Shown here: piece after piece, positions 1-64,000 of the stretch | Layout: every line of letters begins with the position of its first letter | Position numbering within the stretch: the first letter of the stretch is position 1 | From: Caldithrix abyssi DSM 13497 | GTDB taxonomy: Bacteria > Calditrichota > Calditrichia > Calditrichales > Calditrichaceae | Direction: 5' to 3' | Assembly (NCBI RefSeq): GCF_001886815.1 | Contig: NZ_CP018099.1 | Location: 1,672,501 to 1,736,500, forward strand | DNA length: 64,000 nucleotides | Position numbers and translations under genes: made by a program | The notes under the pieces: generated by a model | What the model saw: the letters and a program-made list of their open reading frames with translations, nothing else | Databases searched by the model: none | Told to the model about the DNA's origin: nothing

Positions 1-3000
1 TTTTGCGATACAGGTAAAATTTGTAATCGCCCACCATTTGCCTATTTTTTTGCATGCCGCTGGTCATTTTATCGCCGTGATAGGGTTCTAACATCTCCGG
101 CTCAAAAGGCAGCTTTAAAAACTGGCACAATTGGCGAATTTCTCTTTCCGGATTTTGGAGCAGATCTTCATATTTTAGTACATATTTTCGCTGTTCCGGA
201 ATTTGACTTAAAAAGTTTATGATATTCAGATGGCTAACTAACCAGATGAGTTCGGCCAGCTGTCGTCGGGTAAAAGGATGTTCGAATTTAAAAAAGTTCT
301 GATCCAGCCTGGCCTCCAGAAAGGAGTAAATTGTGGCGTACGGATGGCGCTGAAGATGAATGTACAGCGTGTTTTCAAATTCTTCTTCCGCACGGTTTAA
401 AATGTTTAGATCGATGGCATAAGCGGGCGTTTTATCCACAAATAGCTGTGGATTGATCTTCATTTGCAGGCGCCTGTAAAATTCATGGGTGGAGATGTTC
501 TGCCGGAGATAGGCGTCGTAAATTTCCTGCGCTTCCGTTTCATCGCAGTGAAAGACTTCCATTAACGTTCTGGGGATGGCTTCATTCCAGAGGAGCAGCC
601 CGCTTTTTTCAAAAAACTCGTGTCGTTCTTTTAAAAAGTTAAAGGAGAGAAGATCCATTTCCGGCGGGGCAAAGAGCCGGGAGTGGCCTTGCAAAATGAC
701 GCGCAGCAAGGTTGAGCCCGAGCGCGGCGGAGAGAAGATAAAAATGGCCTGCTTGTTTTTTTGTGGGGCGGTAGAAGAATCAACACGTAAGGGCACAATA
801 ATTTTTTTAAACCGCTCCAGCGCCTCTTCCGTAAGTACAGGTTCGTTTGCAATGGCCCGCCATCTTTCTTCGGCGCAATCCTGTGGTAAAGGCGGTACCT
901 TGCCGAATTTTTTTTCAACGAAATCGGAGAAATATTCCTGCATGAACAGGGCAAATTGTTCGACCGTGGGCGCGTAAAGCAAAACGCCGGGCGGCGGCAG
1001 GTGATGAAAGTCATCGATCAGTTGTTGAATAAAGCGCTGCGCTTTTTGATCGTCTCCGCCCCGGGCAAAAAAGTTGTCGGTAACAGAAAGTTCATCCACC
1101 TGCAGAACCTGCTTCCACAATTCTAAAATGTATTTTTCCACTTCATTTCTAGGCGGTATGATGGATGGATTGGCTTCAGGCTGCGTCATGGAAGCAGACT
1201 CGTCGTTTTCGCCTTCTTCTAACAGTTTGCTTACTTCTTCGTCGCTTAAATCTTCCAGTTCGGCCAGTAAGGATTCCAATTCTTCCGGGCTTTCCTGTTC
1301 CAGTTGCGCTTCGGCGATCTGGTTGGCAATGCCGTCAATGGTGGGATACTCGAAAAAAGTTCTGAGGGGCAGATTAACGCCAAACTCTTCCTGAATTTTT
1401 GAAACCACCTGCGTGGCCATCATGGAGTGGCCGCCCAGTTCAAAAAAGTTATCGAACACGCCAACCTGTTCAATGTTTAAAATTTCGCGCACGATTCTCG
1501 CCAACTTTTCTTCCGATTCGGTGCGCGGCGCAACAAACGGCGCGGAAGAACGAATCCTGGAAAAATCAGGTCTGGGCAGGGCATGGCGGTTGATTTTACC
1601 GGCCGGAGTGAGGGGGATTTTTTCCAGCCGGATAAAAAGAGCGGGAATCATGTACTCAGGTAAAAATTGACGTAATTTTTCTCTCAATAATTCCTGCTTT
1701 AGTTCCTGGCCGTCTTCGGCTTCGTAATAGGCCACCAGAGTTTTGTCGCGTCGCTCCACATCAAAGGCCTGCACCACGGCCTGTTTGATGCCCGGCAGTT
1801 CGTTGAGAATGGATTCGATTTCACCCAATTCAATACGAAAACCGCGGATTTTTAACTGATGGTCCACCCGTCCTAAAAATTCAATGTTGCCGTCCGCCAG
1901 AAAACGCACGCGATCGCCGGTTTTGTAAACGCGCCCTCGTTCCGGTTTTAAGGGATTGAGGACAAAACGTTCTTTTGTTAAATCGTCGCGTTTTAAATAG
2001 CCTTTGGCCAGATTGCCGCCGCCAATGAGCAGCTCGCCCGGAATGCCGATGGGCGCCGGATGGCCGTAAGGATCGATGACGTAAAATTCGCGATTGGCGC
2101 GCGGTCGTCCGATGGGCACGGATCGGCCCTCAAACTGCGCAGGCACCGCAAAAGTAGAAGCGGTGATGACCGTTTCGGTGGGCCCGTAGGCGTTGAGCAG
2201 TCGGGCGCCTTTTAGATTGATTTTTTGCCAGGCCTGCAGTGTGTCCAGGCGGAACACATCGCCGCCCACAATGATCAGCCGAATGCGGTTTTCGGGCAGC
2301 AGTTCCGGTTGTTTGGCCAGTTCCTGCACAAATTGATTCCAGTAGGCGGTGGGCGGATTGATGACGGTTAAATCGTACTCTTTGATTTTTTGCGCGAACT
2401 GGGCTGCGCTCCAGATTTCGTTGTCGCGCATGCACACCGTGGCGCCGCTGATTAAAGGCGGCAAAATCTGTTCGATGGAAGCGTCGAAATTTAATGCCGC
2501 AAACTGTAACACGTTGTCGTCTTCTGTGAGCTGGTAGTAGTCTTTCATGTCCTGGCAGTGGTTGGCCAGCGGGCCGTGCTGAACCTCCACGCCTTTAGGC
2601 TGGCCAGTGGAACCGGAAGTGTAGATGACGTAGGCCACATCCTGCGCCTCTAAGTTAACGTTCAAATTCTCCGGCGATTCGTTTAAAATGGCCGGCCACT
2701 CTTCATCTAAAAATATTTTTTCGCCCAGGGCTTGCGGCTGGTTTTTAAAATAGCCTTTGGTTACCAGCAGGCCGGCGCCAGAATCCTGGAGCATGTACTC
2801 CAGCCGATCTAAAGGATAATCCGGATCGAGCGGCAGGTACACGCCGCCGGCCTTCAAAACGCCTAACATGGCCACAATCATCTCTGGCGAGCGGTCGGCG
2901 TTTACGCCCATGATCTGCCCTTTAGTAAGTCCTTTTTTCAACAGGTAGCGGGCAAACTGGTTGGCCTGCGCGTTTAACTGAGCATAGGTCAACGCTTCGC

Positions 3001-4594
3001 TTTTGACGCGCAGGGCGATGGAATCCGCCGTTTTAGCAGCCTGTTCTTCAAAAAGGCCGACGATTGATTTCTGCTCGTCGTACCAGGCTTCCGGCTGGCT
3101 CCAGTCTTCCACCAGCAATTTGTATTCTTCCGGAGTTAAAAGATTGATCTGGCCGACGCGGATCTGCGGGTCGGCGACGATTTCTTCTAATATTTTCAGG
3201 TAATGCGCAATCAGACGATCCATGGTCTGATCGTTAAAAAGATCGGTGTTGTATTCCAGTTTACACTTAAGCGGCAAATCGCCGTCGGTAACATTCAGAA
3301 TGAGATCGAATTTGGTGGTCTTGTTTTCCAGTTCGATTAATTCGATTTCCAGGCCGGGCAGCTGCAATTTTTCAACCGGCGCGTTGTTCATGACGAACAT
3401 GGCCTGAAAGAGCGGCGAATGGCTCATGTCCCGTTCGGGCTGCAGCTCTTCCACCAGCATCTCAAAGGGCAAATCCTGATTAGCGTAAGCGCCCAGGGTG
3501 GTTTCTTTGATCTGTTTTAAAAATTCGGTGAATTTGGGGTTGTCTTCGATGGTGGCGCGTAGCACCAGGGTGTTGACGAAAAAGCCGATTAAATTTTCCG
3601 TCTCTTTGCGGTTGCGGTTGGCGATGGGCGAGCCCACGCAGATGTCGTTTTGACTGCTGTAGCGGTGCAACAGCACAAAAAAGGCGGCCAGCAGGGTCAT
3701 AAACAGGGTGACATCCTGCCGGCGGCTTAAATCGCGTAATTTTTCTGCAAGGTCGGGCGCAATTTCAAACAGCTTAAAATTGCCGTTGTAGGTCTGGTAG
3801 GCCGGCCGCGGACGGTCAAGGGGCAGTTCCAGCAAGGGCGGAATGCCGGCTAATTTTTGGCGCCAATAGTCCAGTTGCTGTTGCAGGGTTTTACCTTTTA
3901 GCCATTTGCGCTGCCATACGGCAAAATCGGCGTACTGGATGGCCAGGGGCTCGAGATTGGCCGGTTTGCCCTGCACGCTGGCGGTGTACAGACGCATGAT
4001 CTCGTGCACAAACAGGCCGGTGGACCAGTTGTCGCTCACGATATGGTGCATGACCAGAAGCAGACCAAAATGTTGCTCACCAAATTTTAACAGGGTAATG
4101 CGCAGGAGCGGTCCGCTGGTCAGATCAAAAGGTTTAAGCGCTTCTTCCATGGCCATCCGATGAAATTCGTGCTCCTGCTGGTCGGCAGGCAGGGCCGAAA
4201 GGTCGATCTGTTCGATGGGAATGTAAAGTTCCGGCGCAATCACCTGCAGAGGATGCCCGTTTTCTTCGGCAAAAGTGGTGCGCAACACCTCATGCCGTTT
4301 GATCACCTCGTTCAGGCTTTTTTCCAGGGCCTTGATATTTAAATCGCCTTTAATTCTCAGGATTGAAGGAATGTTGTACAACGGGCTGCCGGGTTCCAGT
4401 CGATCCAGAAACCACAGCCGCTGCTGGGAGAAAGAAAGCGGAAAACGATTGGTGTTGCGCGGCTGCGGTAAAATTACCAGATCGTTTAATTCAATACCCT
4501 GTTCGCGCAGCAAAATTTCAAAGAGTTCGCGTTTTTCGTACGGTAAGCTCAGAACCTGTTTGATGATTTCTTCTGTTGAAAATCCTTTGTTCAT
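1..4594 (-). CDS. NRPS (C-A-PCP, degenerate carrier, sulfotransferase), 3' end cut by window
   Basis: Partial final megasynthase of the cluster; 1531 residues are visible and the frame stays open to the window edge. Domains: condensation (about 1-440, MHHIVSDNWS at 182-191 with the HHxxxD core intact), adenylation (about 480-990, with YTSGSTGQPKG and NAYGPTE), peptidyl carrier (about 1025-1095, GGHSMM with Ser1057), a second carrier-like domain (about 1140-1215) reading GGDDQKA, where Asp1182 replaces the phosphopantetheine Ser, and a sulfotransferase from about 1280 with the PAPS-binding motif SPPRSGSTLLR (1288-1298), then FAPPE, DKTPAY and a QRHPYATIYSF segment. That motif set resembles the ST domains of CurM and cyanobacterial olefin synthases, which sulfonate a beta-hydroxyl before thioesterase-driven decarboxylation. 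A thioesterase may lie just outside the window. The ATG overlaps the stop of the PKS gene (ATGA), so the two are translationally coupled. By-eye adenylation code begins D-A-E; the substrate is not predictable. Confidence 0.93.
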   Translation of the reverse strand, partial: MNKGFSTEEIIKQVLSLPYEKRELFEILLREQGIELNDLVILPQPRNTNRFPLSFSQQRLWFLDRLEPGSPLYNIPSILRIKGDLNIKALEKSLNEVIKRHEVLRTTFAEENGHPLQVIAPELYIPIEQIDLSALPADQQEHEFHRMAMEEALKPFDLTSGPLLRITLLKFGEQHFGLLLVMHHIVSDNWSTGLFVHEIMRLYTASVQGKPANLEPLAIQYADFAVWQRKWLKGKTLQQQLDYWRQKLAGIPPLLELPLDRPRPAYQTYNGNFKLFEIAPDLAEKLRDLSRRQDVTLFMTLLAAFFVLLHRYSSQNDICVGSPIANRNRKETENLIGFFVNTLVLRATIEDNPKFTEFLKQIKETTLGAYANQDLPFEMLVEELQPERDMSHSPLFQAMFVMNNAPVEKLQLPGLEIELIELENKTTKFDLILNVTDGDLPLKCKLEYNTDLFNDQTMDRLIAHYLKILEEIVADPQIRVGQINLLTPEEYKLLVEDWSQPEAWYDEQKSIVGLFEEQAAKTADSIALRVKSEALTYAQLNAQANQFARYLLKKGLTKGQIMGVNADRSPEMIVAMLGVLKAGGVYLPLDPDYPLDRLEYMLQDSGAGLLVTKGYFKNQPQALGEKIFLDEEWPAILNESPENLNVNLEAQDVAYVIYTSGSTGQPKGVEVQHGPLANHCQDMKDYYQLTEDDNVLQFAALNFDASIEQILPPLISGATVCMRDNEIWSAAQFAQKIKEYDLTVINPPTAYWNQFVQELAKQPELLPENRIRLIIVGGDVFRLDTLQAWQKINLKGARLLNAYGPTETVITASTFAVPAQFEGRSVPIGRPRANREFYVIDPYGHPAPIGIPGELLIGGGNLAKGYLKRDDLTKERFVLNPLKPERGRVYKTGDRVRFLADGNIEFLGRVDHQLKIRGFRIELGEIESILNELPGIKQAVVQAFDVERRDKTLVAYYEAEDGQELKQELLREKLRQFLPEYMIPALFIRLEKIPLTPAGKINRHALPRPDFSRIRSSAPFVAPRTESEEKLARIVREILNIEQVGVFDNFFELGGHSMMATQVVSKIQEEFGVNLPLRTFFEYPTIDGIANQIAEAQLEQESPEELESLLAELEDLSDEEVSKLLEEGENDESASMTQPEANPSIIPPRNEVEKYILELWKQVLQVDELSVTDNFFARGGDDQKAQRFIQQLIDDFHHLPPPGVLLYAPTVEQFALFMQEYFSDFVEKKFGKVPPLPQDCAEERWRAIANEPVLTEEALERFKKIIVPLRVDSSTAPQKNKQAIFIFSPPRSGSTLLRVILQGHSRLFAPPEMDLLSFNFLKERHEFFEKSGLLLWNEAIPRTLMEVFHCDETEAQEIYDAYLRQNISTHEFYRRLQMKINPQLFVDKTPAYAIDLNILNRAEEEFENTLYIHLQRHPYATIYSFLEARLDQNFFKFEHPFTRRQLAELIWLVSHLNIINFLSQIPEQRKYVLKYEDLLQNPEREIRQLCQFLKLPFEPEMLEPYHGDKMTSGMQKNRQMVGDYKFYLYRK

Positions 4595-7500
4595 TCCTGG
4601 TCATCCTTGTTTTTCTTTTGCCGCAGCAATTCGGCCGCCTGTTCGTCGGACATGGATTTAAGCTGTTCTAACAGGTTTTCCACCTGGTCGATGGGCGCGC
4701 TTTCTTTTTGGGCGGTTTCCTGTTCAATAATTTTGGCCACGCCGGAAATAGTGGCGTCTTCGAACAGGGCGCGCAGGGGCAGCTCAACCTGAAATTTAGC
4801 GCGCAGTTCGGAAATGAGCTGTGTGCCCATCAGTGAGTTGCCGCCCAGATCGAAAAAGTTATCGTTAATGCCAATGTTTTGAATGCCCAGCAGTTTACGC
4901 CACACCACGGCGATCTCTTCCTGTAGCTCGTTTTGCGGAGCGACAAATTCGTAAGGCAGCTCCGGGCGGTCGTGCATGGCTTTTTCTTTGTCGTCGTCGG
5001 TTTCTTCTTTTTGAACGCCTTTAACCCAGCGCGCAATCCGTTGGTGTAAATCGCCGGTAGAAACGATCAATTGACCAAACCCCGGATTGGCGAAAATGCG
5101 TTCAAAGGCGGCCAGGCCTTCTTCCGGGGTTAAAGCCAGACGCGCCACTTCCATTTGCGCCTGGTTTGCGGAGGGCATGGTTTCGTCAAAATTCCAGCCG
5201 TCCCAGTTAACGCTCAGCCAGTTGCTGTTGCTGTCCTGATTTTGCAGGTACACCAGCGCGTCCAGGCCGGCATTAGCCGCGGCGTACGCGCCAAAGCCGT
5301 AGCCGCCCAGGATGGCGGAAACGGACGATTGCAGCAACACAAAATCGAGCGTCTTTTGGTGCAGGGCGCGGCGCAAATTCAGCGCGCCCACCAGTTTGGG
5401 GCCAAGCTGCGCTTCCAGGTCTTCGCGCGTTAATTCCGGAATGGGTTTAAAGGCCTGTTCGCCGACCAACCCCGCCGCGTGGATTACGCCGTCCAGACCG
5501 CCAAAGCGCTCTTCTGCTCTGGAAACGGCCTGCTGAACGGAAGCAGCGTCGGTAATATCGGCTTTTAAGATCAAAATTTCAGAGCCATTCTCTTTGATGG
5601 TCTGTAATGTTTTTATTTTCTGGCTGACGGCGTCGTTTTCGTCATGTTCTGCCAGCCATTGCGCCCAGCTTGTTTCCTGAGGAAAATCGGCCACTTCCAG
5701 CAGGGCGAGCCTGGCTTTAACCTGCCGCGAAAGGTAGTGCGCCAGGCGCAGACCGATGCGTCCCAATCCGCCGGTTATCAGGTAGCGGCCTTCGTTTTTT
5801 AAATAACCATGCAGGGGATTGCTTTGCGGCAGTTCGATGCGCCGGAATTCCAGAGTCCAGCGATCGCGCGCACGGAAGGCCACAACCGGATCGTCGGTGT
5901 GCGCAAAGACTTCCTGAATCAGATTCTGAGACATGGGCTCCAGGCTGCCAAAGACGTCGTGCGGCAGTTTAAGATCAATAATCTTACAGGAGATATTCGG
6001 AAATTCCTGCGGAATGACTTTGCTTAACCCCAGAATGATGGCTTTAAGCGGCGCGTAGGCGTCGTAGCCGGTTACCTGAAACAGGTGGTTGGTGACAATG
6101 GTTAAGGTAAGCGGTTGAGTCATCCCGACTTTCTGCAGAGTTTGAACCAGGTACAGCAAACTCAGATAGCCGGAGATAAACGCTTCGTCAAGAATGTCGG
6201 ACGACTGGCTGCTGGCGTTGATGTTCCAGCAGTGGACGATATGCTGCGGAAGCCGATCGCTGGCTTTTAGTTGCTCAAAGAGCTTTTCAAAACTCTCTTT
6301 ATGGTCGATGGGCATGGCAAATTTATTTTCGCCCTGATCATGGAAAGCCGTGCCCGGCTCCACGGTGGTTAACTTCAGCGGCAGGGATTCTTTAAGGATA
6401 AAATCGACAAAGTTGCGCGCCAGCCCGGTGTCGTCTTTTAAGATCAGCCAGTTTTGTTCTTCTGGCAGTGCGGGCTTTTTGCGGGGCATGGCCTTTTGCT
6501 GCCAGGATGGAACGTAAAACCATTTTTCCATGGGCAGCTTCTGCAGCTCGTCTGTTTCCTGAGCAACGGCCATGCTGCCCAGGCCGCCTTTAATATCCAG
6601 CCAGTAGCGTTTGCGTTCAAACGGGTAGCGCGGCAGCGAAAGCTTCAACCGCCGTTCATCGCCGTAATAATTTTTCCAGTCAATGAATTTGCCGCTCAAC
6701 CACAGGCGCCCGACGGTGTTTAAGATAAAGGCCACATCCGATGTCTCCTCGCGCGGGTGACGCATGGAAGCTAAAATGGTGGTGTTGAGCTGTTTTTCGG
6801 GATGTCTGCGCGCCAGCGTGCTAAGAGCGGTTCCAGGGCCGACTTCCAGTAATACCGGATTTAATTCCCGAATGAGGGCGCTTAAATTATCCATGAAGCG
6901 CACGCCGTTACGTAACTGCCGGGCGTAGTAGTCGGGATCGGTAGCTTCTTCCACCGAAATCCATCCGCCGCTGACATTAGAAACGTAAGGCAGTTGCGGC
7001 GCGTTGAGCGTAATGCTGCTTACGATTTTGCGGAACTCGTCCAGAATGGGTTCCATCATTGCAGAGTGGAAGGCGTGGGAGGTGTGCAGGCGTCGAAAGG
7101 CCACGCTCTTTTCTTTGAGTTGTTTTTCGATCTTTTCGATAGCTTCAAAAGGGCCGGAAAGAACCGTTACGCCGGGCGCATTGAGGGCGGCCAGTGAAAC
7201 CTGTTCATCCAGGAAGGGCTGAACATCGCTTTCGTTCAACTGCACGCTGATCATGGCGCCTGGCTTTACGCTTTGCATCAGGCGACCGCGGTGGGCCACC
7301 ACAAACAACGCGTCTTTTAAGCTGAACACGCCGGCCAGATGGGCCGCCACATATTCGCCAATGCTGTGCCCGACCATGGCGGCCGGCTCCACGCCCCAGT
7401 GCATCCATAATCTGGCCAGGGCGTATTCCACAACAAACAACGCCGGCTGCGTAAATTGTGTTTGATTGATCTGTTCCTGCGCCCATGCGAACTTTTCGGG

Positions 7501-9255
7501 GGAGGGGTAGAGAATCTCTCTTAAATCCAGCCCGATGATCGGCTGCAAAATATCGGCGCAGGCGTCCACGGCCTGTTTAAAGACCGTTTCGTGCTCGTAC
7601 AGTTCGCGCCCCATGTTTACGTACTGCGAGCCCTGACCGCTGAACATGAAGACTACGGGCGGCTCTTCCGGCTGTTTTTCGTGGCCCAGGGTCATAAGCC
7701 GTTTGGCGTCTTTGGTTTCCAGAATTTCCAGCGCTTGCTGAACGGACTGGCAAACCAGAGCGCGGCGTTTTAATAGCGGCGTTCGTCCTGTTTGCAGGGT
7801 GTAAGCCACATCGGCCAGATTGACCTGCGGATTGTTTTTGAAAAATTCCACGTATTTTTGCGTCAGTCGATCGAGCGCCTCTTTACTTTTAGCGGAAAAA
7901 AGTAAAAGCTGGTAAGGCCGGGCCGGATCAGATGGCTGCATCTGCGGCGCTTCTTCCAGCACGGCGTGCACGTTGGTGCCGCCAATGCCAAAGGAGCTGA
8001 CTCCTGCGCGGCGCGGGGCGCCGTTTTCTGTTTGCCAGTCGCGTAATTTCGTGTTGACATAAAAAGGCGAATTTTCGAAATCGATTTGCGGATTGGGCTT
8101 TTCAAAATGAAGGCTCGGCGGAATTTGTTTGTGGTGCAGAGCCAGGGTTGCCTTGATTAATCCGGCCACACCGGCGGCGGCGTCCAGGTGTCCGATGTTG
8201 GTTTTAACCGAACCGATGGCGCAAAACTGCTTACGATCGGTTTGCTCGCGAAAAACCTGGGTGAGGGCTTTGATTTCGATGGGATCGCCCAGCGAGGTGC
8301 CCGTACCGTGCGTTTCGATGTAGGTGATGGTTTCGGGATTTACATTAGCAACGATCTGCGCGTTGGCGATAACCTGCGACTGACCGTCCACCGAAGGAGC
8401 GGTGTAGCCGATGCGATTGGCGCCGTCGTTGTTAAAGGCCGAACCTTTGATAATGGCGTAGATGTGGTCGCCGTCTTTCAGAGCGTCTTCTAACCGTTTA
8501 AGCACCACAATGCCGGCGCCGTTGCCGCTCACCGTGCCGCTGGCTTTGGCGTCAAATGCGCGGCAGTGGCCGTCTTTAGATAGGATCATGCCTTCCTGGT
8601 AAAGGTAGCCCTGTTTTTGCGGAACGGTAATGGAAACACCGCCTGCCAGCGCCATATCGCAGTTGTAATTTAACAGATTTAAACAGGCGATGTGCGTGGC
8701 AACCAGCGAGGTAGAACAGGCCGTTTGAACGTCCACGCTGGGGCCGGTTAAACCCAGTTTGTAGGAGACGCGCGTGGTTAAAAAATCTTTGTCGTTGCCG
8801 ATCGAAAGCTGGTAACCTTCGGCGCCGCTAATGTTGCCCTTGCGGTTCAGCAGATAGGAATAGATGTAGGTGTTCATGCTGACCCCGGCGAAGACACCGA
8901 TTAAACCTTCGAACGTTTCGGCGGTGTAGCCCGCGTCTTCCAGCGCATGCCAGGCGATTTCCAGAAACAGGCGGTGCTGGGGATCCATCACTTCAGCTTC
9001 GCGCGGAAAGAAGTCAAAAAAACTGGCGTCGAATTTATCTTCATCTTTAATAATGCCGCGCGCCGGCACATAATTAGGATCTTTGATTAATTGCGCATCC
9101 ACACCGGCTTCCTGCAATTCTTCTTCCGTAAAAAAGCGGATGGCTTCCTTACCTTCTTTCAATAATTGCCAGAATTCTTCAATGGTTTCGGCGCCCGGGA
9201 ATTTCCCGGCCATACCCACGATTGCAATTTCAAGGCCTGTAAATTCTTCGCTCAT
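4591..9255 (-). CDS. Type I polyketide synthase module KS-AT-KR-ACP
   Basis: A 1554-residue one-module PKS that should add one C2 unit and reduce it to a beta-hydroxyl. KS about 10-435 has Cys180 in VQTACSTS, His316 in THGTGT and His356 in NIGHLD. AT about 535-850 has Ser631 in GHSIGE and HAFHS at 727-731, the usual malonyl-CoA signature. KR about 1155-1360 is intact: GGLGRIG at 1162-1168, SS at 1310-1311 and Tyr1324 in YAAAN. ACP about 1440-1510 carries Ser1474 in GGNSLMG. There is no DH or ER. The KS active-site block VQTACSTSLVA resembles hybrid KSs that take an aminoacyl chain from an NRPS, which fits the PCP ending the upstream megasynthase. A charged C-terminal tail (about 1520-1554) is probably a docking segment to the NRPS that follows. 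Its stop overlaps that gene's start. Confidence 0.96.
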   Translation of the reverse strand: MSEEFTGLEIAIVGMAGKFPGAETIEEFWQLLKEGKEAIRFFTEEELQEAGVDAQLIKDPNYVPARGIIKDEDKFDASFFDFFPREAEVMDPQHRLFLEIAWHALEDAGYTAETFEGLIGVFAGVSMNTYIYSYLLNRKGNISGAEGYQLSIGNDKDFLTTRVSYKLGLTGPSVDVQTACSTSLVATHIACLNLLNYNCDMALAGGVSITVPQKQGYLYQEGMILSKDGHCRAFDAKASGTVSGNGAGIVVLKRLEDALKDGDHIYAIIKGSAFNNDGANRIGYTAPSVDGQSQVIANAQIVANVNPETITYIETHGTGTSLGDPIEIKALTQVFREQTDRKQFCAIGSVKTNIGHLDAAAGVAGLIKATLALHHKQIPPSLHFEKPNPQIDFENSPFYVNTKLRDWQTENGAPRRAGVSSFGIGGTNVHAVLEEAPQMQPSDPARPYQLLLFSAKSKEALDRLTQKYVEFFKNNPQVNLADVAYTLQTGRTPLLKRRALVCQSVQQALEILETKDAKRLMTLGHEKQPEEPPVVFMFSGQGSQYVNMGRELYEHETVFKQAVDACADILQPIIGLDLREILYPSPEKFAWAQEQINQTQFTQPALFVVEYALARLWMHWGVEPAAMVGHSIGEYVAAHLAGVFSLKDALFVVAHRGRLMQSVKPGAMISVQLNESDVQPFLDEQVSLAALNAPGVTVLSGPFEAIEKIEKQLKEKSVAFRRLHTSHAFHSAMMEPILDEFRKIVSSITLNAPQLPYVSNVSGGWISVEEATDPDYYARQLRNGVRFMDNLSALIRELNPVLLEVGPGTALSTLARRHPEKQLNTTILASMRHPREETSDVAFILNTVGRLWLSGKFIDWKNYYGDERRLKLSLPRYPFERKRYWLDIKGGLGSMAVAQETDELQKLPMEKWFYVPSWQQKAMPRKKPALPEEQNWLILKDDTGLARNFVDFILKESLPLKLTTVEPGTAFHDQGENKFAMPIDHKESFEKLFEQLKASDRLPQHIVHCWNINASSQSSDILDEAFISGYLSLLYLVQTLQKVGMTQPLTLTIVTNHLFQVTGYDAYAPLKAIILGLSKVIPQEFPNISCKIIDLKLPHDVFGSLEPMSQNLIQEVFAHTDDPVVAFRARDRWTLEFRRIELPQSNPLHGYLKNEGRYLITGGLGRIGLRLAHYLSRQVKARLALLEVADFPQETSWAQWLAEHDENDAVSQKIKTLQTIKENGSEILILKADITDAASVQQAVSRAEERFGGLDGVIHAAGLVGEQAFKPIPELTREDLEAQLGPKLVGALNLRRALHQKTLDFVLLQSSVSAILGGYGFGAYAAANAGLDALVYLQNQDSNSNWLSVNWDGWNFDETMPSANQAQMEVARLALTPEEGLAAFERIFANPGFGQLIVSTGDLHQRIARWVKGVQKEETDDDKEKAMHDRPELPYEFVAPQNELQEEIAVVWRKLLGIQNIGINDNFFDLGGNSLMGTQLISELRAKFQVELPLRALFEDATISGVAKIIEQETAQKESAPIDQVENLLEQLKSMSDEQAAELLRQKKNKDDQE

Positions 9256-9380
9256 TCAGGGAATCTCCTCAACTGGTTCAAAAAAGACTCGCCCAATCGG
9301 CGAGCCATTTTTACAGAATTTTTAATTTAGACATTTTTCATGTACAATATGTGACTTATTCGACAGGACATTCCATTTTT

Positions 9381-11192
9381 TTAACTTGAAACACCTGACT
9401 TAAAAACGGCAGATTTTTCCAGAATTTGTTTTACAATGGTCAGATTATTTTCCAGAGCTTTTGTCAATTCTTCATTGGAATACTTTAAGGTAACGCCCGG
9501 CATATAGGTAAGAACGATTTTGTCATCCCAGATTTGATAGTGCAGACCAAAGTAGCGGGCGTAGGGCAGTCGGATGCCCGGACGTCCCACCACCGGAATC
9601 TCTTCGAAAATGTCCGGATGCGAAACGGGAATATCCATAGATTGCGGTTGGTATTTGCCCGCAATCTTTAAGATCAGTACGCTAACGCCCAGCAGAAGAT
9701 TGACCCACAATCTGGCGAATCCTTTGCGCGTATTTACAAACAGGGAAATAATTTTAGATGGAGGAAAATACTTGCGCGCAGCCCGGTAAGCGGTTCGTTG
9801 CGAGTCGATGGCTTTTTTGAACAACTCAAGCGCCTGTTGGGGATTGAAGCCTTCGTTTTGCACGTAATCTACAAATTGCTTTACCTCTTCCGTCGTGGCG
9901 TTGGCGTTGGTCAAATTCATGCAACGATATCTGGACATGGAAAGGTATTGAATAATATTCAGATGTTTTCCGAATAGTTGTTTGGCGGCCATGGCCAGAA
10001 CGACCATAAAGGCCGGGACGGGCAGCATGTTGAACTGGTTGAAGAAATTTTTTCCCGTACCGTTTATCTCAAATGTAGCCTGCTGGTGGTCGATCACGCG
10101 CTCGGCGATTTTTTCGGCTTTTTTTAACGGTCCTGGCGGAATTTGCCAGTTTAGCTTGTTAAAGGTTAACAGTACGGCCGGCTGGGTCTGGTTTTCTGGC
10201 AGGGAAACGGCGGCGGCGCGCTTTTGAATTTCTGCGCTGCCGCGCATCATCGGATTGCCATCTAAATAAGCGTTGAAACTGCAAAAGGTGGTCGCCCGGG
10301 CGTTGCCAAAAACCACGATTTGCAAACTGGAATGGTACCAGCGGTTAAAGTGATTCCGGCTTTGCGTCAGGCGCGCAGCCTCGGCGTAAGTTTGCGGATG
10401 GTCGTCCAGATCGAGACAGATTGTGAAAAAGCTGTGCCGAATTTTTTCGAAGGCCAGCCGATTTTGCGGGATATGCAGAAGATTGGAAAAGATTTTGATT
10501 TGCGCCGGATGCGCAATGCCGGTTAACAAACCGGGCGAGGCAGCATTGGGCGCATCGCCGTTCTGGTTTACCTGATTTACAATTTTGGTTAAAGTTTCTA
10601 ACAGCTCGGCAAAGGAGGTGGACTGACCGGGATGCCCCACGTTGATAAGAAAATAATGCCCACGGTAAATAACGGTAATCTGATCGGTTTTACTGCTTTT
10701 AAAAAGACGCGCCCGCCCGTTTTCGATGATCAGGCTGGTGCCAAAAAAGTTGGGATACTGGCCCATTTCCAGAACATGATCTTTATGTCGATCCGGCGCC
10801 AGCTTTCCGCTCATTAAATCGTCGTAAAAACCGTAAACGGCCATAATTAAAGTGGCGGCGCGTTGAAGAGCAGTCAGCTTTCTGGGATCGTCTTTTAAAG
10901 CCAGAGTGGCGGAATTAATTAAGGCAAAAAGTCCTGCGCCGCGCATGTTGGTCTTTCTTAAGTCATCTTCCAGACGGTCGGGCAGGCTTTTGTAAAAAGA
11001 TTTAAAGCCGGTTAAAGTCATAAGCGCTTTAACAATAGCCCTGGAAATAGCCGAATCCTTAATTCCCATTTCTTCCAGTGAAATCATTTCATCCCAGGCC
11101 GGCAGAGGAACTAAAGGCGGTTTGGGATAGGCGGCTAATTGCTCGTAAATATTCTTTGTCCGCTCTCCTTCGAGTAAGTTTGTGTACGCCAT
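9381..11192 (-). CDS. Carnitine/choline acyltransferase-family protein, catalytic His replaced
   Basis: A 603-residue protein between the two PKS-containing genes and in their direction. Several blocks match the carnitine acyltransferase family by eye: a substrate-site stretch around 147-187 (FFGTSLI, then ITVIYRGHYFLINV), NRWYHSSLQIVV at 283-294, FFNQFNMLP with a following helix near 390-420, and SMSRYRCMNLTNANATTEE, which aligns with the family's RxGRTE region. The family's catalytic block, EHxxxEGxP in carnitine acetyltransferase, reads FNAYLDGNP here, so the catalytic His is Asn307 and the Glu is Asp311. The STS motif near the C-terminus is also not recognisable. It may therefore bind an acyl chain or carrier without transfer, or use other chemistry. 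Carnitine-acyltransferase domains are known as chain-releasing domains of some fungal PKSs. It is separated by 125 bp from the PKS after it and 67 bp from the megasynthase before it, so it is most likely part of the biosynthetic operon. Confidence 0.78.
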   Translation of the reverse strand: MAYTNLLEGERTKNIYEQLAAYPKPPLVPLPAWDEMISLEEMGIKDSAISRAIVKALMTLTGFKSFYKSLPDRLEDDLRKTNMRGAGLFALINSATLALKDDPRKLTALQRAATLIMAVYGFYDDLMSGKLAPDRHKDHVLEMGQYPNFFGTSLIIENGRARLFKSSKTDQITVIYRGHYFLINVGHPGQSTSFAELLETLTKIVNQVNQNGDAPNAASPGLLTGIAHPAQIKIFSNLLHIPQNRLAFEKIRHSFFTICLDLDDHPQTYAEAARLTQSRNHFNRWYHSSLQIVVFGNARATTFCSFNAYLDGNPMMRGSAEIQKRAAAVSLPENQTQPAVLLTFNKLNWQIPPGPLKKAEKIAERVIDHQQATFEINGTGKNFFNQFNMLPVPAFMVVLAMAAKQLFGKHLNIIQYLSMSRYRCMNLTNANATTEEVKQFVDYVQNEGFNPQQALELFKKAIDSQRTAYRAARKYFPPSKIISLFVNTRKGFARLWVNLLLGVSVLILKIAGKYQPQSMDIPVSHPDIFEEIPVVGRPGIRLPYARYFGLHYQIWDDKIVLTYMPGVTLKYSNEELTKALENNLTIVKQILEKSAVFKSGVSS

Positions 11193-11259
11193 ATTAACCC
11201 CTTGATGCTTTACTTTAAAGTTGGTCTGGTCATTTGATTAAACCTGAACGTTGTCTTGC

Positions 11260-14200
11260 TTATCGTTTACCACCGCGTTTTTGTTGCATCATTCTCAATT
11301 GTTGCATGCGGCTGGTGGCTTCTCGTTGTTTAGAAGCGCGGGCCATCGATTTGGTCAGCTCCTGGTTCTGGGCGTCTTTATTTTCCAGATACTGCGCAAG
11401 ACTGTGGATGGTGGGATATTTAAAGATATCCACCACGTCCAGTTCCATATCCAGTTCTTCTCTTACTTTTCCCTGAATTTGAATGACGCCTAACGAATGG
11501 CCGCCAAGATCAAAGAACGAGTCGTAAATACTGATCTCTTCGACCTGCAGCACTTCTTTCCAGATGTTTGCCAGCTGGCGTTCGAGATTGGTACCGGGCT
11601 TAATGATCTGTCGTTTTTCGGTGAGGGCTTCCGGTTCCGGCAGGGCGCGCTTATCTACCTTGCCGTTGGCCGTCAGCGGGAATTTATCCAGAACTACAAA
11701 GTGCGTGGGAATCATGAAATCCGGAATTTGTTTTTGCAAATAGGCGCGCAAATCCGCTTCGTTAAAATCGTCTTCCGGGATGAGGTAGGCCACAATTCGA
11801 ATGTCTGCGCCTACTTTTTTAGCGACGACCACGGCGTCTTTAACCAGCGGGCTGCTTTCGATGACATTTTCGATTTCGCCTAACTCTACTCTAAAACCGC
11901 GTATCTTGATCTGTTCGTCAACGCGATCGATGAATTCCAGATTTCCGTCCTTAAGCAGGCGCACCAGATCGCCCGTGCGGTACATGCGTTCTCCCTTTTG
12001 ATCGACAAAGGGGTCCGGTAAAAAGCGCTCGGCGGTTAAGTCGGGCCGGTTCAGGTAACCGCGCGCCAGCCCAACGCCGGCGATGTACAACTCGCCTGGC
12101 ACGCCCTGCGGAACAGGATTAAGATAGGGATCGAGCACGTAGGCGCGCATGTTGGGTATCGGCCGGCCGATCGGAACGGAAAAGGCGTTAAAGTCGTCGG
12201 GAATCTCATAGGTGGTAGTACAGATGGTCGCTTCCGTCGGCCCGTACCCGTTTATAAAATGGTCCACGGCTTTTTTCCATTTACGGGCGATTTCCGGCGT
12301 GCATTTTTCGCCTGCGGAAACCACCACTTTTAAAGTCGGAAATTGATCCGGCGATAGGATGGACAGCACCGATGGCGGCAGGGTAAGATGGGTAATCTTT
12401 TGACGATTAATAACGCCGGTTAAAGCAGGTAGCGACAACAGGTCTTCCGATTTTAACAGCGCAATGGCTCCGCCTAAAATCAAAGGTCGGAAAATTTCTT
12501 CGATGGAAGCGTCAAAACTGAACGAAGCAAAATGGAGCTGGCGCGTGTTTTCGTCGCTTGAGTAGCGTTCGATGGTGGCCATCAATGTGTTGACCAGCCC
12601 GTCGTGATGCAGCAAGGTGCCTTTCGGTTTGCCCGTTGAGCCGGATGTGTAAATAATGTAAGCCAGGTTTTGCGGTGAAAGCGAAAGACGCGGATTTTCA
12701 ACCGGATATTCCTGCAGTTCGGAGAGTTCATCCATCAGGATCAGGTTGGCGCCTGAGTTCAGTTTGCTGGCAAACGATTTTTTTGTGATAACGCATTTTA
12801 AACGGGCGTCTTCCAGCATGTAGTGCATGCGATCGGCCGGATAGTCCGGGTCAATCGGCACGTAAGCGGCGCCTGCTTTTAAAACGGCGAACATGGAAAC
12901 GATCATCTCAAACGAGCGATCCAGGCAAATGCCGATGCGGTCTTCCGTTTTTACGTTTTGTTTTATCAGAAAATGGGCCAGACGATTGGCTTCTTCGTTA
13001 AGCGTCTGGTAGGTCATGGATTGATCTTCGAAAGTAAGCGCTTCTTTTTGCGGCACTCTTTGCGCCTGGCGCTCAAATAGATCAATCACCGTAAGGGAAT
13101 AATCCAGGGCTTTTACGGGCCCGCTCAGCCTGGCCTGCAGTTCTCTGGTTTCTTGTTGGTTGAGCAAGGTCAGGTCTGCAATTTTTTGTTCGGGGTGGTC
13201 GACCATCTGTTCGACGAGGTGCAGATAATGATCGAGCATTTCGCGGATGGTGCTGTTTTCAAACAGATCGACATTGTAGCCCAATGAAATGGCCAGTCCC
13301 TGGCCTGATTCCACGGCCATCATGGTAAGATCGAACGGCGCCACGCCCTGTTCCAGAGCCATGGACTCAATGGTCAGGCTTCCTAATTTTAATTGGGCGC
13401 CTTCGCGGCTAAGGGCAAATTGCGAAAGCCCCTGATCGTGCATCAAATGCGCTCGTTCCAGCACGAACATGGTCTGGAAAAGCGGCGTACGACTGGGATC
13501 GCGTTTTGGCTGAAGCTTTTCCACCAGTAAGGTGAGGGGGTAATCCATGTGTTCAAAAACTTCCAGCGCCGTTTGTTTTACCGTTTCTAAAAAGCGAGAG
13601 ATGTTCTGCTGCGGGTCGATTTGCACGCGCACGGGCAGTGGATTGACAAAGTAACCTATGGTGCGGTTAAATTCGCTGAGGCTGCGACCTGCCGTTGGCG
13701 AGCCCACGATGAGATCGTCCTGCCCGGAGTAGCGGTGCAGCAACAGGTAGTAAGCCGAAAGTAAAAAGGCAAAGGGCGTTAAGCCGTTGTTTTCGCAAAA
13801 GGTGTGCACCCTGTTCGACAAAGAGCCTTCCAGCCATCTGGTTTCAGTGCTTCCTTTAAAGGTTTGAACCGGAGGACGCGGGCGATCTGTCGGCAAATTG
13901 AGAACGGGCAGATCGCCCTGCAATTTATTGGCCCAATAAGCAAACAATTTATTGCCCTCTTCTGAGGCCAGTAGCGCATCCTGCCATTCGATGAAGTCTG
14001 TGTAGTCGGCGCTTAACGGTTCTAAAACGGAATCGTCGCCCTGATTTTCGAAAATCTGGCTCAACTCATCTAACAGCACGGCCTGCGACCAGATATCCGT
14101 TACGATGTGGTGCATGACAAACAGCAGGATGTAATCGTCTTCGCTGCGTTTAAACAGATAGATGCGCATGAGCGGCCCGTTTTCCAGATCAAAATAACTT

Positions 14201-17200
14201 TCCACCTCTTCTTGCAAGCGGTGTTTAATCTGTTCTTCATTCAGGGCCTGCACATCTTCTTCCATGAAAAAGACGGGCATGGTTGGATGAATGCGTTGAA
14301 CGGGCTCGCCGTCTTTTAAATGGAAGGTGGTGCGCAGCGCAGGATGGCGGTCGATCAATTTTTGGAAGGCTTCCCGCATCAGATCGGTATCTACCTGCGA
14401 GCGAATGCGAACGGCGTAGGCCAGGTTAAAGACGCTTTGCGGATTCATGGTGTGCTGAAAGTACATGGCTCGCTGGCCGTGCGACAGTCTGAAGTCGAAC
14501 GGCTCACGGGCGGTCAGCGCCCGTCGGGCAAATTGGAACTTTTCAACTTCGTCTCTGGCGCTTTCGATCTGATCCAGGGTCAGGTTGGTTAAGTCGTTAA
14601 TGGACGGTCCTTTGAGTAAGGTGGCGATGGGCACGGAAATACCCAGTTGACTCTCCACCGTGTTTTTTAATTCAATGGCCATTAAAGAGTCGATGCCAAA
14701 CTGCGAAAGCGACAGTTCATGGTTAATTTGCGAGGCGGGAATTTTAATGACCCCGGCCAGCACGTAGGTCAGGTAATCGCGAATCACATCGAAGCGTTCT
14801 TCCGGATTGAGCGCCAGCACTTCTTTTTTGTCGATGTCTTTAGCGCCTTTTTCGGAACCGGCTTCTGGCTGTTCTTTGAATAAAATATCGCGCAGCAAAG
14901 GCGGTATTTGTTCGGCCGGTTTGCTGCCAAAGATATTGGCCCAGTTTGTTTCGGTAATGATCAGATGACCTTTTTCGACGGGAATGAGTTCATTTAAGAT
15001 GCTCCATCTACCAAGCGCAATGGACATTTCGTCCGGAACGGCGCCGCCGAGTTGCACATGCAGCGAGGGCAGTCCGGCAAGCAAACGTTTTTTGTGCAGC
15101 GCCAGCAGATAGTTGTTAAGGCCGAATTCATTGGCGCCCGCCTTTTTTTCATCTGGCAGCGAAAAGCGGCTGACAGAGATGAAGAAATCGAGCGCAAGGC
15201 CGTGCGTTTTTATGAACGTGGCTTCAATAGCCGCTAAATTTTCCAGAAGATGTTGCGGGGAGAGTTGATCCAGATTTAGCAGGACGCCCTGAATGCCATC
15301 GGCGGAAAAGGAATCCAGCGTCAAATAGTCAATAAAACGCACTGTATTCGGAAATTCCACTTCATTATGGCTTTGCAAGGGTACAAAGTCGATTTGATGA
15401 ACGCCCTGATTCATTAAATAACGAACCAACGCCAGGCTGTTTACGTTTTTCGAGCCGACAACCAGGTATCGGGCTTCGGGCATGAACAGGGTGGAAGCCG
15501 ATTTCACGCTCTGTTCTTTTTGCTCCAGGTTTAAAACAAATTTTTCGATAGAGGTCGATTTTTGCAGTTTGTGAATGGCCAGGCCCACCTGGTTAAAGAG
15601 AAAACTCTTGAGCGGCAGAGGTTGGTAAGTCTGGCTTTCGAATTTCTTTTGCACTTCTGAACTGATGCGTCGGATAAGGCGCGGTTGTTGCGAGGACAGG
15701 TTTTCCAGATCCACGGCAAAAAAGGCGATGTTGTAACGTAGATTATGGTAAACAATGGATTGGCCAAAGGTGTCTCTGGGATTCAATTCGATGAAACGCC
15801 CGAAATCTTTAAGCAGGGCAAAGCTGTTCGCCACTTTCTCGTTGGAGTAGGTATTTACAATGACATCCACGCCTTCATCGTCGGTAATTTTAAGAATATC
15901 GTCGATGAAGTTGAGCGTATTGTTTTTGAAGATGTAGTCCACATGCAAAGATTCCAGAAGCTGTGAGTTGCGGGCGTCTTTTATCGTGGCAAAGATAATT
16001 GCGTTTTGATCTTGCGCCACCTGGATCAAAGCCAGGCCGATGGAGCTGTCGGCGTCGTGGATGAGCACTTTTTCGCCCGGTTGAATGTGGGCCAGGTAGT
16101 TAAGCGCGTAGTGCGCGGTAAAATAGTTAAAAGGCAGGGCGGCGGCCTGTTCAAAGGTCAGCTCTTTTGGCATGGGTAAAATAAAGTCTGCTCTGGTCAG
16201 CCCGTATTTTTTGAAGCCGTTGTCGATCAATCCCATCACGCGCTGTCCAGTCTTAAAGGCTCCGGCTTTATTCCCCACGCGTGTAATGATTCCCGCAAAT
16301 TCAATACCTATTTTGTTCCATGCGCCGGTCTGATTTTCGCTGGCCAGAATAACGTCGCGATTGTTCAGTCCCAGCGCTTTGATTTCCACTTCAACTTCGT
16401 CTTCTCCCGGTTCATAGCGCACGGTTTTCAGGCTCATTTCAGAGGCGACCGGAGCGCTGATTTTAACCGGCGTTTGATGGCTTAAACGTTCAACGTAAAA
16501 TTGCCTGGAGCGAATACTCAGGCGTTGCTCGTAGTCGGGCAGTAAAAGGGCTTTAAACAACGTTCGGGGATCGGGCGTATCCACGTCAATCTGGCTGATC
16601 AGGCGAGAATTGCTGGCAAAGTTAAAAAGCAGATCGCCCAGCAGGGCCTGCTCCGGATCGCATTCCGCTGACTGGCCGTTAACTAAAAAGGCGTTTTGCG
16701 TAACCAGCCAGAATCGTTTTAGCTTGGGGGAGAGCGCATTGCTTAAGGCATAGAGAATTTTTTCGTTGGGGATCTCCGGATTGAGAGACCACAAATACAG
16801 AATTTCGGTATTGTCGGAGATGAGCGGGTCGATTATCTTTTGCGCTTCTTCAAACTTTGTCGGGTTTAAAATCAAAGTCAGGTCATCGTGAAACTCATTC
16901 TCTTCGCCGGGAATAACGGTAAAGCACTCAAAGCCCTTGTCGTTGAGCATTTGGATGAATTGTTCGCTGCGGCTTGTACCATCGCTGAACACCAGCCAGC
17001 GATTGCCCGGGGCGCGCTGGGCTTTTTGTGTTTTGCCCGTATCCAGCGCTTTCCAGGTAATGGTGTAGCTGATGTTGGCCAGCGCTTCGTGCAGAGGAAT
17101 GGTTTTAAACTGCAGGTCATTAATCTGCATGACGATATTTTCTTCGGCGTCCAGGATGATGAATTCCACCGATATTTCGCCTTCGGATAAGGAGTTTTTA

Positions 17201-20200
17201 AGGAAGACCCAGAACTCTTTTTCCAGCGGTTTGACCAGTTTTAGCGACTTAATGGCTTTAAGGGTAAAGGGCGGCAAAAAGCGATTTTTACCAGAAAGAT
17301 TGAGAGCCATTAATTGAAAACAGACGTTGATGATGAACGGATCGATGAGGTACTCCCCGCCGATCGAATGTTGAATTTGCGAAAGATTGACTTTAGCCAG
17401 CAGCTGGTTTTCTTTTTGCCACATGGCTTCTACCGATTGCAGCACGTTCCGGAAGCGGGCCGGAAAATCTGTGAAAACTTGCGGATCAATCGGGTCGAAT
17501 TTTTGCATGACTTCGGTAATGGAAACAGGAGAGACGGCGGGCAGTTCCAGTTTTCTGTTAATGGCGCCCAGACTGTGCAGTTTCCATTCGTTGGTAGAAC
17601 CGTTTCGAATGCGGCTGTAAGCCTGAAAATACGCTTTTTTGGGTGAAACGGGGATCAAACTGAACTGCAGTTCGCGATCCTGGTTTTCCGAGAGTGTGAA
17701 CAGGTTTTTAAATACCAGATTTTCGAGAGACACCTGTATCTGGCCGAAAATCTGTCGGGAAGCGGCGGCGGCCATTTCCAGATAGGCTGTTTCCGGCAAA
17801 AAGGAGCTGCCGAGTTGCGGATCGGTGATAAACGATTGCAAATAGCGGCTGTCCAGCTTAATGCTCCAGTTGGTGCGCGCCGGGAAAAACGGCGAAGACG
17901 TTTGCCGGCCGAGCAGGGGATGGAGCTGTTCCTCTTTTTGCGGACCGCCTTCGATGAGGGCTGTCTCAGCCAGTTCGTCCGTAATCCAGTAACGCTGACG
18001 TTGAAACGGATAAAACGGCAGGTCCACTAATTGTCCGTCTTTGTTGTACATGCGCGCCCAGTTAACCGGATAGCCCAGGGTGTAAAGCGTGGCCAGCGTG
18101 TTCAGCATGCGCCGACGTTCGGCTTCTTTGCGCCGTAAGGAGGGCAGAATGAACGCTTCTTTGGAATGGGCGTTTAAGTTTTGTTTAATGTAGTTCTTTA
18201 AAACCGGATGGGGGCCGATTTCAATAAAAATATTAAAGTCTTTTTCAATCAGGCGATCGATGGCCTGCGAAAAATGGACAAATTGCCGGACGTTTTTGCT
18301 CCAGTAGCGGGCGCCATAATCATGGTCTTTTGCAAAATCGCCGGTTACGGTTGAAACGATGGGGATTTGCATCTGGCGCGTCTGAATGCCTTCCAGCGAA
18401 TCTTCCAACTCCGCCAGGTAGCCGTCCATAATCGGGCTGTGGAAGGCGTAGTTTACCGGCAATTTTTTGAAAAACACATCTTTGCCTTCCAGTTCGGCCA
18501 GCACCTCGTCGATGGCCTGCTCATCACCGGAAATTACCGTGGAGCTTACGCTGTTGTGCGCGCCGATGGAGAGTCGATCGGCGTAGGGAGCAATGAGCTT
18601 TTGCACCTCTTCGAGGGGCAGGTCAATGGCTGCCATTTTTCCCTTACCGGTTGCCTGTTGCATTAAGCGGCTGCGGTGGTAAATTACTTTGACGGCCGTG
18701 TCCAGGCTTAAAATACCCGAAACATGAGCGGCCGCTACCTCGCCCACACTATGGCCAACCACGGCATCCGGTAAAATGCCCCACGAACGCCATAGGGCCA
18801 CCAGGGCCACCTGAATGGCAAATAAAGCCGGTTGGGCAATTTCCGTTTCGCTTAATCTGGAATTTTGTTCGTCGGCTAACAGCTCATCGGTTAAGTTCCA
18901 GTCGGCGTATTCGCTCAGCAGCAAAGAAATGCGCTCGATGGTTGCCTTAAAGACCGGCTCTTTGTTGTAAAGTTCGCGACCCATGGCCCACCACTGTGGT
19001 CCCTGGCCGGAAAAGACGTAAGCGATTTTGAAATGGAGGTTGGGATTAATGACGCCGTAAACTAACGATGGATTTTCTTTGCCTTCGGTGAAGTCTTGCA
19101 GGTTTTTCCTTAATTCTTCTCTGCTTTCGGCGATGACGGCCAGCCTTTGATCCAGATGCGTGCGTTTGAGGGCTAAGGTGTACAACAGGTCGTACATATT
19201 GTTTGCGGAGTCGTCCAGGCGTGTCTGGACGAATTTAGAAACCGAACGGGCAAAATCTTTTAATGCCGTTTCGTTTTTTGCTGAAATTGGTAAGATAAAA
19301 GGTTTTTCTGCGATGTTTTGACCGCGATCGGGATCGGGCGCTTTTACCTCCGGCGCTTCTTCTAATATGACATGGGCGTTGGTGCCGCCAAAGCCAAAAG
19401 CGCTAATCCCGGCCAGGCGTTTTTTATCGCCCTTTTTCCAGGGAATGTTTTGCGTGGGAATTTGAATGGGAGCGCCGTTTAACTTAATGTGCGGATTCAA
19501 TTGTTTAAAATTTAGATGCGCGGGAATCTCTTCATGGTGCAACGCCAGCACGGTTTTAATCAAACCGGCAATGCCTGCTGCGGATTCCAGGTGCCCGATA
19601 TTGGTTTTGACCGAGCCGATAAACAGCGGATTTTCTTTTGAGCGTTCCTGCAACATGACGCGTTTGAGCGATTCGATTTCGATGGGATCGCCTAAAGGCG
19701 TGCCTGTGCCGTGCGTTTCGATGTATTGAATCTGGTCGGGTTCCACCTCGGCGTTGATCAGGGCGTCCTGAATGACTTTTTGTTGAGCGACGCCGTTGGG
19801 CGCGGTAATGCCATTGCTTTTACCGTCCTGATTTACGGCGCTTCCGCGAATGACGGCCAGGATGCGATCGCCATCGTTCAGGGCGTCGCTTAAGCGTTTT
19901 AAGATCACTACGCCGGCGCCTTCGCCGCGGCCGTAGCCATCGGCGCTGGCGTCAAACGTTTTACATTTGCCGTCGGGCGAGAGCATGTGAGCCTGCGAAA
20001 AGGTGATGGAAAGTTCGGGCGATAAGATCAGGTTAACGCCGCCGGCAATGGCCATGTCGCAATCGCCGTTCAGTAAGCTTTGCGCCGCTTCGTGTACGGC
20101 TACCAGCGAAGACGAACAGGCCGTGTCAATAGCCATGCTCGGGCCCTGTAAATCGAACAGGTAAGAGATGCGATTAGCGGCGATGCTAAAGGCGTTGCCC

Positions 20201-22866
20201 GTTCCGGAGTAGGGATTGATTTTTTCCAGATGCCCGCCCTGCAGACGAATGTAATCGTTTGAGCTGATGCCCACAAATACGCCGGTTTTGGTGCCCATCA
20301 CTTTGTTGGCTGGCAAGCCTGCGTGTTCAAAGGCCTGCCAGGTTACTTCCAGCAATAATCTTTGCTGCGGATCGATTTGCACAGCTTCGCGGGGCGAAAT
20401 GCCAAAAAAATGCGCGTCAAAAAGATCAACATTCTCCACAAAGCCGGCGGATTTGGTTACCATTTTACCGGGCGTTCCGGCTTGCGGGTGGTAAAATTTA
20501 TCGGCGTCCCAGCGATCGGGCGGCACCTCGCTGATGCCGTCTACGTTATTTTTTAGCAATTCCCAGAAGGCCTGCAAATCCGGCGCTTTAGGGAAACGGG
20601 CGCCCATTCCGATGATGGCTATGGGTTCTTCGGGCTGCGCTTTAGGCCGCGATTTGACCATGGCGGCCAGGGTTGAAATCTCTTCCTGAGCCAGATATCT
20701 GGCCAGTTCTTCAATGGTTGGATAATCCCAGATTAGCGTGGGCGGGAGAGTGCGCCCGACAAAATCTTCCAGGTCGCCGGCCAGACCAACGGCCTGGGCT
20801 GAATCCAGACCAAAGCTGATGAAAGGCGCCCGGATATCGATTTGAGATTCCGGCATGCCCAGGTTCTCGGCCAGATGCCTTACCAGCCAGGTTTCGATGG
20901 CTTTCACCTTTTCATCTTTGTCTGCGGCAGATTTTAAAGTTTCTTCAATGGTGGGCGCGCTCGCTTCGACCTTTTGGTCAACAGGAGTAGCCGGCATGTA
21001 AGATGTTTGCGAACGCCATTCAGCCACCACCTGTAGATTGTTGTTTAAAAAGTCTTCTTTGTTTGCCCTGCGCTGAATTTTTCCGCTGGAGGTTTTGTTA
21101 ATGGTACGCGCTTTAATCAACACCACGGCATAGGTTTGCAAATCGTGATTTTCGATGACAGCCTGACGAATGGCGTCGATGGCTTCGCCAAAGTTGGCAT
21201 TTTTTGATTGTCGGACTTCTGCCACGATGACCAGTTCTTCCTGACCGTTTTCGTCAATGGTAAAGGCAGCCGAGCAGCCCTGGCGGATTAAAGGATGAGC
21301 GGCTTCAACCGTGGCTTCGATGTCCTGCGGATAATGATTGGTGCCGCGGATGATGATCAGGTCTTTTACGCGCCCTGTAACAAAAAGGCGACCTTCAGTC
21401 AAAAAGCCCAGATCGCCGGTTCTTAAAAACGGCCCTTCGTTCGATCCTTTAATATAATTATGGAACGTTTCTTCGGTCTCTTTTGGGCGGTCATAATAGC
21501 CGGGCGACACGCTGGGGCCCTTAACCCAGATTTCACCGATTTCACCAGGCTTGCATTCTTCGAACGTATCGGGATTGACGATGGCCACTTTTTGTAAAGG
21601 ATGGCTGTAGCCGCTGCTGATCAGGGTTTGCGAGTTCTCGTCTTCGGCGGGAACTTCAAGTATTTTATTCTTTTTAAAAGCGTATTTATCAACGTGCAGG
21701 TAAACCGGCCCCTCGTCTTTATTTGAACCGGTTACCAGCAAGGTGGCTTCGGCCAGACCGTAAGCCGGAAAGAAAGCCTCTTTTTTAAACCCTACTTTAC
21801 CAAATATTTCCGTAAAGCGGTCCATGGTCGAGGCGCGTACGGGTTCAGCTCCGTTTAAGGCTACAAACCAGTTGCTCAAATCAAAATGTTTGATCTTTTC
21901 CGGCGTGGCTTTTTTGATACACAGTTCATAAGCGAAATTGGGTGCGGCGGTTCCCACTACCTTGTCTTTAGAAATATTATTCATCGCTTCGATCCAGCGC
22001 AGCGGATGTTGTAGAAAGGTAATGGGCGACATCAAAGTGCTGGGCACTTCGCCGAACAATGGTTGAAGAACGCCACCGATTAAGCCCATGTCGTGATAGA
22101 TGGGAATCCAGAAAACGCCCTCGCCATTTTTGGGATATTGCATAAGATCATAGATTATTTTAGAGTTGGCCAGCAAATTGTAGTGCGTTAAAATGACGCC
22201 TTTAGGATCGCCTGTGGAGCCGGAGGTGTATTGTAAAAAGGCAATGCTGTCTTCGGTAACCGCCGGTTCGTTCCAGTCGTCGCCCAAACTGGTTGGCACT
22301 TTGTCGGCGGACAGCCACTCCAGATCGCCCAGCGAATGGGATTCGGCCACGCCGGATTTGCTGGAAGAAAAATAACGCATGGTGGTGCGGAATTTGCGTA
22401 AAAAGGGCATGCGTCCCAGGGTATTGCCAATTTTATTGCCCATGCGCATCATGCGTATCATGTAGAGAATGGAATCGGTGGTCAAAGCAATGGTCGATTT
22501 AGAGTCGTTCACGATGGCCTGCAGGCGCGGCAGCGAGCGATTTAAGCGATTGGGGTCCGGTGGATAGGCCGGCACGGCGATGACGTTGGCATACAGGCAT
22601 CCGAAAAATCCAACAATGTAATCAAGACCCGGCGGGTAAAGCAGCAAGGCGCGATGGCCTTCCAGCCCCTTTTTTTGCAGGGTGGCGGCCAGAGCCCTGG
22701 CACGCGCGTCGAGTTCGCCATAGGTCATTTCTATGGATTTTTTGCCGTCTTTCAAATAGGTGTAGGCGCGTTTGTTGGGTTGTGTTTGCGCCCGCCATCT
22801 CAAAAGTTCTACTAAAGTCTTAATCTCTTTTTCTTTAAAATGTTGAATGTGCTTCTGCTCGGCCAT
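11260..22866 (-). CDS. Hybrid megasynthase FAAL-ACP-KS-AT-(DH-ER-KR degenerate)-ACP-C-A-PCP
   Basis: A 3868-residue starter enzyme. FAAL (1-620, YTSGSTGDPKG at 213-223) should adenylate a fatty acid and load it on ACP1 (655-730, Ser689 in GLDSAQ). KS (747-1170) has Cys917, His1052 and His1092. AT (1280-1600) has Ser1373 in GHSVGE and YAFHS at 1473-1477, leaning to malonyl. A full-length reductive loop follows but looks dead: DH (1648-1930) has Pro1683 for the catalytic His and Asn1847 for the Asp; ER (2140-2460) has DADSSIG in the nucleotide loop; KR (2465-2660) has GSKNVNSL for GGxGxxG and Glu2580 for the catalytic Tyr. ACP2 (Ser2727 in GIDSLMA), condensation (HHIVTD at 2919-2924), adenylation (3260-3740) and PCP (Ser3791) are intact. 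Expected output is a beta-keto acyl group amide-linked to one amino acid. A basic Met/Gln-rich tail (3835-3868) may dock. It opens the biosynthetic run 97 bp after the regulator. Confidence 0.96.
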   Translation of the reverse strand: MAEQKHIQHFKEKEIKTLVELLRWRAQTQPNKRAYTYLKDGKKSIEMTYGELDARARALAATLQKKGLEGHRALLLYPPGLDYIVGFFGCLYANVIAVPAYPPDPNRLNRSLPRLQAIVNDSKSTIALTTDSILYMIRMMRMGNKIGNTLGRMPFLRKFRTTMRYFSSSKSGVAESHSLGDLEWLSADKVPTSLGDDWNEPAVTEDSIAFLQYTSGSTGDPKGVILTHYNLLANSKIIYDLMQYPKNGEGVFWIPIYHDMGLIGGVLQPLFGEVPSTLMSPITFLQHPLRWIEAMNNISKDKVVGTAAPNFAYELCIKKATPEKIKHFDLSNWFVALNGAEPVRASTMDRFTEIFGKVGFKKEAFFPAYGLAEATLLVTGSNKDEGPVYLHVDKYAFKKNKILEVPAEDENSQTLISSGYSHPLQKVAIVNPDTFEECKPGEIGEIWVKGPSVSPGYYDRPKETEETFHNYIKGSNEGPFLRTGDLGFLTEGRLFVTGRVKDLIIIRGTNHYPQDIEATVEAAHPLIRQGCSAAFTIDENGQEELVIVAEVRQSKNANFGEAIDAIRQAVIENHDLQTYAVVLIKARTINKTSSGKIQRRANKEDFLNNNLQVVAEWRSQTSYMPATPVDQKVEASAPTIEETLKSAADKDEKVKAIETWLVRHLAENLGMPESQIDIRAPFISFGLDSAQAVGLAGDLEDFVGRTLPPTLIWDYPTIEELARYLAQEEISTLAAMVKSRPKAQPEEPIAIIGMGARFPKAPDLQAFWELLKNNVDGISEVPPDRWDADKFYHPQAGTPGKMVTKSAGFVENVDLFDAHFFGISPREAVQIDPQQRLLLEVTWQAFEHAGLPANKVMGTKTGVFVGISSNDYIRLQGGHLEKINPYSGTGNAFSIAANRISYLFDLQGPSMAIDTACSSSLVAVHEAAQSLLNGDCDMAIAGGVNLILSPELSITFSQAHMLSPDGKCKTFDASADGYGRGEGAGVVILKRLSDALNDGDRILAVIRGSAVNQDGKSNGITAPNGVAQQKVIQDALINAEVEPDQIQYIETHGTGTPLGDPIEIESLKRVMLQERSKENPLFIGSVKTNIGHLESAAGIAGLIKTVLALHHEEIPAHLNFKQLNPHIKLNGAPIQIPTQNIPWKKGDKKRLAGISAFGFGGTNAHVILEEAPEVKAPDPDRGQNIAEKPFILPISAKNETALKDFARSVSKFVQTRLDDSANNMYDLLYTLALKRTHLDQRLAVIAESREELRKNLQDFTEGKENPSLVYGVINPNLHFKIAYVFSGQGPQWWAMGRELYNKEPVFKATIERISLLLSEYADWNLTDELLADEQNSRLSETEIAQPALFAIQVALVALWRSWGILPDAVVGHSVGEVAAAHVSGILSLDTAVKVIYHRSRLMQQATGKGKMAAIDLPLEEVQKLIAPYADRLSIGAHNSVSSTVISGDEQAIDEVLAELEGKDVFFKKLPVNYAFHSPIMDGYLAELEDSLEGIQTRQMQIPIVSTVTGDFAKDHDYGARYWSKNVRQFVHFSQAIDRLIEKDFNIFIEIGPHPVLKNYIKQNLNAHSKEAFILPSLRRKEAERRRMLNTLATLYTLGYPVNWARMYNKDGQLVDLPFYPFQRQRYWITDELAETALIEGGPQKEEQLHPLLGRQTSSPFFPARTNWSIKLDSRYLQSFITDPQLGSSFLPETAYLEMAAAASRQIFGQIQVSLENLVFKNLFTLSENQDRELQFSLIPVSPKKAYFQAYSRIRNGSTNEWKLHSLGAINRKLELPAVSPVSITEVMQKFDPIDPQVFTDFPARFRNVLQSVEAMWQKENQLLAKVNLSQIQHSIGGEYLIDPFIINVCFQLMALNLSGKNRFLPPFTLKAIKSLKLVKPLEKEFWVFLKNSLSEGEISVEFIILDAEENIVMQINDLQFKTIPLHEALANISYTITWKALDTGKTQKAQRAPGNRWLVFSDGTSRSEQFIQMLNDKGFECFTVIPGEENEFHDDLTLILNPTKFEEAQKIIDPLISDNTEILYLWSLNPEIPNEKILYALSNALSPKLKRFWLVTQNAFLVNGQSAECDPEQALLGDLLFNFASNSRLISQIDVDTPDPRTLFKALLLPDYEQRLSIRSRQFYVERLSHQTPVKISAPVASEMSLKTVRYEPGEDEVEVEIKALGLNNRDVILASENQTGAWNKIGIEFAGIITRVGNKAGAFKTGQRVMGLIDNGFKKYGLTRADFILPMPKELTFEQAAALPFNYFTAHYALNYLAHIQPGEKVLIHDADSSIGLALIQVAQDQNAIIFATIKDARNSQLLESLHVDYIFKNNTLNFIDDILKITDDEGVDVIVNTYSNEKVANSFALLKDFGRFIELNPRDTFGQSIVYHNLRYNIAFFAVDLENLSSQQPRLIRRISSEVQKKFESQTYQPLPLKSFLFNQVGLAIHKLQKSTSIEKFVLNLEQKEQSVKSASTLFMPEARYLVVGSKNVNSLALVRYLMNQGVHQIDFVPLQSHNEVEFPNTVRFIDYLTLDSFSADGIQGVLLNLDQLSPQHLLENLAAIEATFIKTHGLALDFFISVSRFSLPDEKKAGANEFGLNNYLLALHKKRLLAGLPSLHVQLGGAVPDEMSIALGRWSILNELIPVEKGHLIITETNWANIFGSKPAEQIPPLLRDILFKEQPEAGSEKGAKDIDKKEVLALNPEERFDVIRDYLTYVLAGVIKIPASQINHELSLSQFGIDSLMAIELKNTVESQLGISVPIATLLKGPSINDLTNLTLDQIESARDEVEKFQFARRALTAREPFDFRLSHGQRAMYFQHTMNPQSVFNLAYAVRIRSQVDTDLMREAFQKLIDRHPALRTTFHLKDGEPVQRIHPTMPVFFMEEDVQALNEEQIKHRLQEEVESYFDLENGPLMRIYLFKRSEDDYILLFVMHHIVTDIWSQAVLLDELSQIFENQGDDSVLEPLSADYTDFIEWQDALLASEEGNKLFAYWANKLQGDLPVLNLPTDRPRPPVQTFKGSTETRWLEGSLSNRVHTFCENNGLTPFAFLLSAYYLLLHRYSGQDDLIVGSPTAGRSLSEFNRTIGYFVNPLPVRVQIDPQQNISRFLETVKQTALEVFEHMDYPLTLLVEKLQPKRDPSRTPLFQTMFVLERAHLMHDQGLSQFALSREGAQLKLGSLTIESMALEQGVAPFDLTMMAVESGQGLAISLGYNVDLFENSTIREMLDHYLHLVEQMVDHPEQKIADLTLLNQQETRELQARLSGPVKALDYSLTVIDLFERQAQRVPQKEALTFEDQSMTYQTLNEEANRLAHFLIKQNVKTEDRIGICLDRSFEMIVSMFAVLKAGAAYVPIDPDYPADRMHYMLEDARLKCVITKKSFASKLNSGANLILMDELSELQEYPVENPRLSLSPQNLAYIIYTSGSTGKPKGTLLHHDGLVNTLMATIERYSSDENTRQLHFASFSFDASIEEIFRPLILGGAIALLKSEDLLSLPALTGVINRQKITHLTLPPSVLSILSPDQFPTLKVVVSAGEKCTPEIARKWKKAVDHFINGYGPTEATICTTTYEIPDDFNAFSVPIGRPIPNMRAYVLDPYLNPVPQGVPGELYIAGVGLARGYLNRPDLTAERFLPDPFVDQKGERMYRTGDLVRLLKDGNLEFIDRVDEQIKIRGFRVELGEIENVIESSPLVKDAVVVAKKVGADIRIVAYLIPEDDFNEADLRAYLQKQIPDFMIPTHFVVLDKFPLTANGKVDKRALPEPEALTEKRQIIKPGTNLERQLANIWKEVLQVEEISIYDSFFDLGGHSLGVIQIQGKVREELDMELDVVDIFKYPTIHSLAQYLENKDAQNQELTKSMARASKQREATSRMQQLRMMQQKRGGKR

Positions 22867-22963
22867 GGTTAACTCTCTCTTGTATAAAAATTTATTTAAT
22901 CCAAATATCGGCTAAAATTTCTGACTTTGCTTTTAATTTGTCACAAACTCACCATATAAAAAA

Positions 22964-23680
22964 TTAATACTCTAATAAACGCATCACATTTTGCCAGGAA
23001 TTTCCGTGACGCACTTTGAAAGATCTGCTAAAGGCAGAGAGATTTCTGTAATTCAGCATCGGATAAATTCGTCCGGGCGTTAATTTCTTTTCAAATAAGA
23101 GCAAAGATTCGTAATGATCCAGGACTTTTTGTTTAAAAGTTCTGAAATTAACCTGAAATGATTTTTTAAACTGATCGCGGAACTGGTATTCGGTCAATTG
23201 CAGTGTGTTGGCCATGTATTTAATATTAAAGAAGCTGATGGGCTCTTCCTCGATAAAGCGCGCAACCTTTTTCACAAAAACAGTTTTCTTTTTCGGTAGT
23301 AAAGCCGACGGCAGTCGTTTCCAGTGTTTTTCCCATAATTTATGCAAAAGATCAATCAACAGCGCCTGCCGACTATCGCCAATCACGCAGTGTTCAATTC
23401 CTGCCCGGTATAGTCGTTTTAACGTCGCTGAATCCAACCTGGAAGCATAATAGATTATCGGACTTACGGGAAAGCGCTCTCTGATCCTATCCAGAATAAA
23501 ATCATCTATGCGATTAGAAATAATGAAATGGATCTCCCTGTTTTTCAGTTTTTGATTCAGAGTTTTAGCGTTGTCAGACTTTTGATAAAGAATCCATTCC
23601 CAGTGGGAGAAATGTTTTAAAAGCGCCATCTCTTCTTCAGAGACAGAATCCCCGCTGTTTAAAAAGAGAACTACTGGCAA
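22964..23680 (-). CDS. AraC-family regulator with receiver-like N-terminal domain
   Basis: A 238-residue protein, probably the pathway-specific regulator of the megasynthase genes. The C-terminal third (about 140-238) has the two helix-turn-helix arrangement of AraC proteins: YMANTLQLTEYQFRDQFKKS and LNYRNLSAFSRSFKVRHG, with the usual SAFSRSFK second-helix pattern. The N-terminal 120 residues resemble a response-regulator fold by pattern (VVLFLNSGD, PIIYYASRLD, RAGIEHCVIG), but I do not see a clear phosphorylatable Asp pocket, so it may be a pseudo-receiver. The start is a TTG: an AGGAGG ribosome-binding site lies five bases upstream and no ATG is well placed. The gene lies in the same direction as the megasynthase genes with a 97-bp gap, so it could be co-transcribed or have its own promoter. 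Confidence 0.8.
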   Translation of the reverse strand: MPVVLFLNSGDSVSEEEMALLKHFSHWEWILYQKSDNAKTLNQKLKNREIHFIISNRIDDFILDRIRERFPVSPIIYYASRLDSATLKRLYRAGIEHCVIGDSRQALLIDLLHKLWEKHWKRLPSALLPKKKTVFVKKVARFIEEEPISFFNIKYMANTLQLTEYQFRDQFKKSFQVNFRTFKQKVLDHYESLLLFEKKLTPGRIYPMLNYRNLSAFSRSFKVRHGNSWQNVMRLLEY

Positions 23681-23764
23681 AATTCCTCCTTGAATTTATT
23701 GCCACAATAATGATCAAATATTTGGCTTTGATTTTATCATTTAAAAATTCTTTATCCCACTAAG

Positions 23765-23781
23765 CGCTAATATATTTAGCG
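23765..23781. promoter_or_regulatory. Inverted repeat, candidate operator
   Basis: CGCTAA and TTAGCG arms (6 bp, perfect) separated by TATAT, about 85 bp upstream of the TTG start of the AraC-type regulator. The symmetry suits a dimeric repressor or activator. No binding protein can be named from sequence. Confidence 0.45.
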
Positions 23782-23799
23782 ATTAAAAGGAAAAATGAT

Positions 23800-23815
23800 T
23801 GTGATTCACATCACC
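23800..23815. promoter_or_regulatory. CRP/FNR-like palindrome
   Basis: TGTGATTCACATCACC matches the CRP half-sites TGTGA-N6-TCACA at nine of ten positions. It lies 120 bp upstream of the regulator start and about 615 bp upstream of ppdK. A single match of this length in an AT-rich region could be chance, but the position upstream of a pathway regulator is plausible. Confidence 0.4.
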
Positions 23816-23933
23816 TAAAAGCGATGGTAATTATAATGGATGAAATTCAGGTTGCTGGATTAGCGGGTTTGCTTCATGACCAGCGCGGTAGAAAAGTATT
23901 GATGCCCCTAAACGTTCAGTTTATTGGGTAGGA

Positions 23934-23963
23934 CCCTATTTCGATTAGCCCGTAGTAATAGGG
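23934..23963. repeat. Inverted repeat CCCTATT / AATAGGG
   Basis: Perfect 7-bp arms at 23934-23940 and 23957-23963 with a 16-base spacer, in the middle of the divergent region. It could be an operator or an RNA hairpin. No T-run follows, so a terminator is unlikely. Confidence 0.35.
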
Positions 23964-24429
23964 CAAATGATATTGTTTTTGTACGGTCAAACAAAAGAGG
24001 AACAAGGCATTCATAGACTGCGAAAATCAAGATTCAAAATTTTCTTTTTGGCGTCGATAAACAAGAGTGAAACTTTTTTCAGGTTTCGCCTTTCAATATG
24101 GATTGTGTTCTATATTAAAAATGAACATTTATTAAACAAACCGGTTTCATCAAAGCGATGGTGGTAAAAGGAGGGAATGGGCGTTTAAAGCCCATCTTCG
24201 TTTCAATATATCATGGGGACAAAAGTCTGACTAACGTGTTCGTAAATATGAGATTAGGGTGGTGAGTTGTAAAAATGGAATTAGAAAAAACATTGTAATC
24301 TTAAAAAATGGGGGACAATCAGAATATCATTCGATTTTCTTGACTCTATAAGGCTCTTTATTTAAATTAATTTGCTAAAATTTGCACAATTTTGATCGTT
24401 TATACATAATTAAAGATGGAGGTAGTAAA

Positions 24430-27111
24430 ATGGCGCATAAATACGTTTACACGTTCGGTGCCGGAAAAGCAGAAGGTAATAAGGATATGAAACTGCTCCT
24501 TGGTGGAAAGGGAGCAAATTTAGCTGAAATGTCGAATTTAGGTATTCCGGTTCCGCCAGGATTTACCATTTCCACAGAAGTCTGCCATATATATGATGAA
24601 AACAAGGGTCAGTTTCCGAAAGAAGTTGAAGAACAGGTTTTAGCAGGCGTTCATCATATTGAAGAGATTATGGGCGCCAAGTTTGGAGATGCCGAAAATC
24701 CTCTATTGGTTTCGGTGCGTTCCGGAGCGCCGGCTTCCATGCCTGGTATGATGGATACGGTTCTAAACCTGGGTTTGAATGATGAAACGGTGCTGGGAAT
24801 CATTAAAAAATCTAATAACGAGCGCTTTGGTTGGGATTCCTATCGCCGTTTTGTTCAGATGTACGGCGATGTTGTAATGGGTTTAAAGCCGGAGTCGAAA
24901 GAAGAGGAAGATCCGTTTGAAGTGATCATCGAAAAAGTGAAAAAGGAAAAAGGCGTTGAACTGGACACTGAGCTGGACGCTGAAGATCTTAAGAGATTAG
25001 TAAAACTTTTTAAGGAAGAAATCAAAAAGCGTACGGGCAAAGATTTCCCGACCGATCCATGGGATCAATTGTGGGGCGCCATTCGCGCTGTGTTTGGCTC
25101 ATGGAACAATCCGCGCGCTATCACCTATCGGAAGCTCAACAATATTCCTTCCAACTGGGGAACGGCTGTTAATGTTCAGGCCATGGTTTTTGGCAATATG
25201 GGCGATGATTGTGCCACGGGCGTTGCTTTTACGCGCGATCCGGCCACCGGAGAAAAAATCTTTTACGGCGAATATCTGGTCAATGCCCAGGGCGAAGACG
25301 TGGTGGCAGGCATTCGTACGCCGCAACCTTTGAATAAAACGACTAAAACCGATCCTGATCAGACGACTCTGGAAGAAATTATGCCCGAAGCCTACAAACA
25401 GCTGGAAGAGATCAGGGATAAATTAGAAGCGCACTACAAAGACATGCAGGATATTGAATTTACCATTCAAAACGGCCGTTTGTGGATGCTGCAGACGCGC
25501 GCCGGTAAACGCACGGCGGAAGCTGCCGTACGCATCGCCGTTGATATGGTAGAAGAAGGGTTGATCGACAAAGAAACAGCGGTAATGCGTGTTGAGCCGG
25601 AACAGCTGGATCAATTGCTGCACCCGACCTTTGATCCCAAGGCGGAAAAGAAAGTGATTGCCAAGGGGCTGCCGGCATCGCCGGGCGCAGCCACCGGTAG
25701 AATTGTTTTTCATGCTGAGGACGCTGAAGAATGGGCCGAGAAAGGCGAAAAGGTTATTCTGGTGCGAATTGAGACGTCGCCGGAAGATATTGGCGGCATG
25801 AACGTGGCGCAGGGCATTTTAACGGCTCGCGGCGGAATGACATCGCATGCGGCGGTGGTTGCTCGCGGCATGGGTAAATGTTGCGTTGCCGGTTGTAGCG
25901 CACTGGAAATTGATTACAAAAAGAAGACCATGACCGTAGATGGCGCGGTTTACAAAGAAGGAGATTGGATTTCTCTGGATGGCAGCAAAGGCGAAGTGAT
26001 TGAAGGGAAAGTGCCCACAGTTGAGCCCAAGCTTTCCGGTAACTTTGGGAAATTGATGAGCTGGGCCGATGAAATCCGCAAATTAAAAATTCGCACCAAC
26101 GCCGACACGCCGCATGATTCTGAAGTGGCGCGTAATTTTGGAGCCGAGGGTATTGGCCTGTGTCGCACAGAGCACATGTTCTTTGAAGGCGATCGTATTA
26201 AAGCCGTTCGCGAAATGATCCTGGCCGAAGATGAAGCCGGTCGCCGTAAAGCGCTTGAAAAATTACTGCCCTACCAGCGCGATGATTTTTACGGCATTTT
26301 TAAGGTGATGCATGATTTGCCGGTAACCGTGCGTACGCTTGATCCGCCTTTGCATGAATTTTTACCGCATGACGAAGCGAGTCAAAAAGAGATGGCAGAA
26401 GAAATGGGCATCAGTGTGGAAGAAGTAAAAGCCAAAGTGGAAGCCCTTGCCGAGTTTAACCCTATGCTGGGCCATCGCGGCTGTCGCTTGGGCATCACCT
26501 ACCCGGAGATTACGGAGATGCAGGCCCGGGCTATTATTGAAGCGGCCTGTCAGTTGACCAAGGAAGGCATAAAGGTGTTTCCGGAAATTATGATTCCGTT
26601 GATTGGCACCAAAGCCGAACTGGAACATCAAAAAAAGGTAGTGGTTGAAACGGCCGAAAAGGTAATGGAAGAAATGGGCGTAAAGGTCGATTACCTGGTG
26701 GGAACCATGATTGAAATTCCGCGCGCCGCCCTGACGGCAGACCGTGTCGCCGAAGCCGCTGATTTCTTCTCTTTTGGCACCAACGACCTTACGCAAATGA
26801 CTTTCGGATACAGCCGCGACGATGCTGGTAAGTTCTTGAAAGAGTACGAAGAAAAAGGTATTTTGCCAGACGATCCGTTCCAGACGTTAGATCAGGAAGG
26901 CGTTGGTCAGCTGGTTGAAATGGGCGTTAAAAAGGGTCGGTCCACCCGTCCTGACCTGAAGGTCGGTATTTGCGGTGAGCACGGCGGCGATCCGCGCTCC
27001 ATCGATTTTTGCCACCGTGTGGGGCTGGATTATGTGAGCTGCTCACCCTATCGTGTGCCTATTGCACGATTGGCTGCCGCTCAGGCCGAACTTCGCAATC
27101 GTAAAAAATAA
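24430..27111 (+). CDS. ppdK: Pyruvate, phosphate dikinase
   Basis: Interconverts pyruvate, ATP and phosphate with phosphoenolpyruvate, AMP and pyrophosphate, giving the cell a reversible glycolytic step. About 893 residues, the usual family length. The N-terminal nucleotide-binding domain begins [16 protein letters not shown] and continues with [12 protein letters not shown] and [10 protein letters not shown]. The central phosphohistidine domain has the [21 protein letters not shown] motif with its catalytic His, and the C-terminal PEP/pyruvate barrel includes [29 protein letters not shown] and [11 protein letters not shown] place the start at ATG 24430, behind a GGAGGT ribosome-binding site, although an in-frame TTG exists at 24382. 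The gene stands alone between the divergent region and a strong terminator, so it is monocistronic. Confidence 0.97.
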
Positions 27112-27136
27112 ACGGTAATCCGTTTTAAAACTTAGA

Positions 27137-27177
27137 ACCACCTGTTCGGTGATAAATCACGGGCAGGTGGTTTTTTT
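27137..27177 (+). terminator. Rho-independent terminator of ppdK
   Basis: Perfect 8-bp stem ACCACCTG (27137-27144) and CAGGTGGT (27164-27171), then a run of seven T. It lies 26 bp after the ppdK stop codon. Confidence 0.85.
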
Positions 27178-27223
27178 ATGGAAGACGGTTTTGTTTTGTA
27201 GATGAAAAGGGATTTTCCTTGCA

Positions 27224-27283
27224 GACGGTGTTCGGTGTTTGCCGGGGTAGCCCACACCCCATAATTCCCACACTCCCTGAATA
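27224..27283. repeat. Dispersed intergenic repeat, element A copy 1
   Basis: This block, starting GACGGTGTTCGGTGTTT and followed by a C-rich CCACACCCC stretch, recurs with substitutions at 39352-39411. Both copies are in non-coding gaps. The rest of the 27178-27549 gap holds element B (27430-27473) and a stretch of AAACTCCTAAACTTC-type low-complexity sequence near 27505-27535. I see no gene in it. Confidence 0.6.
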
Positions 27284-27429
27284 AAAGTCTGTGAGTGAGG
27301 GACGTTTGCCGGTGGGTAATTTTTTCTAGCAATGTCCGGGGTGTAGGCGTTCCGGCTGGAAGGGAAGAGCCTGTTTATGAAAAATGGTGTTCCGTTGTTC
27401 ATTGGCGTAAACCGTTGAAACGGTTTCGC

Positions 27430-27473
27430 TATAATCATGACATCCCTTCGGGATTTTTAAATCAAACCATTCC
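27430..27473. repeat. Dispersed intergenic repeat, element B copy 1
   Basis: TATAATCATG followed by a small hairpin (ATCCC, TTC loop, GGGAT) and a T-run, then a CCATTCCACCA stretch. The same order is found at 39618-39661. Small hairpin plus T-run could also terminate transcription. Confidence 0.6.
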
Positions 27474-27549
27474 ACCAGTCACTTCTTACTCTTGTTTATA
27501 CTTTTAAACTTTTGCACTCCTAAACTCCTAAACTTCACCTCCCTTACTT

Positions 27550-28416
27550 CTACCTTCTGTTTAAAAAAATAAAACTAACGGCAAGCAGAATCAGCCCTGC
27601 GCCAAAGTAAAATTGTTCGCCCGGAATTTCATTCAACAAAAGAGCGGCATAAAAGGTGGCCAGTACGGCTTCGCCCTGCATGGCCAGATTTACCAGATAA
27701 ACCGGCATCTTGCGTGAAGCCCAGTTCAAAAGCGAATGGCCGATTAAATTCGGCCCCAGCGCCAGCAGTCCTAAAAAAAACCAGCTTTTTAGCGCAAGGT
27801 TCAAAAAGTTGATTTTTAAAAATAAAATCAGCAGCAAGGTGAACAAAGCGGCGGCAGCATAAACCAGAACCAAATAAGGCAAAAGGTCTATTTTTTGTCT
27901 GTAAAAACGGGCGATCAGCAAATAGGCGGCCAGGCAAAAGGCAGAAATAATGGCTAAAAAATCACCCAGAGTCGCAAAAGGGTGGGCGCCCATGTCGCTG
28001 TTAACGATCACAAAAATTCCCAGCAGGGCCAGAGCAATGCCGCCAATAATCAAAGGAGAGCTCTTTTCTTTGAGAACAAAATAAGACAGAATTACGGCGA
28101 AAATCGGATGCGTGCTTTCCAGAAAAATGGAATTCCCGACCGTTGTCCACTGCAGCGACTGGATCCAGGTAAAAAAATGCATGGCTAAAAAAAATCCTGA
28201 AAGAATCAGAAAAAGCGTATTTTTTGAAAATACATTCGAAGGAAGATGGCGGCCGCTTTTCATTCTTTTTAATAAAAAAGGAGAAAGCACAAGAACGCTG
28301 AAAAACAGCCGATAAAAAGAGATTACCAGCGGATGGACATCGCCAATCCAGCGAATGAAAATCGAACTCCAGGAGGTCACAAAAACGCCGAAAAGAAGAA
28401 TGAGATAGTTTAACAT
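27550..28416 (-). CDS. EamA/DMT-superfamily permease
   Basis: A 288-residue integral membrane protein with about ten hydrophobic segments in two similar halves, the layout of the drug/metabolite transporter superfamily. Recognisable features are the first-half WSSIFIRWIGDVHPLVISFYRLFFSVLVL, the end-of-helix-4 pattern FLESTHPIFAVILSYFVLKEK, and its second-half counterpart MQGEAVLATFYAALLLNEIP. It probably exports a small metabolite; the substrate cannot be read from sequence. It points toward ppdK and is divergent from the glycerate kinase gene, with only 66 bp between the two starts. Confidence 0.85.
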   Translation of the reverse strand: MLNYLILLFGVFVTSWSSIFIRWIGDVHPLVISFYRLFFSVLVLSPFLLKRMKSGRHLPSNVFSKNTLFLILSGFFLAMHFFTWIQSLQWTTVGNSIFLESTHPIFAVILSYFVLKEKSSPLIIGGIALALLGIFVIVNSDMGAHPFATLGDFLAIISAFCLAAYLLIARFYRQKIDLLPYLVLVYAAAALFTLLLILFLKINFLNLALKSWFFLGLLALGPNLIGHSLLNWASRKMPVYLVNLAMQGEAVLATFYAALLLNEIPGEQFYFGAGLILLAVSFIFLNRR

Positions 28417-28482
28417 AAATTTTTCACGATTCGTTAATTTTTCTATATTTAAAACGAAAGCGATTATGGAGCAAGTTTTTTT

Positions 28483-29805
28483 ATGGAAAATTTTAACAAA
28501 GTGGCTAAGCGGATGATCTCAGCCGCGTTACAGGCGGTGGATCCGTTTAATTTAATTATCGAGCAATGTCAGTTAAAAGACAACGAACTGGTGATCGGCC
28601 GTGTAAAACGCAACCTTACACAATACCGTCATATTTACGTGTTAGGGGCAGGAAAGGCTTCTGCGGCCATGGCACAGGCGCTTGAAAAGCTGTTGGGAGA
28701 ACGCATTAGCGGCGGCCTGGTCATTGTAAAATACGGACATGCTCGGCCAACGCAAAAGATCAAAATTCTGGAAGCCGGACATCCGTTGCCGGATGAAAAC
28801 ACTCTTGAGGCAACGAACCAATTGTTGCAACTGGCCCGGGCAGCTAAAAAAGACGACCTGGTGATTTTTTTGTTAAGCGGCGGCGGATCTGCCCTGTTAG
28901 AACAGTTGCCCGATGGCGTAACGCTAAAAGATTTGCAAAAATTAAATCAACTGCTGTTAGGCTGCGGCGCCAATATTGAGGAGATCAATGCGGTTCGCAA
29001 ACACGTCAGTCTGGTTAAAGGCGGGCAGCTGGCCAAACAAATTTACCCCGCCGAACTGGTAAGCCTGATTTTGTCGGACGTGATTGGCGATCCTCTGGCA
29101 GGAATTGCTTCCGGGCCAACCGCTCCGGATGATTCGACCTTTGAAGGCGCCTGGAGGATCGTGTTAAAATATGGACTGTCTGAAAAACTGCCCCATAGCA
29201 TTCAACAGCGCCTGGAAAGAGGAAAAGGAGGGCAGATCCCCGAAACGCCAAAAGCAAACAACTCCGTGTTTAAAAAGGTTTCCAATATTATTCTTGGAAA
29301 TAACTTACTGGCCTTAAAAAAAGCGCGGGAAACAGCACAACAGTCTGGCTTTAACGCGCTGATTCTCACCGATCGGGCGCAGGGCGAGGTGGCTGAAATC
29401 TCCAAATTGCTGGCCGCTATTTTTGAACGCAACTTTAGCGAACAGGAGCTGACGCGTTCGCCGGGCTGTATTTTGCTGGGAGGAGAACCCACGGTAACGT
29501 TAAGGGGCAACGGACTGGGAGGAAGAAATCAGGAGATGGCATTACAAATGCTATTGCATTTACAAAAGGTGGAAAGACCGTTTTATTTTTGCAGCGTGGG
29601 TACCGATGGAACGGACGGGCCGACCGATGCGGCCGGGGCCTGGATTGATCACCGCTCCTTTCAAAAAGCGCGATCAAAAAAGTTGGATATTGAAGCCTAT
29701 CTACAAAAAAATGATTCGTATCATTTTTTTGCAAAGCTCGATCAATTGATTAAAACAGGGCCAACCGGCACCAATGTAATGGATATCATGATTTTACTTT
29801 TTTAA
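28483..29805 (+). CDS. Glycerate 2-kinase (MOFRL family)
   Basis: A 440-residue type II glycerate kinase that phosphorylates D-glycerate to 2-phosphoglycerate, feeding lower glycolysis (2-phosphoglycerate to PEP, next to the nearby ppdK step). Family landmarks: VLGAGKASAAMAQALE (about 50-65), AGHPLPDENT, FLLSGGGSALLEQLP, EINAVRKHVSLVKGGQLA, LILSDVIGDPLAGIASGPT, and the C-terminal MOFRL part with GGEPTVTLRGNGLGGRNQEMAL and SVGTDGTDGPTDAAGA. Length is normal for the family. The ATG has only a weak upstream purine stretch. Confidence 0.93.
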   Translation: MENFNKVAKRMISAALQAVDPFNLIIEQCQLKDNELVIGRVKRNLTQYRHIYVLGAGKASAAMAQALEKLLGERISGGLVIVKYGHARPTQKIKILEAGHPLPDENTLEATNQLLQLARAAKKDDLVIFLLSGGGSALLEQLPDGVTLKDLQKLNQLLLGCGANIEEINAVRKHVSLVKGGQLAKQIYPAELVSLILSDVIGDPLAGIASGPTAPDDSTFEGAWRIVLKYGLSEKLPHSIQQRLERGKGGQIPETPKANNSVFKKVSNIILGNNLLALKKARETAQQSGFNALILTDRAQGEVAEISKLLAAIFERNFSEQELTRSPGCILLGGEPTVTLRGNGLGGRNQEMALQMLLHLQKVERPFYFCSVGTDGTDGPTDAAGAWIDHRSFQKARSKKLDIEAYLQKNDSYHFFAKLDQLIKTGPTGTNVMDIMILLF

Positions 29806-30247
29806 CAGCACTGCTACAGGCGGTAAGCAGCTGTCCCGCACCACAGCCACCCGTCTTTTACGGATGCTGGGGCAACGGCCTTTAGCCGGCAGGAGAAAGA
29901 AATGAGGAGGATAAAAACAAACATAGAAAAGGTCGAATGGCTCTTTAAAGGATAGACAAACGTCGCATAATTCCCGAAAAAGGGGGGATTCTGCAAGCAT
30001 GTCATTTTACGCTTGATGGGGCGTCAAAGAGGTTAGAGTAATTAATCTAATATTTACAATGACATAGAGAGTTTTCCCTTGCCTTTTGTTGACATGTTTA
30101 ATAATTTTTTCAAAAATCTTGTTTTACGAATGCAGATGTCGAGCTCAAAGGTAAAAACGCATCCTTAAAAAGTGGGCTCAATATTTTCGGGAAATATTCG
30201 ACTATACTAAATGATTTAAAACGTTTAATCAACTTTTAGCGAGGAGC
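29806..30247. other. Intergenic region without a recognisable gene
   Basis: A 442-bp gap. The first 100 bases are GC-rich, with short self-complementary stretches (for example GGCC-TTTA-GCC near 29876-29888). The right half is AT-rich and probably carries the promoter of the phosphatase gene at 30248. No tRNA, known riboswitch core or terminator stem was recognised. Confidence 0.4.
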
Positions 30248-32467
30248 ATGTTAAATCCTATGGGATGGTTGCAAGTTCTGGAAAAAGAAACTAATAAAAA
30301 AGATAAGCCAGAACAGGCCAAGAGTATTCTGGTTATTGACGATGAGCCCGATGTTACGGGAACGATTCGGCAATACCTGAATCATTATGGCTATCTGGTT
30401 TACGAAGCCAATTCGGCGACAGAGGGCCTGGAGCTTTATCGACAGAAAAAACCGCACATTTTAATTACCGATCTTAAAATGCCCGTTCTTTCAGGTCTTG
30501 ATATTCTAAAAGCCGTGCGTGAGAAAGATGAGGACACCGAAGTGATCGTATTGACGGCCTTCGGTGATACGCATTTCATCATAGAAGCGCTGCGCAATCG
30601 GGCTTCCGATTTTATTTTAAAACCGGTGGACCTGGAGATGCTTAAACTGACGGTGGAAAAGTCAATCCGGCGCATCGAATTGAAAGAACAGGTTAAAAAT
30701 TACACCCAGGAACTGGAAAAGGTTTTAAATGATGTACGCAAGACCAAAGAGTACTTACAAAACATTCTGGAAAGTTCTCCGCAGGCCATTGTCACTTACG
30801 ACCTGGAAGGAAAGATCATTCAGTGGAATTCGGCAGCAGAAAAAATTACCGGTTATTCGGCCAGCGATGTAAAAGGGAAACCCCTGAAAGAGGTACTGGT
30901 GTTGGTGGATGTTTTGATCAATCCTGCCCGCGATAGGAATATCTCTATCATCGAGGATGTGGTGGGGCAGATTCTCACCAAAAACGGTGATTTAAGATAC
31001 ATCAACCGCAACGCCAAAATTTTACTGGATGAACAGCAGCGCGCCATCGGGGTTATTGAAAATTTTTACGATGTTACCGATCAGGTCAAAAGCGATCAAC
31101 TGCTCGAAAAACGCTATCTTCAATTGCAGACGATCAATGAGATCGGAAAGAAGATTGCCAGTTGCAACGATCTGGCGGAGATCAGCCAATTCGTCAGCGA
31201 AAAAATCGTGCGCACTTTTTTTGAGTCTTCACAGCTGACCATTTTTTTCCATGAACCGCAAAAAGACAAACTGGTTTTAAAGGCCATGAGCGGCTACAAC
31301 ATTGCAAAAGTGCAGGAGCGGTTTCCGGTGGGCAGCGCACTGGATCCTGAAAAAGGCGTGATCGGGCGTGTTTTTCAGACCGGCCAGGCGCTTATTGCGG
31401 AAGACGTGACAAAGTCGCCCTATTTTTCTGAGGGCATTTCTGACGAGACGCGTAGTGAGTTTGCCTTTCCCATTCGTTTTAAAGATCGCGTTTTCGGCGT
31501 ATTAAATATCGAAAACATCGAGAATATCTCTCTGGATGAAGCCGACCATTTTATGCTGGAGGCGATTGCGGAATATCTGGGCATAGCCAAAGATCGAATC
31601 GATTTGACCGATCGCATTAAAGAGCAGAACATCCAGTTAGAGCATCAGGCTAATGAGCTAAGAAAAGCGCTGACCAAAGTTGAGAAGCAAAAGAAGATCA
31701 TTGAAGATCAGAACAAAAAATTAATTACCGATTTACAAAAAGCCAGTGAGTTTCAAAAGAGTTTACTGCCCGAAACGCTGCCGGCCTTTGAAGACGTACG
31801 CTTCGCCGCTTTATACGTTCCGTCCAGCCAATTAGGTGGCGATTTTTACGATGTCATAACTATTGACGATCGATACGCGGCCATGGTGATTGCCGATGCT
31901 TCGGGGCATGGGGTGGCGGCGGCCATGCTTTCGGCTATGTTTAAAATGACCCTGCACAAGTACAGCAGCGAAATTTTGAATCCGGCCGTGGTGCTGGAAA
32001 AAATGAACCGGGATTTTTGCGGCGTTTTGCAGAGCGGAGAATTTTTCAGCGCATTCCTGGTTGTGCTGGATCGCCAGGAAATGCTTTTGCGTTTTGCCAA
32101 TGCTGGCCATCCCCGACCGCTATTGTATGATTTTAAGACCCGTCAAATCCAGGAGCTTGACACCAATGGCTTTTTGCTGGGCATACTGGATATGGGAATA
32201 AACTTCGAACAAAAAGAGATCAAAATTAATGACCACAGCAGATTGTTCCTTTACACCGATGGTTTAAATGAAGCGATGAATGATAAAGAGGAACAATACG
32301 GCGTGGATCGTTTAAAAGATTTAATGATTGAGAACGCAGAACAAAGCGCGGACGAGTTTGTCAAGCAAACGCGGGAAAGCCTGCACCGCTATACCGGTTC
32401 TGATGAATTCGAAGATGATGTTACCATTCTGGTGTTGGACAAAATTGGAGCAAACCACCATGCTTAA
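30248..32467 (+). CDS. REC-PAS-GAF-PP2C (RsbU/SpoIIE-type) phosphatase
   Basis: A 739-residue cytoplasmic signalling protein. A receiver domain (about 27-145) has ILVIDDE, the phosphoacceptor Asp in LITDLKMP, T in VLTAFGD and K in FILKPVD. A PAS domain follows (about 165-280, ILESSPQAIVTYDLEGKI), then a GAF domain (about 295-450, GVIGRVFQTGQALIAEDV), a short coiled coil (about 455-500, rich in Lys, Gln and Glu), and a SpoIIE-like PP2C phosphatase (about 505-739) with QKSLLPE, LGGDFYDV, DASGHGVAAAM, NAGHPRPLLYD and YTDGLNEAMN. Such proteins usually dephosphorylate an anti-anti-sigma factor in a partner-switching pathway. No partner gene is visible here. A GAGGAG site precedes the ATG. Its last 8 bases overlap the next gene. 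Confidence 0.93.
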   Translation: MLNPMGWLQVLEKETNKKDKPEQAKSILVIDDEPDVTGTIRQYLNHYGYLVYEANSATEGLELYRQKKPHILITDLKMPVLSGLDILKAVREKDEDTEVIVLTAFGDTHFIIEALRNRASDFILKPVDLEMLKLTVEKSIRRIELKEQVKNYTQELEKVLNDVRKTKEYLQNILESSPQAIVTYDLEGKIIQWNSAAEKITGYSASDVKGKPLKEVLVLVDVLINPARDRNISIIEDVVGQILTKNGDLRYINRNAKILLDEQQRAIGVIENFYDVTDQVKSDQLLEKRYLQLQTINEIGKKIASCNDLAEISQFVSEKIVRTFFESSQLTIFFHEPQKDKLVLKAMSGYNIAKVQERFPVGSALDPEKGVIGRVFQTGQALIAEDVTKSPYFSEGISDETRSEFAFPIRFKDRVFGVLNIENIENISLDEADHFMLEAIAEYLGIAKDRIDLTDRIKEQNIQLEHQANELRKALTKVEKQKKIIEDQNKKLITDLQKASEFQKSLLPETLPAFEDVRFAALYVPSSQLGGDFYDVITIDDRYAAMVIADASGHGVAAAMLSAMFKMTLHKYSSEILNPAVVLEKMNRDFCGVLQSGEFFSAFLVVLDRQEMLLRFANAGHPRPLLYDFKTRQIQELDTNGFLLGILDMGINFEQKEIKINDHSRLFLYTDGLNEAMNDKEEQYGVDRLKDLMIENAEQSADEFVKQTRESLHRYTGSDEFEDDVTILVLDKIGANHHA

Positions 32468-33866
32468 AACGCCCGATCAATCCTGGCAAAAAATTATCGA
32501 TCGATGCTTTGAACATGGGCAGGGCCATGTTTTCAGATTCTGGGATGAGTTAAACGACGGTCAGCGAAAAAGTTTGATTGAACAATTGAGTCGTATTAAC
32601 TGGTTACAAATGGAAGAACTAATTCAGCGCGCTTTAAATCCTGCTAAAAAAATTGAGCATACGCTTGAGCCGGCGCCGGTCATTTCTATAAAAGAAAGAG
32701 CAACCTATGACGCCCGGGCAATCCCCATCGGTGAAGAGGCCTTAAGAGCAGGAAAGGTGGGCGTTTGTCTGGTGGCGGGCGGTCAGGGATCGCGGCTGGG
32801 CTTTGAGGGCCCCAAAGGTTGTTTTCCCATAACGCCGGTGAAAAACAAAACCTTGTTTCAGCTTCATGCCGAAAAGATAAAAGCCATGTCCTTAAAATAC
32901 GGCGTTGATCTGCCCTGGTACATTATGACCAGCCAAACCAATCACCAGCCGACCATCGATTTTTTCGAAAAACACGATTATTTTAACCTTGGTAAAGACA
33001 ATGTTTTCTTTTTTAATCAGGAAATGATTCCGGCAGTGGATCATCGTGGTAAGTTTTTGCTGGTTGAAAAGCATAAAATTTTCGAAAGCCCCAACGGGCA
33101 TGGCGGCGTATTAAAAGCGCTTTACGATAGCGGCGCGATAGAAGATATGAAGGCGCGGGACATTCAGTATCTCTTTTATTTTCAGGTGGACAACGTGCTG
33201 GTAAAAATGTGCGATCCGGCTTTTATAGGGCACCATATTTTGCAAAAAGCGCAAATGTCCAATAAGGTGGTGCGCAAAGTTCGTCCCGAAGAACGTGTGG
33301 GCGTCATTTGTAAAATTGACGGCAAAATCGGCGTGGTCGAATATAGCGATCTGGATGAAGAGCACATGTACGCCCGCGATAAAAATGGCGATCTGCTTTT
33401 CTGGGCGGGTTCCATTGCCATTCATGTGATCGATGTGCCGTTTATTGAAGAGGAAAATAAGAATGGCTTTAAACTGCCGTTCCACATTGCTCATAAATCG
33501 ATTCCTTACCTTAATGAACAGGGGGAGCTGGTGATTCCCGAAGCGAAAAATGGCTACAAGTTCGAAACCTTTATATTTGACGCCCTGCTCGATGCCAGCC
33601 GCGTATGCACCATTGAAGTGGATCGTTCCCGGGAATTCAGCGCCGTAAAAAACAAAGAAGGCTTCGAAAGCCCCCAAACCGCGCGTGAGGATTTGATGCG
33701 CAATTACGCCCGCTGGCTGGAAGCGTGCGGCGTAAAAGTACCGCGGCGTGACGGCCTGCCTGTTTATCCCATTGAAATCAGCCCGCTTTTTGCGCTGGAT
33801 GAACAGGAATTAAAGCAGAATTTGAAAAAAATCCCGGAGATTGACGGGCCTATTTATTTGGATTGA
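32460..33866 (+). CDS. Eukaryote-type UDP-sugar (UDP-GlcNAc-like) pyrophosphorylase
   Basis: About 468 residues of the UDPGP family, which makes a UDP-sugar from UTP and a sugar 1-phosphate. The nucleotide-binding signature LVAGGQGSRLGFEGPKGCFP, the later FQVDNVLVKMCDP block and KFETFIFDAL resemble UDP-N-acetylglucosamine pyrophosphorylase (UAP1/QRI1) rather than bacterial GlmU or GalU. Substrate specificity (GlcNAc, GalNAc or glucose 1-phosphate) is not settled by sequence. I place the start at ATG 32460, inside the end of the phosphatase gene. An upstream in-frame start at 32328 lies well within that gene and is unlikely. The 8-bp overlap implies translational coupling with the phosphatase. 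Confidence 0.85.
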   Translation: MLKTPDQSWQKIIDRCFEHGQGHVFRFWDELNDGQRKSLIEQLSRINWLQMEELIQRALNPAKKIEHTLEPAPVISIKERATYDARAIPIGEEALRAGKVGVCLVAGGQGSRLGFEGPKGCFPITPVKNKTLFQLHAEKIKAMSLKYGVDLPWYIMTSQTNHQPTIDFFEKHDYFNLGKDNVFFFNQEMIPAVDHRGKFLLVEKHKIFESPNGHGGVLKALYDSGAIEDMKARDIQYLFYFQVDNVLVKMCDPAFIGHHILQKAQMSNKVVRKVRPEERVGVICKIDGKIGVVEYSDLDEEHMYARDKNGDLLFWAGSIAIHVIDVPFIEEENKNGFKLPFHIAHKSIPYLNEQGELVIPEAKNGYKFETFIFDALLDASRVCTIEVDRSREFSAVKNKEGFESPQTAREDLMRNYARWLEACGVKVPRRDGLPVYPIEISPLFALDEQELKQNLKKIPEIDGPIYLD

Positions 33867-33919
33867 ATTAATCTGACCTTTACATTTAAGACATCAGATA
33901 AATCAAAGGGAAATAGGCA

Positions 33920-34462
33920 ATGGATGAAGAATTTCGTCAAAAAGTGCGCAATTTGTACCGCGTCAATCGTATATTGTGGTTTTCAATATTTGGCGGTGTG
34001 GCGATGCTCCTGCTTGTGGGGTATCTGTTTTACTATATGGGCTCCATCCCGCCCAGACAAACCAGCGGCGCAGACAGCCTGGGAACGATTGTTTTAATCA
34101 TTGCACTGATTTTGCTGTACGTTGTATTCCACATGAAGCGCACCTACCTGGATCCCAAAAAGTTAGTGTGGAGAGCAAAGCAAAAAAACTTGCAAATTAC
34201 CAATGTTGATCTGGCCGATTTTATGGCCCAATTCGGCGAGCGGGCGGACGTTATGGCCAAAACGCTTATTCTGCTGCGTCGATACTACATGGTCATCTGG
34301 TCCATTGCTAATTTGATTACCCTGCTGGGGTTTATTGAATTTATCATCACCGGCGAGGTTCGCGTTTTGTTTGTTTACGGGCTGGTCAGTGTGTATTCCC
34401 TGCTCATCAACTATCCATCCTTTAAAATAATTGAACGCTGCTACGAGATAATTAATGGTTGA
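33920..34462 (+). CDS. Uncharacterised four-helix membrane protein
   Basis: A 180-residue protein I do not recognise. It has four hydrophobic segments (about 18-40, 54-73, 118-137 and 143-163). The N-terminus and a long amphipathic loop between helices 2 and 3 (about 75-115, DPKKLVWRAKQKNLQITNVDLADFMAQFGERAD) are probably cytoplasmic. It starts 53 bp after the UDP-sugar pyrophosphorylase and reads in the same direction, so it may share its transcript. Confidence 0.75.
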   Translation: MDEEFRQKVRNLYRVNRILWFSIFGGVAMLLLVGYLFYYMGSIPPRQTSGADSLGTIVLIIALILLYVVFHMKRTYLDPKKLVWRAKQKNLQITNVDLADFMAQFGERADVMAKTLILLRRYYMVIWSIANLITLLGFIEFIITGEVRVLFVYGLVSVYSLLINYPSFKIIERCYEIING

Positions 34463-34839
34463 GCGGAAAAATCTGTCTCCACGGCCGCTCCCTTCGACTC
34501 CGCTCCCTTCGACTCCGCTCCCTTCGACTCCGCTCAGGGAGCGACTCAGACTGTGCTCAGGGCAAGGCTTCGACTTTGTTCAGAGAGCGGTAATTCCGTC
34601 CTTTGAGTAGTCCCGCTTTCGTTCACTGCCGTGATTCGTTGGCACAGCTAACGGGCAGGATTTATCACGCTTCGTGTCCTTCGTCGGTGGAACGTATGGA
34701 AACGAGCTTTGCAGTTGAAAATGATTTTTCTTCCGCCAAAAGTATTGCCTGCCATGAAAAAAAGCTTCATAAATAAATTTCTTTGCTTTTTTTGAATTTT
34801 GTTGGCAACTTTTATAGCTTAATAAAGCGGAAGATATTT
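34463..34839. other. Intergenic region with tandem 15-mers and hairpin
   Basis: 377 bp between the membrane protein and prmC. It contains three tandem GCTCCCTTCGACTCC units (34487-34531) leading into a hairpin. The rest resembles scattered non-coding repeat text. No gene is seen. Confidence 0.5.
34487..34542. repeat. Three tandem 15-bp repeats plus CGCTCCCT/AGGGAGCG hairpin
   Basis: Three perfect copies of GCTCCCTTCGACTCC (34487-34501, 34502-34516, 34517-34531). The last copies pair with AGGGAGCG at 34535-34542 to form an 8-bp stem. Confidence 0.85.
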
Positions 34840-35712
34840 ATGGAAAAAAGATGGAAAGTAATTGAACTGCTGCAAACCGTAAGCGACTTTCTAAAAGAAA
34901 AAGGCATCGAAAATCCGCGACTAAACGCCGAGTTGTTATTGGGCAAAGTGTTGGGGCTTGATCGCGTTAATCTATATCTGGCTTTTGAGCGTCCGCTCTC
35001 TGTCGCAGAATTAAACGCCTATCGTGAACTGGTGCGTCGTCGGGCAAAACATGAACCGTTGCAATACATTCTGGAAGAGACGGAGTTTATGGGGTTGAAA
35101 TTTACGGTGAAACCGGGCGTTTTAATTCCCAGGCCAGAAACCGAGCTTTTGGTGGAAGAGGTTCTTAAATTAAAAAATAAATTCGCATCGCAGCCCACAA
35201 TTGTGGATATTGGAACCGGCAGCGGTTGTATTGCGCTTAGCCTGGCGCATTACTGGCAGGAAGCGCGTGTTTTTGCCACGGATCTTTCTTTTGAAGCCCT
35301 TGAAATTTTTAAGATTAACAGGGAACTAAATCAGCTCAATGGTCGTGTAACCGCTGTAAATCATGATCTTATGGACGCATGGCCAGAGAAAATCCCAGCA
35401 AAATTTGAAATTTTGGTGTCAAATCCGCCATATATCCGTTTTGAGGAAATAAAAACGCTACCCGATGAAGTTCAAAAGTATGAACCCATATTGGCGCTAA
35501 CCGATCGGGCGGATGGCCTGAGTTTTTATCGCCGCTTTTTTGAATTAATCCAAAAAAATATTATTCATCCAGCGTATATGTTTTTGGAAATGAGCGGTTC
35601 ACAACCGGAAAAAATTATTAATCTGGCTGAACAGGCGAAAATAGGAGCAATCGAAGTAATAGAAGACTTAAATAATATTAAAAGAATTTTAAAAATCAGA
35701 GTGGAAAAATGA
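34840..35712 (+). CDS. prmC: Peptide chain release factor N5-glutamine methyltransferase
   Basis: About 290 residues. PrmC (HemK) methylates the glutamine of the GGQ motif of release factors RF1 and RF2. The N-terminal helical domain (NPRLNAELLLGKVLG, EPLQYILEETEFMGL) is followed by the SAM-binding fold with GTGSGCIALSLA, and the glutamine-binding NPPY motif is present in VSNPPYI. The chosen start is ATG 34840, which gives normal family length; an upstream in-frame start at 34783 would add 19 non-conserved residues. Its stop overlaps the RNase R start by 4 bp (ATGA), so the two genes are translationally coupled. Confidence 0.94.
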   Translation: MEKRWKVIELLQTVSDFLKEKGIENPRLNAELLLGKVLGLDRVNLYLAFERPLSVAELNAYRELVRRRAKHEPLQYILEETEFMGLKFTVKPGVLIPRPETELLVEEVLKLKNKFASQPTIVDIGTGSGCIALSLAHYWQEARVFATDLSFEALEIFKINRELNQLNGRVTAVNHDLMDAWPEKIPAKFEILVSNPPYIRFEEIKTLPDEVQKYEPILALTDRADGLSFYRRFFELIQKNIIHPAYMFLEMSGSQPEKIINLAEQAKIGAIEVIEDLNNIKRILKIRVEK

Positions 35713-37931
35713 CCAGAAAAAAAACAAACAAGTTCAAAAACAAGATAGTAGAACTACTCAAAAAATCACCGGGCGCGGTGCTGAGCCGCAAGGATATCAG
35801 CCATGCCCTGAACGTACGCAAAGAAGAGTACAATCTTTTTCAAAGCGCGTTACAAAGCCTGATTAAAGAGGGCAAAATTGTTCATGTAAAAAAACATCAG
35901 TACACCTTAAAACAGGTTATGCAGCGTTATGTAGGCGAATTGCGCACCACGCGCGCCGGTTTTGGCTTTGTATATGTGGAAGAAGAAGATTTCGAAGTCT
36001 TTGTTGCGCAGCCCAACCTGAACCGGGCTTTTGATCGAGACATCGTGGAGGTACAGTTGTACGCCGCCAGCCGCGGCAAACGCTTTGAAGGATTTGTCCG
36101 GCGCGTGGTAAAAAGATTTCGAGAATTTATTGTAGGAACCTACCACCGCAATCCTTACTACAGTTATGTGGTGCCCGATGATCCCAAAGTTTACAGAGAT
36201 ATCATCGTTGCACCGGATCGCTCGTTGGATGCCAAAGACGGGCAAAAAGTAATCGTTAAATTTGAGCGTTGGGAACGAGATGAACACAATCCTGAGGGGA
36301 CAATTATAGAAATATTGGGCGATAAGGATACGCCTGGCGTTGATATTGTTTCCATTGCCTACTCTTTCAATTTGCCTATTCGCTTTCCGGAAGCCGTGGA
36401 AAAAGACGCGCGTGAGGCGCCGGAAAAAATTACGGCCGCCGATTTAAAAGGCCGACTGGATTTACGAAACGAAGTGTGCTTTACCATAGATCCGCATGAC
36501 GCCAAAGATTTTGACGATGCGGTCTCTTTGAAACTGCTGGACAACGGTAATTTTGAACTGGGCGTGCACATTGCCGATGTTAGCCATTATGTTAAGCCCG
36601 ATACAGCCCTGGACAAAGAAGCCTATCGGCGCGGAACCAGCGTTTACATGGTCGATCGCGTGGTGCCCATGCTGCCGGAACGCCTTTCCAATCAGTTGTG
36701 CAGTTTGCGTCCCAATGAAGATCGCCTGACTTTTTCGTGCATTATGGAGATCAACCGCAAGGGCGAGGTGGTCAATTACAAAATTGCTCCATCGGTCATC
36801 AACAGCAATCGGCGGTTTTCATACGAAGAGGTGCAGGATATTCTGGACGGCAAGACAGACGATCCCTATGCGGAAATTCTAAAGCAAATGGACGCCTTGA
36901 GGGAAATTTTAATGAATAAGCGGTTTACCGAGGGTGGAATTGATTTTGAAACGCCCGAGGTTAAGTTCGTTTTAGATGAAAAAGGAAAACCGGTGGAGAT
37001 TGTTCCTCAAAAGCGGTTGAATAGTCACCGCCTGGTGGAAGAATTTATGTTAATCGCCAATAAGACCGTGGCTCAGCATATTAAAAAGATCAGTCCGAAT
37101 AAACAGGCGCCTTTGCCCTTTATCTACCGCGTGCATGAAAAGCCCGATGAAGAGAAGATGAATCGTTTTTTCAACTTTTTATCAGCCATGCGCGTACCTT
37201 TCAAACCGGTTAAGCGCGTAACCTCACGCTATTTGCAAAATCTGCTTGCCTCGATCAAAGGCACCAAAGAAGAGGTGATCATCGAAGAGGTGGCCCTGCG
37301 CAGCATGATGAAGGCGGTTTATTCCGAACAAAACATCGGACATTTTGGTCTGGGTTTTAAAGATTACACGCACTTTACCTCGCCCATCCGGCGTTACCCT
37401 GATCTGGTAGTGCATCGATTGTTGAGGCAATATTCGCAAAACGGCGAAATTGGCAAGGTTAAAGGCTTGAAAAAGACGCTGCACAAAATTGCCACCCAGG
37501 CCACCAAAATGGAGCGGTTGGCCATGGAAGCCGAACGCGAATCGATTAAATTGAAAAAATTGGAGTACATCGAAAAATTCATTGGTGATGAGTTTGAAGG
37601 ATTGGTATCCGGCGTGCAGGCCTTTGGGGTGTTCGTGGAGCTAAAAGATATTTTTGTGGAAGGCATTGTGCCTGTAGAGACGATGACCGATGATTTTTAC
37701 ATCTATGATGAACCGACTTTTTCTTTGATTGGACGCGATACCGAAACGACCATTCGCCTGGGCGATGAGGTGCGCATTCGCGTGGAAGAGGTGGATTTTG
37801 AGCGTCGGCGAGCCCGTTTTAGCTTGCTGGAAAATTTAAGCGATGAACCCGGGCGTAGCGAACACCGAACCCATCTGCTGAATGAAACGACGCGTCAGCC
37901 CAGACGGAAGCGCGGAAAGAGACGAAAATAA
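35709..37931 (+). CDS. rnr: Ribonuclease R
   Basis: A 740-residue 3'-5' exoribonuclease that degrades structured RNA. Order: an N-terminal winged-helix-like segment (about 1-65), cold-shock OB domains (about 70-220), the RNB catalytic domain with the acidic cluster TIDPHDAKDFDDAVSL (about 258-273), RRYPDLVVHRLL, then an S1 domain (about 625-710, EFEGLVSGVQAFGVFVEL) and a strongly basic tail ending RRKRGKRRK that probably binds RNA. Length is typical for RNase R and too long for RNase II. Overlaps prmC by 4 bp. Confidence 0.96.
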   Translation: MTRKKTNKFKNKIVELLKKSPGAVLSRKDISHALNVRKEEYNLFQSALQSLIKEGKIVHVKKHQYTLKQVMQRYVGELRTTRAGFGFVYVEEEDFEVFVAQPNLNRAFDRDIVEVQLYAASRGKRFEGFVRRVVKRFREFIVGTYHRNPYYSYVVPDDPKVYRDIIVAPDRSLDAKDGQKVIVKFERWERDEHNPEGTIIEILGDKDTPGVDIVSIAYSFNLPIRFPEAVEKDAREAPEKITAADLKGRLDLRNEVCFTIDPHDAKDFDDAVSLKLLDNGNFELGVHIADVSHYVKPDTALDKEAYRRGTSVYMVDRVVPMLPERLSNQLCSLRPNEDRLTFSCIMEINRKGEVVNYKIAPSVINSNRRFSYEEVQDILDGKTDDPYAEILKQMDALREILMNKRFTEGGIDFETPEVKFVLDEKGKPVEIVPQKRLNSHRLVEEFMLIANKTVAQHIKKISPNKQAPLPFIYRVHEKPDEEKMNRFFNFLSAMRVPFKPVKRVTSRYLQNLLASIKGTKEEVIIEEVALRSMMKAVYSEQNIGHFGLGFKDYTHFTSPIRRYPDLVVHRLLRQYSQNGEIGKVKGLKKTLHKIATQATKMERLAMEAERESIKLKKLEYIEKFIGDEFEGLVSGVQAFGVFVELKDIFVEGIVPVETMTDDFYIYDEPTFSLIGRDTETTIRLGDEVRIRVEEVDFERRRARFSLLENLSDEPGRSEHRTHLLNETTRQPRRKRGKRRK

Positions 37932-37998
37932 TCAGGCATTAATCTGGCAGCCAGCCGGAAAATTTAACCATTCAATGATAAAATGGAAAGGACAGGTT

Positions 37999-39192
37999 AT
38001 GCGTGTTGAAATTCCTCGTGAAAAGTTAGAAAAATGGGCGGATTATTTACTGGAGTATTCCCTTGACGGCATTAGCAAAGACGACGTGGTGATGATCAAA
38101 GGCGAGCCCATTACCTGGCCCCTGATTTATGTGCTGGAAGAAAAGGTAATTAAAGCCGGCGGAATTCCGGACGTGAACCTGGTGCCCCCCGACAACGACC
38201 GCGGCAAGGTGTGGAGCGCAACCATGGCGCGTTATGGTACTCTGGAGCAAATCAAGCGCGTTCCGCAGTGGCATATTGAACGCTACCGGGCCATGACCAA
38301 GTATATCGAAGTGTTAGGAGCTGAAGATCCGTCGTTGTATTCCAACACCCCGGAAGAGACGACGCGCGCCATCATGCAGGAAGACGAACCCATTAAAAAC
38401 ATCCGTCTGGCCAAACCCTGGGTGCTGACTCTTTATCCTACCAAAGGTTTTGCCGATCTGGAAGGGATGACGCTCGAACGTTTTACCGAAGTGGTGGTTA
38501 ATGCCTCAATGGTCGATCCACGGCTGTTGGACGAATTGGAAGAGGACATTTACCAGGTAATGCGTCGCAGCAAAACCATGCGCATTGTAACACGCCATCC
38601 GAAAGAGAAGCGTGAACTGGAACTGACCATGAGCATCGCCAATCGTAATATTGTTAAGTGTACCGGAAAACGTAACTTTCCGGATGGTGAGGTGTTTACC
38701 AGCCCGGACGCCAATACGGTGGAAGGGGAGATTTTTGTCGATTTGCCGGTCAGTTATTCTGGCGTAACCATTCGGGGCATTTATCTGCGCTTTGAAAAGG
38801 GACGTATTGTAGATTATACGGCCGAAGAAGGCTTTGACACCCTGCAAAAAATCATCGAAACGGATGAAGGTTCGCACCGGCTGGGCGAAGTGGCCTTAGG
38901 CATGAACAACGGCATTGAAGAAGTGCTCAAACATCCCCTGTTTGTAGAAAAGGTTGGCGGTACGCTGCACATTGCTATCGGCGCCAGTTATCCCGAATGC
39001 TTTATTGATCAGGAAGATTCCGAATTTGCCAAACAACAGTTGGAAGAATTTTACAAAAAAGGCATTGCTAACAAATCTGCGCAGCATGTGGACATTGTAA
39101 CCGATTTTCGACCTGGCGGCACAGGACAGGCGGTTTACCTGGACGATGTGAAACTGGAAATTAAGGACAACATCTGGGTGGTGCCCAAATAA
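37999..39192 (+). CDS. M29-family metallo-aminopeptidase (aminopeptidase T/S-like)
   Basis: About 397 residues. A two-metal aminopeptidase that removes N-terminal residues from peptides. Family landmarks: the N-terminal MRVEIPREKLEKWADYLLEYSL, the middle EGEIFVDLPVSYSGVTIRGI, the E-rich HRLGEVALGMNNGI block, and the C-terminal ASYPECF and HVDIVTDFRPGG region that supplies metal ligands. The start is taken at ATG 37999, after a GGACAGG purine stretch. A longer in-frame start at 37882 lies inside rnr. It lies 67 bp after rnr on the same strand. Confidence 0.88.
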   Translation: MRVEIPREKLEKWADYLLEYSLDGISKDDVVMIKGEPITWPLIYVLEEKVIKAGGIPDVNLVPPDNDRGKVWSATMARYGTLEQIKRVPQWHIERYRAMTKYIEVLGAEDPSLYSNTPEETTRAIMQEDEPIKNIRLAKPWVLTLYPTKGFADLEGMTLERFTEVVVNASMVDPRLLDELEEDIYQVMRRSKTMRIVTRHPKEKRELELTMSIANRNIVKCTGKRNFPDGEVFTSPDANTVEGEIFVDLPVSYSGVTIRGIYLRFEKGRIVDYTAEEGFDTLQKIIETDEGSHRLGEVALGMNNGIEEVLKHPLFVEKVGGTLHIAIGASYPECFIDQEDSEFAKQQLEEFYKKGIANKSAQHVDIVTDFRPGGTGQAVYLDDVKLEIKDNIWVVPK

Positions 39193-39351
39193 AGAAAGAA
39201 TTCGAAGGCGGGGGGAGGAATTACGAATTAAGGATTACGAATTATCATGTGCAGGGGGAGATCGGGCCAAAATGATTCTGCCAGAGCGGCATGGTTATGG
39301 GATGAATTTTTGATTACGAATTATTAATTACGGTTAGAACGCGTTGGATGA

Positions 39352-39411
39352 GACGGTGTTCGGTGTTTTCTGGTGTAGCCCTCACCCCCTCATTCCCCCT
39401 GATTCCTGCCC
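39352..39411. repeat. Dispersed intergenic repeat, element A copy 2
   Basis: Second copy of the GACGGTGTTCGGTGTTT block found at 27224-27283, again followed by a CCTCACCCCC stretch. It lies in the 509-bp gap between the aminopeptidase and the cyclopropane synthase, which contains no gene. Confidence 0.6.
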
Positions 39412-39505
39412 GGATGCTCATGTGAAGGTGCGTTTTGGTTAGGGTGTGTCTCAAAAGCGAAATTAAATGTATATTTATTTAAATTCATGGTAAATCTTGC
39501 ATTAG

Positions 39506-39566
39506 CCCTCACCCCCTGCCCCCCTCTCCCGAAAATCGGGAGAGGGGGAATTAAAGGGGGTGAGGG
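39506..39566. repeat. Large nested GC-rich hairpin
   Basis: The outer stem is CCCTCACCCCCT (39506-39517) with AGGGGGTGAGGG (39555-39566), 12 bp and perfect. The inner stem is CCCCCTCTCCCGA (39520-39532) with TCGGGAGAGGGGG (39536-39548), 13 bp and perfect, with an AAA loop. It sits between converging genes (aminopeptidase plus strand, Cfa minus strand), so it could stop transcription from either side, or be a mobile palindromic element of the REP/MITE kind. Confidence 0.8.
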
Positions 39567-39617
39567 AAAGAAAAAATTTATAAAAATACATTATCTTTGA
39601 CTTTTGGGACAGCCCCC

Positions 39618-39661
39618 TATAATCATGTCCTCCCTTCGGGATTTTTTCGCCAATCCACCAT
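39618..39661. repeat. Dispersed intergenic repeat, element B copy 2
   Basis: TATAATCATG, then TCCCTTCGGGA hairpin and a T-run, as at 27430-27473. It runs into four tandem CCACCATTC-type units (about 39655-39690). Confidence 0.6.
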
Positions 39662-39701
39662 TCCACCATTCCACCATTCCACCATTCAACCAATTATCCA
39701 C

Positions 39702-40823
39702 TCACGCGTAGCGGCATTCCGGTTGTTCGCGTCCCGGTTTGGTCATAACCACCTGCCACAGTTGCGTTTGCCTGGCTCTGAAGCCGCCCGCCGAGCTCAG
39801 CAAATAGTAACGCCACATGCGGTAAAAACGTTCGCCGTATTTATCTTTCAACTCCGGCCAGGCCGCTTCAAAATTAGCATACCAGGCCATCAACGTTTTA
39901 TCGTAATGGGGGCCGAAGTTGTGCCAGTCTTCCATCACAAAAAGTCCTTCCATGGCCCGGGCCAGCTGGGCAATGGAAGGCAGCATACCATTGGGAAAAA
40001 TGTATTTGGTCGTCCAGGCGTTGGCCGTGGTGGTGCTGACATTGCTGCCGATAGTGTGGAAAAAGGCAATACCGTCATCTTTTAAAGTGCGATCGACCAC
40101 TTCCATGTAGGTGCGGTAATTTTTGTAGCCCACATGTTCCATGATGCCGATGGAAAGCACACGGTCGTACCGCCCCTGAACATCGCGGTAGTCCATCAGT
40201 TTCAATTCCACCGGCAGGCCTTTTGCCATTTGCCTGCCCAGTTCCACCTGCTCTCTGGAAACGGTCACGCCGGTGACTTTAACCCCGTATTTTTCCGCAG
40301 CGTAAATAGCAAAAGATCCCCAGCCGCAGCCGAGTTCCAGAACTTCCATTCCTGGTTTAAGATTCAGTTTTTTGCAAACCAATTCCAGTTTAGCTTCCTG
40401 CGCCTCATCCAGATTACGGGCATTTTTCCAGTAAGCGCAGGTGTAATTCAGCCGTTTGTCCAGCATGCGCGTGTAAAGATCATTGCCAATGTCGTAATGT
40501 TTTTTCCCTACCTGAAAGGCGCGGCGTTTTGCCTGTAGATTGAATATCTTGGCGCGCAGAGCGTGCCATTGAATTTTCCAGTTTCCTTTAACCTGTTCAT
40601 CAAGCCTGGCGCGCAGAACGCGGTCGAAAAATTGATCCAGCGCCTGGCAATCCCACCAGCCGTCCATGTACGATTCGCCCAGGCCGAGGGCGGTTTCGCT
40701 TAAAACACGCTGGTAAAAGCGGGGATTGTGAACCTGAATGTCGTAAGGATTACTGCCATTTACGGCGATGCCAGCCACTTCCAGTAGTTGGCGAACTGTC
40801 TTTTCTGCAGAATCGACGGGCAT
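39702..40823 (-). CDS. cfa: Cyclopropane-fatty-acyl-phospholipid synthase
   Basis: A 373-residue SAM-dependent enzyme that adds a methylene across the double bond of unsaturated phospholipid acyl chains at the membrane. The N-terminal ESYMDGWWDCQALDQF region, YDIGNDLYTRML, LNYTCAYW, the SAM motif VLELGCGWGSFAIYAAEKYG, SIGIMEHVGYKNY and FFHTIGS with the late YLLSSAGGFRARQTQLWQVVMTK tail are all diagnostic. Length is slightly below the usual 380-400. It has a good GGGAGGA ribosome-binding site and is divergent from urocanase. Confidence 0.95.
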   Translation of the reverse strand: MPVDSAEKTVRQLLEVAGIAVNGSNPYDIQVHNPRFYQRVLSETALGLGESYMDGWWDCQALDQFFDRVLRARLDEQVKGNWKIQWHALRAKIFNLQAKRRAFQVGKKHYDIGNDLYTRMLDKRLNYTCAYWKNARNLDEAQEAKLELVCKKLNLKPGMEVLELGCGWGSFAIYAAEKYGVKVTGVTVSREQVELGRQMAKGLPVELKLMDYRDVQGRYDRVLSIGIMEHVGYKNYRTYMEVVDRTLKDDGIAFFHTIGSNVSTTTANAWTTKYIFPNGMLPSIAQLARAMEGLFVMEDWHNFGPHYDKTLMAWYANFEAAWPELKDKYGERFYRMWRYYLLSSAGGFRARQTQLWQVVMTKPGREQPECRYA

Positions 40824-41144
40824 TTTATGTCCTCCCTTTTTGTGCTTTTAAGGGAAATATCATTAAAATAATAATGATAAATGATGAAAAAATCAACCAC
40901 ACGCCACAAAATGGCGGGATATGACCGTGAGCTTTCGCGCAACCTGATTCAGAAATGTTTGCCGCCTCTGCCCTTAAAAGCCGGCGGGCCCCGCTCCTTC
41001 CATTTCAATCCTCCATTCGTTTCAGCATTCCATTTTTGCAAAAAACTTTTTCTCCTTAGCTTAATAGACATAAATTTTTAATGCTTTCAATGTATTCTAT
41101 TGTTAAATTAATGATGTGTTCATTAAACAAAGTGGAGACCGATT
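40824..41144. promoter_or_regulatory. Divergent promoter region cfa / hutU
   Basis: 321 bp between divergent genes. The left part is AT-rich (ATTAAAATAATAATGATAA near 40862-40880), suitable for a cfa promoter. The right part has TTGTTAAATTAATGATGTG just before hutU. No distinct operator or RNA element was recognised. Confidence 0.4.
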
Positions 41145-43172
41145 ATGAGTACAATGGAAACCAATATGCAGAATATTGTTCACGTCCAATTGCCCGCCGA
41201 GCTTCCACCGAAAAAGGAGTTTTTGCCGGGCATCAGACGGGCGCCCAGTCGGGGATTTAATCTCACCAAACACGAAGCGATCATTGCCTTAAAAAATGCC
41301 TTGCGTTACGTTCCCAACGAATTGCATGAGCAGCTGGCGCCGGAATTTATGGAAGAGCTAAAGACCATGGGGCGGATTTACGGTTATCGCTTCCGCCCGG
41401 AAGGACGCATTTACGGCAAACCGGTTGACGCCTACAAAGGCATACTGGAAGCGCGGGCTCTGCAGGTGAACATCGACAACAATCTCGATTTTGACGTGGC
41501 GCTTTATCCTTACGAGCTGGTAACCTATGGCGAAACCGGTCAGGTGTGTCAAAACTGGATGCAATATTTGCTGATCAAAAAATATCTGGAAATCATGCGC
41601 GAAGATCAAACCCTGGTCATCAGTTCCGGTCATCCGCTGGGCCTGTTTCCCTCGCATCGCAATGCGCCGCGCGTTATATCCACCAATGGTCTTATTGTGG
41701 GGCAGTGGGACAATCCCGAAACCTTTAAAAAACTGGCGGCTATGGGCGTTTCCAATTACGGTCAAATGACAGCTGGCGGCTGGTTTTACATCGGGCCGCA
41801 GGGCATTGTGCACGGAACCTACATTACCATTCTAAACGCCGGGCGCCAGTACCTGGGCATCCCGGAAGACGGCGACTTAAAAGGCGTGGTATTTGTCTCT
41901 TCCGGCCTGGGCGGAATGTCCGGCGCGCAGCCCAAAGCGGTGGAAATCGCCGGCGGCATTGGCGTGATTGCCGAGGTGGATTACAGCCGCATTCAAACAC
42001 GCATCGATCAGGGCTGGGTGAGCAAAATCTCGGACGATCTGGAACAAATCGCTTTGTGGATTGACGAGTATCGGCGTAAAAAGGAATCTGTTTCCATTGC
42101 CTATCATGGCAACATTGTCGATTTGCTCGAGTACATCGACCAACATGATGTTGAAGTGCAATTACTTTCCGATCAGACTTCCTGCCATGCGGTTTACGAA
42201 GGCGGCTACACGCCTGCCGGCATCTCATTCGAAGAGGGACGCAAGCTGATCAAAGATAATCCGCAGCGCTTTAAAGAACTGGTGGATGCTTCGTTAAAAC
42301 GTCATTTTAAAGCCTTAAAACGGCTGACCGATAAGGGCGGCCATTTTTGGGATTACGGCAATAGTTTTATGGCTTCGGTGTTTGAAGCCGGCGAAAAAGA
42401 AATCGCTAAAAATAAACGGGACACCTCAGAAGGATTTATCTGGCCCTCTTATGTGGAAGATATCATGGGACCGATCTGTTTTGACCAGGGCTTTGGCCCC
42501 TTTCGCTGGGTCTGTCTCAGCGGCAAGGATGAAGACCTGCGTAAAACCGACCGGGCAGCCATGGCGTGTATTGATCCCACACTTAGTTCATTGCACCGCG
42601 ATAATTACCACTGGATTGCAACCGCGGAGCAAAACAAACTGGTGGTGGGCACCAAAGCGCGTATTTTGTACTCGGATGAAGAAGGGCGCATGAAGATCGC
42701 TTTAAAATTTAACGAAATGGTGCGCAAGGGCGAAATTGGCCCGGTAATCATCGGCAGGGATCATCATGATGTTTCCGGCACAGATTCACCCTTCCGTGAA
42801 ACGGCCAATATTTACGACGGTAGCCGAGTAACGGCCGATATGAGCGTGCACTGTTTTGCCGGCAATGTAGCGCGTGGCATGACCCTGGTGGTGCTTTCCA
42901 ACGGCGGCGGCGTGGGCATCGGACGGGCCAGCAATGGCGGCTTTGGGCTGGTGCTGGATGGCAGCGAGCGCGTGGATCAGATCATTCGCAGCGCGCTTTC
43001 CTGGGATGTAATGGGCGGCGTGGCTCGTAGAAGCTGGGCGCGCAATGTTAATGCCATGAAAACGGCAAAACGCTGGAATGAAGTGAATAAAGACAAAGGC
43101 CATATCACTATGCCTTTCCTGCCGCCAGAAGGCTTTGTGGAAGAGATCGTTGAAAAGGAATTGGATCAATAA
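41145..43172 (+). CDS. hutU: Urocanate hydratase, long (eukaryote-like) form
   Basis: A 675-residue urocanase that converts urocanate to imidazolone propionate in histidine degradation, using tightly bound NAD. Landmarks: GFNLTKHEAIIALKNALRY, TYGETGQVCQNWMQY, SSGHPLGLFPSH, QMTAGGWFYIGPQGIVHGTY, SSGLGGMSGAQPKA and the C-terminal GGGVGIGRASNGGFGLVLDGS. Typical bacterial HutU is about 550 residues; this length and N-terminal extension match the animal and some bacterial long forms. No hutH, hutI or hutG gene is nearby, so the rest of the pathway, if present, is elsewhere. It ends facing the response regulator gene, with a 146-bp gap. Confidence 0.95.
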   Translation: MSTMETNMQNIVHVQLPAELPPKKEFLPGIRRAPSRGFNLTKHEAIIALKNALRYVPNELHEQLAPEFMEELKTMGRIYGYRFRPEGRIYGKPVDAYKGILEARALQVNIDNNLDFDVALYPYELVTYGETGQVCQNWMQYLLIKKYLEIMREDQTLVISSGHPLGLFPSHRNAPRVISTNGLIVGQWDNPETFKKLAAMGVSNYGQMTAGGWFYIGPQGIVHGTYITILNAGRQYLGIPEDGDLKGVVFVSSGLGGMSGAQPKAVEIAGGIGVIAEVDYSRIQTRIDQGWVSKISDDLEQIALWIDEYRRKKESVSIAYHGNIVDLLEYIDQHDVEVQLLSDQTSCHAVYEGGYTPAGISFEEGRKLIKDNPQRFKELVDASLKRHFKALKRLTDKGGHFWDYGNSFMASVFEAGEKEIAKNKRDTSEGFIWPSYVEDIMGPICFDQGFGPFRWVCLSGKDEDLRKTDRAAMACIDPTLSSLHRDNYHWIATAEQNKLVVGTKARILYSDEEGRMKIALKFNEMVRKGEIGPVIIGRDHHDVSGTDSPFRETANIYDGSRVTADMSVHCFAGNVARGMTLVVLSNGGGVGIGRASNGGFGLVLDGSERVDQIIRSALSWDVMGGVARRSWARNVNAMKTAKRWNEVNKDKGHITMPFLPPEGFVEEIVEKELDQ

Positions 43173-43318
43173 TCTTAGCGCGGACGGGGAAGGAATATCG
43201 GTTTAGAGGTTTAGGAGTTTAAAAGTTTAGAGGTTGAGGGGGAGGGCAATGGGTCGGGTGTCCGAAGCCCCTTCCCCTTTTTCCGGCTCTGAAAAGAGGA
43301 AAAGCGGCCCTTGATCAT

Positions 43319-44005
43319 TTATTCTTCAGGAATCATGTAGCCGGCGCCGCGAATGCTTTTAATCCAGTGTGGATTCAGCGGGTCTTCTTCCAGATATTTG
43401 CGCAGGCGGGCGATGAAAATGTCCACCGTCCTGGTTTCAATTTCAGAATCGGTGTGCCAGACATTTTTTAACAATTCCTTGCGCGAAACAATCTTGCCGC
43501 GGTGTTTCAGTAAATATTTTAGAACACCGGCTTCCAGAGGCGTTAACGATACCTTAAGGTCTTTCTTTTTTAATTGCAGGGCTTCCAGGTCTATTTCCCA
43601 TTCGCCCAGTTTAAGATGTAAACTATCGTCCTGCCGATACCAGGTTTTACGCTGCAAAATGCGTTCGATTCGCAAAAGAAGTTCGTCCAGCGAAAAGGGC
43701 TTGGTCAAATAATCATCAGCGCCGACTTTAAGCCCTTTGATTTTATCGCCGGTATCGCGCCGGGCGGTCAGAAAAAGGATGGGCAACTGCTGCGTTTTTT
43801 CCCGGATATGTTCGGCCACTTCAAAGCCACTATGGTATGGTAGCATAACGTCAAGAATTACCAGATCAAAATCCTCTTGATCAAATAATTCGATGGCCTG
43901 CTGTCCATCCCGGGCCAGCGTAACCTGGTAGCCATCTGCTTCCAGATTAAATTGCAGACCGCGGGCCAGCGATTCTTCATCTTCAACGAGCAGGATTCTA
44001 CTCAT
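43319..44005 (-). CDS. OmpR/PhoB-family response regulator
   Basis: A 228-residue transcription factor. The receiver domain (1-120) has LLVEDEES, Asp in DLVILDVMLPYHSGFE, Thr in LFLTARRD and Lys in DYLTKPFS. The winged-helix DNA-binding domain (about 130-228) has LTPLEAGVLKYLLKHRGKIVSRKELL, RTVDIFIARLRKYLEEDP and IKSIRGAGYMI. It is the partner of the sensor kinase encoded directly upstream, with which it overlaps by 4 bp (ATGA). No target can be named. Confidence 0.95.
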   Translation of the reverse strand: MSRILLVEDEESLARGLQFNLEADGYQVTLARDGQQAIELFDQEDFDLVILDVMLPYHSGFEVAEHIREKTQQLPILFLTARRDTGDKIKGLKVGADDYLTKPFSLDELLLRIERILQRKTWYRQDDSLHLKLGEWEIDLEALQLKKKDLKVSLTPLEAGVLKYLLKHRGKIVSRKELLKNVWHTDSEIETRTVDIFIARLRKYLEEDPLNPHWIKSIRGAGYMIPEE

Positions 44006-45006
44006 TTTAACAGCCCTTTCTTCTTTGCCAGTCTGAAAGTTGGTTCGCGATCTTTAATATTAATTAATGGTAAAGCGATGGTGAATGTGGTGCCTTTACC
44101 AATCCCCGGACTAAAGACGGTAATTTTCCCTTCGTGTCCTCTGATGATTTCGCGAACGTGGTAAAGCCCCAGACCGGTGCCGCGAATATCGGGTAAATGG
44201 GAGCGTGAGACGCGGAAAAACTTTTGAAAAATTTGCTTTTGATCTTCTTTGTGGATACCGATGCCATGATCGGAAAATTCAATGATCAAATTTTTGCCCT
44301 GTTTGAAAATGCGAATGTCAATCTGCAAATTACCTGCGGAATACTTGATGGCATTATCAACCAGATTGCTGAAAACAATCTGAAAGGCATCGCGGTCTAT
44401 CTTGACAAATCCGTCGCATTCCACTTTAAGGCGAATGTTTTCATCAGGGATTTTAAATTGCTGCTGGCTGCTTTTTATCAATTGTGGGAAGGTATCTTTT
44501 ACTGAGACAAGTTCCCGGTTGAACATTTTTTTTCGTTGTTCAATTTGCGAAATATCCAGAATGGCGTCAATAACGCGCTTCAGGCGTTGCGTATCCTGCA
44601 GCATGCGTCCCAAAAATTCTTTTTGTGTTTTCGCATCAATTTTTCTGCGCGACATGGTTTCCAGATAAAGTTGAATGGAGGCCAGCGGCGATTTTAGTTC
44701 ATGCGTAAAGTTGGCGATAAAAGTTTCGTAAAGAAGATTGATGTTGATCTGTTTGGTTAAAAAGATAAAAACGAAATACATGCCCGCTAACAGAATAATA
44801 AAGAGGATCAGACCGAAGATAAGCGTGAAAAATTGAACGCGCGTTGTGGACTGGAAAAAATCGGGCAGATATTTTGCGCCAAATTCCTGCACCAGCTTAT
44901 AATTAGAAACATACCAGTAAATCCACAAGGCCAACAACGAAAGCCAGATAATTTGCATGGCAATAAAGATTAACAGGGGATGTATGTAGTTGGCGCGTCT
45001 TTTCAT
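44002..45006 (-). CDS. Membrane sensor histidine kinase
   Basis: A 334-residue kinase with two transmembrane helices (about 10-32 and 53-80) enclosing only about 20 periplasmic residues, so it probably senses the membrane or an interacting protein rather than a large ligand. The HisKA domain contains FIANFTHELKSPLASIQLYLE with the phosphoacceptor His. The ATPase part has N-box FSNLVDNAIKYS, G1 FSDHGIGIHKED, and GTGLGLYHVREII. It is coupled to the downstream OmpR-type regulator. The intergenic region to the divergent radical SAM gene is 96 bp and carries both promoters. Confidence 0.94.
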   Translation of the reverse strand: MKRRANYIHPLLIFIAMQIIWLSLLALWIYWYVSNYKLVQEFGAKYLPDFFQSTTRVQFFTLIFGLILFIILLAGMYFVFIFLTKQININLLYETFIANFTHELKSPLASIQLYLETMSRRKIDAKTQKEFLGRMLQDTQRLKRVIDAILDISQIEQRKKMFNRELVSVKDTFPQLIKSSQQQFKIPDENIRLKVECDGFVKIDRDAFQIVFSNLVDNAIKYSAGNLQIDIRIFKQGKNLIIEFSDHGIGIHKEDQKQIFQKFFRVSRSHLPDIRGTGLGLYHVREIIRGHEGKITVFSPGIGKGTTFTIALPLINIKDREPTFRLAKKKGLLK

Positions 45007-45102
45007 TTCGATTTTACACTTCTTTTACAAATTTTATTCATTTATGTGTTATCTTTATTTTAGTAATTTTTCATTGAAAAATAAAGAAAAAGAAGGCAGG
45101 CC

Positions 45103-46584
45103 ATGAATATTTTGTTAGTTTCACCCCAAACACCGGCTACCTTCTGGAGTTTTCGTCACGCTTTAAAGTTCATCTCAAAAAAATCATCCGAGCCGCCGCT
45201 GGGTTTGTTAACCATTGCGGCCATGCTTCCGCAGGCCTGGGAGCTGAGGCTGGTGGACATGAATGTGGCTCCCTTGCGAGATGATGATCTGACGTGGGCG
45301 GATATGGTGTTTTTAAGCGGCATGAATGTCCATTTGCGATCCATGCAGCAGGTGATTGCCCGCGCCAATCGGCATAACGTGCCGCTGGCCGTCGGCGGGC
45401 CGCTGGTCACCACCGACAGGCAATTGTTGCCCGGCGCCGATCATTATTTTTTAGGCGAAGGCGAGGAAACTTTGCCACAATTTTTGCATGATCTACAACA
45501 TGGAAAGGCCAAAAAGGTTTACCGGGCGCAGCGCTTTCCGGATATTCAAAAAACGCCTGTTCCGCGCTGGGATTTACTTGACGTAAAAAGTTATGCCAGC
45601 CTCAGTTTGCAGTTTTCTCGCGGCTGTCCCTTTAACTGCGATTTCTGCAATGTTACCATTTTAAATGGGCACAAGCCGCGCACCAAGTCGGCGCCTCAGT
45701 TTTTAGCCGAACTGCAGGCCATCTACGATGTGGGCTGGCGGGGCAGCGTTTTTATTGTGGATGATAATTTTATCGGCAATCGTAAAATCTTAAAACAAGA
45801 AATTCTTCCGGCGTTAATTGATTGGATGGAAACGCACAAACGGCCATTTTCCTTTATTACGGAAGTTTCGGTGAATCTGGCCGATGACGATCGGTTAATG
45901 AATTTAATGGTTCAGGCCGGTTTCGATTCGGTGTTTGTGGGCATCGAAACGCCCAATGTGCAAAGTTTAAGCGAAAGCAATAAAAAGCAAAACGCAGGTA
46001 AGGATTTGTTGTTGGCCGTCAAAAAAATGCAGCGCCACGGGCTGATCGTAAGCGGAGGCTTTATCGTGGGCTTTGATCATGATCCGCCGGAAATCTTTGA
46101 CATCCAGAAAAACTTTATTCAACACAGCGGCATCATTACGGCCATGGTCGGTTTGTTAAGCGCGCCCACCGGCACGCGCCTGTTTAAGCGCATGAAGGAG
46201 CAGGGCCGGTTAATTAAAACCATGAGCGGCGACAACATGGATGGCAGCACCAATATTATCCCTAAAATGGATTTGCAGTTTTTAAAGGAGCAGTACCAGA
46301 AATTGCTGAATCAGCTTTATGATCCGGAAGGGTTCTATGAGCGTCTGAAGGTATTTTTGCGCGATTATCGAATGCCCGAAAGAAAAGGCGGAAGACTTTC
46401 GCTGACCGAAATAAAAGCGTTCGTTAAATCTTTATTTGTATTGGGCCTGTTTGAAAGAGGGCGCATGCGTTACTGGAAGATTCTGTTCTATTCATTAATC
46501 AAATTCCCGAAAAAGTTTCCTCTTACCGTCCGTCTGTCCATTTTTGGCTATCATTTCCGCAGAGTGGCCAGAAGCCTGAGCTAA
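45103..46584 (+). CDS. B12-binding-type radical SAM protein (DUF4070-like)
   Basis: A 493-residue protein. The N-terminal 130 residues form a cobalamin-binding-like fold (MNILLVSPQTP, LGLLTIAAMLP, VGGPLVTT), although the DxHxxG motif for base-off cobalamin is not seen. The radical SAM core starts with the CxxxCxxC cluster motif in FSRGCPFNCDFCNVTILNGHKPRTKS (about 171-196), followed by FIVDDNFIGN and GIETPNV. The C-terminal part resembles the DUF4070 extension found in HpnP-like and related enzymes that methylate or rearrange lipids. The substrate is unknown. It stands alone and is divergent from the two-component pair. Confidence 0.86.
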   Translation: MNILLVSPQTPATFWSFRHALKFISKKSSEPPLGLLTIAAMLPQAWELRLVDMNVAPLRDDDLTWADMVFLSGMNVHLRSMQQVIARANRHNVPLAVGGPLVTTDRQLLPGADHYFLGEGEETLPQFLHDLQHGKAKKVYRAQRFPDIQKTPVPRWDLLDVKSYASLSLQFSRGCPFNCDFCNVTILNGHKPRTKSAPQFLAELQAIYDVGWRGSVFIVDDNFIGNRKILKQEILPALIDWMETHKRPFSFITEVSVNLADDDRLMNLMVQAGFDSVFVGIETPNVQSLSESNKKQNAGKDLLLAVKKMQRHGLIVSGGFIVGFDHDPPEIFDIQKNFIQHSGIITAMVGLLSAPTGTRLFKRMKEQGRLIKTMSGDNMDGSTNIIPKMDLQFLKEQYQKLLNQLYDPEGFYERLKVFLRDYRMPERKGGRLSLTEIKAFVKSLFVLGLFERGRMRYWKILFYSLIKFPKKFPLTVRLSIFGYHFRRVARSLS

Positions 46585-46816
46585 ATGAGGCGGCTTTGTG
46601 TTTTAAGCGAGCGCCGGCGGCATTGGTAAAACATCGTTCCTGTGCGCCTGAAGGGCGCGCCGTATCTGGTCGCGGACTTAAAAACGAGAAGATAAATCGC
46701 CTTTAAAGCGCAAAGCCGTCATGCATCTATAACTTTCCAAATTTCAAAAACTTAAATTCTTTTGAAAACCCCCTTCAAATTTATTAAATTTAAACTCTTT
46801 AAATAAAGGAGGTATT
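46585..46816. other. Structured intergenic region before yebC
   Basis: 232 bp. Arms CGGCTTTG (46591-46598) and CAAAGCCG (46711-46718) could close a long fold, and there is a GCGCCTGAAGGGCGC hairpin inside. The right end is AT-rich and leads to the AGGAGG site of yebC. No known RNA family was recognised. Confidence 0.35.
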
Positions 46817-47572
46817 ATGTCCGGTCATTCTAAGTGGCATTCGATTAAACATAAAAAAGCACGCGTTGACGCCCAGCGCGGTCGAATATTTACAAAGATA
46901 ATCAAAGAGATTACGGTGGCTGCCCGTTTAGGCGGCGGAGATCCGGAGGCCAATCCGCGTTTACGCGTGGCCATCGCTCAGGCCAAGGCGGCCAACATGC
47001 CGGCCAAAAATATCGATAACGCCATTAGAAAAGGAACAGGCGAATTACCTGGCGTGGTTTACGAAGACGTAACCTACGAAGGCTACGGCCCCGGCGGTGT
47101 GGCTGTGTTTGTGGAAGCGGTAACCGACAATAAGAACCGAACGGTTGCAGAAATGCGCCACCTGTTCAGTAAATACGGCGGCAATCTGGGTGAAAATGGC
47201 AGCGTTGCCTGGATATTCGAACGCAAAGGCCTGATTCGCGTACCGCGGGAACAATACACAGAGGAAGATTTGCTGGAAATTGCTCTGGAATGCGGTGCCG
47301 AAGATATGCAGACCACGGATGAGTTTTACGAAATTTACACCAGCTTTGAGGACTTTCATAAAGTGCGCAACGCTTTCGAAGAAAAGAATATTGCCATGGA
47401 AAGCGCCGAATTAACCATGATTCCGCAAAATACCATTAAAATTGAAGGCAAGACGGCTGAGCAGATGCTTAAACTTTTAGAAGTTCTGGATGAGCACGAT
47501 GACGTGCAGAATGTGTACTCCAACTTTGAAATGGAAGACGCCGAGATGGAGCGTCTGGTCTCAAAAGAGTAG
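46817..47572 (+). CDS. yebC: YebC/TACO1-family translation or transcription factor
   Basis: A 251-residue member of the family whose bacterial members act in transcription regulation or in translating proline-rich stretches, and whose mitochondrial member TACO1 activates COX1 translation. It begins with the invariant MSGHSKWHSIKHKKARVDAQRGRIFTKI and includes GGGDPEANPRLR, MPAKNIDNAIRKG and a middle GENGSVAWIFERKG. A strong AAGGAGG site precedes the ATG. It opens a compact run with ruvC, ruvA and ruvB, a neighbourhood conserved in many bacteria. Confidence 0.96.
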   Translation: MSGHSKWHSIKHKKARVDAQRGRIFTKIIKEITVAARLGGGDPEANPRLRVAIAQAKAANMPAKNIDNAIRKGTGELPGVVYEDVTYEGYGPGGVAVFVEAVTDNKNRTVAEMRHLFSKYGGNLGENGSVAWIFERKGLIRVPREQYTEEDLLEIALECGAEDMQTTDEFYEIYTSFEDFHKVRNAFEEKNIAMESAELTMIPQNTIKIEGKTAEQMLKLLEVLDEHDDVQNVYSNFEMEDAEMERLVSKE

Positions 47573-47578
47573 TTGTCG

Positions 47579-48058
47579 GTGAAAATATTAGGCATCGATC
47601 CGGGGTTACAAATAACCGGCTTTGGAATCATCGAGATTGACGGAAAAGGGGAGCCAAAGCTCTTTGAATACGGCCATGTGCGCACCGCAGCGTCGGAAGG
47701 TCTTTCTAAAAGGGTGTTTAAGATTTACGCCCGTATTAATGCGCTGATCAATGAAGCGCAGCCGCAGGTGATGGCCATGGAAAGTGTTTTTTACGCTACA
47801 AACGTCAAAACGGCCATTACCATGGGGCATGTCAGAGGCGCGGTGATGGTAGCGGCAGAAACCAGCGGAATACCGGTTTTTGAATACGCCCCGCGCGAAA
47901 TTAAAATGTCGGTGGTGGGCAACGGCGCCGCCAGTAAGGAACAGGTTCAGTTTATGGTACAACACTTATTAGGTCTTAAAGAAAAGATCGAACCCATTGA
48001 TGCGTCGGACGCCCTGGCAGCCGCTTTATGTTACTGGCACAGAACGAATTTAAAGTAA
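47579..48058 (+). CDS. ruvC: Holliday junction endonuclease RuvC
   Basis: About 159 residues. Resolves Holliday junctions during recombination repair. The catalytic Asp is in LGIDPGLQITGFG, Glu in MAMESVFYA, and the final acidic pair in DASDALAAALCYWH. The start is taken as GTG 47579, which yields the usual MKILGIDPG-like N-terminus and a better-spaced AAGAG site; TTG 47573 is the alternative. It follows yebC after only 6 bp and precedes ruvA by 9 bp. Confidence 0.96.
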   Translation: MKILGIDPGLQITGFGIIEIDGKGEPKLFEYGHVRTAASEGLSKRVFKIYARINALINEAQPQVMAMESVFYATNVKTAITMGHVRGAVMVAAETSGIPVFEYAPREIKMSVVGNGAASKEQVQFMVQHLLGLKEKIEPIDASDALAAALCYWHRTNLK

Positions 48059-48067
48059 TTTTACAGA

Positions 48068-48667
48068 ATGATTGAATACATTAGCGGAAAAATCGTAAGC
48101 AATAGAAATACTGAAATTATTTTAGAAACCAATGGATTTGGTTACAATATTAAAGTGAGCCTGAACACCGCTCAAAAATTACCCGCCCCTGGAGCTCAGG
48201 CAACGCTTAAAACCTATCTTCATGTACGGGAAAACGGGATTCAGTTATATGGATTTGCCGATGAGCAGGAGCGCGAGCTGTTTATGGGGCTGTTAAGTAT
48301 TTCGGGAGTGGGCCCCAAGCTGGCTTTAACCTTACTTTCCGGGCTTACGGTAGAGCAGGTACAGCGCGCCGTTTATGCGCAGGATGTTAAAACCCTGTCG
48401 TCCATTTCTGGCATTGGCAAAAAAACGGCTCAGCGTTTAATCGTTGAATTGAAAGACAAAATAACCCTGCCCGAAGGCGTAGAAGCCGAAAAAAATGCCG
48501 CCTTGTTATCTGAACCCAAAAGCGAGGCGGAAAGCGAAGCCATATTGGCCCTTGTCTCGCTTGGCTATTCAAAAATTCAGGCTGTAAAAGCCGTTTCTAA
48601 GGTTCAAAATATTAATCACAGCGAAAAATCGGAAGAAATCATTAAACGCGCATTGCAGGTAATTTAA
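48068..48667 (+). CDS. ruvA: Holliday junction branch migration subunit RuvA
   Basis: A 199-residue protein that binds four-way junctions and recruits the RuvB motor. An N-terminal OB fold (1-62, [26 protein letters not shown]) is followed by two helix-hairpin-helix motifs ([18 protein letters not shown] and [20 protein letters not shown]) and a C-terminal UBA-like domain ([21 protein letters not shown]) that contacts RuvB. Confidence 0.97.
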
Positions 48668-48672
48668 AGCCT

Positions 48673-49692
48673 ATGAGTAAATTGGCTCGTCCGGGATTAC
48701 TGGAAGAAGATTTAGAAATAGAAAACAGTCTTCGGCCGCAAAGTTTAAAAGACTTTGTCGGGCAGCAAAAGGTTAAAGACAACCTGGCTGTTTTTATTGA
48801 GGCCGCCAGGCAGCGCGGCGAGGCGCTGGACCACGTGCTGCTTTACGGCCCGCCGGGCCTGGGCAAAACGACGCTGGCCATGATCGTCAGCCGGGAATTA
48901 AAGGTGGACATCAAAACGACCTCCGGTCCCGTGCTGGAGCGCGCCGGGGATTTGGCCGGCCTTTTGACCAATTTAAAAGAAAAAGACGTGCTTTTTATCG
49001 ACGAAATCCATCGCGTAAACAATGTGGTGGAAGAGTACCTCTATTCGGCCATGGAAGATTTCAATATTACCATCTTAATTGACAAGGGCCCCAGCGCGCG
49101 TTCTGTGCAGTTAAATCTTTCGCCGTTCACCTTAATTGGGGCGACCACGCGCGCCGGTTTGCTTACCTCGCCCATGCGCGCGCGTTTTGGCGTGGTGTTG
49201 CGTCTTGATTATTATTCTCCGGAGGACCTGTTTTTAATTATTAAACGGTCGGCTAAAATTTTAAATGTAGAAATAGACGACGACGGCGCCATGGAAATTG
49301 CCCGACGCTCGCGCGGAACGCCCCGTATTGCCAATCGCCTGTTGCGCCGAACGCGCGATTTTGCTCAGGTCATTGCCGACAATAAAATAACGCTTCAGGT
49401 GGCGCAAATGGCTTTAAACCGCCTGGAAGTGGATGAACTGGGACTGGATGAAATGGATAAACGTATTTTGCACACCATTATTGAAAAATACAACGGCGGC
49501 CCGGTGGGATTAAACACCATTGCCGTGGCCGTGGGCGAAGAGAGCGACACCATTGAAGAACTGTACGAACCGTTTCTGATTCAACAGGGTTTTTTGGATC
49601 GCACCCCTCGGGGACGAGTGGTTACACATCTGGCGTATGAACATTTAAAGATAAAAAAAGATAAAAGGAATCAACAAACCTCGCTTTTTTAA
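48673..49692 (+). CDS. ruvB: Holliday junction branch migration ATPase RuvB
   Basis: A 339-residue AAA+ motor that drives branch migration with RuvA. Walker A is [12 protein letters not shown], Walker [10 protein letters not shown], sensor 1 [10 protein letters not shown] and sensor 2 [18 protein letters not shown], and the C-terminal winged helix ends in [16 protein letters not shown]. Length is standard. It lies 5 bp after ruvA. Confidence 0.98.
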
Positions 49693-49715
49693 AGCAGGAA
49701 AGGAGTGGTTTAACA

Positions 49716-50747
49716 ATGAAGCTATCGGAAATTAAATACGAGGTTCCTGAGGAGCTGATTGCCCAGTACCCTCTGGAAAAACGAGATGAATCTCGTTTGA
49801 TGGTACTCAATCGAAAAAAACAGTCATGGGAGCACCGTATTTTTCGAGACGTGGTTGACTATTTACAGGAAGGCGACGCTCTGGTAGTCAACGAGACCAA
49901 AGTCTTTCCGGCACGAGTCATTGGAATTAAAGATAAAACGGACGCCCAGGTGGAGTTGCTGCTGCTGCGTCAGTTAGAAGACACCATGTGGGAAGTGCTG
50001 GTTAAGCCAGCCCGCAAAGTGCGCGTGGGAAACCGTATTCAGATTACCAATGACTTTGGTTGCGACGTGATTGACAATACAACTTCGGGGGGGCGCGTTG
50101 TCCGCTTCGATTACAATGGCAGCGATTTTTTTGAAGTTCTGGGGCGCGTGGGCACCTCTCCTTTGCCGCCCTATATTAAACGTGAAGCCGATGAAATCGA
50201 CAAAGAGTATTATCAGACGGTTTACGCTAAAAAAATAGGCGCCGTGGCTGCGCCGACCGCCGGTCTGCATTTTACCGATGAATTGCTGGAAAAAATCAAA
50301 GCCAAGGGCGTTAAAGTGGTGCCGATTGTTCTGCATGTGGGCCTGGGCACCTTTCGGCCCATTAAAGTGGAAGACGTAACGCGGCACAACATGGATTCTG
50401 AATATTACGAAGTGCCCGAAGAAGCCGCCCACGACATCAACGAAGTGAAGTTGAATGGCGGAAGGATCATTGCCGTGGGCACGACCACCGTCAGAACGCT
50501 TGAAACCGTGGCCAATGCCGACAACCTGGCTAAAGCCAGCTCCGGATGGACAGATAAGTTTATCTATCCTCCTTACCAGTTTAAACTGGTTGACGGGATG
50601 ATTACCAATTTTCATCTGCCGGCATCAACCCTTGTGTTGTTGGTGGCTGCTTTTGCCGGTAAGGATTTTATCCTGAAAGCCTATCAGGAAGCAGTTAAAG
50701 AAAAATATCGCTTTTATAGTTATGGCGATGCCATGCTGATTGTTTAG
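49716..50747 (+). CDS. queA: S-adenosylmethionine:tRNA ribosyltransferase-isomerase
   Basis: A 343-residue enzyme that transfers the ribosyl part of SAM to 7-aminomethyl-7-deazaguanine in tRNA, making epoxyqueuosine. Landmarks: YEVPEELIAQYPLEKRDESRLMVL, LVVNETKVFPARV, GAVAAPTAGLHFT, HVGLGTFRPI, IAVGTTTVRTLE and FHLPASTLVLLVAAFAG. AAGGAG precedes the ATG. It often follows ruvB in bacteria, as here. Confidence 0.97.
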   Translation: MKLSEIKYEVPEELIAQYPLEKRDESRLMVLNRKKQSWEHRIFRDVVDYLQEGDALVVNETKVFPARVIGIKDKTDAQVELLLLRQLEDTMWEVLVKPARKVRVGNRIQITNDFGCDVIDNTTSGGRVVRFDYNGSDFFEVLGRVGTSPLPPYIKREADEIDKEYYQTVYAKKIGAVAAPTAGLHFTDELLEKIKAKGVKVVPIVLHVGLGTFRPIKVEDVTRHNMDSEYYEVPEEAAHDINEVKLNGGRIIAVGTTTVRTLETVANADNLAKASSGWTDKFIYPPYQFKLVDGMITNFHLPASTLVLLVAAFAGKDFILKAYQEAVKEKYRFYSYGDAMLIV

Positions 50748-50762
50748 GAGAGCGGGATTGCC

Positions 50763-51164
50763 TTGAAAGTTGGCCTGGGACTGGCATTCATCAATCAAAG
50801 TACGGGAGATGTGTCATCGACCACGTTCGCTGCCCTGTGTAGCGCCGTGGTCGATGCTTTATTGGGCGCCGCAGGTTTAAATCATTTAAGGCCTGAGTTC
50901 GGCTTTCTCTCTCCTGTGGATAAGATCAAACAAATAGAACTAAAACTCTACTATCAAGGTTTTTCCCTTGTTAATATGGATTGTACCATTGAAGGCGAAT
51001 TAAATTTAAAACCCGGAGTGGTAAATGATTTTGCCCGGCAGATCGCCGATTTGTTGTTTATCAGCCCCGAGCGCTTTACGGTTAAAAGCTACTGGTTAGA
51101 AAAGATGGCGGGGACGGCGCGCATTCAGGTCATTGCCTCCATTAAAAAAAGCGATGAGATTTAA
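50763..51164 (+). CDS. Degenerate IspF-like protein lacking metal ligands
   Basis: A 133-residue homologue of 2-C-methyl-D-erythritol 2,4-cyclodiphosphate synthase (IspF, about 157 residues). MKVGLGLAFIN aligns with the IspF start MRIGHGFDVH, ALCSAVVDALLGAAGL with ALHALTDALLGAAAL, and YQGFSLVNMDCTIEGELNLKPGVVNDFARQIADLL with the following conserved helix-strand region. The three metal ligands are gone: Asp8 and His10 are Ala8 and Ile10, and His42 aligns with Ser27. A segment of about 17 residues corresponding to the loop before that helix is missing. It cannot be an IspF of normal mechanism, so a binding, regulatory or unknown role is likely, with true ispF elsewhere. The start is TTG with AGGAGAG upstream. 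It lies in the queA-dedA gap and is co-oriented. Confidence 0.8.
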   Translation: MKVGLGLAFINQSTGDVSSTTFAALCSAVVDALLGAAGLNHLRPEFGFLSPVDKIKQIELKLYYQGFSLVNMDCTIEGELNLKPGVVNDFARQIADLLFISPERFTVKSYWLEKMAGTARIQVIASIKKSDEI

Positions 51165-51165
51165 G

Positions 51166-51804
51166 ATGTTAGAATCGCTGAGCGAGTTCTTTAATCAACT
51201 GAATCCATGGCTGGCTTACACGCTGTTGTTTGTCAGCGCATTTGTAGAAAACGTTTTTCCGCCCATTCCCGGCGATACGGTCACGGTGATTGGCGCTTAT
51301 CTCGTTTCTACAGGGAAGTTGCATTTCTGGGGCGTGTACGTTTCTACAACCCTGGGCAGCGTGGTTGGTTTTTTTACCATGTATGTTATCGGGCTGAGAG
51401 TCGGCACAAGAATCCTTGAAAGCAAACTGCTGCAAAGATTTTTTAGCGTTGAAAAATCGGATAAAGTAAAGGCGTGGTTTGCAAAATACGGTTACTGGGT
51501 CATAGCCGCCAATCGCTTTTTGAGCGGCACACGCAGCGTCATTTCGCTCTTTGCCGGATTTTTTGCCCTGCGCTGGTTGCCGGTTGTCTTACTTTCTTTA
51601 TTAAGCGCAGCCGTCTGGAACGGACTGCTGATTTACGGCGGATACCTGCTGGGCGTTAACTGGGAAAAGATTGTCTATCTTATTCATCAGTACAATAAAT
51701 TTGTTTTGATCATTAGCGTTCTTGTCATTATCTTAGTCATTCTTTTGCGTGTGGTACGGAGAAGGAAAAATGTAAAATCAATTGAAGGAAAATTGAATGA
51801 CTGA
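51166..51804 (+). CDS. DedA-family membrane protein
   Basis: About 212 residues. DedA (SNARE-associated/VTT) proteins are inner-membrane proteins linked to lipid scrambling and proton-motive-force maintenance. It shows the signature FVENVFPPIPGDTVTVIGAYL, a glycine-rich TTLGSVVGFFTMYVIG, the re-entrant motif FAKYGYWVIAANRFLSGTRSVISLFAGF and a final hydrophobic helix before a basic tail. Start at ATG 51166, one base after the preceding stop; ATG 51154 is possible. It overlaps gltX by 8 bp. Confidence 0.92.
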   Translation: MLESLSEFFNQLNPWLAYTLLFVSAFVENVFPPIPGDTVTVIGAYLVSTGKLHFWGVYVSTTLGSVVGFFTMYVIGLRVGTRILESKLLQRFFSVEKSDKVKAWFAKYGYWVIAANRFLSGTRSVISLFAGFFALRWLPVVLLSLLSAAVWNGLLIYGGYLLGVNWEKIVYLIHQYNKFVLIISVLVIILVILLRVVRRRKNVKSIEGKLND

Positions 51805-53230
51805 AATCCGTGTTCGTTTTGCGCCCAGCCCCACAGGCTATGTTCATGTGGGCAGTTTAAGAACGGCATTATACAATTTTTTGTTTGCCCGTCACAACAA
51901 GGGCAAGTTTGTATTAAGAATTGAAGATACGGATCGTTCGCGCTACGTGCCGGGCGCGGTAGAAAATTTACTGGAAACGTTGAAATGGGCGGGGCTGGAT
52001 TATGACGAAGGCCCCGAAAAAGGCGGCCCTTACGGCCCATATTTCCAGTCTGAAAGACTGGAAATTTACAACGAGCATGTGCGCCAGTTGCTGGAAAACG
52101 ACGCCGCCTACCCCTGTTTTTGCAGCGAAGATCGCTTAACGGCCATGCGCGAAGAACAGGCCAAAAAGAATTTGCCCATTATGTACGACGGCCATTGCCG
52201 GAATATTCCCCGCGAAGAAGCCCTGGCGCGCATGAAGAACGAGCCCCATGTGATCCGTCTGAAAGTTCCGCGGGAAGGCATGACCATCGTGGATGATCTG
52301 ATCCGTGGGAAAGTATCCTTTGAAAATGCCGTCATCGATGATCAAGTTTTGATTAAAAGCGACGGCTACCCAACCTATCATCTGGCCAATGTGGTGGACG
52401 ATCATCTGATGAAGATCAGTCATGTGATCCGCGGCGAAGAGTGGTTGCCCAGCACGCCCAAACACATCTTGCTGTATCAGGCCTTTGGCTGGGAGCTGCC
52501 CAACTTTGCCCATTTGCCTCTGCTATTGAACCCCGATCGCAGCAAATTGAGCAAACGGCAGGGCGATGTAGCGGTGGAAGATTACCGTGAAAAAGGCATC
52601 CTGGCGCCGGCGCTGGTTAACTTTGTGGCTTTGCTGGGCTGGAATAAAGGCGACGACCAGGAGATTTTTGCCCTTCATGAATTGATCGAGCACTTTTCGC
52701 TGGAAAGAGTCAATAAAGCCGGCGCGGTGTTTGACGTTAAAAAACTGGAGTGGATGAACGGCCATTACATTCGCAGCATGGCCGAAGAAGAATATTTAAA
52801 AATCGGCGAGCAGTGGTTACGCAAGTTTGAATTGGATACAGGCGATCGCCAAAAAAATCAACTGATTTTAAAAGCCATTCGGCAGGGGTTAACGCGCTTT
52901 GATCAACTGCCAGAAAAGACAGCCGTCTTTTTCAAAGATCAATTGCAGTTTGATGCAGAGGCGCTGGAGTGGCTGCAAAAAACGGAAAGCAAAGAAATCT
53001 TAAAAAAATTGCTTGAAGCGTTGTCGGAAATTGACGAACTTTCCGTCGAAACATTCGGGCAGATCATCAAACAGGTGCAAAAAAACACCGGACAGAAAGG
53101 CAAAAATTTATGGATGCCCATCCGCGCGGCCATTACAGGCGAAACGCATGGGCCTGATTTGACGATTGTCCTTTCTGTGATTGGCAAACAAAAAGTAGAA
53201 CATTTTGTAAGGCAGGCATTAGCAGTATGA
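51797..53230 (+). CDS. gltX: Glutamyl-tRNA synthetase
   Basis: A 477-residue class I synthetase that charges tRNA-Glu. The class signature HIGH-like motif is in RFAPSPTGYVHVGSLRTALYN and the KMSKS-like motif in DRSKLSKRQGDVAVEDY. The Rossmann fold and the C-terminal anticodon-binding helices are complete in length. A zinc-type Cys cluster is only partly evident (YPCFCSEDR, DGHCR). It overlaps dedA by 8 bp and ddl by 4 bp. Confidence 0.97.
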   Translation: MTEIRVRFAPSPTGYVHVGSLRTALYNFLFARHNKGKFVLRIEDTDRSRYVPGAVENLLETLKWAGLDYDEGPEKGGPYGPYFQSERLEIYNEHVRQLLENDAAYPCFCSEDRLTAMREEQAKKNLPIMYDGHCRNIPREEALARMKNEPHVIRLKVPREGMTIVDDLIRGKVSFENAVIDDQVLIKSDGYPTYHLANVVDDHLMKISHVIRGEEWLPSTPKHILLYQAFGWELPNFAHLPLLLNPDRSKLSKRQGDVAVEDYREKGILAPALVNFVALLGWNKGDDQEIFALHELIEHFSLERVNKAGAVFDVKKLEWMNGHYIRSMAEEEYLKIGEQWLRKFELDTGDRQKNQLILKAIRQGLTRFDQLPEKTAVFFKDQLQFDAEALEWLQKTESKEILKKLLEALSEIDELSVETFGQIIKQVQKNTGQKGKNLWMPIRAAITGETHGPDLTIVLSVIGKQKVEHFVRQALAV

Positions 53231-54249
53231 AAATTATCGTCTTAATGGGTGGAGATTCGACCGAACGCGAGGTTTCGTTGGTAACCGGAGATAAAGTGGC
53301 TAAAGCCCTGGAAGAAAACGGTCATCAGGTTATTAAGATCGATCCGATTGCCACCAAAGAGGAACAGACCGAATTAAACAAAACCGACCGCCACTGGATC
53401 GGCATTCAATATCCGGAAATTGACATGTTACCGCTGCATCGCGGCAGCATGTATTTGAAAAATCTTTTAATTGTAAAGCGACTTAAGCCAGACCTTGTGT
53501 TTAACGCTTTGCACGGCGGAAAGGGCGAAAACGGCGTGGTGCAGGGTATGCTGGACGCCGCCCAGATTCCGTACACCGGCTCCGGACGCGTGGCATCCAT
53601 GCTGGCCATGGAAAAAGACATCAGTAAAACGTATTTCCGCAACGCCAAGCTTCCCACGCCCAGGGCCATCATTCTGGAACGTCCCGACGCCTCGCGCAAA
53701 AAATTGAAAAAAATCGACTTTCCTCAGGTCGTTAAACCCAACAACCAGGGCTCGACAATCGGCTTAAAGATCGTTCATAATCATCAGGAACTGGAAGAGG
53801 CCATAGACAACGCCTTTACCTTAAGCCCCAAGGTCATTGTTGAGGAATTTATTCCGGGGCGCGAAATTACCGTGGGTATAATTGGCAATCGTACCTTTCC
53901 TGTGGTGGAAATTAAACCGAAGCACGGAATTTACGATTACGAATGCAAATACACCAAAGGGATGAGCTTTTACGAAGTGCCGGCCAATCTGGATGAAGAA
54001 ACGGCGCGCATCGTGCAAAAGATCTCTTTAAAGGCGCACACCGTGCTGGGCTGCCATGGATATTCGCGCGTGGATCTGCGTCTCTCTCCGGAAAAAGAGC
54101 CGTATATTCTGGAGGTAAATACCCTGCCGGGCCTGACGGACATCAGTCTGCTGCCCATGGCCTGCGCCCATGCCGGTATTAATTACAATGCGCTTGTGGA
54201 AATGATCGTCGAAGAAGCGCTTAAAAAACCAAAATTACCATCGGTTTAA
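53227..54249 (+). CDS. ddl: D-alanine--D-alanine ligase
   Basis: A 340-residue ATP-grasp enzyme that makes the D-Ala-D-Ala dipeptide for peptidoglycan. Landmarks: MGGDSTEREVSLVTG, NALHGGKGENGVVQGMLDAAQIPYTGSG, VVKPNNQGSTIGLKIV, ITVGIIGN, and LEVNTLPGLTDISLLPMACAHAGI with the metal-binding EVN. An insert of about 35 residues near 40-80 (EEQTELNKTDRHWIGIQY and onward) is longer than in E. coli DdlB. It overlaps gltX by 4 bp and precedes cysS by 12 bp. Confidence 0.96.
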   Translation: MKIIVLMGGDSTEREVSLVTGDKVAKALEENGHQVIKIDPIATKEEQTELNKTDRHWIGIQYPEIDMLPLHRGSMYLKNLLIVKRLKPDLVFNALHGGKGENGVVQGMLDAAQIPYTGSGRVASMLAMEKDISKTYFRNAKLPTPRAIILERPDASRKKLKKIDFPQVVKPNNQGSTIGLKIVHNHQELEEAIDNAFTLSPKVIVEEFIPGREITVGIIGNRTFPVVEIKPKHGIYDYECKYTKGMSFYEVPANLDEETARIVQKISLKAHTVLGCHGYSRVDLRLSPEKEPYILEVNTLPGLTDISLLPMACAHAGINYNALVEMIVEEALKKPKLPSV

Positions 54250-54261
54250 AGGAAAAGTAAA

Positions 54262-55716
54262 ATGGAAGAGCTGTACCTTTACAATACATTAACGCGAAAA
54301 AAAGAAAAATTTGAGCCCATCACGCCGGGATTTGTGGGCATTTATGTTTGCGGTCCCACGGTTTATGGCCATGCGCATCTTGGTCACGCTAAAAGCTACA
54401 TTAGCTTCGACGTCATCGTCAGATATTTTCGCTTTTTAGGCTATCGCGTGCGTTACGTGCAAAATATTACCGATGTAGGCCATCTGGTTTCCGACGCGGA
54501 TGAAGGGGAGGATAAGGTTGCCCGCCAGGCCCGACTGGAACAGCTGGAACCGATGGAAATTGCCGAACGCTACACGCGCAGTTATTTTGAGGACATGGAT
54601 TTACTGAATGTGGAAAGACCAGATATTTCGCCGCGGGCCAGCGGACACATCCCCGAACAAATTGAGCTGGCGCAAACCCTCCTAAAAAAAGGATACGCCT
54701 ACGAGGTGAATGGAACGATCTATTTTGACGTGCAAAAGTTCAAGGAATACGGCAAACTTTCTGGTCGCAAGTTAGACGAGCTGATGGCCGCCGTGCGCAT
54801 TGAGAAGAATCCGGAGAAAAAACATCCGGCGGATTTTGCCGTGTGGAAACGCGCTGAACCGGGGCACATCATGCAATGGAACAGCCCCTGGGGCAGGGGA
54901 TATCCCGGCTGGCACGCCGAATGTTCGGTAATGTCCACCAAGTATCTGGGGCAACCGTTTGATATCCACGGCGGCGGTCTGGAAAATGTGTTTCCGCATC
55001 ACGAATGCGAAATCGCCCAGAGCGAGGCGGCCAATGATAAACCCTTTGCGCGTTACTGGTTGCACAATAATATGGTAACCGTTAACGGGCAAAAAATGGG
55101 CAAGTCGCTTGGTAATTTTATTACCATTAAAGATGCCGTCAAAAAATACACGCCGCTGGCCATTCGTTATTTTGTGTTGTCCAGCCACTATCGCTCGCCG
55201 CTTGATTTTAGCGATCAGGCGCTGGAATCGGCGCAAAAGGGACTGGGGCGCTTTCATCAGACCTTTGCCCGTTTGCTTAAAGCCAAAATCAATGCAAAAG
55301 GCAAGGACGAAACTTTCGAGAAGAAAATCGATACCTACCGCCAGAAATTTATTCAGGCTATGAATGACGATTTTAACACACCAAAGGCGCTGGCCGAATT
55401 GTTTGAATTTTTGAAAGAGATCAACGGCTGGTTGGATGCCGGCCAGACGGTGACAGAAGAGACGCACAAAAAGGCGGTGCAGGTGATTGAAGAAACGGCC
55501 GGTAAGGTGCTGGGACTGCTGCCTAAAGATTATGCGGAGTTTGAAAGCAAACGCAGCGGCGATGTGGACGCTGTAGTGCAAATTTTGATCGATATCAGAA
55601 GCGCCTTGCGTAAAGAAAAGAATTTTGCTCTGGCCGACGAAATCCGCAACCGCCTGCAGCAGATTAATATTGAATTAAAGGATACGTCCCAGGGCACGGT
55701 GTGGGAATACAAATAG
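54262..55716 (+). CDS. cysS: Cysteinyl-tRNA synthetase
   Basis: A 484-residue class I synthetase that charges tRNA-Cys. Zinc ligands are in VCGPTVYGHAHLGHA, which also holds the HIGH-like motif, and later in WHAECSVMS and HHECEIAQSE. KMSKS is present as KMGKSLGNFITIKD. The C-terminal helical DALR-type domain completes the length. It ends the long plus-strand run that begins at yebC. What follows is the repeat array. Confidence 0.97.
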   Translation: MEELYLYNTLTRKKEKFEPITPGFVGIYVCGPTVYGHAHLGHAKSYISFDVIVRYFRFLGYRVRYVQNITDVGHLVSDADEGEDKVARQARLEQLEPMEIAERYTRSYFEDMDLLNVERPDISPRASGHIPEQIELAQTLLKKGYAYEVNGTIYFDVQKFKEYGKLSGRKLDELMAAVRIEKNPEKKHPADFAVWKRAEPGHIMQWNSPWGRGYPGWHAECSVMSTKYLGQPFDIHGGGLENVFPHHECEIAQSEAANDKPFARYWLHNNMVTVNGQKMGKSLGNFITIKDAVKKYTPLAIRYFVLSSHYRSPLDFSDQALESAQKGLGRFHQTFARLLKAKINAKGKDETFEKKIDTYRQKFIQAMNDDFNTPKALAELFEFLKEINGWLDAGQTVTEETHKKAVQVIEETAGKVLGLLPKDYAEFESKRSGDVDAVVQILIDIRSALRKEKNFALADEIRNRLQQINIELKDTSQGTVWEYK

Positions 55717-55776
55717 CGGTGGAGAGCGGCTCGCCTCTTTAGCCAGCGGCAGAGCGCCGGCCTAACCCCGACCCAC

Positions 55777-56010
55777 AGTCATTCCCGCGCAAGCGGGAAT
55801 CCCTTCCCCCCTTCCACGTCATTCCTGCGCAAGCAGGAATCCCTTTCATAATGCAGTGGATTCCACCTCTCGCTGCGCTCGGCCGGAATGACACCAGACA
55901 GTCATTCCCGCGAAAGCGGGAATCCCTTCCACCTCTCCACAGTCATTCCTGCGCAAGCAGGAATCCCTTTCACCCTTCCACGTCATTCCCGCGAAAGCGG
56001 GAATCCCTTC
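55777..56010. repeat. Hairpin repeat array, left of AbiE pair
   Basis: Five direct hairpin units of about 20 bases, ATTCCCGC or ATTCCTGC with the matching complement and a GCAA or GAAA loop, each flanked by GTC and CCCTT, plus one longer unit (about 55860-55892) with opposite sense, GGCCGGAAT at its right end. This block lies between cysS and the antitoxin gene. Confidence 0.95.
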
Positions 56011-56104
56011 CTCCCTTCCGTTAAAAAACCGGATGTTTTACGTTTGTGTTTGAACATTTTTCTAAGTATATTTAGTTAACAAATATGTTAATCAGGTGTA
56101 CTGA

Positions 56105-56689
56105 ATGAAAGCGCTGCGTTTAAGGAACATTAACAAACCTATTTTCAACTTGCGAGATTTAGAGCGTGTTCTGAACGTTCTACCGACCTCTGCAAAAGTG
56201 ATCGCTTCCCGCTATGTGCGGGCCGGTTTGCTGATCCGACTCAAGCGCGACATGTACGTTCTGGCCGAACAGTGGCCGTATTTTTCAATCGAACAAAAAT
56301 TTCAATTCGCCAATCTCATCCAAACGCCATCCTATGTTTCTTTGATGACCGCTCTGTCTTATTACCAGATTTCAACGCAGATTCAGAGAGATTTCATCGA
56401 ATCCATTGCTTTGAAACGCACAAAGCAGGTAAACATCGAGAAGACCATATTTCATTACAGCAAAATTAAATCCGATCTGTATTTTGGCTTTGTCCGACAG
56501 AGAAATTTCTTTATTGCCGAAGCGGAAAAAGCTTTGTTGGATGCGTTTTATCTAATGAGTTTAAAGCGCTACACGCTGGATGTGGCGGCCATTGATTTCG
56601 GTAAATTTGATCGTCAAAAAATAGCAAGTCTATTAACAAAATTCCCTGAATCTGTAAAGCAAATGGCGGCAGAACATGAACTGGCTTAA
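56105..56689 (+). CDS. AbiEi-like antitoxin/transcription factor
   Basis: A 194-residue protein matching the antitoxin of type IV AbiE systems: an N-terminal winged helix (about 10-60, LRDLERVLNVLPTSAKVIASRYVRAGLLIRLKRDMYVLA) followed by a domain with TPSYVSLMTALSYY and AEKALLDAFYLMSL. AbiEi proteins bind the promoter and neutralise the partner toxin. It overlaps the toxin gene by 14 bp and is preceded by the AT-rich TATATTTAGTTAACAAATA, a likely promoter. The pair is isolated between two repeat arrays. Confidence 0.85.
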   Translation: MKALRLRNINKPIFNLRDLERVLNVLPTSAKVIASRYVRAGLLIRLKRDMYVLAEQWPYFSIEQKFQFANLIQTPSYVSLMTALSYYQISTQIQRDFIESIALKRTKQVNIEKTIFHYSKIKSDLYFGFVRQRNFFIAEAEKALLDAFYLMSLKRYTLDVAAIDFGKFDRQKIASLLTKFPESVKQMAAEHELA

Positions 56690-57344
56690 CCAGCATGAAG
56701 TATTCGAAATAGAAGCGCTTGCCTGTTTAAAAAGCGCCCGCTTGCTGGACGCCCTGATATTTGGCGGCGGTACGATGCTGCGTTTATGCCATGAATTGCC
56801 CCGTTACTCGGTTGATCTCGATTTCTGGAAATTGAACGCGCAGGACGATCAGAATCTGCTGGACAGGCTGGTGCGAATTCTGGGCAAAACGTATGAAATA
56901 ACGGATGCGCAACTCAAACATTTTACGATTTTAGTGGAAATGCGATCGTCGCGGTTCCCCGGAAGGTTAAAGATTGAAGTGCGACGTAGGTTAACGGATT
57001 GGGAATACGAGGAAAAGATTGCCTTTTCCAATTTTAGCGTCAAACAGGTTTTGCTTAAAGGGCATACGCTGCGGCAAACGATGATAAACAAGGTTCAGGC
57101 TTTAATGTCGCGCGGCGCCATCCGCGATGCTTTTGATCTAGAGTTTTTGCTCCGTCAGGGGACGCCACTACCCGCGCTTGATAATGAACAAATTGAACAG
57201 CTGTTGAAGCGAATAGAAGGTTTTACGGTTAATGATTTTAAGGTAACGCTGGGCTCGGTTATTGAAAGCGATTTGCGCCGCTACTATGTGCAGAATGGTT
57301 TTCGCTACCTGAAGGAGAAACTGTCCGCGCGCATGAAAAAATAG
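56676..57344 (+). CDS. AbiEii-type nucleotidyltransferase toxin
   Basis: A 222-residue DUF1814 nucleotidyltransferase. The active-site region is FGGGTMLRLCHELPRYSVDLDFW (about 30-52): the GG, the SVDLDF acidic pair and the following helix are the family pattern. AbiEii toxins act on tRNA or GTP-binding targets to arrest growth, with roles in phage defence and element stability. The GG loop has an additional Gly instead of the usual KGGT, but the catalytic Asps are intact. It is translationally coupled to AbiEi. Confidence 0.87.
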   Translation: MNWLNQHEVFEIEALACLKSARLLDALIFGGGTMLRLCHELPRYSVDLDFWKLNAQDDQNLLDRLVRILGKTYEITDAQLKHFTILVEMRSSRFPGRLKIEVRRRLTDWEYEEKIAFSNFSVKQVLLKGHTLRQTMINKVQALMSRGAIRDAFDLEFLLRQGTPLPALDNEQIEQLLKRIEGFTVNDFKVTLGSVIESDLRRYYVQNGFRYLKEKLSARMKK

Positions 57345-57354
57345 GCCATACATT

Positions 57355-57905
57355 GACCGCTTCCGCTACGCTCGGCAGCAGTCATTCCCGCGCAAGCGGG
57401 AATCCCTTCCACTCTTCCACGTCATTCCCGCGCAAGCGGGAATCCCTTCCACTCTTCCACGTCATTCCTGCGCAAGCAGGAATCCTTTTCAAAATGCAGC
57501 GGATTCCGGCTCTCGCTACGCTCGGCCGGAATGACACCAGGCAGTCATTCCCGCGCAAGCGGGAATCCCTTCCCCCCTTCCACAGTCATTCCTGCGCAAG
57601 CAGGAATCCCTTTCAAAATGCAGGGGATTCCGGCTCTCGCTACGCTCGGCCGGAATGACACCAGGCAGTCATTCCCGCGCAAGCGGGAATCCCTTCCACC
57701 CTTCCACGTCATTCCCGCGAAAGCGGGAATCCTTTTCATAATCCAGGGATTCCGCCTCTCGCTACGCTCGGCCGGAATGACACCAGACAGTCATTCCCGC
57801 GAAAGCGGGAATCCCTTCCCCCCTTCCCACGTCATTCCTGCGCAAGCAGGAATCCCTTTCATAATGCAGCGGATTCCGGCTCTCGCTGCGCTCGGCCGGA
57901 ATGAC
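57355..57905. repeat. Hairpin repeat array, right of AbiE pair
   Basis: Nine direct GTCATTCC hairpin units (near 57381, 57421, 57461, 57543, 57587, 57667, 57709, 57790 and 57831) and four long opposite-sense units (ATTCCGGC with GCCGGAAT). They form a higher-order period of about 124 bp. Open frames across it are repeat translations, not genes. The remaining 57906-58030 is AT-rich and leads into the flagellin promoter. Confidence 0.95.
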
Positions 57906-58030
57906 CTACAGATACTCTTACACTTATTCCCCCAATTCTTCACTGTCCCTCCCGCGGTGAATCGCAGTGTCCGCCCCGAATCATCCATCCAAACATCTCC
58001 TATTTTTTTTGAAAAAATTTTAAAAAAAAA

Positions 58031-58060
58031 TTTAAAAAATAAAAGCACCTAACGACAGAT
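58031..58060 (+). promoter_or_regulatory. Candidate flagellar (sigma-28-like) promoter of flagellin
   Basis: TTTAAAAAAT-N10-AACGACAGAT. The same block with the same spacing occurs before the second FlgM-like gene at 62121-62150. It resembles the TAAA/GCCGATAA sigma-28 layout but spacing is longer than the classic consensus. Confidence 0.5.
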
Positions 58061-58131
58061 GCATTAGAGGTCATAAAAAAACGGAAAAAATTCCGGGACG
58101 AAGGTCAAATTTAAACCAAGGAGGTTCAATT

Positions 58132-58956
58132 ATGGGAACTGACTTAACCCGCATCGCCGCTAACATTCCGGCCATGCAAAACATCAACATTCTCAGCAAG
58201 GTGAGCAACAACATTGCCAAGCACCAGTTGCGACTGGCTACCGGCAAGCGCATCAACTCGCCTTCTGAAGATCCTGCCGGTTATATGCTGGCGCGCGGTC
58301 TGGAAGCCCGTACACGCGGTTTGCAGGTGGCTCTGGACAACGTATCCAACGCCCAGAATATCCTTGATGTGGCAGAGGGCGCTTACTCCAACATCATGGA
58401 TATCCTTCAAACCCTGAAGGAGAAAGCCACACAGGCGGCCGACGGCAGCTTAAATTCCACTCAACGCAGCGCCATTGACGGTCAGGCTGACGCACTGATC
58501 AAAGAAATTGACGACATCGTCGACAACGTTACCTTTAACGACACCAAATTAGTTGACGGAAATTACTCGGTGGCATTCCAGACTGGCGAGGACGGCACGG
58601 AGCAGCTGTCGGTTTCTCTGGGCGCCGCAGACAGTAGCAGCCTGGGCATCAGCTCCATCGATTTAAGCACGGCAAATGGCGCCAGTACAGCCATCAGCAC
58701 CATTTCCAGCGCTATTGATACGCTGGCCGGTCACATGAAGACCCTGGGCGAGTACAAAGTGCGCTTACAATCCAAACAATCGAATCTGTCCAATGCCATC
58801 ACCAATACGGAATCGGTCCGCAGTACCATTGAGGATGCAGACTTTGCCAAAGAGCAAATGGAAGTGATGAAATTGCAGATTTTGCAACAAACGTCGCTGT
58901 CTTCCTTAACGCAGGCCAACTCCGCTCCGCAGTTAGTACTGTCTTTATTCCGTTAA
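58132..58956 (+). CDS. Flagellin
   Basis: A 274-residue flagellar filament subunit exported by the flagellar type III system. It has the full conserved N-terminal D0/D1 region (LTRIAANIPAMQNINILSKVSNNIAKHQLRLATGKRINSPSEDPAGY) and C-terminal D1/D0 region (TIEDADFAKEQMEVMKLQILQQTSLSSLTQAN), with only a short variable middle (about 145-195), so the filament surface domain is minimal. The AAGGAGG site precedes the ATG. It heads the filament operon. Confidence 0.96.
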   Translation: MGTDLTRIAANIPAMQNINILSKVSNNIAKHQLRLATGKRINSPSEDPAGYMLARGLEARTRGLQVALDNVSNAQNILDVAEGAYSNIMDILQTLKEKATQAADGSLNSTQRSAIDGQADALIKEIDDIVDNVTFNDTKLVDGNYSVAFQTGEDGTEQLSVSLGAADSSSLGISSIDLSTANGASTAISTISSAIDTLAGHMKTLGEYKVRLQSKQSNLSNAITNTESVRSTIEDADFAKEQMEVMKLQILQQTSLSSLTQANSAPQLVLSLFR

Positions 58957-58983
58957 TAAAAGCGGGTGGCGAGAAAATGGCGT

Positions 58984-59008
58984 GGTGGGGAGCTTCGGGC
59001 TCTCCACC
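58984..59008 (+). terminator. Intercistronic hairpin after flagellin
   Basis: GGTGGGGAGC (58984-58993) pairs with GCTCTCCACC (58999-59008) with one G-T wobble and a TTCGG loop, followed by TTTAAACTTTTAA. It could attenuate read-through or protect the flagellin message, giving more flagellin than FliS/FliD. Confidence 0.6.
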
Positions 59009-59036
59009 TTTAAACTTTTAAACAGGAGATGAAAAG

Positions 59037-59363
59037 ATGATGAATTACAGACCAGGACAGAACAGAGCTCAACACAATCCCTATCTGGTGCAAAAGATTA
59101 TGTCGGCCAGTAAAGAAGAGTTGATCGCTTACATCTACGATGCGGCAATTACTGCATGCGCGCAAAAAGACAGCGTTAAAGCCCGAAACGCCTTAAACGC
59201 CCTGGTACAATCTTTAAACTTTGACTACAAAGAAACTGCTAATACATTTATGAATGTTTACCGATACTTAATGCATCTGATTAATAACAAAAAATTTGAC
59301 GAAGCAAAAGCCACGTTCAGCGACTTGAAAAAGACCTGGGCAAAAGCTTTTAATTTATTGTAA
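59037..59363 (+). CDS. FliS-like flagellin export chaperone
   Basis: A 108-residue protein that fits FliS by the opening HNPYLVQKIMSASKEELIAYIYDAAI, close to the family pattern NPYxxxxILTASPEELILMLYDGAI. FliS binds the flagellin C-terminus and prevents early polymerisation. It is slightly shorter than the usual 120-130 residues. It lies between flagellin and fliD, the standard place. The start is ATG 59037 (ATG 59040 possible). Confidence 0.78.
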   Translation: MMNYRPGQNRAQHNPYLVQKIMSASKEELIAYIYDAAITACAQKDSVKARNALNALVQSLNFDYKETANTFMNVYRYLMHLINNKKFDEAKATFSDLKKTWAKAFNLL

Positions 59364-59384
59364 AAAAAAATAACGGAGGCCATA

Positions 59385-60863
59385 ATGGATATGTATTCCA
59401 TTGGAAATTCCACCAATTCGATTCAATATCTTGTCGATCAATACATGATATTCGAATCGAGACCGCGGGACGAACTGCTGCAGAGAAAAGAAGAACTGAA
59501 TAGTAAAAAGTCCGTCTTCAGCGAACTGGATTCCAAGCTCTCCGCTTTAAAGACCAAGTTAGAGTTTTTAAACGATCTGGTTTCACTGCCATTTCAGGCC
59601 AAAACAGCCGCTTCAAGCGATGAAGAGAAAATCGGCGTTCGCGTCGATAACAGCGCCTCCAAAGGAAATCACACCTTAACCGTTCAGCAACTGGCCAAAT
59701 CGGACACGCGCGTTTCCAACCAGTTTAGCGACAGCGGCAGCGATTTTAATTCGTTTACCACCGATCAAACCTTTACCATCGAAGTGGCGCATCCTACGGA
59801 CACCGATCCGGCCAACCGCGTGCAGATATCGATAACCGTAACCGCAGACCAGCTTGCCGGAACCAATGGAGAAGCCATCGCCAATATTGCTCAGGCCATT
59901 AACGACGCCATGGCCGAAGCCGTGGCCAATGAAACCATTACCTCCGAAGAAGTGGTTCATGCCGATGTAATCAGCGAGCAGAGCGGCTTTTCCCGCCTTG
60001 TGCTCAAAAGCGAGCAAACCGGCTACACCTATCGCATGGAGTTCGGAACCAGCGCTTTGTTAGATACCCTGGGCGTCAATACCAACGCCCTGTCTTCAGG
60101 CACAACCGGCGGTTACATCTACAATGTTGGAACGTCGATAACCGACAGCGAACTGAGCTCCGTTTTTCAACTGGACGGCTTAACCATGTATCGCGACTCC
60201 AATAATGTAGATGACGCTTACTCCGGGATTACTTTTAAATTACTGGATGTTTTTAGCCAACCGGTGACGGTAAGCGTGGATACCGACCTGGAATCGGTTC
60301 AAAAAGACGTTGAAGAATTTATTGATAAATACAACGAGGTGGTTGACTTTTTAAAGAAAAATGCACGCATGAATCCGGACACCTACGAAAAAGGCGCTTT
60401 AAGCCAGGATTCTGTCTATTCGGGCATGATTGCCGAATTGCGCACGATGGTCTCCGAACCGGTTGACAGCGCGGCCAATTCCAACTATCGTTTATTGTAC
60501 AGTATTGGTATCGAAGCCGATAGAGACGGGAAACTTTCCATCAAAGACACGGAAAAGTTCACCTCAGCCTTAGAAGCCAATCCATCTTTTGTCTCCGATC
60601 TGTTTACCACCTCCGATGGCGTGGCTACCAGGTTAATCGACTATATCGATCGCTTTGTAAAAACCGGCGGCACCATTGATTCCAGCAAAAAACAAATAGA
60701 CAGCCGCATTCGTTCCTTAGAAGACCGAATCGATTATATGAATGAGATTCTTGATAAAAAAGAAAAACAATATTTTGAAGAATTTACCAAGATGCAAGAG
60801 ACCATTTACATGCTGCAAAATCAGCAAATGTTTTTTAGTTCATTTGGCATTACAGGCGGATAA
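59385..60863 (+). CDS. fliD: Flagellar filament cap protein FliD
   Basis: A 492-residue protein. The N-terminal coiled-coil and hook-associated region (LVDQYMIFESRPRDELLQRKEELNSKKSVFSELDSKLSALKTKLEFL), the middle with NHTLTVQQLAKSDTRVS, and the C-terminal helical part (IDSRIRSLEDRIDYMNEILDKKEKQYFEEFTKMQETIYMLQNQQ) match FliD. It forms the distal cap that folds flagellin at the growing filament tip. AACGGAGG precedes the ATG. Length is average for the family. Confidence 0.95.
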   Translation: MDMYSIGNSTNSIQYLVDQYMIFESRPRDELLQRKEELNSKKSVFSELDSKLSALKTKLEFLNDLVSLPFQAKTAASSDEEKIGVRVDNSASKGNHTLTVQQLAKSDTRVSNQFSDSGSDFNSFTTDQTFTIEVAHPTDTDPANRVQISITVTADQLAGTNGEAIANIAQAINDAMAEAVANETITSEEVVHADVISEQSGFSRLVLKSEQTGYTYRMEFGTSALLDTLGVNTNALSSGTTGGYIYNVGTSITDSELSSVFQLDGLTMYRDSNNVDDAYSGITFKLLDVFSQPVTVSVDTDLESVQKDVEEFIDKYNEVVDFLKKNARMNPDTYEKGALSQDSVYSGMIAELRTMVSEPVDSAANSNYRLLYSIGIEADRDGKLSIKDTEKFTSALEANPSFVSDLFTTSDGVATRLIDYIDRFVKTGGTIDSSKKQIDSRIRSLEDRIDYMNEILDKKEKQYFEEFTKMQETIYMLQNQQMFFSSFGITGG

Positions 60864-60881
60864 AAATTTTAGGAGGAAGCC

Positions 60882-61259
60882 ATGGACGAGTTAAGAATCA
60901 ACGACAAAATAGAGGTTAAAAAACTGGCTGCCCTCGATCAATCAAAAATCGTCAATCTAAAAGATGAGAATAAAGAACAGAATGCGCATTTTAAAACCGA
61001 AGAAGAAGCGAACGCGAAACGCACGGCTGAAAATAGAAAAGTTTCCGTAGAAGAGCTGGTAGAAAGGGCTAACCAATACGTTAACCGTTTTAGCACAAAG
61101 ATCTCTTTTTATTACGACCCGGAGCGTAAAATATCAAAAATTTTGGTTACGGAAAAAGGAACAGGCAAGGTTATTCGCCAGATTCCACCGGAGCAAATGG
61201 TTGATCTGATGGACAAACTGGAAGAGATTGCCGGCATTATTTACAACGGGAGGGCTTAA
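60882..61259 (+). CDS. FlaG-like flagellar protein
   Basis: A 125-residue protein with the FlaG pattern in its C-terminal half: VNRFSTKISFYYDPERKISKILVTEKGTGKVIRQIPPEQMVDLMDKLEEIAGIIYN. FlaG proteins affect filament length; the function is not well defined. The N-terminal half is charged and probably disordered. It overlaps the next gene by 1 bp. Confidence 0.88.
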   Translation: MDELRINDKIEVKKLAALDQSKIVNLKDENKEQNAHFKTEEEANAKRTAENRKVSVEELVERANQYVNRFSTKISFYYDPERKISKILVTEKGTGKVIRQIPPEQMVDLMDKLEEIAGIIYNGRA

Positions 61260-61678
61260 TGTTTCAGCAGGAAACAAAAATTCCCAGCAATATGAATGAA
61301 ATTTTAGCGCAGGAACTTGATTCTTTCAAAGCAGTTTTGCAATTTTCAGAAAAGATTGTGGATCAAATCGATTCGTTGCCCATATCGGTACTGCACAAAA
61401 TGGTGGGTATGCGTCAGCAATGGATCGATCAAATCCAAAAACTGGAAAAGATGCGCGGTGAATTGGCGGAACAGAAGATGGATGAGAACGGCAAAAAAAT
61501 GGTGCAGAATATTTCGGAATTGGCCCATAAGCTGGTAAAAATTGACGATCAGATTTACGCGGCTTTGCGCAAACGTAAAAATCAATATGTCAAACAACAT
61601 GCCGATTTGATTTCGGCAAGAAGAAATAATAAAATGACGGATGGATATTCGCGAGTCATGGATATCATTCAGGAGTAA
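61259..61678 (+). CDS. Probable flagellar chaperone (FlgN/FliT-like)
   Basis: A 139-residue, all-helical, charged protein without a decisive motif. Length, helix content (heptad-like LDSFKAVLQFSEKIVDQI and onward) and position directly after FlaG and before the FlgM-like genes fit FlgN or FliT, export chaperones for hook-associated proteins or FliD. I cannot choose between them. Confidence 0.55.
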   Translation: MFQQETKIPSNMNEILAQELDSFKAVLQFSEKIVDQIDSLPISVLHKMVGMRQQWIDQIQKLEKMRGELAEQKMDENGKKMVQNISELAHKLVKIDDQIYAALRKRKNQYVKQHADLISARRNNKMTDGYSRVMDIIQE

Positions 61679-61681
61679 AAA

Positions 61682-62044
61682 ATGGTTGATAAGTTAAGTC
61701 AATTAGGATTAGCAGGCGCCGCCTCCGATCGGCCGGATAAGATCAATAAAAAGGTAAAAACACGCGAAGCGGAGGCGAAAGCCAGCATAAAAGAAACCGA
61801 CAAAATGGCCGCCGGTAAAACCTCTGGCGCCCAGGTTAAAATTTCCGACTCGGCCAGAGAATTAATGAAATTAAGAGCCGAAGCGGAGCGTTATTTAAAA
61901 ATGGTTGAAGAAAAAGAAACCCTCTCCGCCGAAGAACTGGAAGAAATTCAAGCGCGTTTGCAATCCAATCATTACCTGAGAGAAGAAGTTATTGATAAAA
62001 TTATCGATAAATTATTAGATCTCCCCGGTTTTAAAAATTTGTAA
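61682..62044 (+). CDS. FlgM-like anti-sigma factor, copy 1
   Basis: A 120-residue protein with a disordered, Lys/Ala-rich N-terminus and a helical C-terminus (VKISDSARELMKLRAEAERYLKMVEEKETLSAEELEEIQARLQSNHYLREEVIDKIIDKLL) that fits the FlgM pattern of an interaction helix before the C-terminal IxxGxYxVDxxxIAxxxL-like segment. FlgM blocks the flagellar sigma-28 until the hook is complete. It is paralogous to the gene at 62190. Confidence 0.62.
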   Translation: MVDKLSQLGLAGAASDRPDKINKKVKTREAEAKASIKETDKMAAGKTSGAQVKISDSARELMKLRAEAERYLKMVEEKETLSAEELEEIQARLQSNHYLREEVIDKIIDKLLDLPGFKNL

Positions 62045-62120
62045 AAGCCGCCTGATCAATCTACCCTCGATTGCCGACCTGTTTATCCTCGCTTTAATAT
62101 TTAAAAAAGTAAAAAAATAA

Positions 62121-62150
62121 TTTAAAAAATTGAACGAACCAACGACCGAT
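62121..62150 (+). promoter_or_regulatory. Candidate sigma-28-like promoter of second FlgM-like gene
   Basis: TTTAAAAAAT-N10-AACGACCGAT, matching the block before flagellin in both sequence and spacing. Confidence 0.5.
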
Positions 62151-62189
62151 TATAGTGAAGAATATTTTAATGACAGAGGAGGTCAAAAT

Positions 62190-62525
62190 ATGAGCCTCAT
62201 AAGGGACATCCTGGGTTTATCCGGCGTGGATAAAACGCAAAATTCCACGGGCGCAAAGAGGAACAATAGCGCAAAAAACGTAAAAAGCGACACGGCGTCC
62301 CGGAGCGTCAATACTAATATTTCGCCGGAAGCGAAACATCTGTTAGAATTAAAAAGCGAAGCCAGCCAGTTTCTGGATAAAGTGAAAAGCGCACAAACCA
62401 TAACGCCGGAGGAAATTGATCAAATTAAAGAGCGGATCACCTCTCAATATTATTTTGACTCGCAAGTGATCGACCAGATTGTAGACAAGATGCTAAGGAC
62501 GGTAAAAGTAAGTCGATTAAAATAA
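62190..62525 (+). CDS. FlgM-like anti-sigma factor, copy 2
   Basis: About 111 residues. The C-terminal part (NISPEAKHLLELKSEASQFLDKVKSAQTITPEEIDQIKERITSQYYFDSQVIDQIVDKML) aligns over its length with the preceding gene (ISDSARELMKLRAEAERYLKMVEEKETLSAEELEEIQARLQSNHYLREEVIDKIIDKLL) and fits FlgM. Start taken at ATG 62190 behind GAGGAGG; an in-frame upstream start at 62130 would place the promoter-like block inside the gene. It has its own candidate promoter, unlike copy 1. Confidence 0.65.
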   Translation: MSLIRDILGLSGVDKTQNSTGAKRNNSAKNVKSDTASRSVNTNISPEAKHLLELKSEASQFLDKVKSAQTITPEEIDQIKERITSQYYFDSQVIDQIVDKMLRTVKVSRLK

Positions 62526-62553
62526 CGCCACCATAAAATTCCGGGAATTCAAT

Positions 62554-64000
62554 ATGGATGCAACTGTTCGGAAACAGTCTGAAAATAATGCACTTTCTGG
62601 TTATAATTATTTAATCCAATTTTTAGAGATGGCGCCGGAAGGGGCGTTACTCATTGATCTGGAAGCTTTGACAATCCTGCATGTCAACCAGAATTTTTTA
62701 AACCTATCGGGCTATCAAAAAGAGGATATCGAAGCCAAACCTTTTTTAAACTTTTTTATTATTTCGGATTTAAAAGAATTTCTTGATCGTATCAATTCAT
62801 TAAATCAAGAAAAGGCCGACGTGAGCTTTGACCTGGTGCTTAAAGGCGTAGAAAACCGCCTGGCTCCCGTTAAGCTGCATTTAAAGAAAAATGAATTAGC
62901 AGAAATTACCGAAAAATCTGTGGCGATTTGCTTTCTTAAAGATGTTACCGAGCTGAGACGACTGGAAGTTGAGCGAAATATGCTTTCGCATGCCTTACGC
63001 CAGGTGAATGAGGGCCTGGGCTTGTTTGATCTTGAGGGCAAAATCATTTTTGTAAATGAGTCGTTTTTAGACACATTCGGCTACAGACGAAATGAAGTGA
63101 TCGGACGCAATATCGAATTCTTTTTCTCGCCTTTCATTGGCTATGAATTCCAACTGAATATTCTACCGGCTTCCATTAATGGCGGGTGGAACGGCGAGCT
63201 GCGGGCCAAACGAAAAGACGGCAAGGAGATCACCGTTTTTCTGTCCACTTCAACCGTTAAAGATGATGCTGGGCAGCCGGTGGTGGTGGTGGCTGTGTTA
63301 AGCGATATTACGCTGCGCAAACAACTGGAAGCGCAACTGCGTCAGTCGCAAAAGATGGAGGCCATCGGCCAGTTAGCCGGAGGCGTGGCTCATGATTTCA
63401 ATAATCTGTTAACGGTCATAGAAGGCTACATCGATCTGTTAAAGAACAAACTGGATGAAAACGCTTCGATCAACAGTTATATCAATCAAATGAAAAAAGC
63501 CACCGAACGGGCGGTTTCTTTAACGCGCCAGCTGCTGACCTTTAGTCGCAGACAGGTGGTTCAGCCGAAAATTCTTGATATCAACAAGACCATCCAGGAA
63601 CTCTCCAAAATGCTCAATCGTCTGATTGGCGAGCATATCGAATTAATAACCAATCTTGATCCCAAAATCTGGCGTATTAAGATCGATCCCAGCCAAATAG
63701 AACAGGTCATCCTGAATCTGGTGGTTAACGCGCGGGACGCCATGCCGGAGGGCGGTGAACTGATCATTGAAACCGAGCAGATTAAACTGGACCGCAGCTA
63801 CAACCGGTTCCATCCCGACGTCCGCCCGGGCGATTATGTGGTTATCAACGTTTCGGACACCGGCATGGGCATGTCCGAAGAGGTGCAGCAAAGGATTTTC
63901 GAGCCCTTTTTTACGACAAAAGAAAAAGGGAAGGGCACCGGTTTAGGGCTGGCCACCGTCTATGGCATTGTTAAGCAGCACAACGGACATATTTCCGTAT
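62554..64000 (+). CDS. PAS-PAS histidine kinase, 3' end cut by window
   Basis: 482 codons are visible and the frame is open at the window end. Two PAS domains: about 15-130 (LEMAPEGALLIDLEALTILHVNQNFLNLSGYQKEDIEAK) and about 140-265 (VNEGLGLFDLEGKIIFVNESFLDTFGYRRNEVIGRN, with an RKDGKE PAC segment). HisKA then begins with EAIGQLAGGVAHDFNNLLTVIEGYIDLL with the phosphoacceptor His, and the ATPase domain shows VILNLVVNARDAMPEGG, VSDTGMGM, FEPFFTTKEKGKGTGLGLATVYGI. It is soluble. A receiver domain may follow outside the window, as in many hybrid kinases of this type. It comes right after the flagellar genes, but a link to motility is only positional. Confidence 0.92.
   Translation, partial: MDATVRKQSENNALSGYNYLIQFLEMAPEGALLIDLEALTILHVNQNFLNLSGYQKEDIEAKPFLNFFIISDLKEFLDRINSLNQEKADVSFDLVLKGVENRLAPVKLHLKKNELAEITEKSVAICFLKDVTELRRLEVERNMLSHALRQVNEGLGLFDLEGKIIFVNESFLDTFGYRRNEVIGRNIEFFFSPFIGYEFQLNILPASINGGWNGELRAKRKDGKEITVFLSTSTVKDDAGQPVVVVAVLSDITLRKQLEAQLRQSQKMEAIGQLAGGVAHDFNNLLTVIEGYIDLLKNKLDENASINSYINQMKKATERAVSLTRQLLTFSRRQVVQPKILDINKTIQELSKMLNRLIGEHIELITNLDPKIWRIKIDPSQIEQVILNLVVNARDAMPEGGELIIETEQIKLDRSYNRFHPDVRPGDYVVINVSDTGMGMSEEVQQRIFEPFFTTKEKGKGTGLGLATVYGIVKQHNGHISV

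Follow-up and report, generated by a model that had tools for sequence, protein, structure and literature searches.

What does a protein of the carnitine/choline acyltransferase (cAT) fold do in a putative bacterial lipopeptide assembly line when the histidine on which the chemistry of this fold depends is missing? The question is raised by a gene of Caldithrix abyssi DSM 13497 that lies in a stretch of 64,000 nucleotides analysed here as a whole (the window; contig NZ_CP018099.1, positions 1,672,501 to 1,736,500) and that is embedded in a large cluster of polyketide synthase (PKS) and nonribosomal peptide synthetase (NRPS) genes. The Caldithrix abyssi genome paper makes no mention of carnitine, polyketide or nonribosomal. 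Here, we combined profile searches, structure prediction, family alignments and comparison of related clusters to determine what kind of protein this is, what has replaced the canonical active site and whether the assembly line depends on the gene.

Results

The protein is a full-length member of the cAT superfamily

The first-pass annotation of this DNA had called the protein carnitine-acyltransferase-like, and this identity is borne out by profile as well as fold. In a Pfam profile search, PF00755 was the sole match of the 603-residue protein, with a score of 158.7 bits (E=2.7e-46) against a cut-off of 22.3 bits. An AlphaFold2 model, for which a 20-row family alignment served as input, has a mean pLDDT of 90.6 and a pTM of 0.91, and its 28 best fold matches in the PDB are CPT2, CrAT, ChAT or CrOT without exception (TM 0.71-0.79). 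The match to CPT2, CrAT and ChAT is full-length and covers both domains (TM about 0.75-0.78), and condensation-type and BAHD acyltransferases are the distant next matches (E about 1e-6, TM 0.3-0.5). Because the model is of high confidence and its top 28 matches all belong to these four enzymes, the claim of a cAT fold is sound, and the protein is a member of the PF00755 superfamily. The profile score, the fold and an orthologue of 72-73% identity in an independent genome rule out chance or a gene-prediction artefact.

The gene was also correctly described as lying between the megasynthase genes and in their direction, with 67 nt separating it from the gene for the 3868-residue protein and 125 nt from that for the 1554-residue protein (Table 1). 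In addition to the canonical elements, the model contains a hydrophobic helix through which the protein may contact the membrane. The hydrophobicity of this helix is kept in most family members, and not in L042.

Table 1. Position of genes, domains and motifs discussed in the text, in window coordinates.
Feature	Position	Strand	Basis or remark
NRPS module P0003: C-A-PCP-PCP and C-terminal sulfotransferase domain	2..4594	-	Domain scan; runs beyond the window
Downstream PKS module, 1554 aa: KS-AT-KR-ACP	4591..9255	-	Domain scan
His-less cAT-fold protein P0001, 603 aa	9381..11192	-	PF00755, AF2 model, PDB fold matches
Family-specific GRPGI motif, residues 536-540, Arg537 invariant	9573..9587	-	Family alignment
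Invariant Ser524-His525-Pro526	9615..9623	-	Secondary structure and spacing put it near the canonical STS place; ambiguous in sequence alignments
Hydrophobic helix, residues 491-510, preceded by basic residues	9663..9722	-	Helix in model (DSSP), hydrophobicity; candidate membrane contact
Former active-site motif FNAYLDGNPM, residues 306-315	10248..10277	-	Phe306 in profile register of catalytic His
Upstream megasynthase P0004, 3868 aa: FAAL-ACP-KS-AT-DH-ER(weak)-ACP-C-A-PCP, no KR match	11260..22866	-	Domain scan
AraC-type probable cluster regulator (HTH_18, below Pfam cut-off)	22964..23680	-	Pfam scan

The gene lies within a predicted lipopeptide cluster

The genome has 16 condensation domains, all of them between positions 1,627,085 and 1,686,987. 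This stretch of about 60 kb, 1.2% of the single 4.98-Mb contig, also contains the cAT-like gene. The cluster starts with the AraC-type regulator and continues with the FAAL megasynthase, the cAT-like gene, the KS-AT-KR-ACP gene, the C-A-PCP-PCP-sulfotransferase gene and further NRPS genes. It ends with an NRPS with a thioesterase-like end (recognised by eye), a sulfotransferase, an MFS exporter, a type II thioesterase and a PPTase, of which the last two were assigned in this genome by likeness to scanned homologues. In L061, L062 and L053, a gene similar in size to the AraC-type gene is likewise found ahead of the cluster. As judged from its domain content, the cluster is a FAAL-initiated lipopeptide assembly line with 16 condensation domains.

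Several further features of the cluster deserve mention. The first PKS module, at about residues 2100-2690 of P0004, looks partly dead, with a weak ER and no KR detected; among the relatives, clear KR domains are present in L029, L061 and L062, and there is no KR in L027 or in the second PKS gene of G009 (L054). The domain fused at the C terminus of P0003 is of the Sulfotransfer_3 type, a sulfotransferase-like stretch is also present inside the next NRPS protein (L047, 7392-16370), and free sulfotransferase genes are found at the cluster end (L049, L059). From these domains, the lipopeptide may be sulfated. Finally, between the NRPS genes lies a gene for a 648-residue protein that combines Ig/cadherin-like domains of bacterial type with a Por secretion tail (L048, 5740-7686, minus strand; genome position about 1,645,740-1,647,686).

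The catalytic histidine is absent from the whole family

Canonical carnitine/choline acyltransferases have the motif E-H-x-x-x-(D/E)-G. Residues 305-312 of the cAT-like protein read S-F-N-A-Y-L-D-G, without a histidine in either of two possible alignment registers. The first-pass annotation had put Asn307 in the place of the histidine, as is obtained by single-sequence alignment and by counting back from Asp311. By contrast, a HMMER profile search, three MAFFT modes and HHalign all put Phe306 opposite the catalytic histidine, with a one-residue insertion before Asp311, and the model, in which a strand ends at residue 305 and a helix begins at residue 312, is compatible with this register. Thus, residue 307 is Asn as stated and the histidine is indeed missing, but in the profile alignments its counterpart is Phe306. 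The same annotation had singled out Asp311 as a change from Glu. This residue is ordinary for the superfamily, because ChAT likewise has Asp at this position (EHSPFDG), and we therefore discarded it as an anomaly.

Nor does the gene stand alone. A second His-less copy is encoded in the same genome, and the catalytic histidine is absent in 20/20 family domains from Calditrichota, Chloroflexota and Acidobacteriota. Phe306 is invariant in all 20; at position 307, Asn, Ser, Thr and Gly occur, and at position 309 there is Tyr in 19 domains and Phe in the remaining one. Residue 311 is Asp in 18, in keeping with the requirement of the superfamily for Asp/Glu. The loss in every domain, together with the purifying selection described below, rules out a sequencing error or a single decayed gene.

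For comparison of the substrate contacts, we used a CrAT reference sequence that had been checked against PDB chains. We take Tyr452, Thr465 and Arg518 of CrAT to be carnitine contacts and residues 552-554 to be the STS motif of active enzymes. In the family, the position of Tyr452 is occupied by the invariant Gln415, and the positions of Thr465 and Arg518 vary, the comparison at Arg518 being made in a gapped alignment. The STS motif is absent from the family domains in the family alignments, in which the nearest invariant motif is SHP, in uncertain register. Lys419 and Lys423 of CrAT bind the 3'-phosphate of CoA (PMC11852590); the former position is mostly Lys/Arg in the family, yet Gln, Thr, Gly or Ser in several domains, and the latter is variable. 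By the features tested, the protein appears to lack the hallmarks of an active carnitine/choline acyltransferase. It is homologous to PF00755, and we regard the family as a new variant of the cAT fold in which the histidine is lost.

Other residues are invariant in the remodelled active-site region

The invariant set of the family comprises Phe306, Gly312, Asn313, Met315, Gln415, Ser524-His525-Pro526, Arg537 and His551, with His525 and His551 conserved in 19/19 domains that reach them. The invariance of residues in the old active-site loop argues for a pocket that is in use rather than decaying. For the pair L029 and L030, dN/dS (omega) is 0.15, a sign of purifying selection; between the window gene and its orthologue of 72% identity, dS has reached saturation. 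Thus, the replacement pattern of invariant residues is one of constraint and not of decay.

The placement of the SHP motif depends on how it is judged. In the model, a strand at residues 521-524 is followed by SHP and then by strands at 548-554 and 558-566. Judged from these secondary-structure elements and from the distance to the GLHYQ/GICYN strand, the motif occupies approximately the place of STS in CrAT. By MAFFT and realigned HHalign modes, SHP is opposite SMP, about 20 residues before STS. Because SHP lies approximately at the STS place by the first criterion, His525 and His551 are candidates for a moved catalytic centre. Accordingly, the main alternative is that the protein is still an enzyme, in which the base would have moved to His525 and/or His551 and Asp311, Tyr309 and Arg537 would contribute to the new active site, and which might O- or N-acylate the lipopeptide or hydrolyse misprimed acyl-carrier thioesters. 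The invariance of both histidines, the position of SHP after a strand that would replace the STS strand and the presence or absence of the gene among cluster homologues (see below), as is typical of tailoring enzymes, are in line with this idea; the ambiguity of the C-terminal alignment and the poor conservation of the CoA and carnitine contacts argue against it, and we consider it rather unlikely, if worth keeping in sight. In the strictest form of this idea, the active site would have been re-invented within the cAT fold: the catalytic histidine would have left the HxxxD loop, where Phe replaced it, and His525 and/or His551 in the C-terminal lobe would serve in its stead, giving a carrier-protein- or lipopeptide-specific acyltransferase or hydrolase with an optional tailoring function. 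To this form we would give roughly one chance in four.

The gene is optional at one junction of a conserved cluster

Clusters homologous to that of the window occur widely in the class: condensation domains are present in 25/40 of its genomes, many of which have 12-21. We located the KS-AT-KR gene in 19 genomes and read the preceding gene where the contig allowed. The cAT-like gene is ahead of the KS-AT-KR gene in the window and in G002, G021, G023, L028 and L031. In 13 genomes (G003, G006, G007, G009, G011, G012, G015 to G020 and G037), the gene is missing and the end of the A-PCP gene directly abuts the KS-AT-KR gene. Among the latter, G003 is from the same genus as the organism of the window, and its KS-AT-KR protein is 73% identical. 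In the stretches read, gene order is otherwise largely the same whether or not a cluster has the cAT-like gene, and the cluster tails are similar, which fits an accessory role of the cAT-like protein. In other words, the assembly line appears to do without this protein because 13 genomes have the junction and lack the gene, and a strict need for it is ruled out. A family member is encoded elsewhere in the genome in G003 and G037; because most genomes with a gene-less junction have none, substitution in trans is not the general answer.

We also considered whether the presence of the gene depends on how many PKS modules a cluster has, and found no clean rule. Where FAAL-PKS is encoded by a separate gene of about 2930 aa, the cAT-like gene is absent (G003, G006, G009, G016); clusters with a single fused gene split both ways, with the cAT-like gene present in G000, G002, G021 and G023 and absent in G015, G017 and G020.

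These comparisons bear on an earlier suggestion that the protein is an ACP-binding scaffold for the neighbouring synthases. By analogy with the NRPS X-domain, a non-catalytic protein could dock on a carrier protein at the PKS junction and recruit a tailoring enzyme, e.g. a sulfotransferase. The fixed position between the same two synthase genes and the frequent sulfotransferase genes in these clusters would agree with such a function, as would the wider CAT-like superfamily fold shared with condensation-type domains and the precedent of the X-domain itself, which has HRxxxDE for HHxxxDG (PMC6565677). However, the 13 related genomes that carry the cluster without a gene between the synthases make a scaffold less likely, and sulfotransferases are kept in these genomes where the tails were read. 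Moreover, conservation is in part in the old active-site loop, while a scaffold would need surface conservation, and there are family members away from any NRPS. Overall, we regard a scaffold as improbable.

Family members elsewhere are linked to export and maturation genes

Two peptides conserved in the family, used as search patterns against about 85,000 species genomes, retrieved at least 16 loci, in Calditrichota, Chloroflexota, Acidobacteriota and unassigned or doubtfully named bins. No NCBIfam model matches the family proteins, and no plasmid carriage of the family was found. Two records labelled JAGHBR01 (L027, L036) have genes that are 72-84% identical to the cluster of the window. Outside the class, only one distant PF00755 protein was found in 385 genomes (L026, 1138-3246, minus strand); its EHSIVDG motif is intact and it may carry a signal peptide, which makes it a rare bacterial carnitine-acyltransferase homologue with the look of an exported protein.

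In a tree with CrAT and ChAT as outgroup, the cAT-like family is one group (100/100), in which the six Calditrichota in-cluster proteins form one branch (100/97); cluster-linked members as a whole are not a single clade. The genome of the window holds both an in-cluster copy and the His-less copy outside the cluster. In three genomes (L046, 9439-11208, which equals L012; L036; L038), a non-cluster His-less gene forms a conserved pair with a sodium:neurotransmitter symporter gene, which it directly follows, and the symporter-adjacent copy belongs to a branch other than that of the in-cluster Calditrichota proteins. NRPS/PKS genes are near about half of the family members and absent near the other half, and therefore the ancestral role need not be natural-product synthesis. 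The protein might also handle lipids or amino-acyl groups in the cell without a direct role for the lipopeptide and be kept in the cluster by history or co-regulation, as could be read from the symporter-adjacent paralogue clade and from other members that adjoin peptidases or unrelated genes. This possibility seems to us a poor one, because members from Calditrichota, Chloroflexota and Acidobacteriota alike are found in such clusters, one member is fused to an MFS protein and the gene of the window lies in the 1.2% of the genome that has all condensation domains.

The recurrent neighbours outside Calditrichota are those of an export and maturation cassette. In L034 (Anaerolineae), the order is NRPS-TE, MFS, cAT-like gene, type II thioesterase and PPTase. 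In L039 (Acidobacteriota), an MFS/type II thioesterase/PPTase cassette adjoins the cAT-like gene, on the opposite strand. L040 encodes a fusion of 1182 aa in which the cAT-like domain follows an MFS protein (the MFS half was recognised by sequence likeness), beside a sulfotransferase and an NRPS. L032 encodes a tandem fusion of two His-less cAT-like domains (106-3693; 1196 aa), and downstream of it are type II thioesterase-like and PPTase-like genes, again by sequence likeness. The cluster of the window ends in the same kind of MFS/type II thioesterase/PPTase cassette.

Discussion

Because the catalytic histidine is lost across the subfamily and the gene is located in the cluster, the cAT-like protein probably binds or handles the lipid product outside the usual acyl-transfer chemistry. 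We suggest that it is a non-canonical accessory protein at the membrane, with acyl, acyl-pantetheine or lipopeptide chains as its ligands, a reading to which we assign a probability of about 0.4. In this model, canonical His-based acyl transfer between CoA and carnitine would have been lost, and the active-site region would have been rebuilt with other invariant residues. The hydrophobic helix would place the protein at the membrane, and the remodelled tunnel may bind one of the hydrophobic chains of the pathway, whether acyl, acyl-pantetheine or lipopeptide. The bound chain could then be held or passed on towards export, without the usual acyl-transfer mechanism. Acyl sequestration or shuttling, as the first-pass annotation had proposed, is possible under this model. 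A lipopeptide-handling role near the membrane is favored mainly because of the recurrent tie to the export and maturation cassette. Several findings weigh against the model. About half of the family is encoded away from NRPS/PKS genes, and the cluster-linked members are not a single clade; the evidence for a link to export comes from members in Chloroflexota and Acidobacteriota, while the exporter in the genome of the window is about 60 kb from the cAT-like gene, and the two invariant histidines could form a new catalytic centre.

The fold is known for one His-based reaction. That an entire subfamily under constraint, spread over three bacterial phyla, has lost the histidine clearly points to a pseudoenzyme or, alternatively, to an active site that has moved. 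The gene comes and goes at a fixed junction, even among members of one genus, of which a cultured representative probably exists. Because it is optional at one junction of an otherwise conserved cluster, its role can be approached by comparing products.

In the open-access literature searched, we found no accessory protein of a bacterial assembly line that is free-standing and of the cAT fold, and no precedent for a bacterial cAT pseudoenzyme. The X-domain of glycopeptide-antibiotic NRPSs is non-catalytic, has a changed HHxxxDG motif and recruits P450 enzymes (PMC6565677). It shares with the cAT-like protein the wider CAT-like superfamily and the assembly-line setting; however, it is a condensation-type domain inside an NRPS, while the cAT-like protein is a stand-alone PF00755 protein encoded by an optional gene. 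In fungal highly reducing PKSs (Tv6-931, LtbA, MaPKS17a), cAT release domains offload chains onto polyols and keep the catalytic His and Ser (PMC10901484). The association of a cAT fold with polyketide assembly is common to both. Unlike these domains, which are part of the PKS, the family protein is bacterial and free-standing, and these domains, which had been put forward as the known precedent, are a weak one because the His and Ser that they keep are both missing in the family alignment.

The closest relatives in structure are CrAT, ChAT, CPT2 and CrOT, with which the family shares the full-length two-domain fold, the NRW and xxxDG surroundings and clear profile homology. By contrast to these enzymes, the family is without the catalytic His, the STS motif and conserved carnitine contacts, conserves the CoA contacts only in part, and has instead a one-residue loop insertion, the hydrophobic helix and the C-terminal SHP and GRPG motifs.
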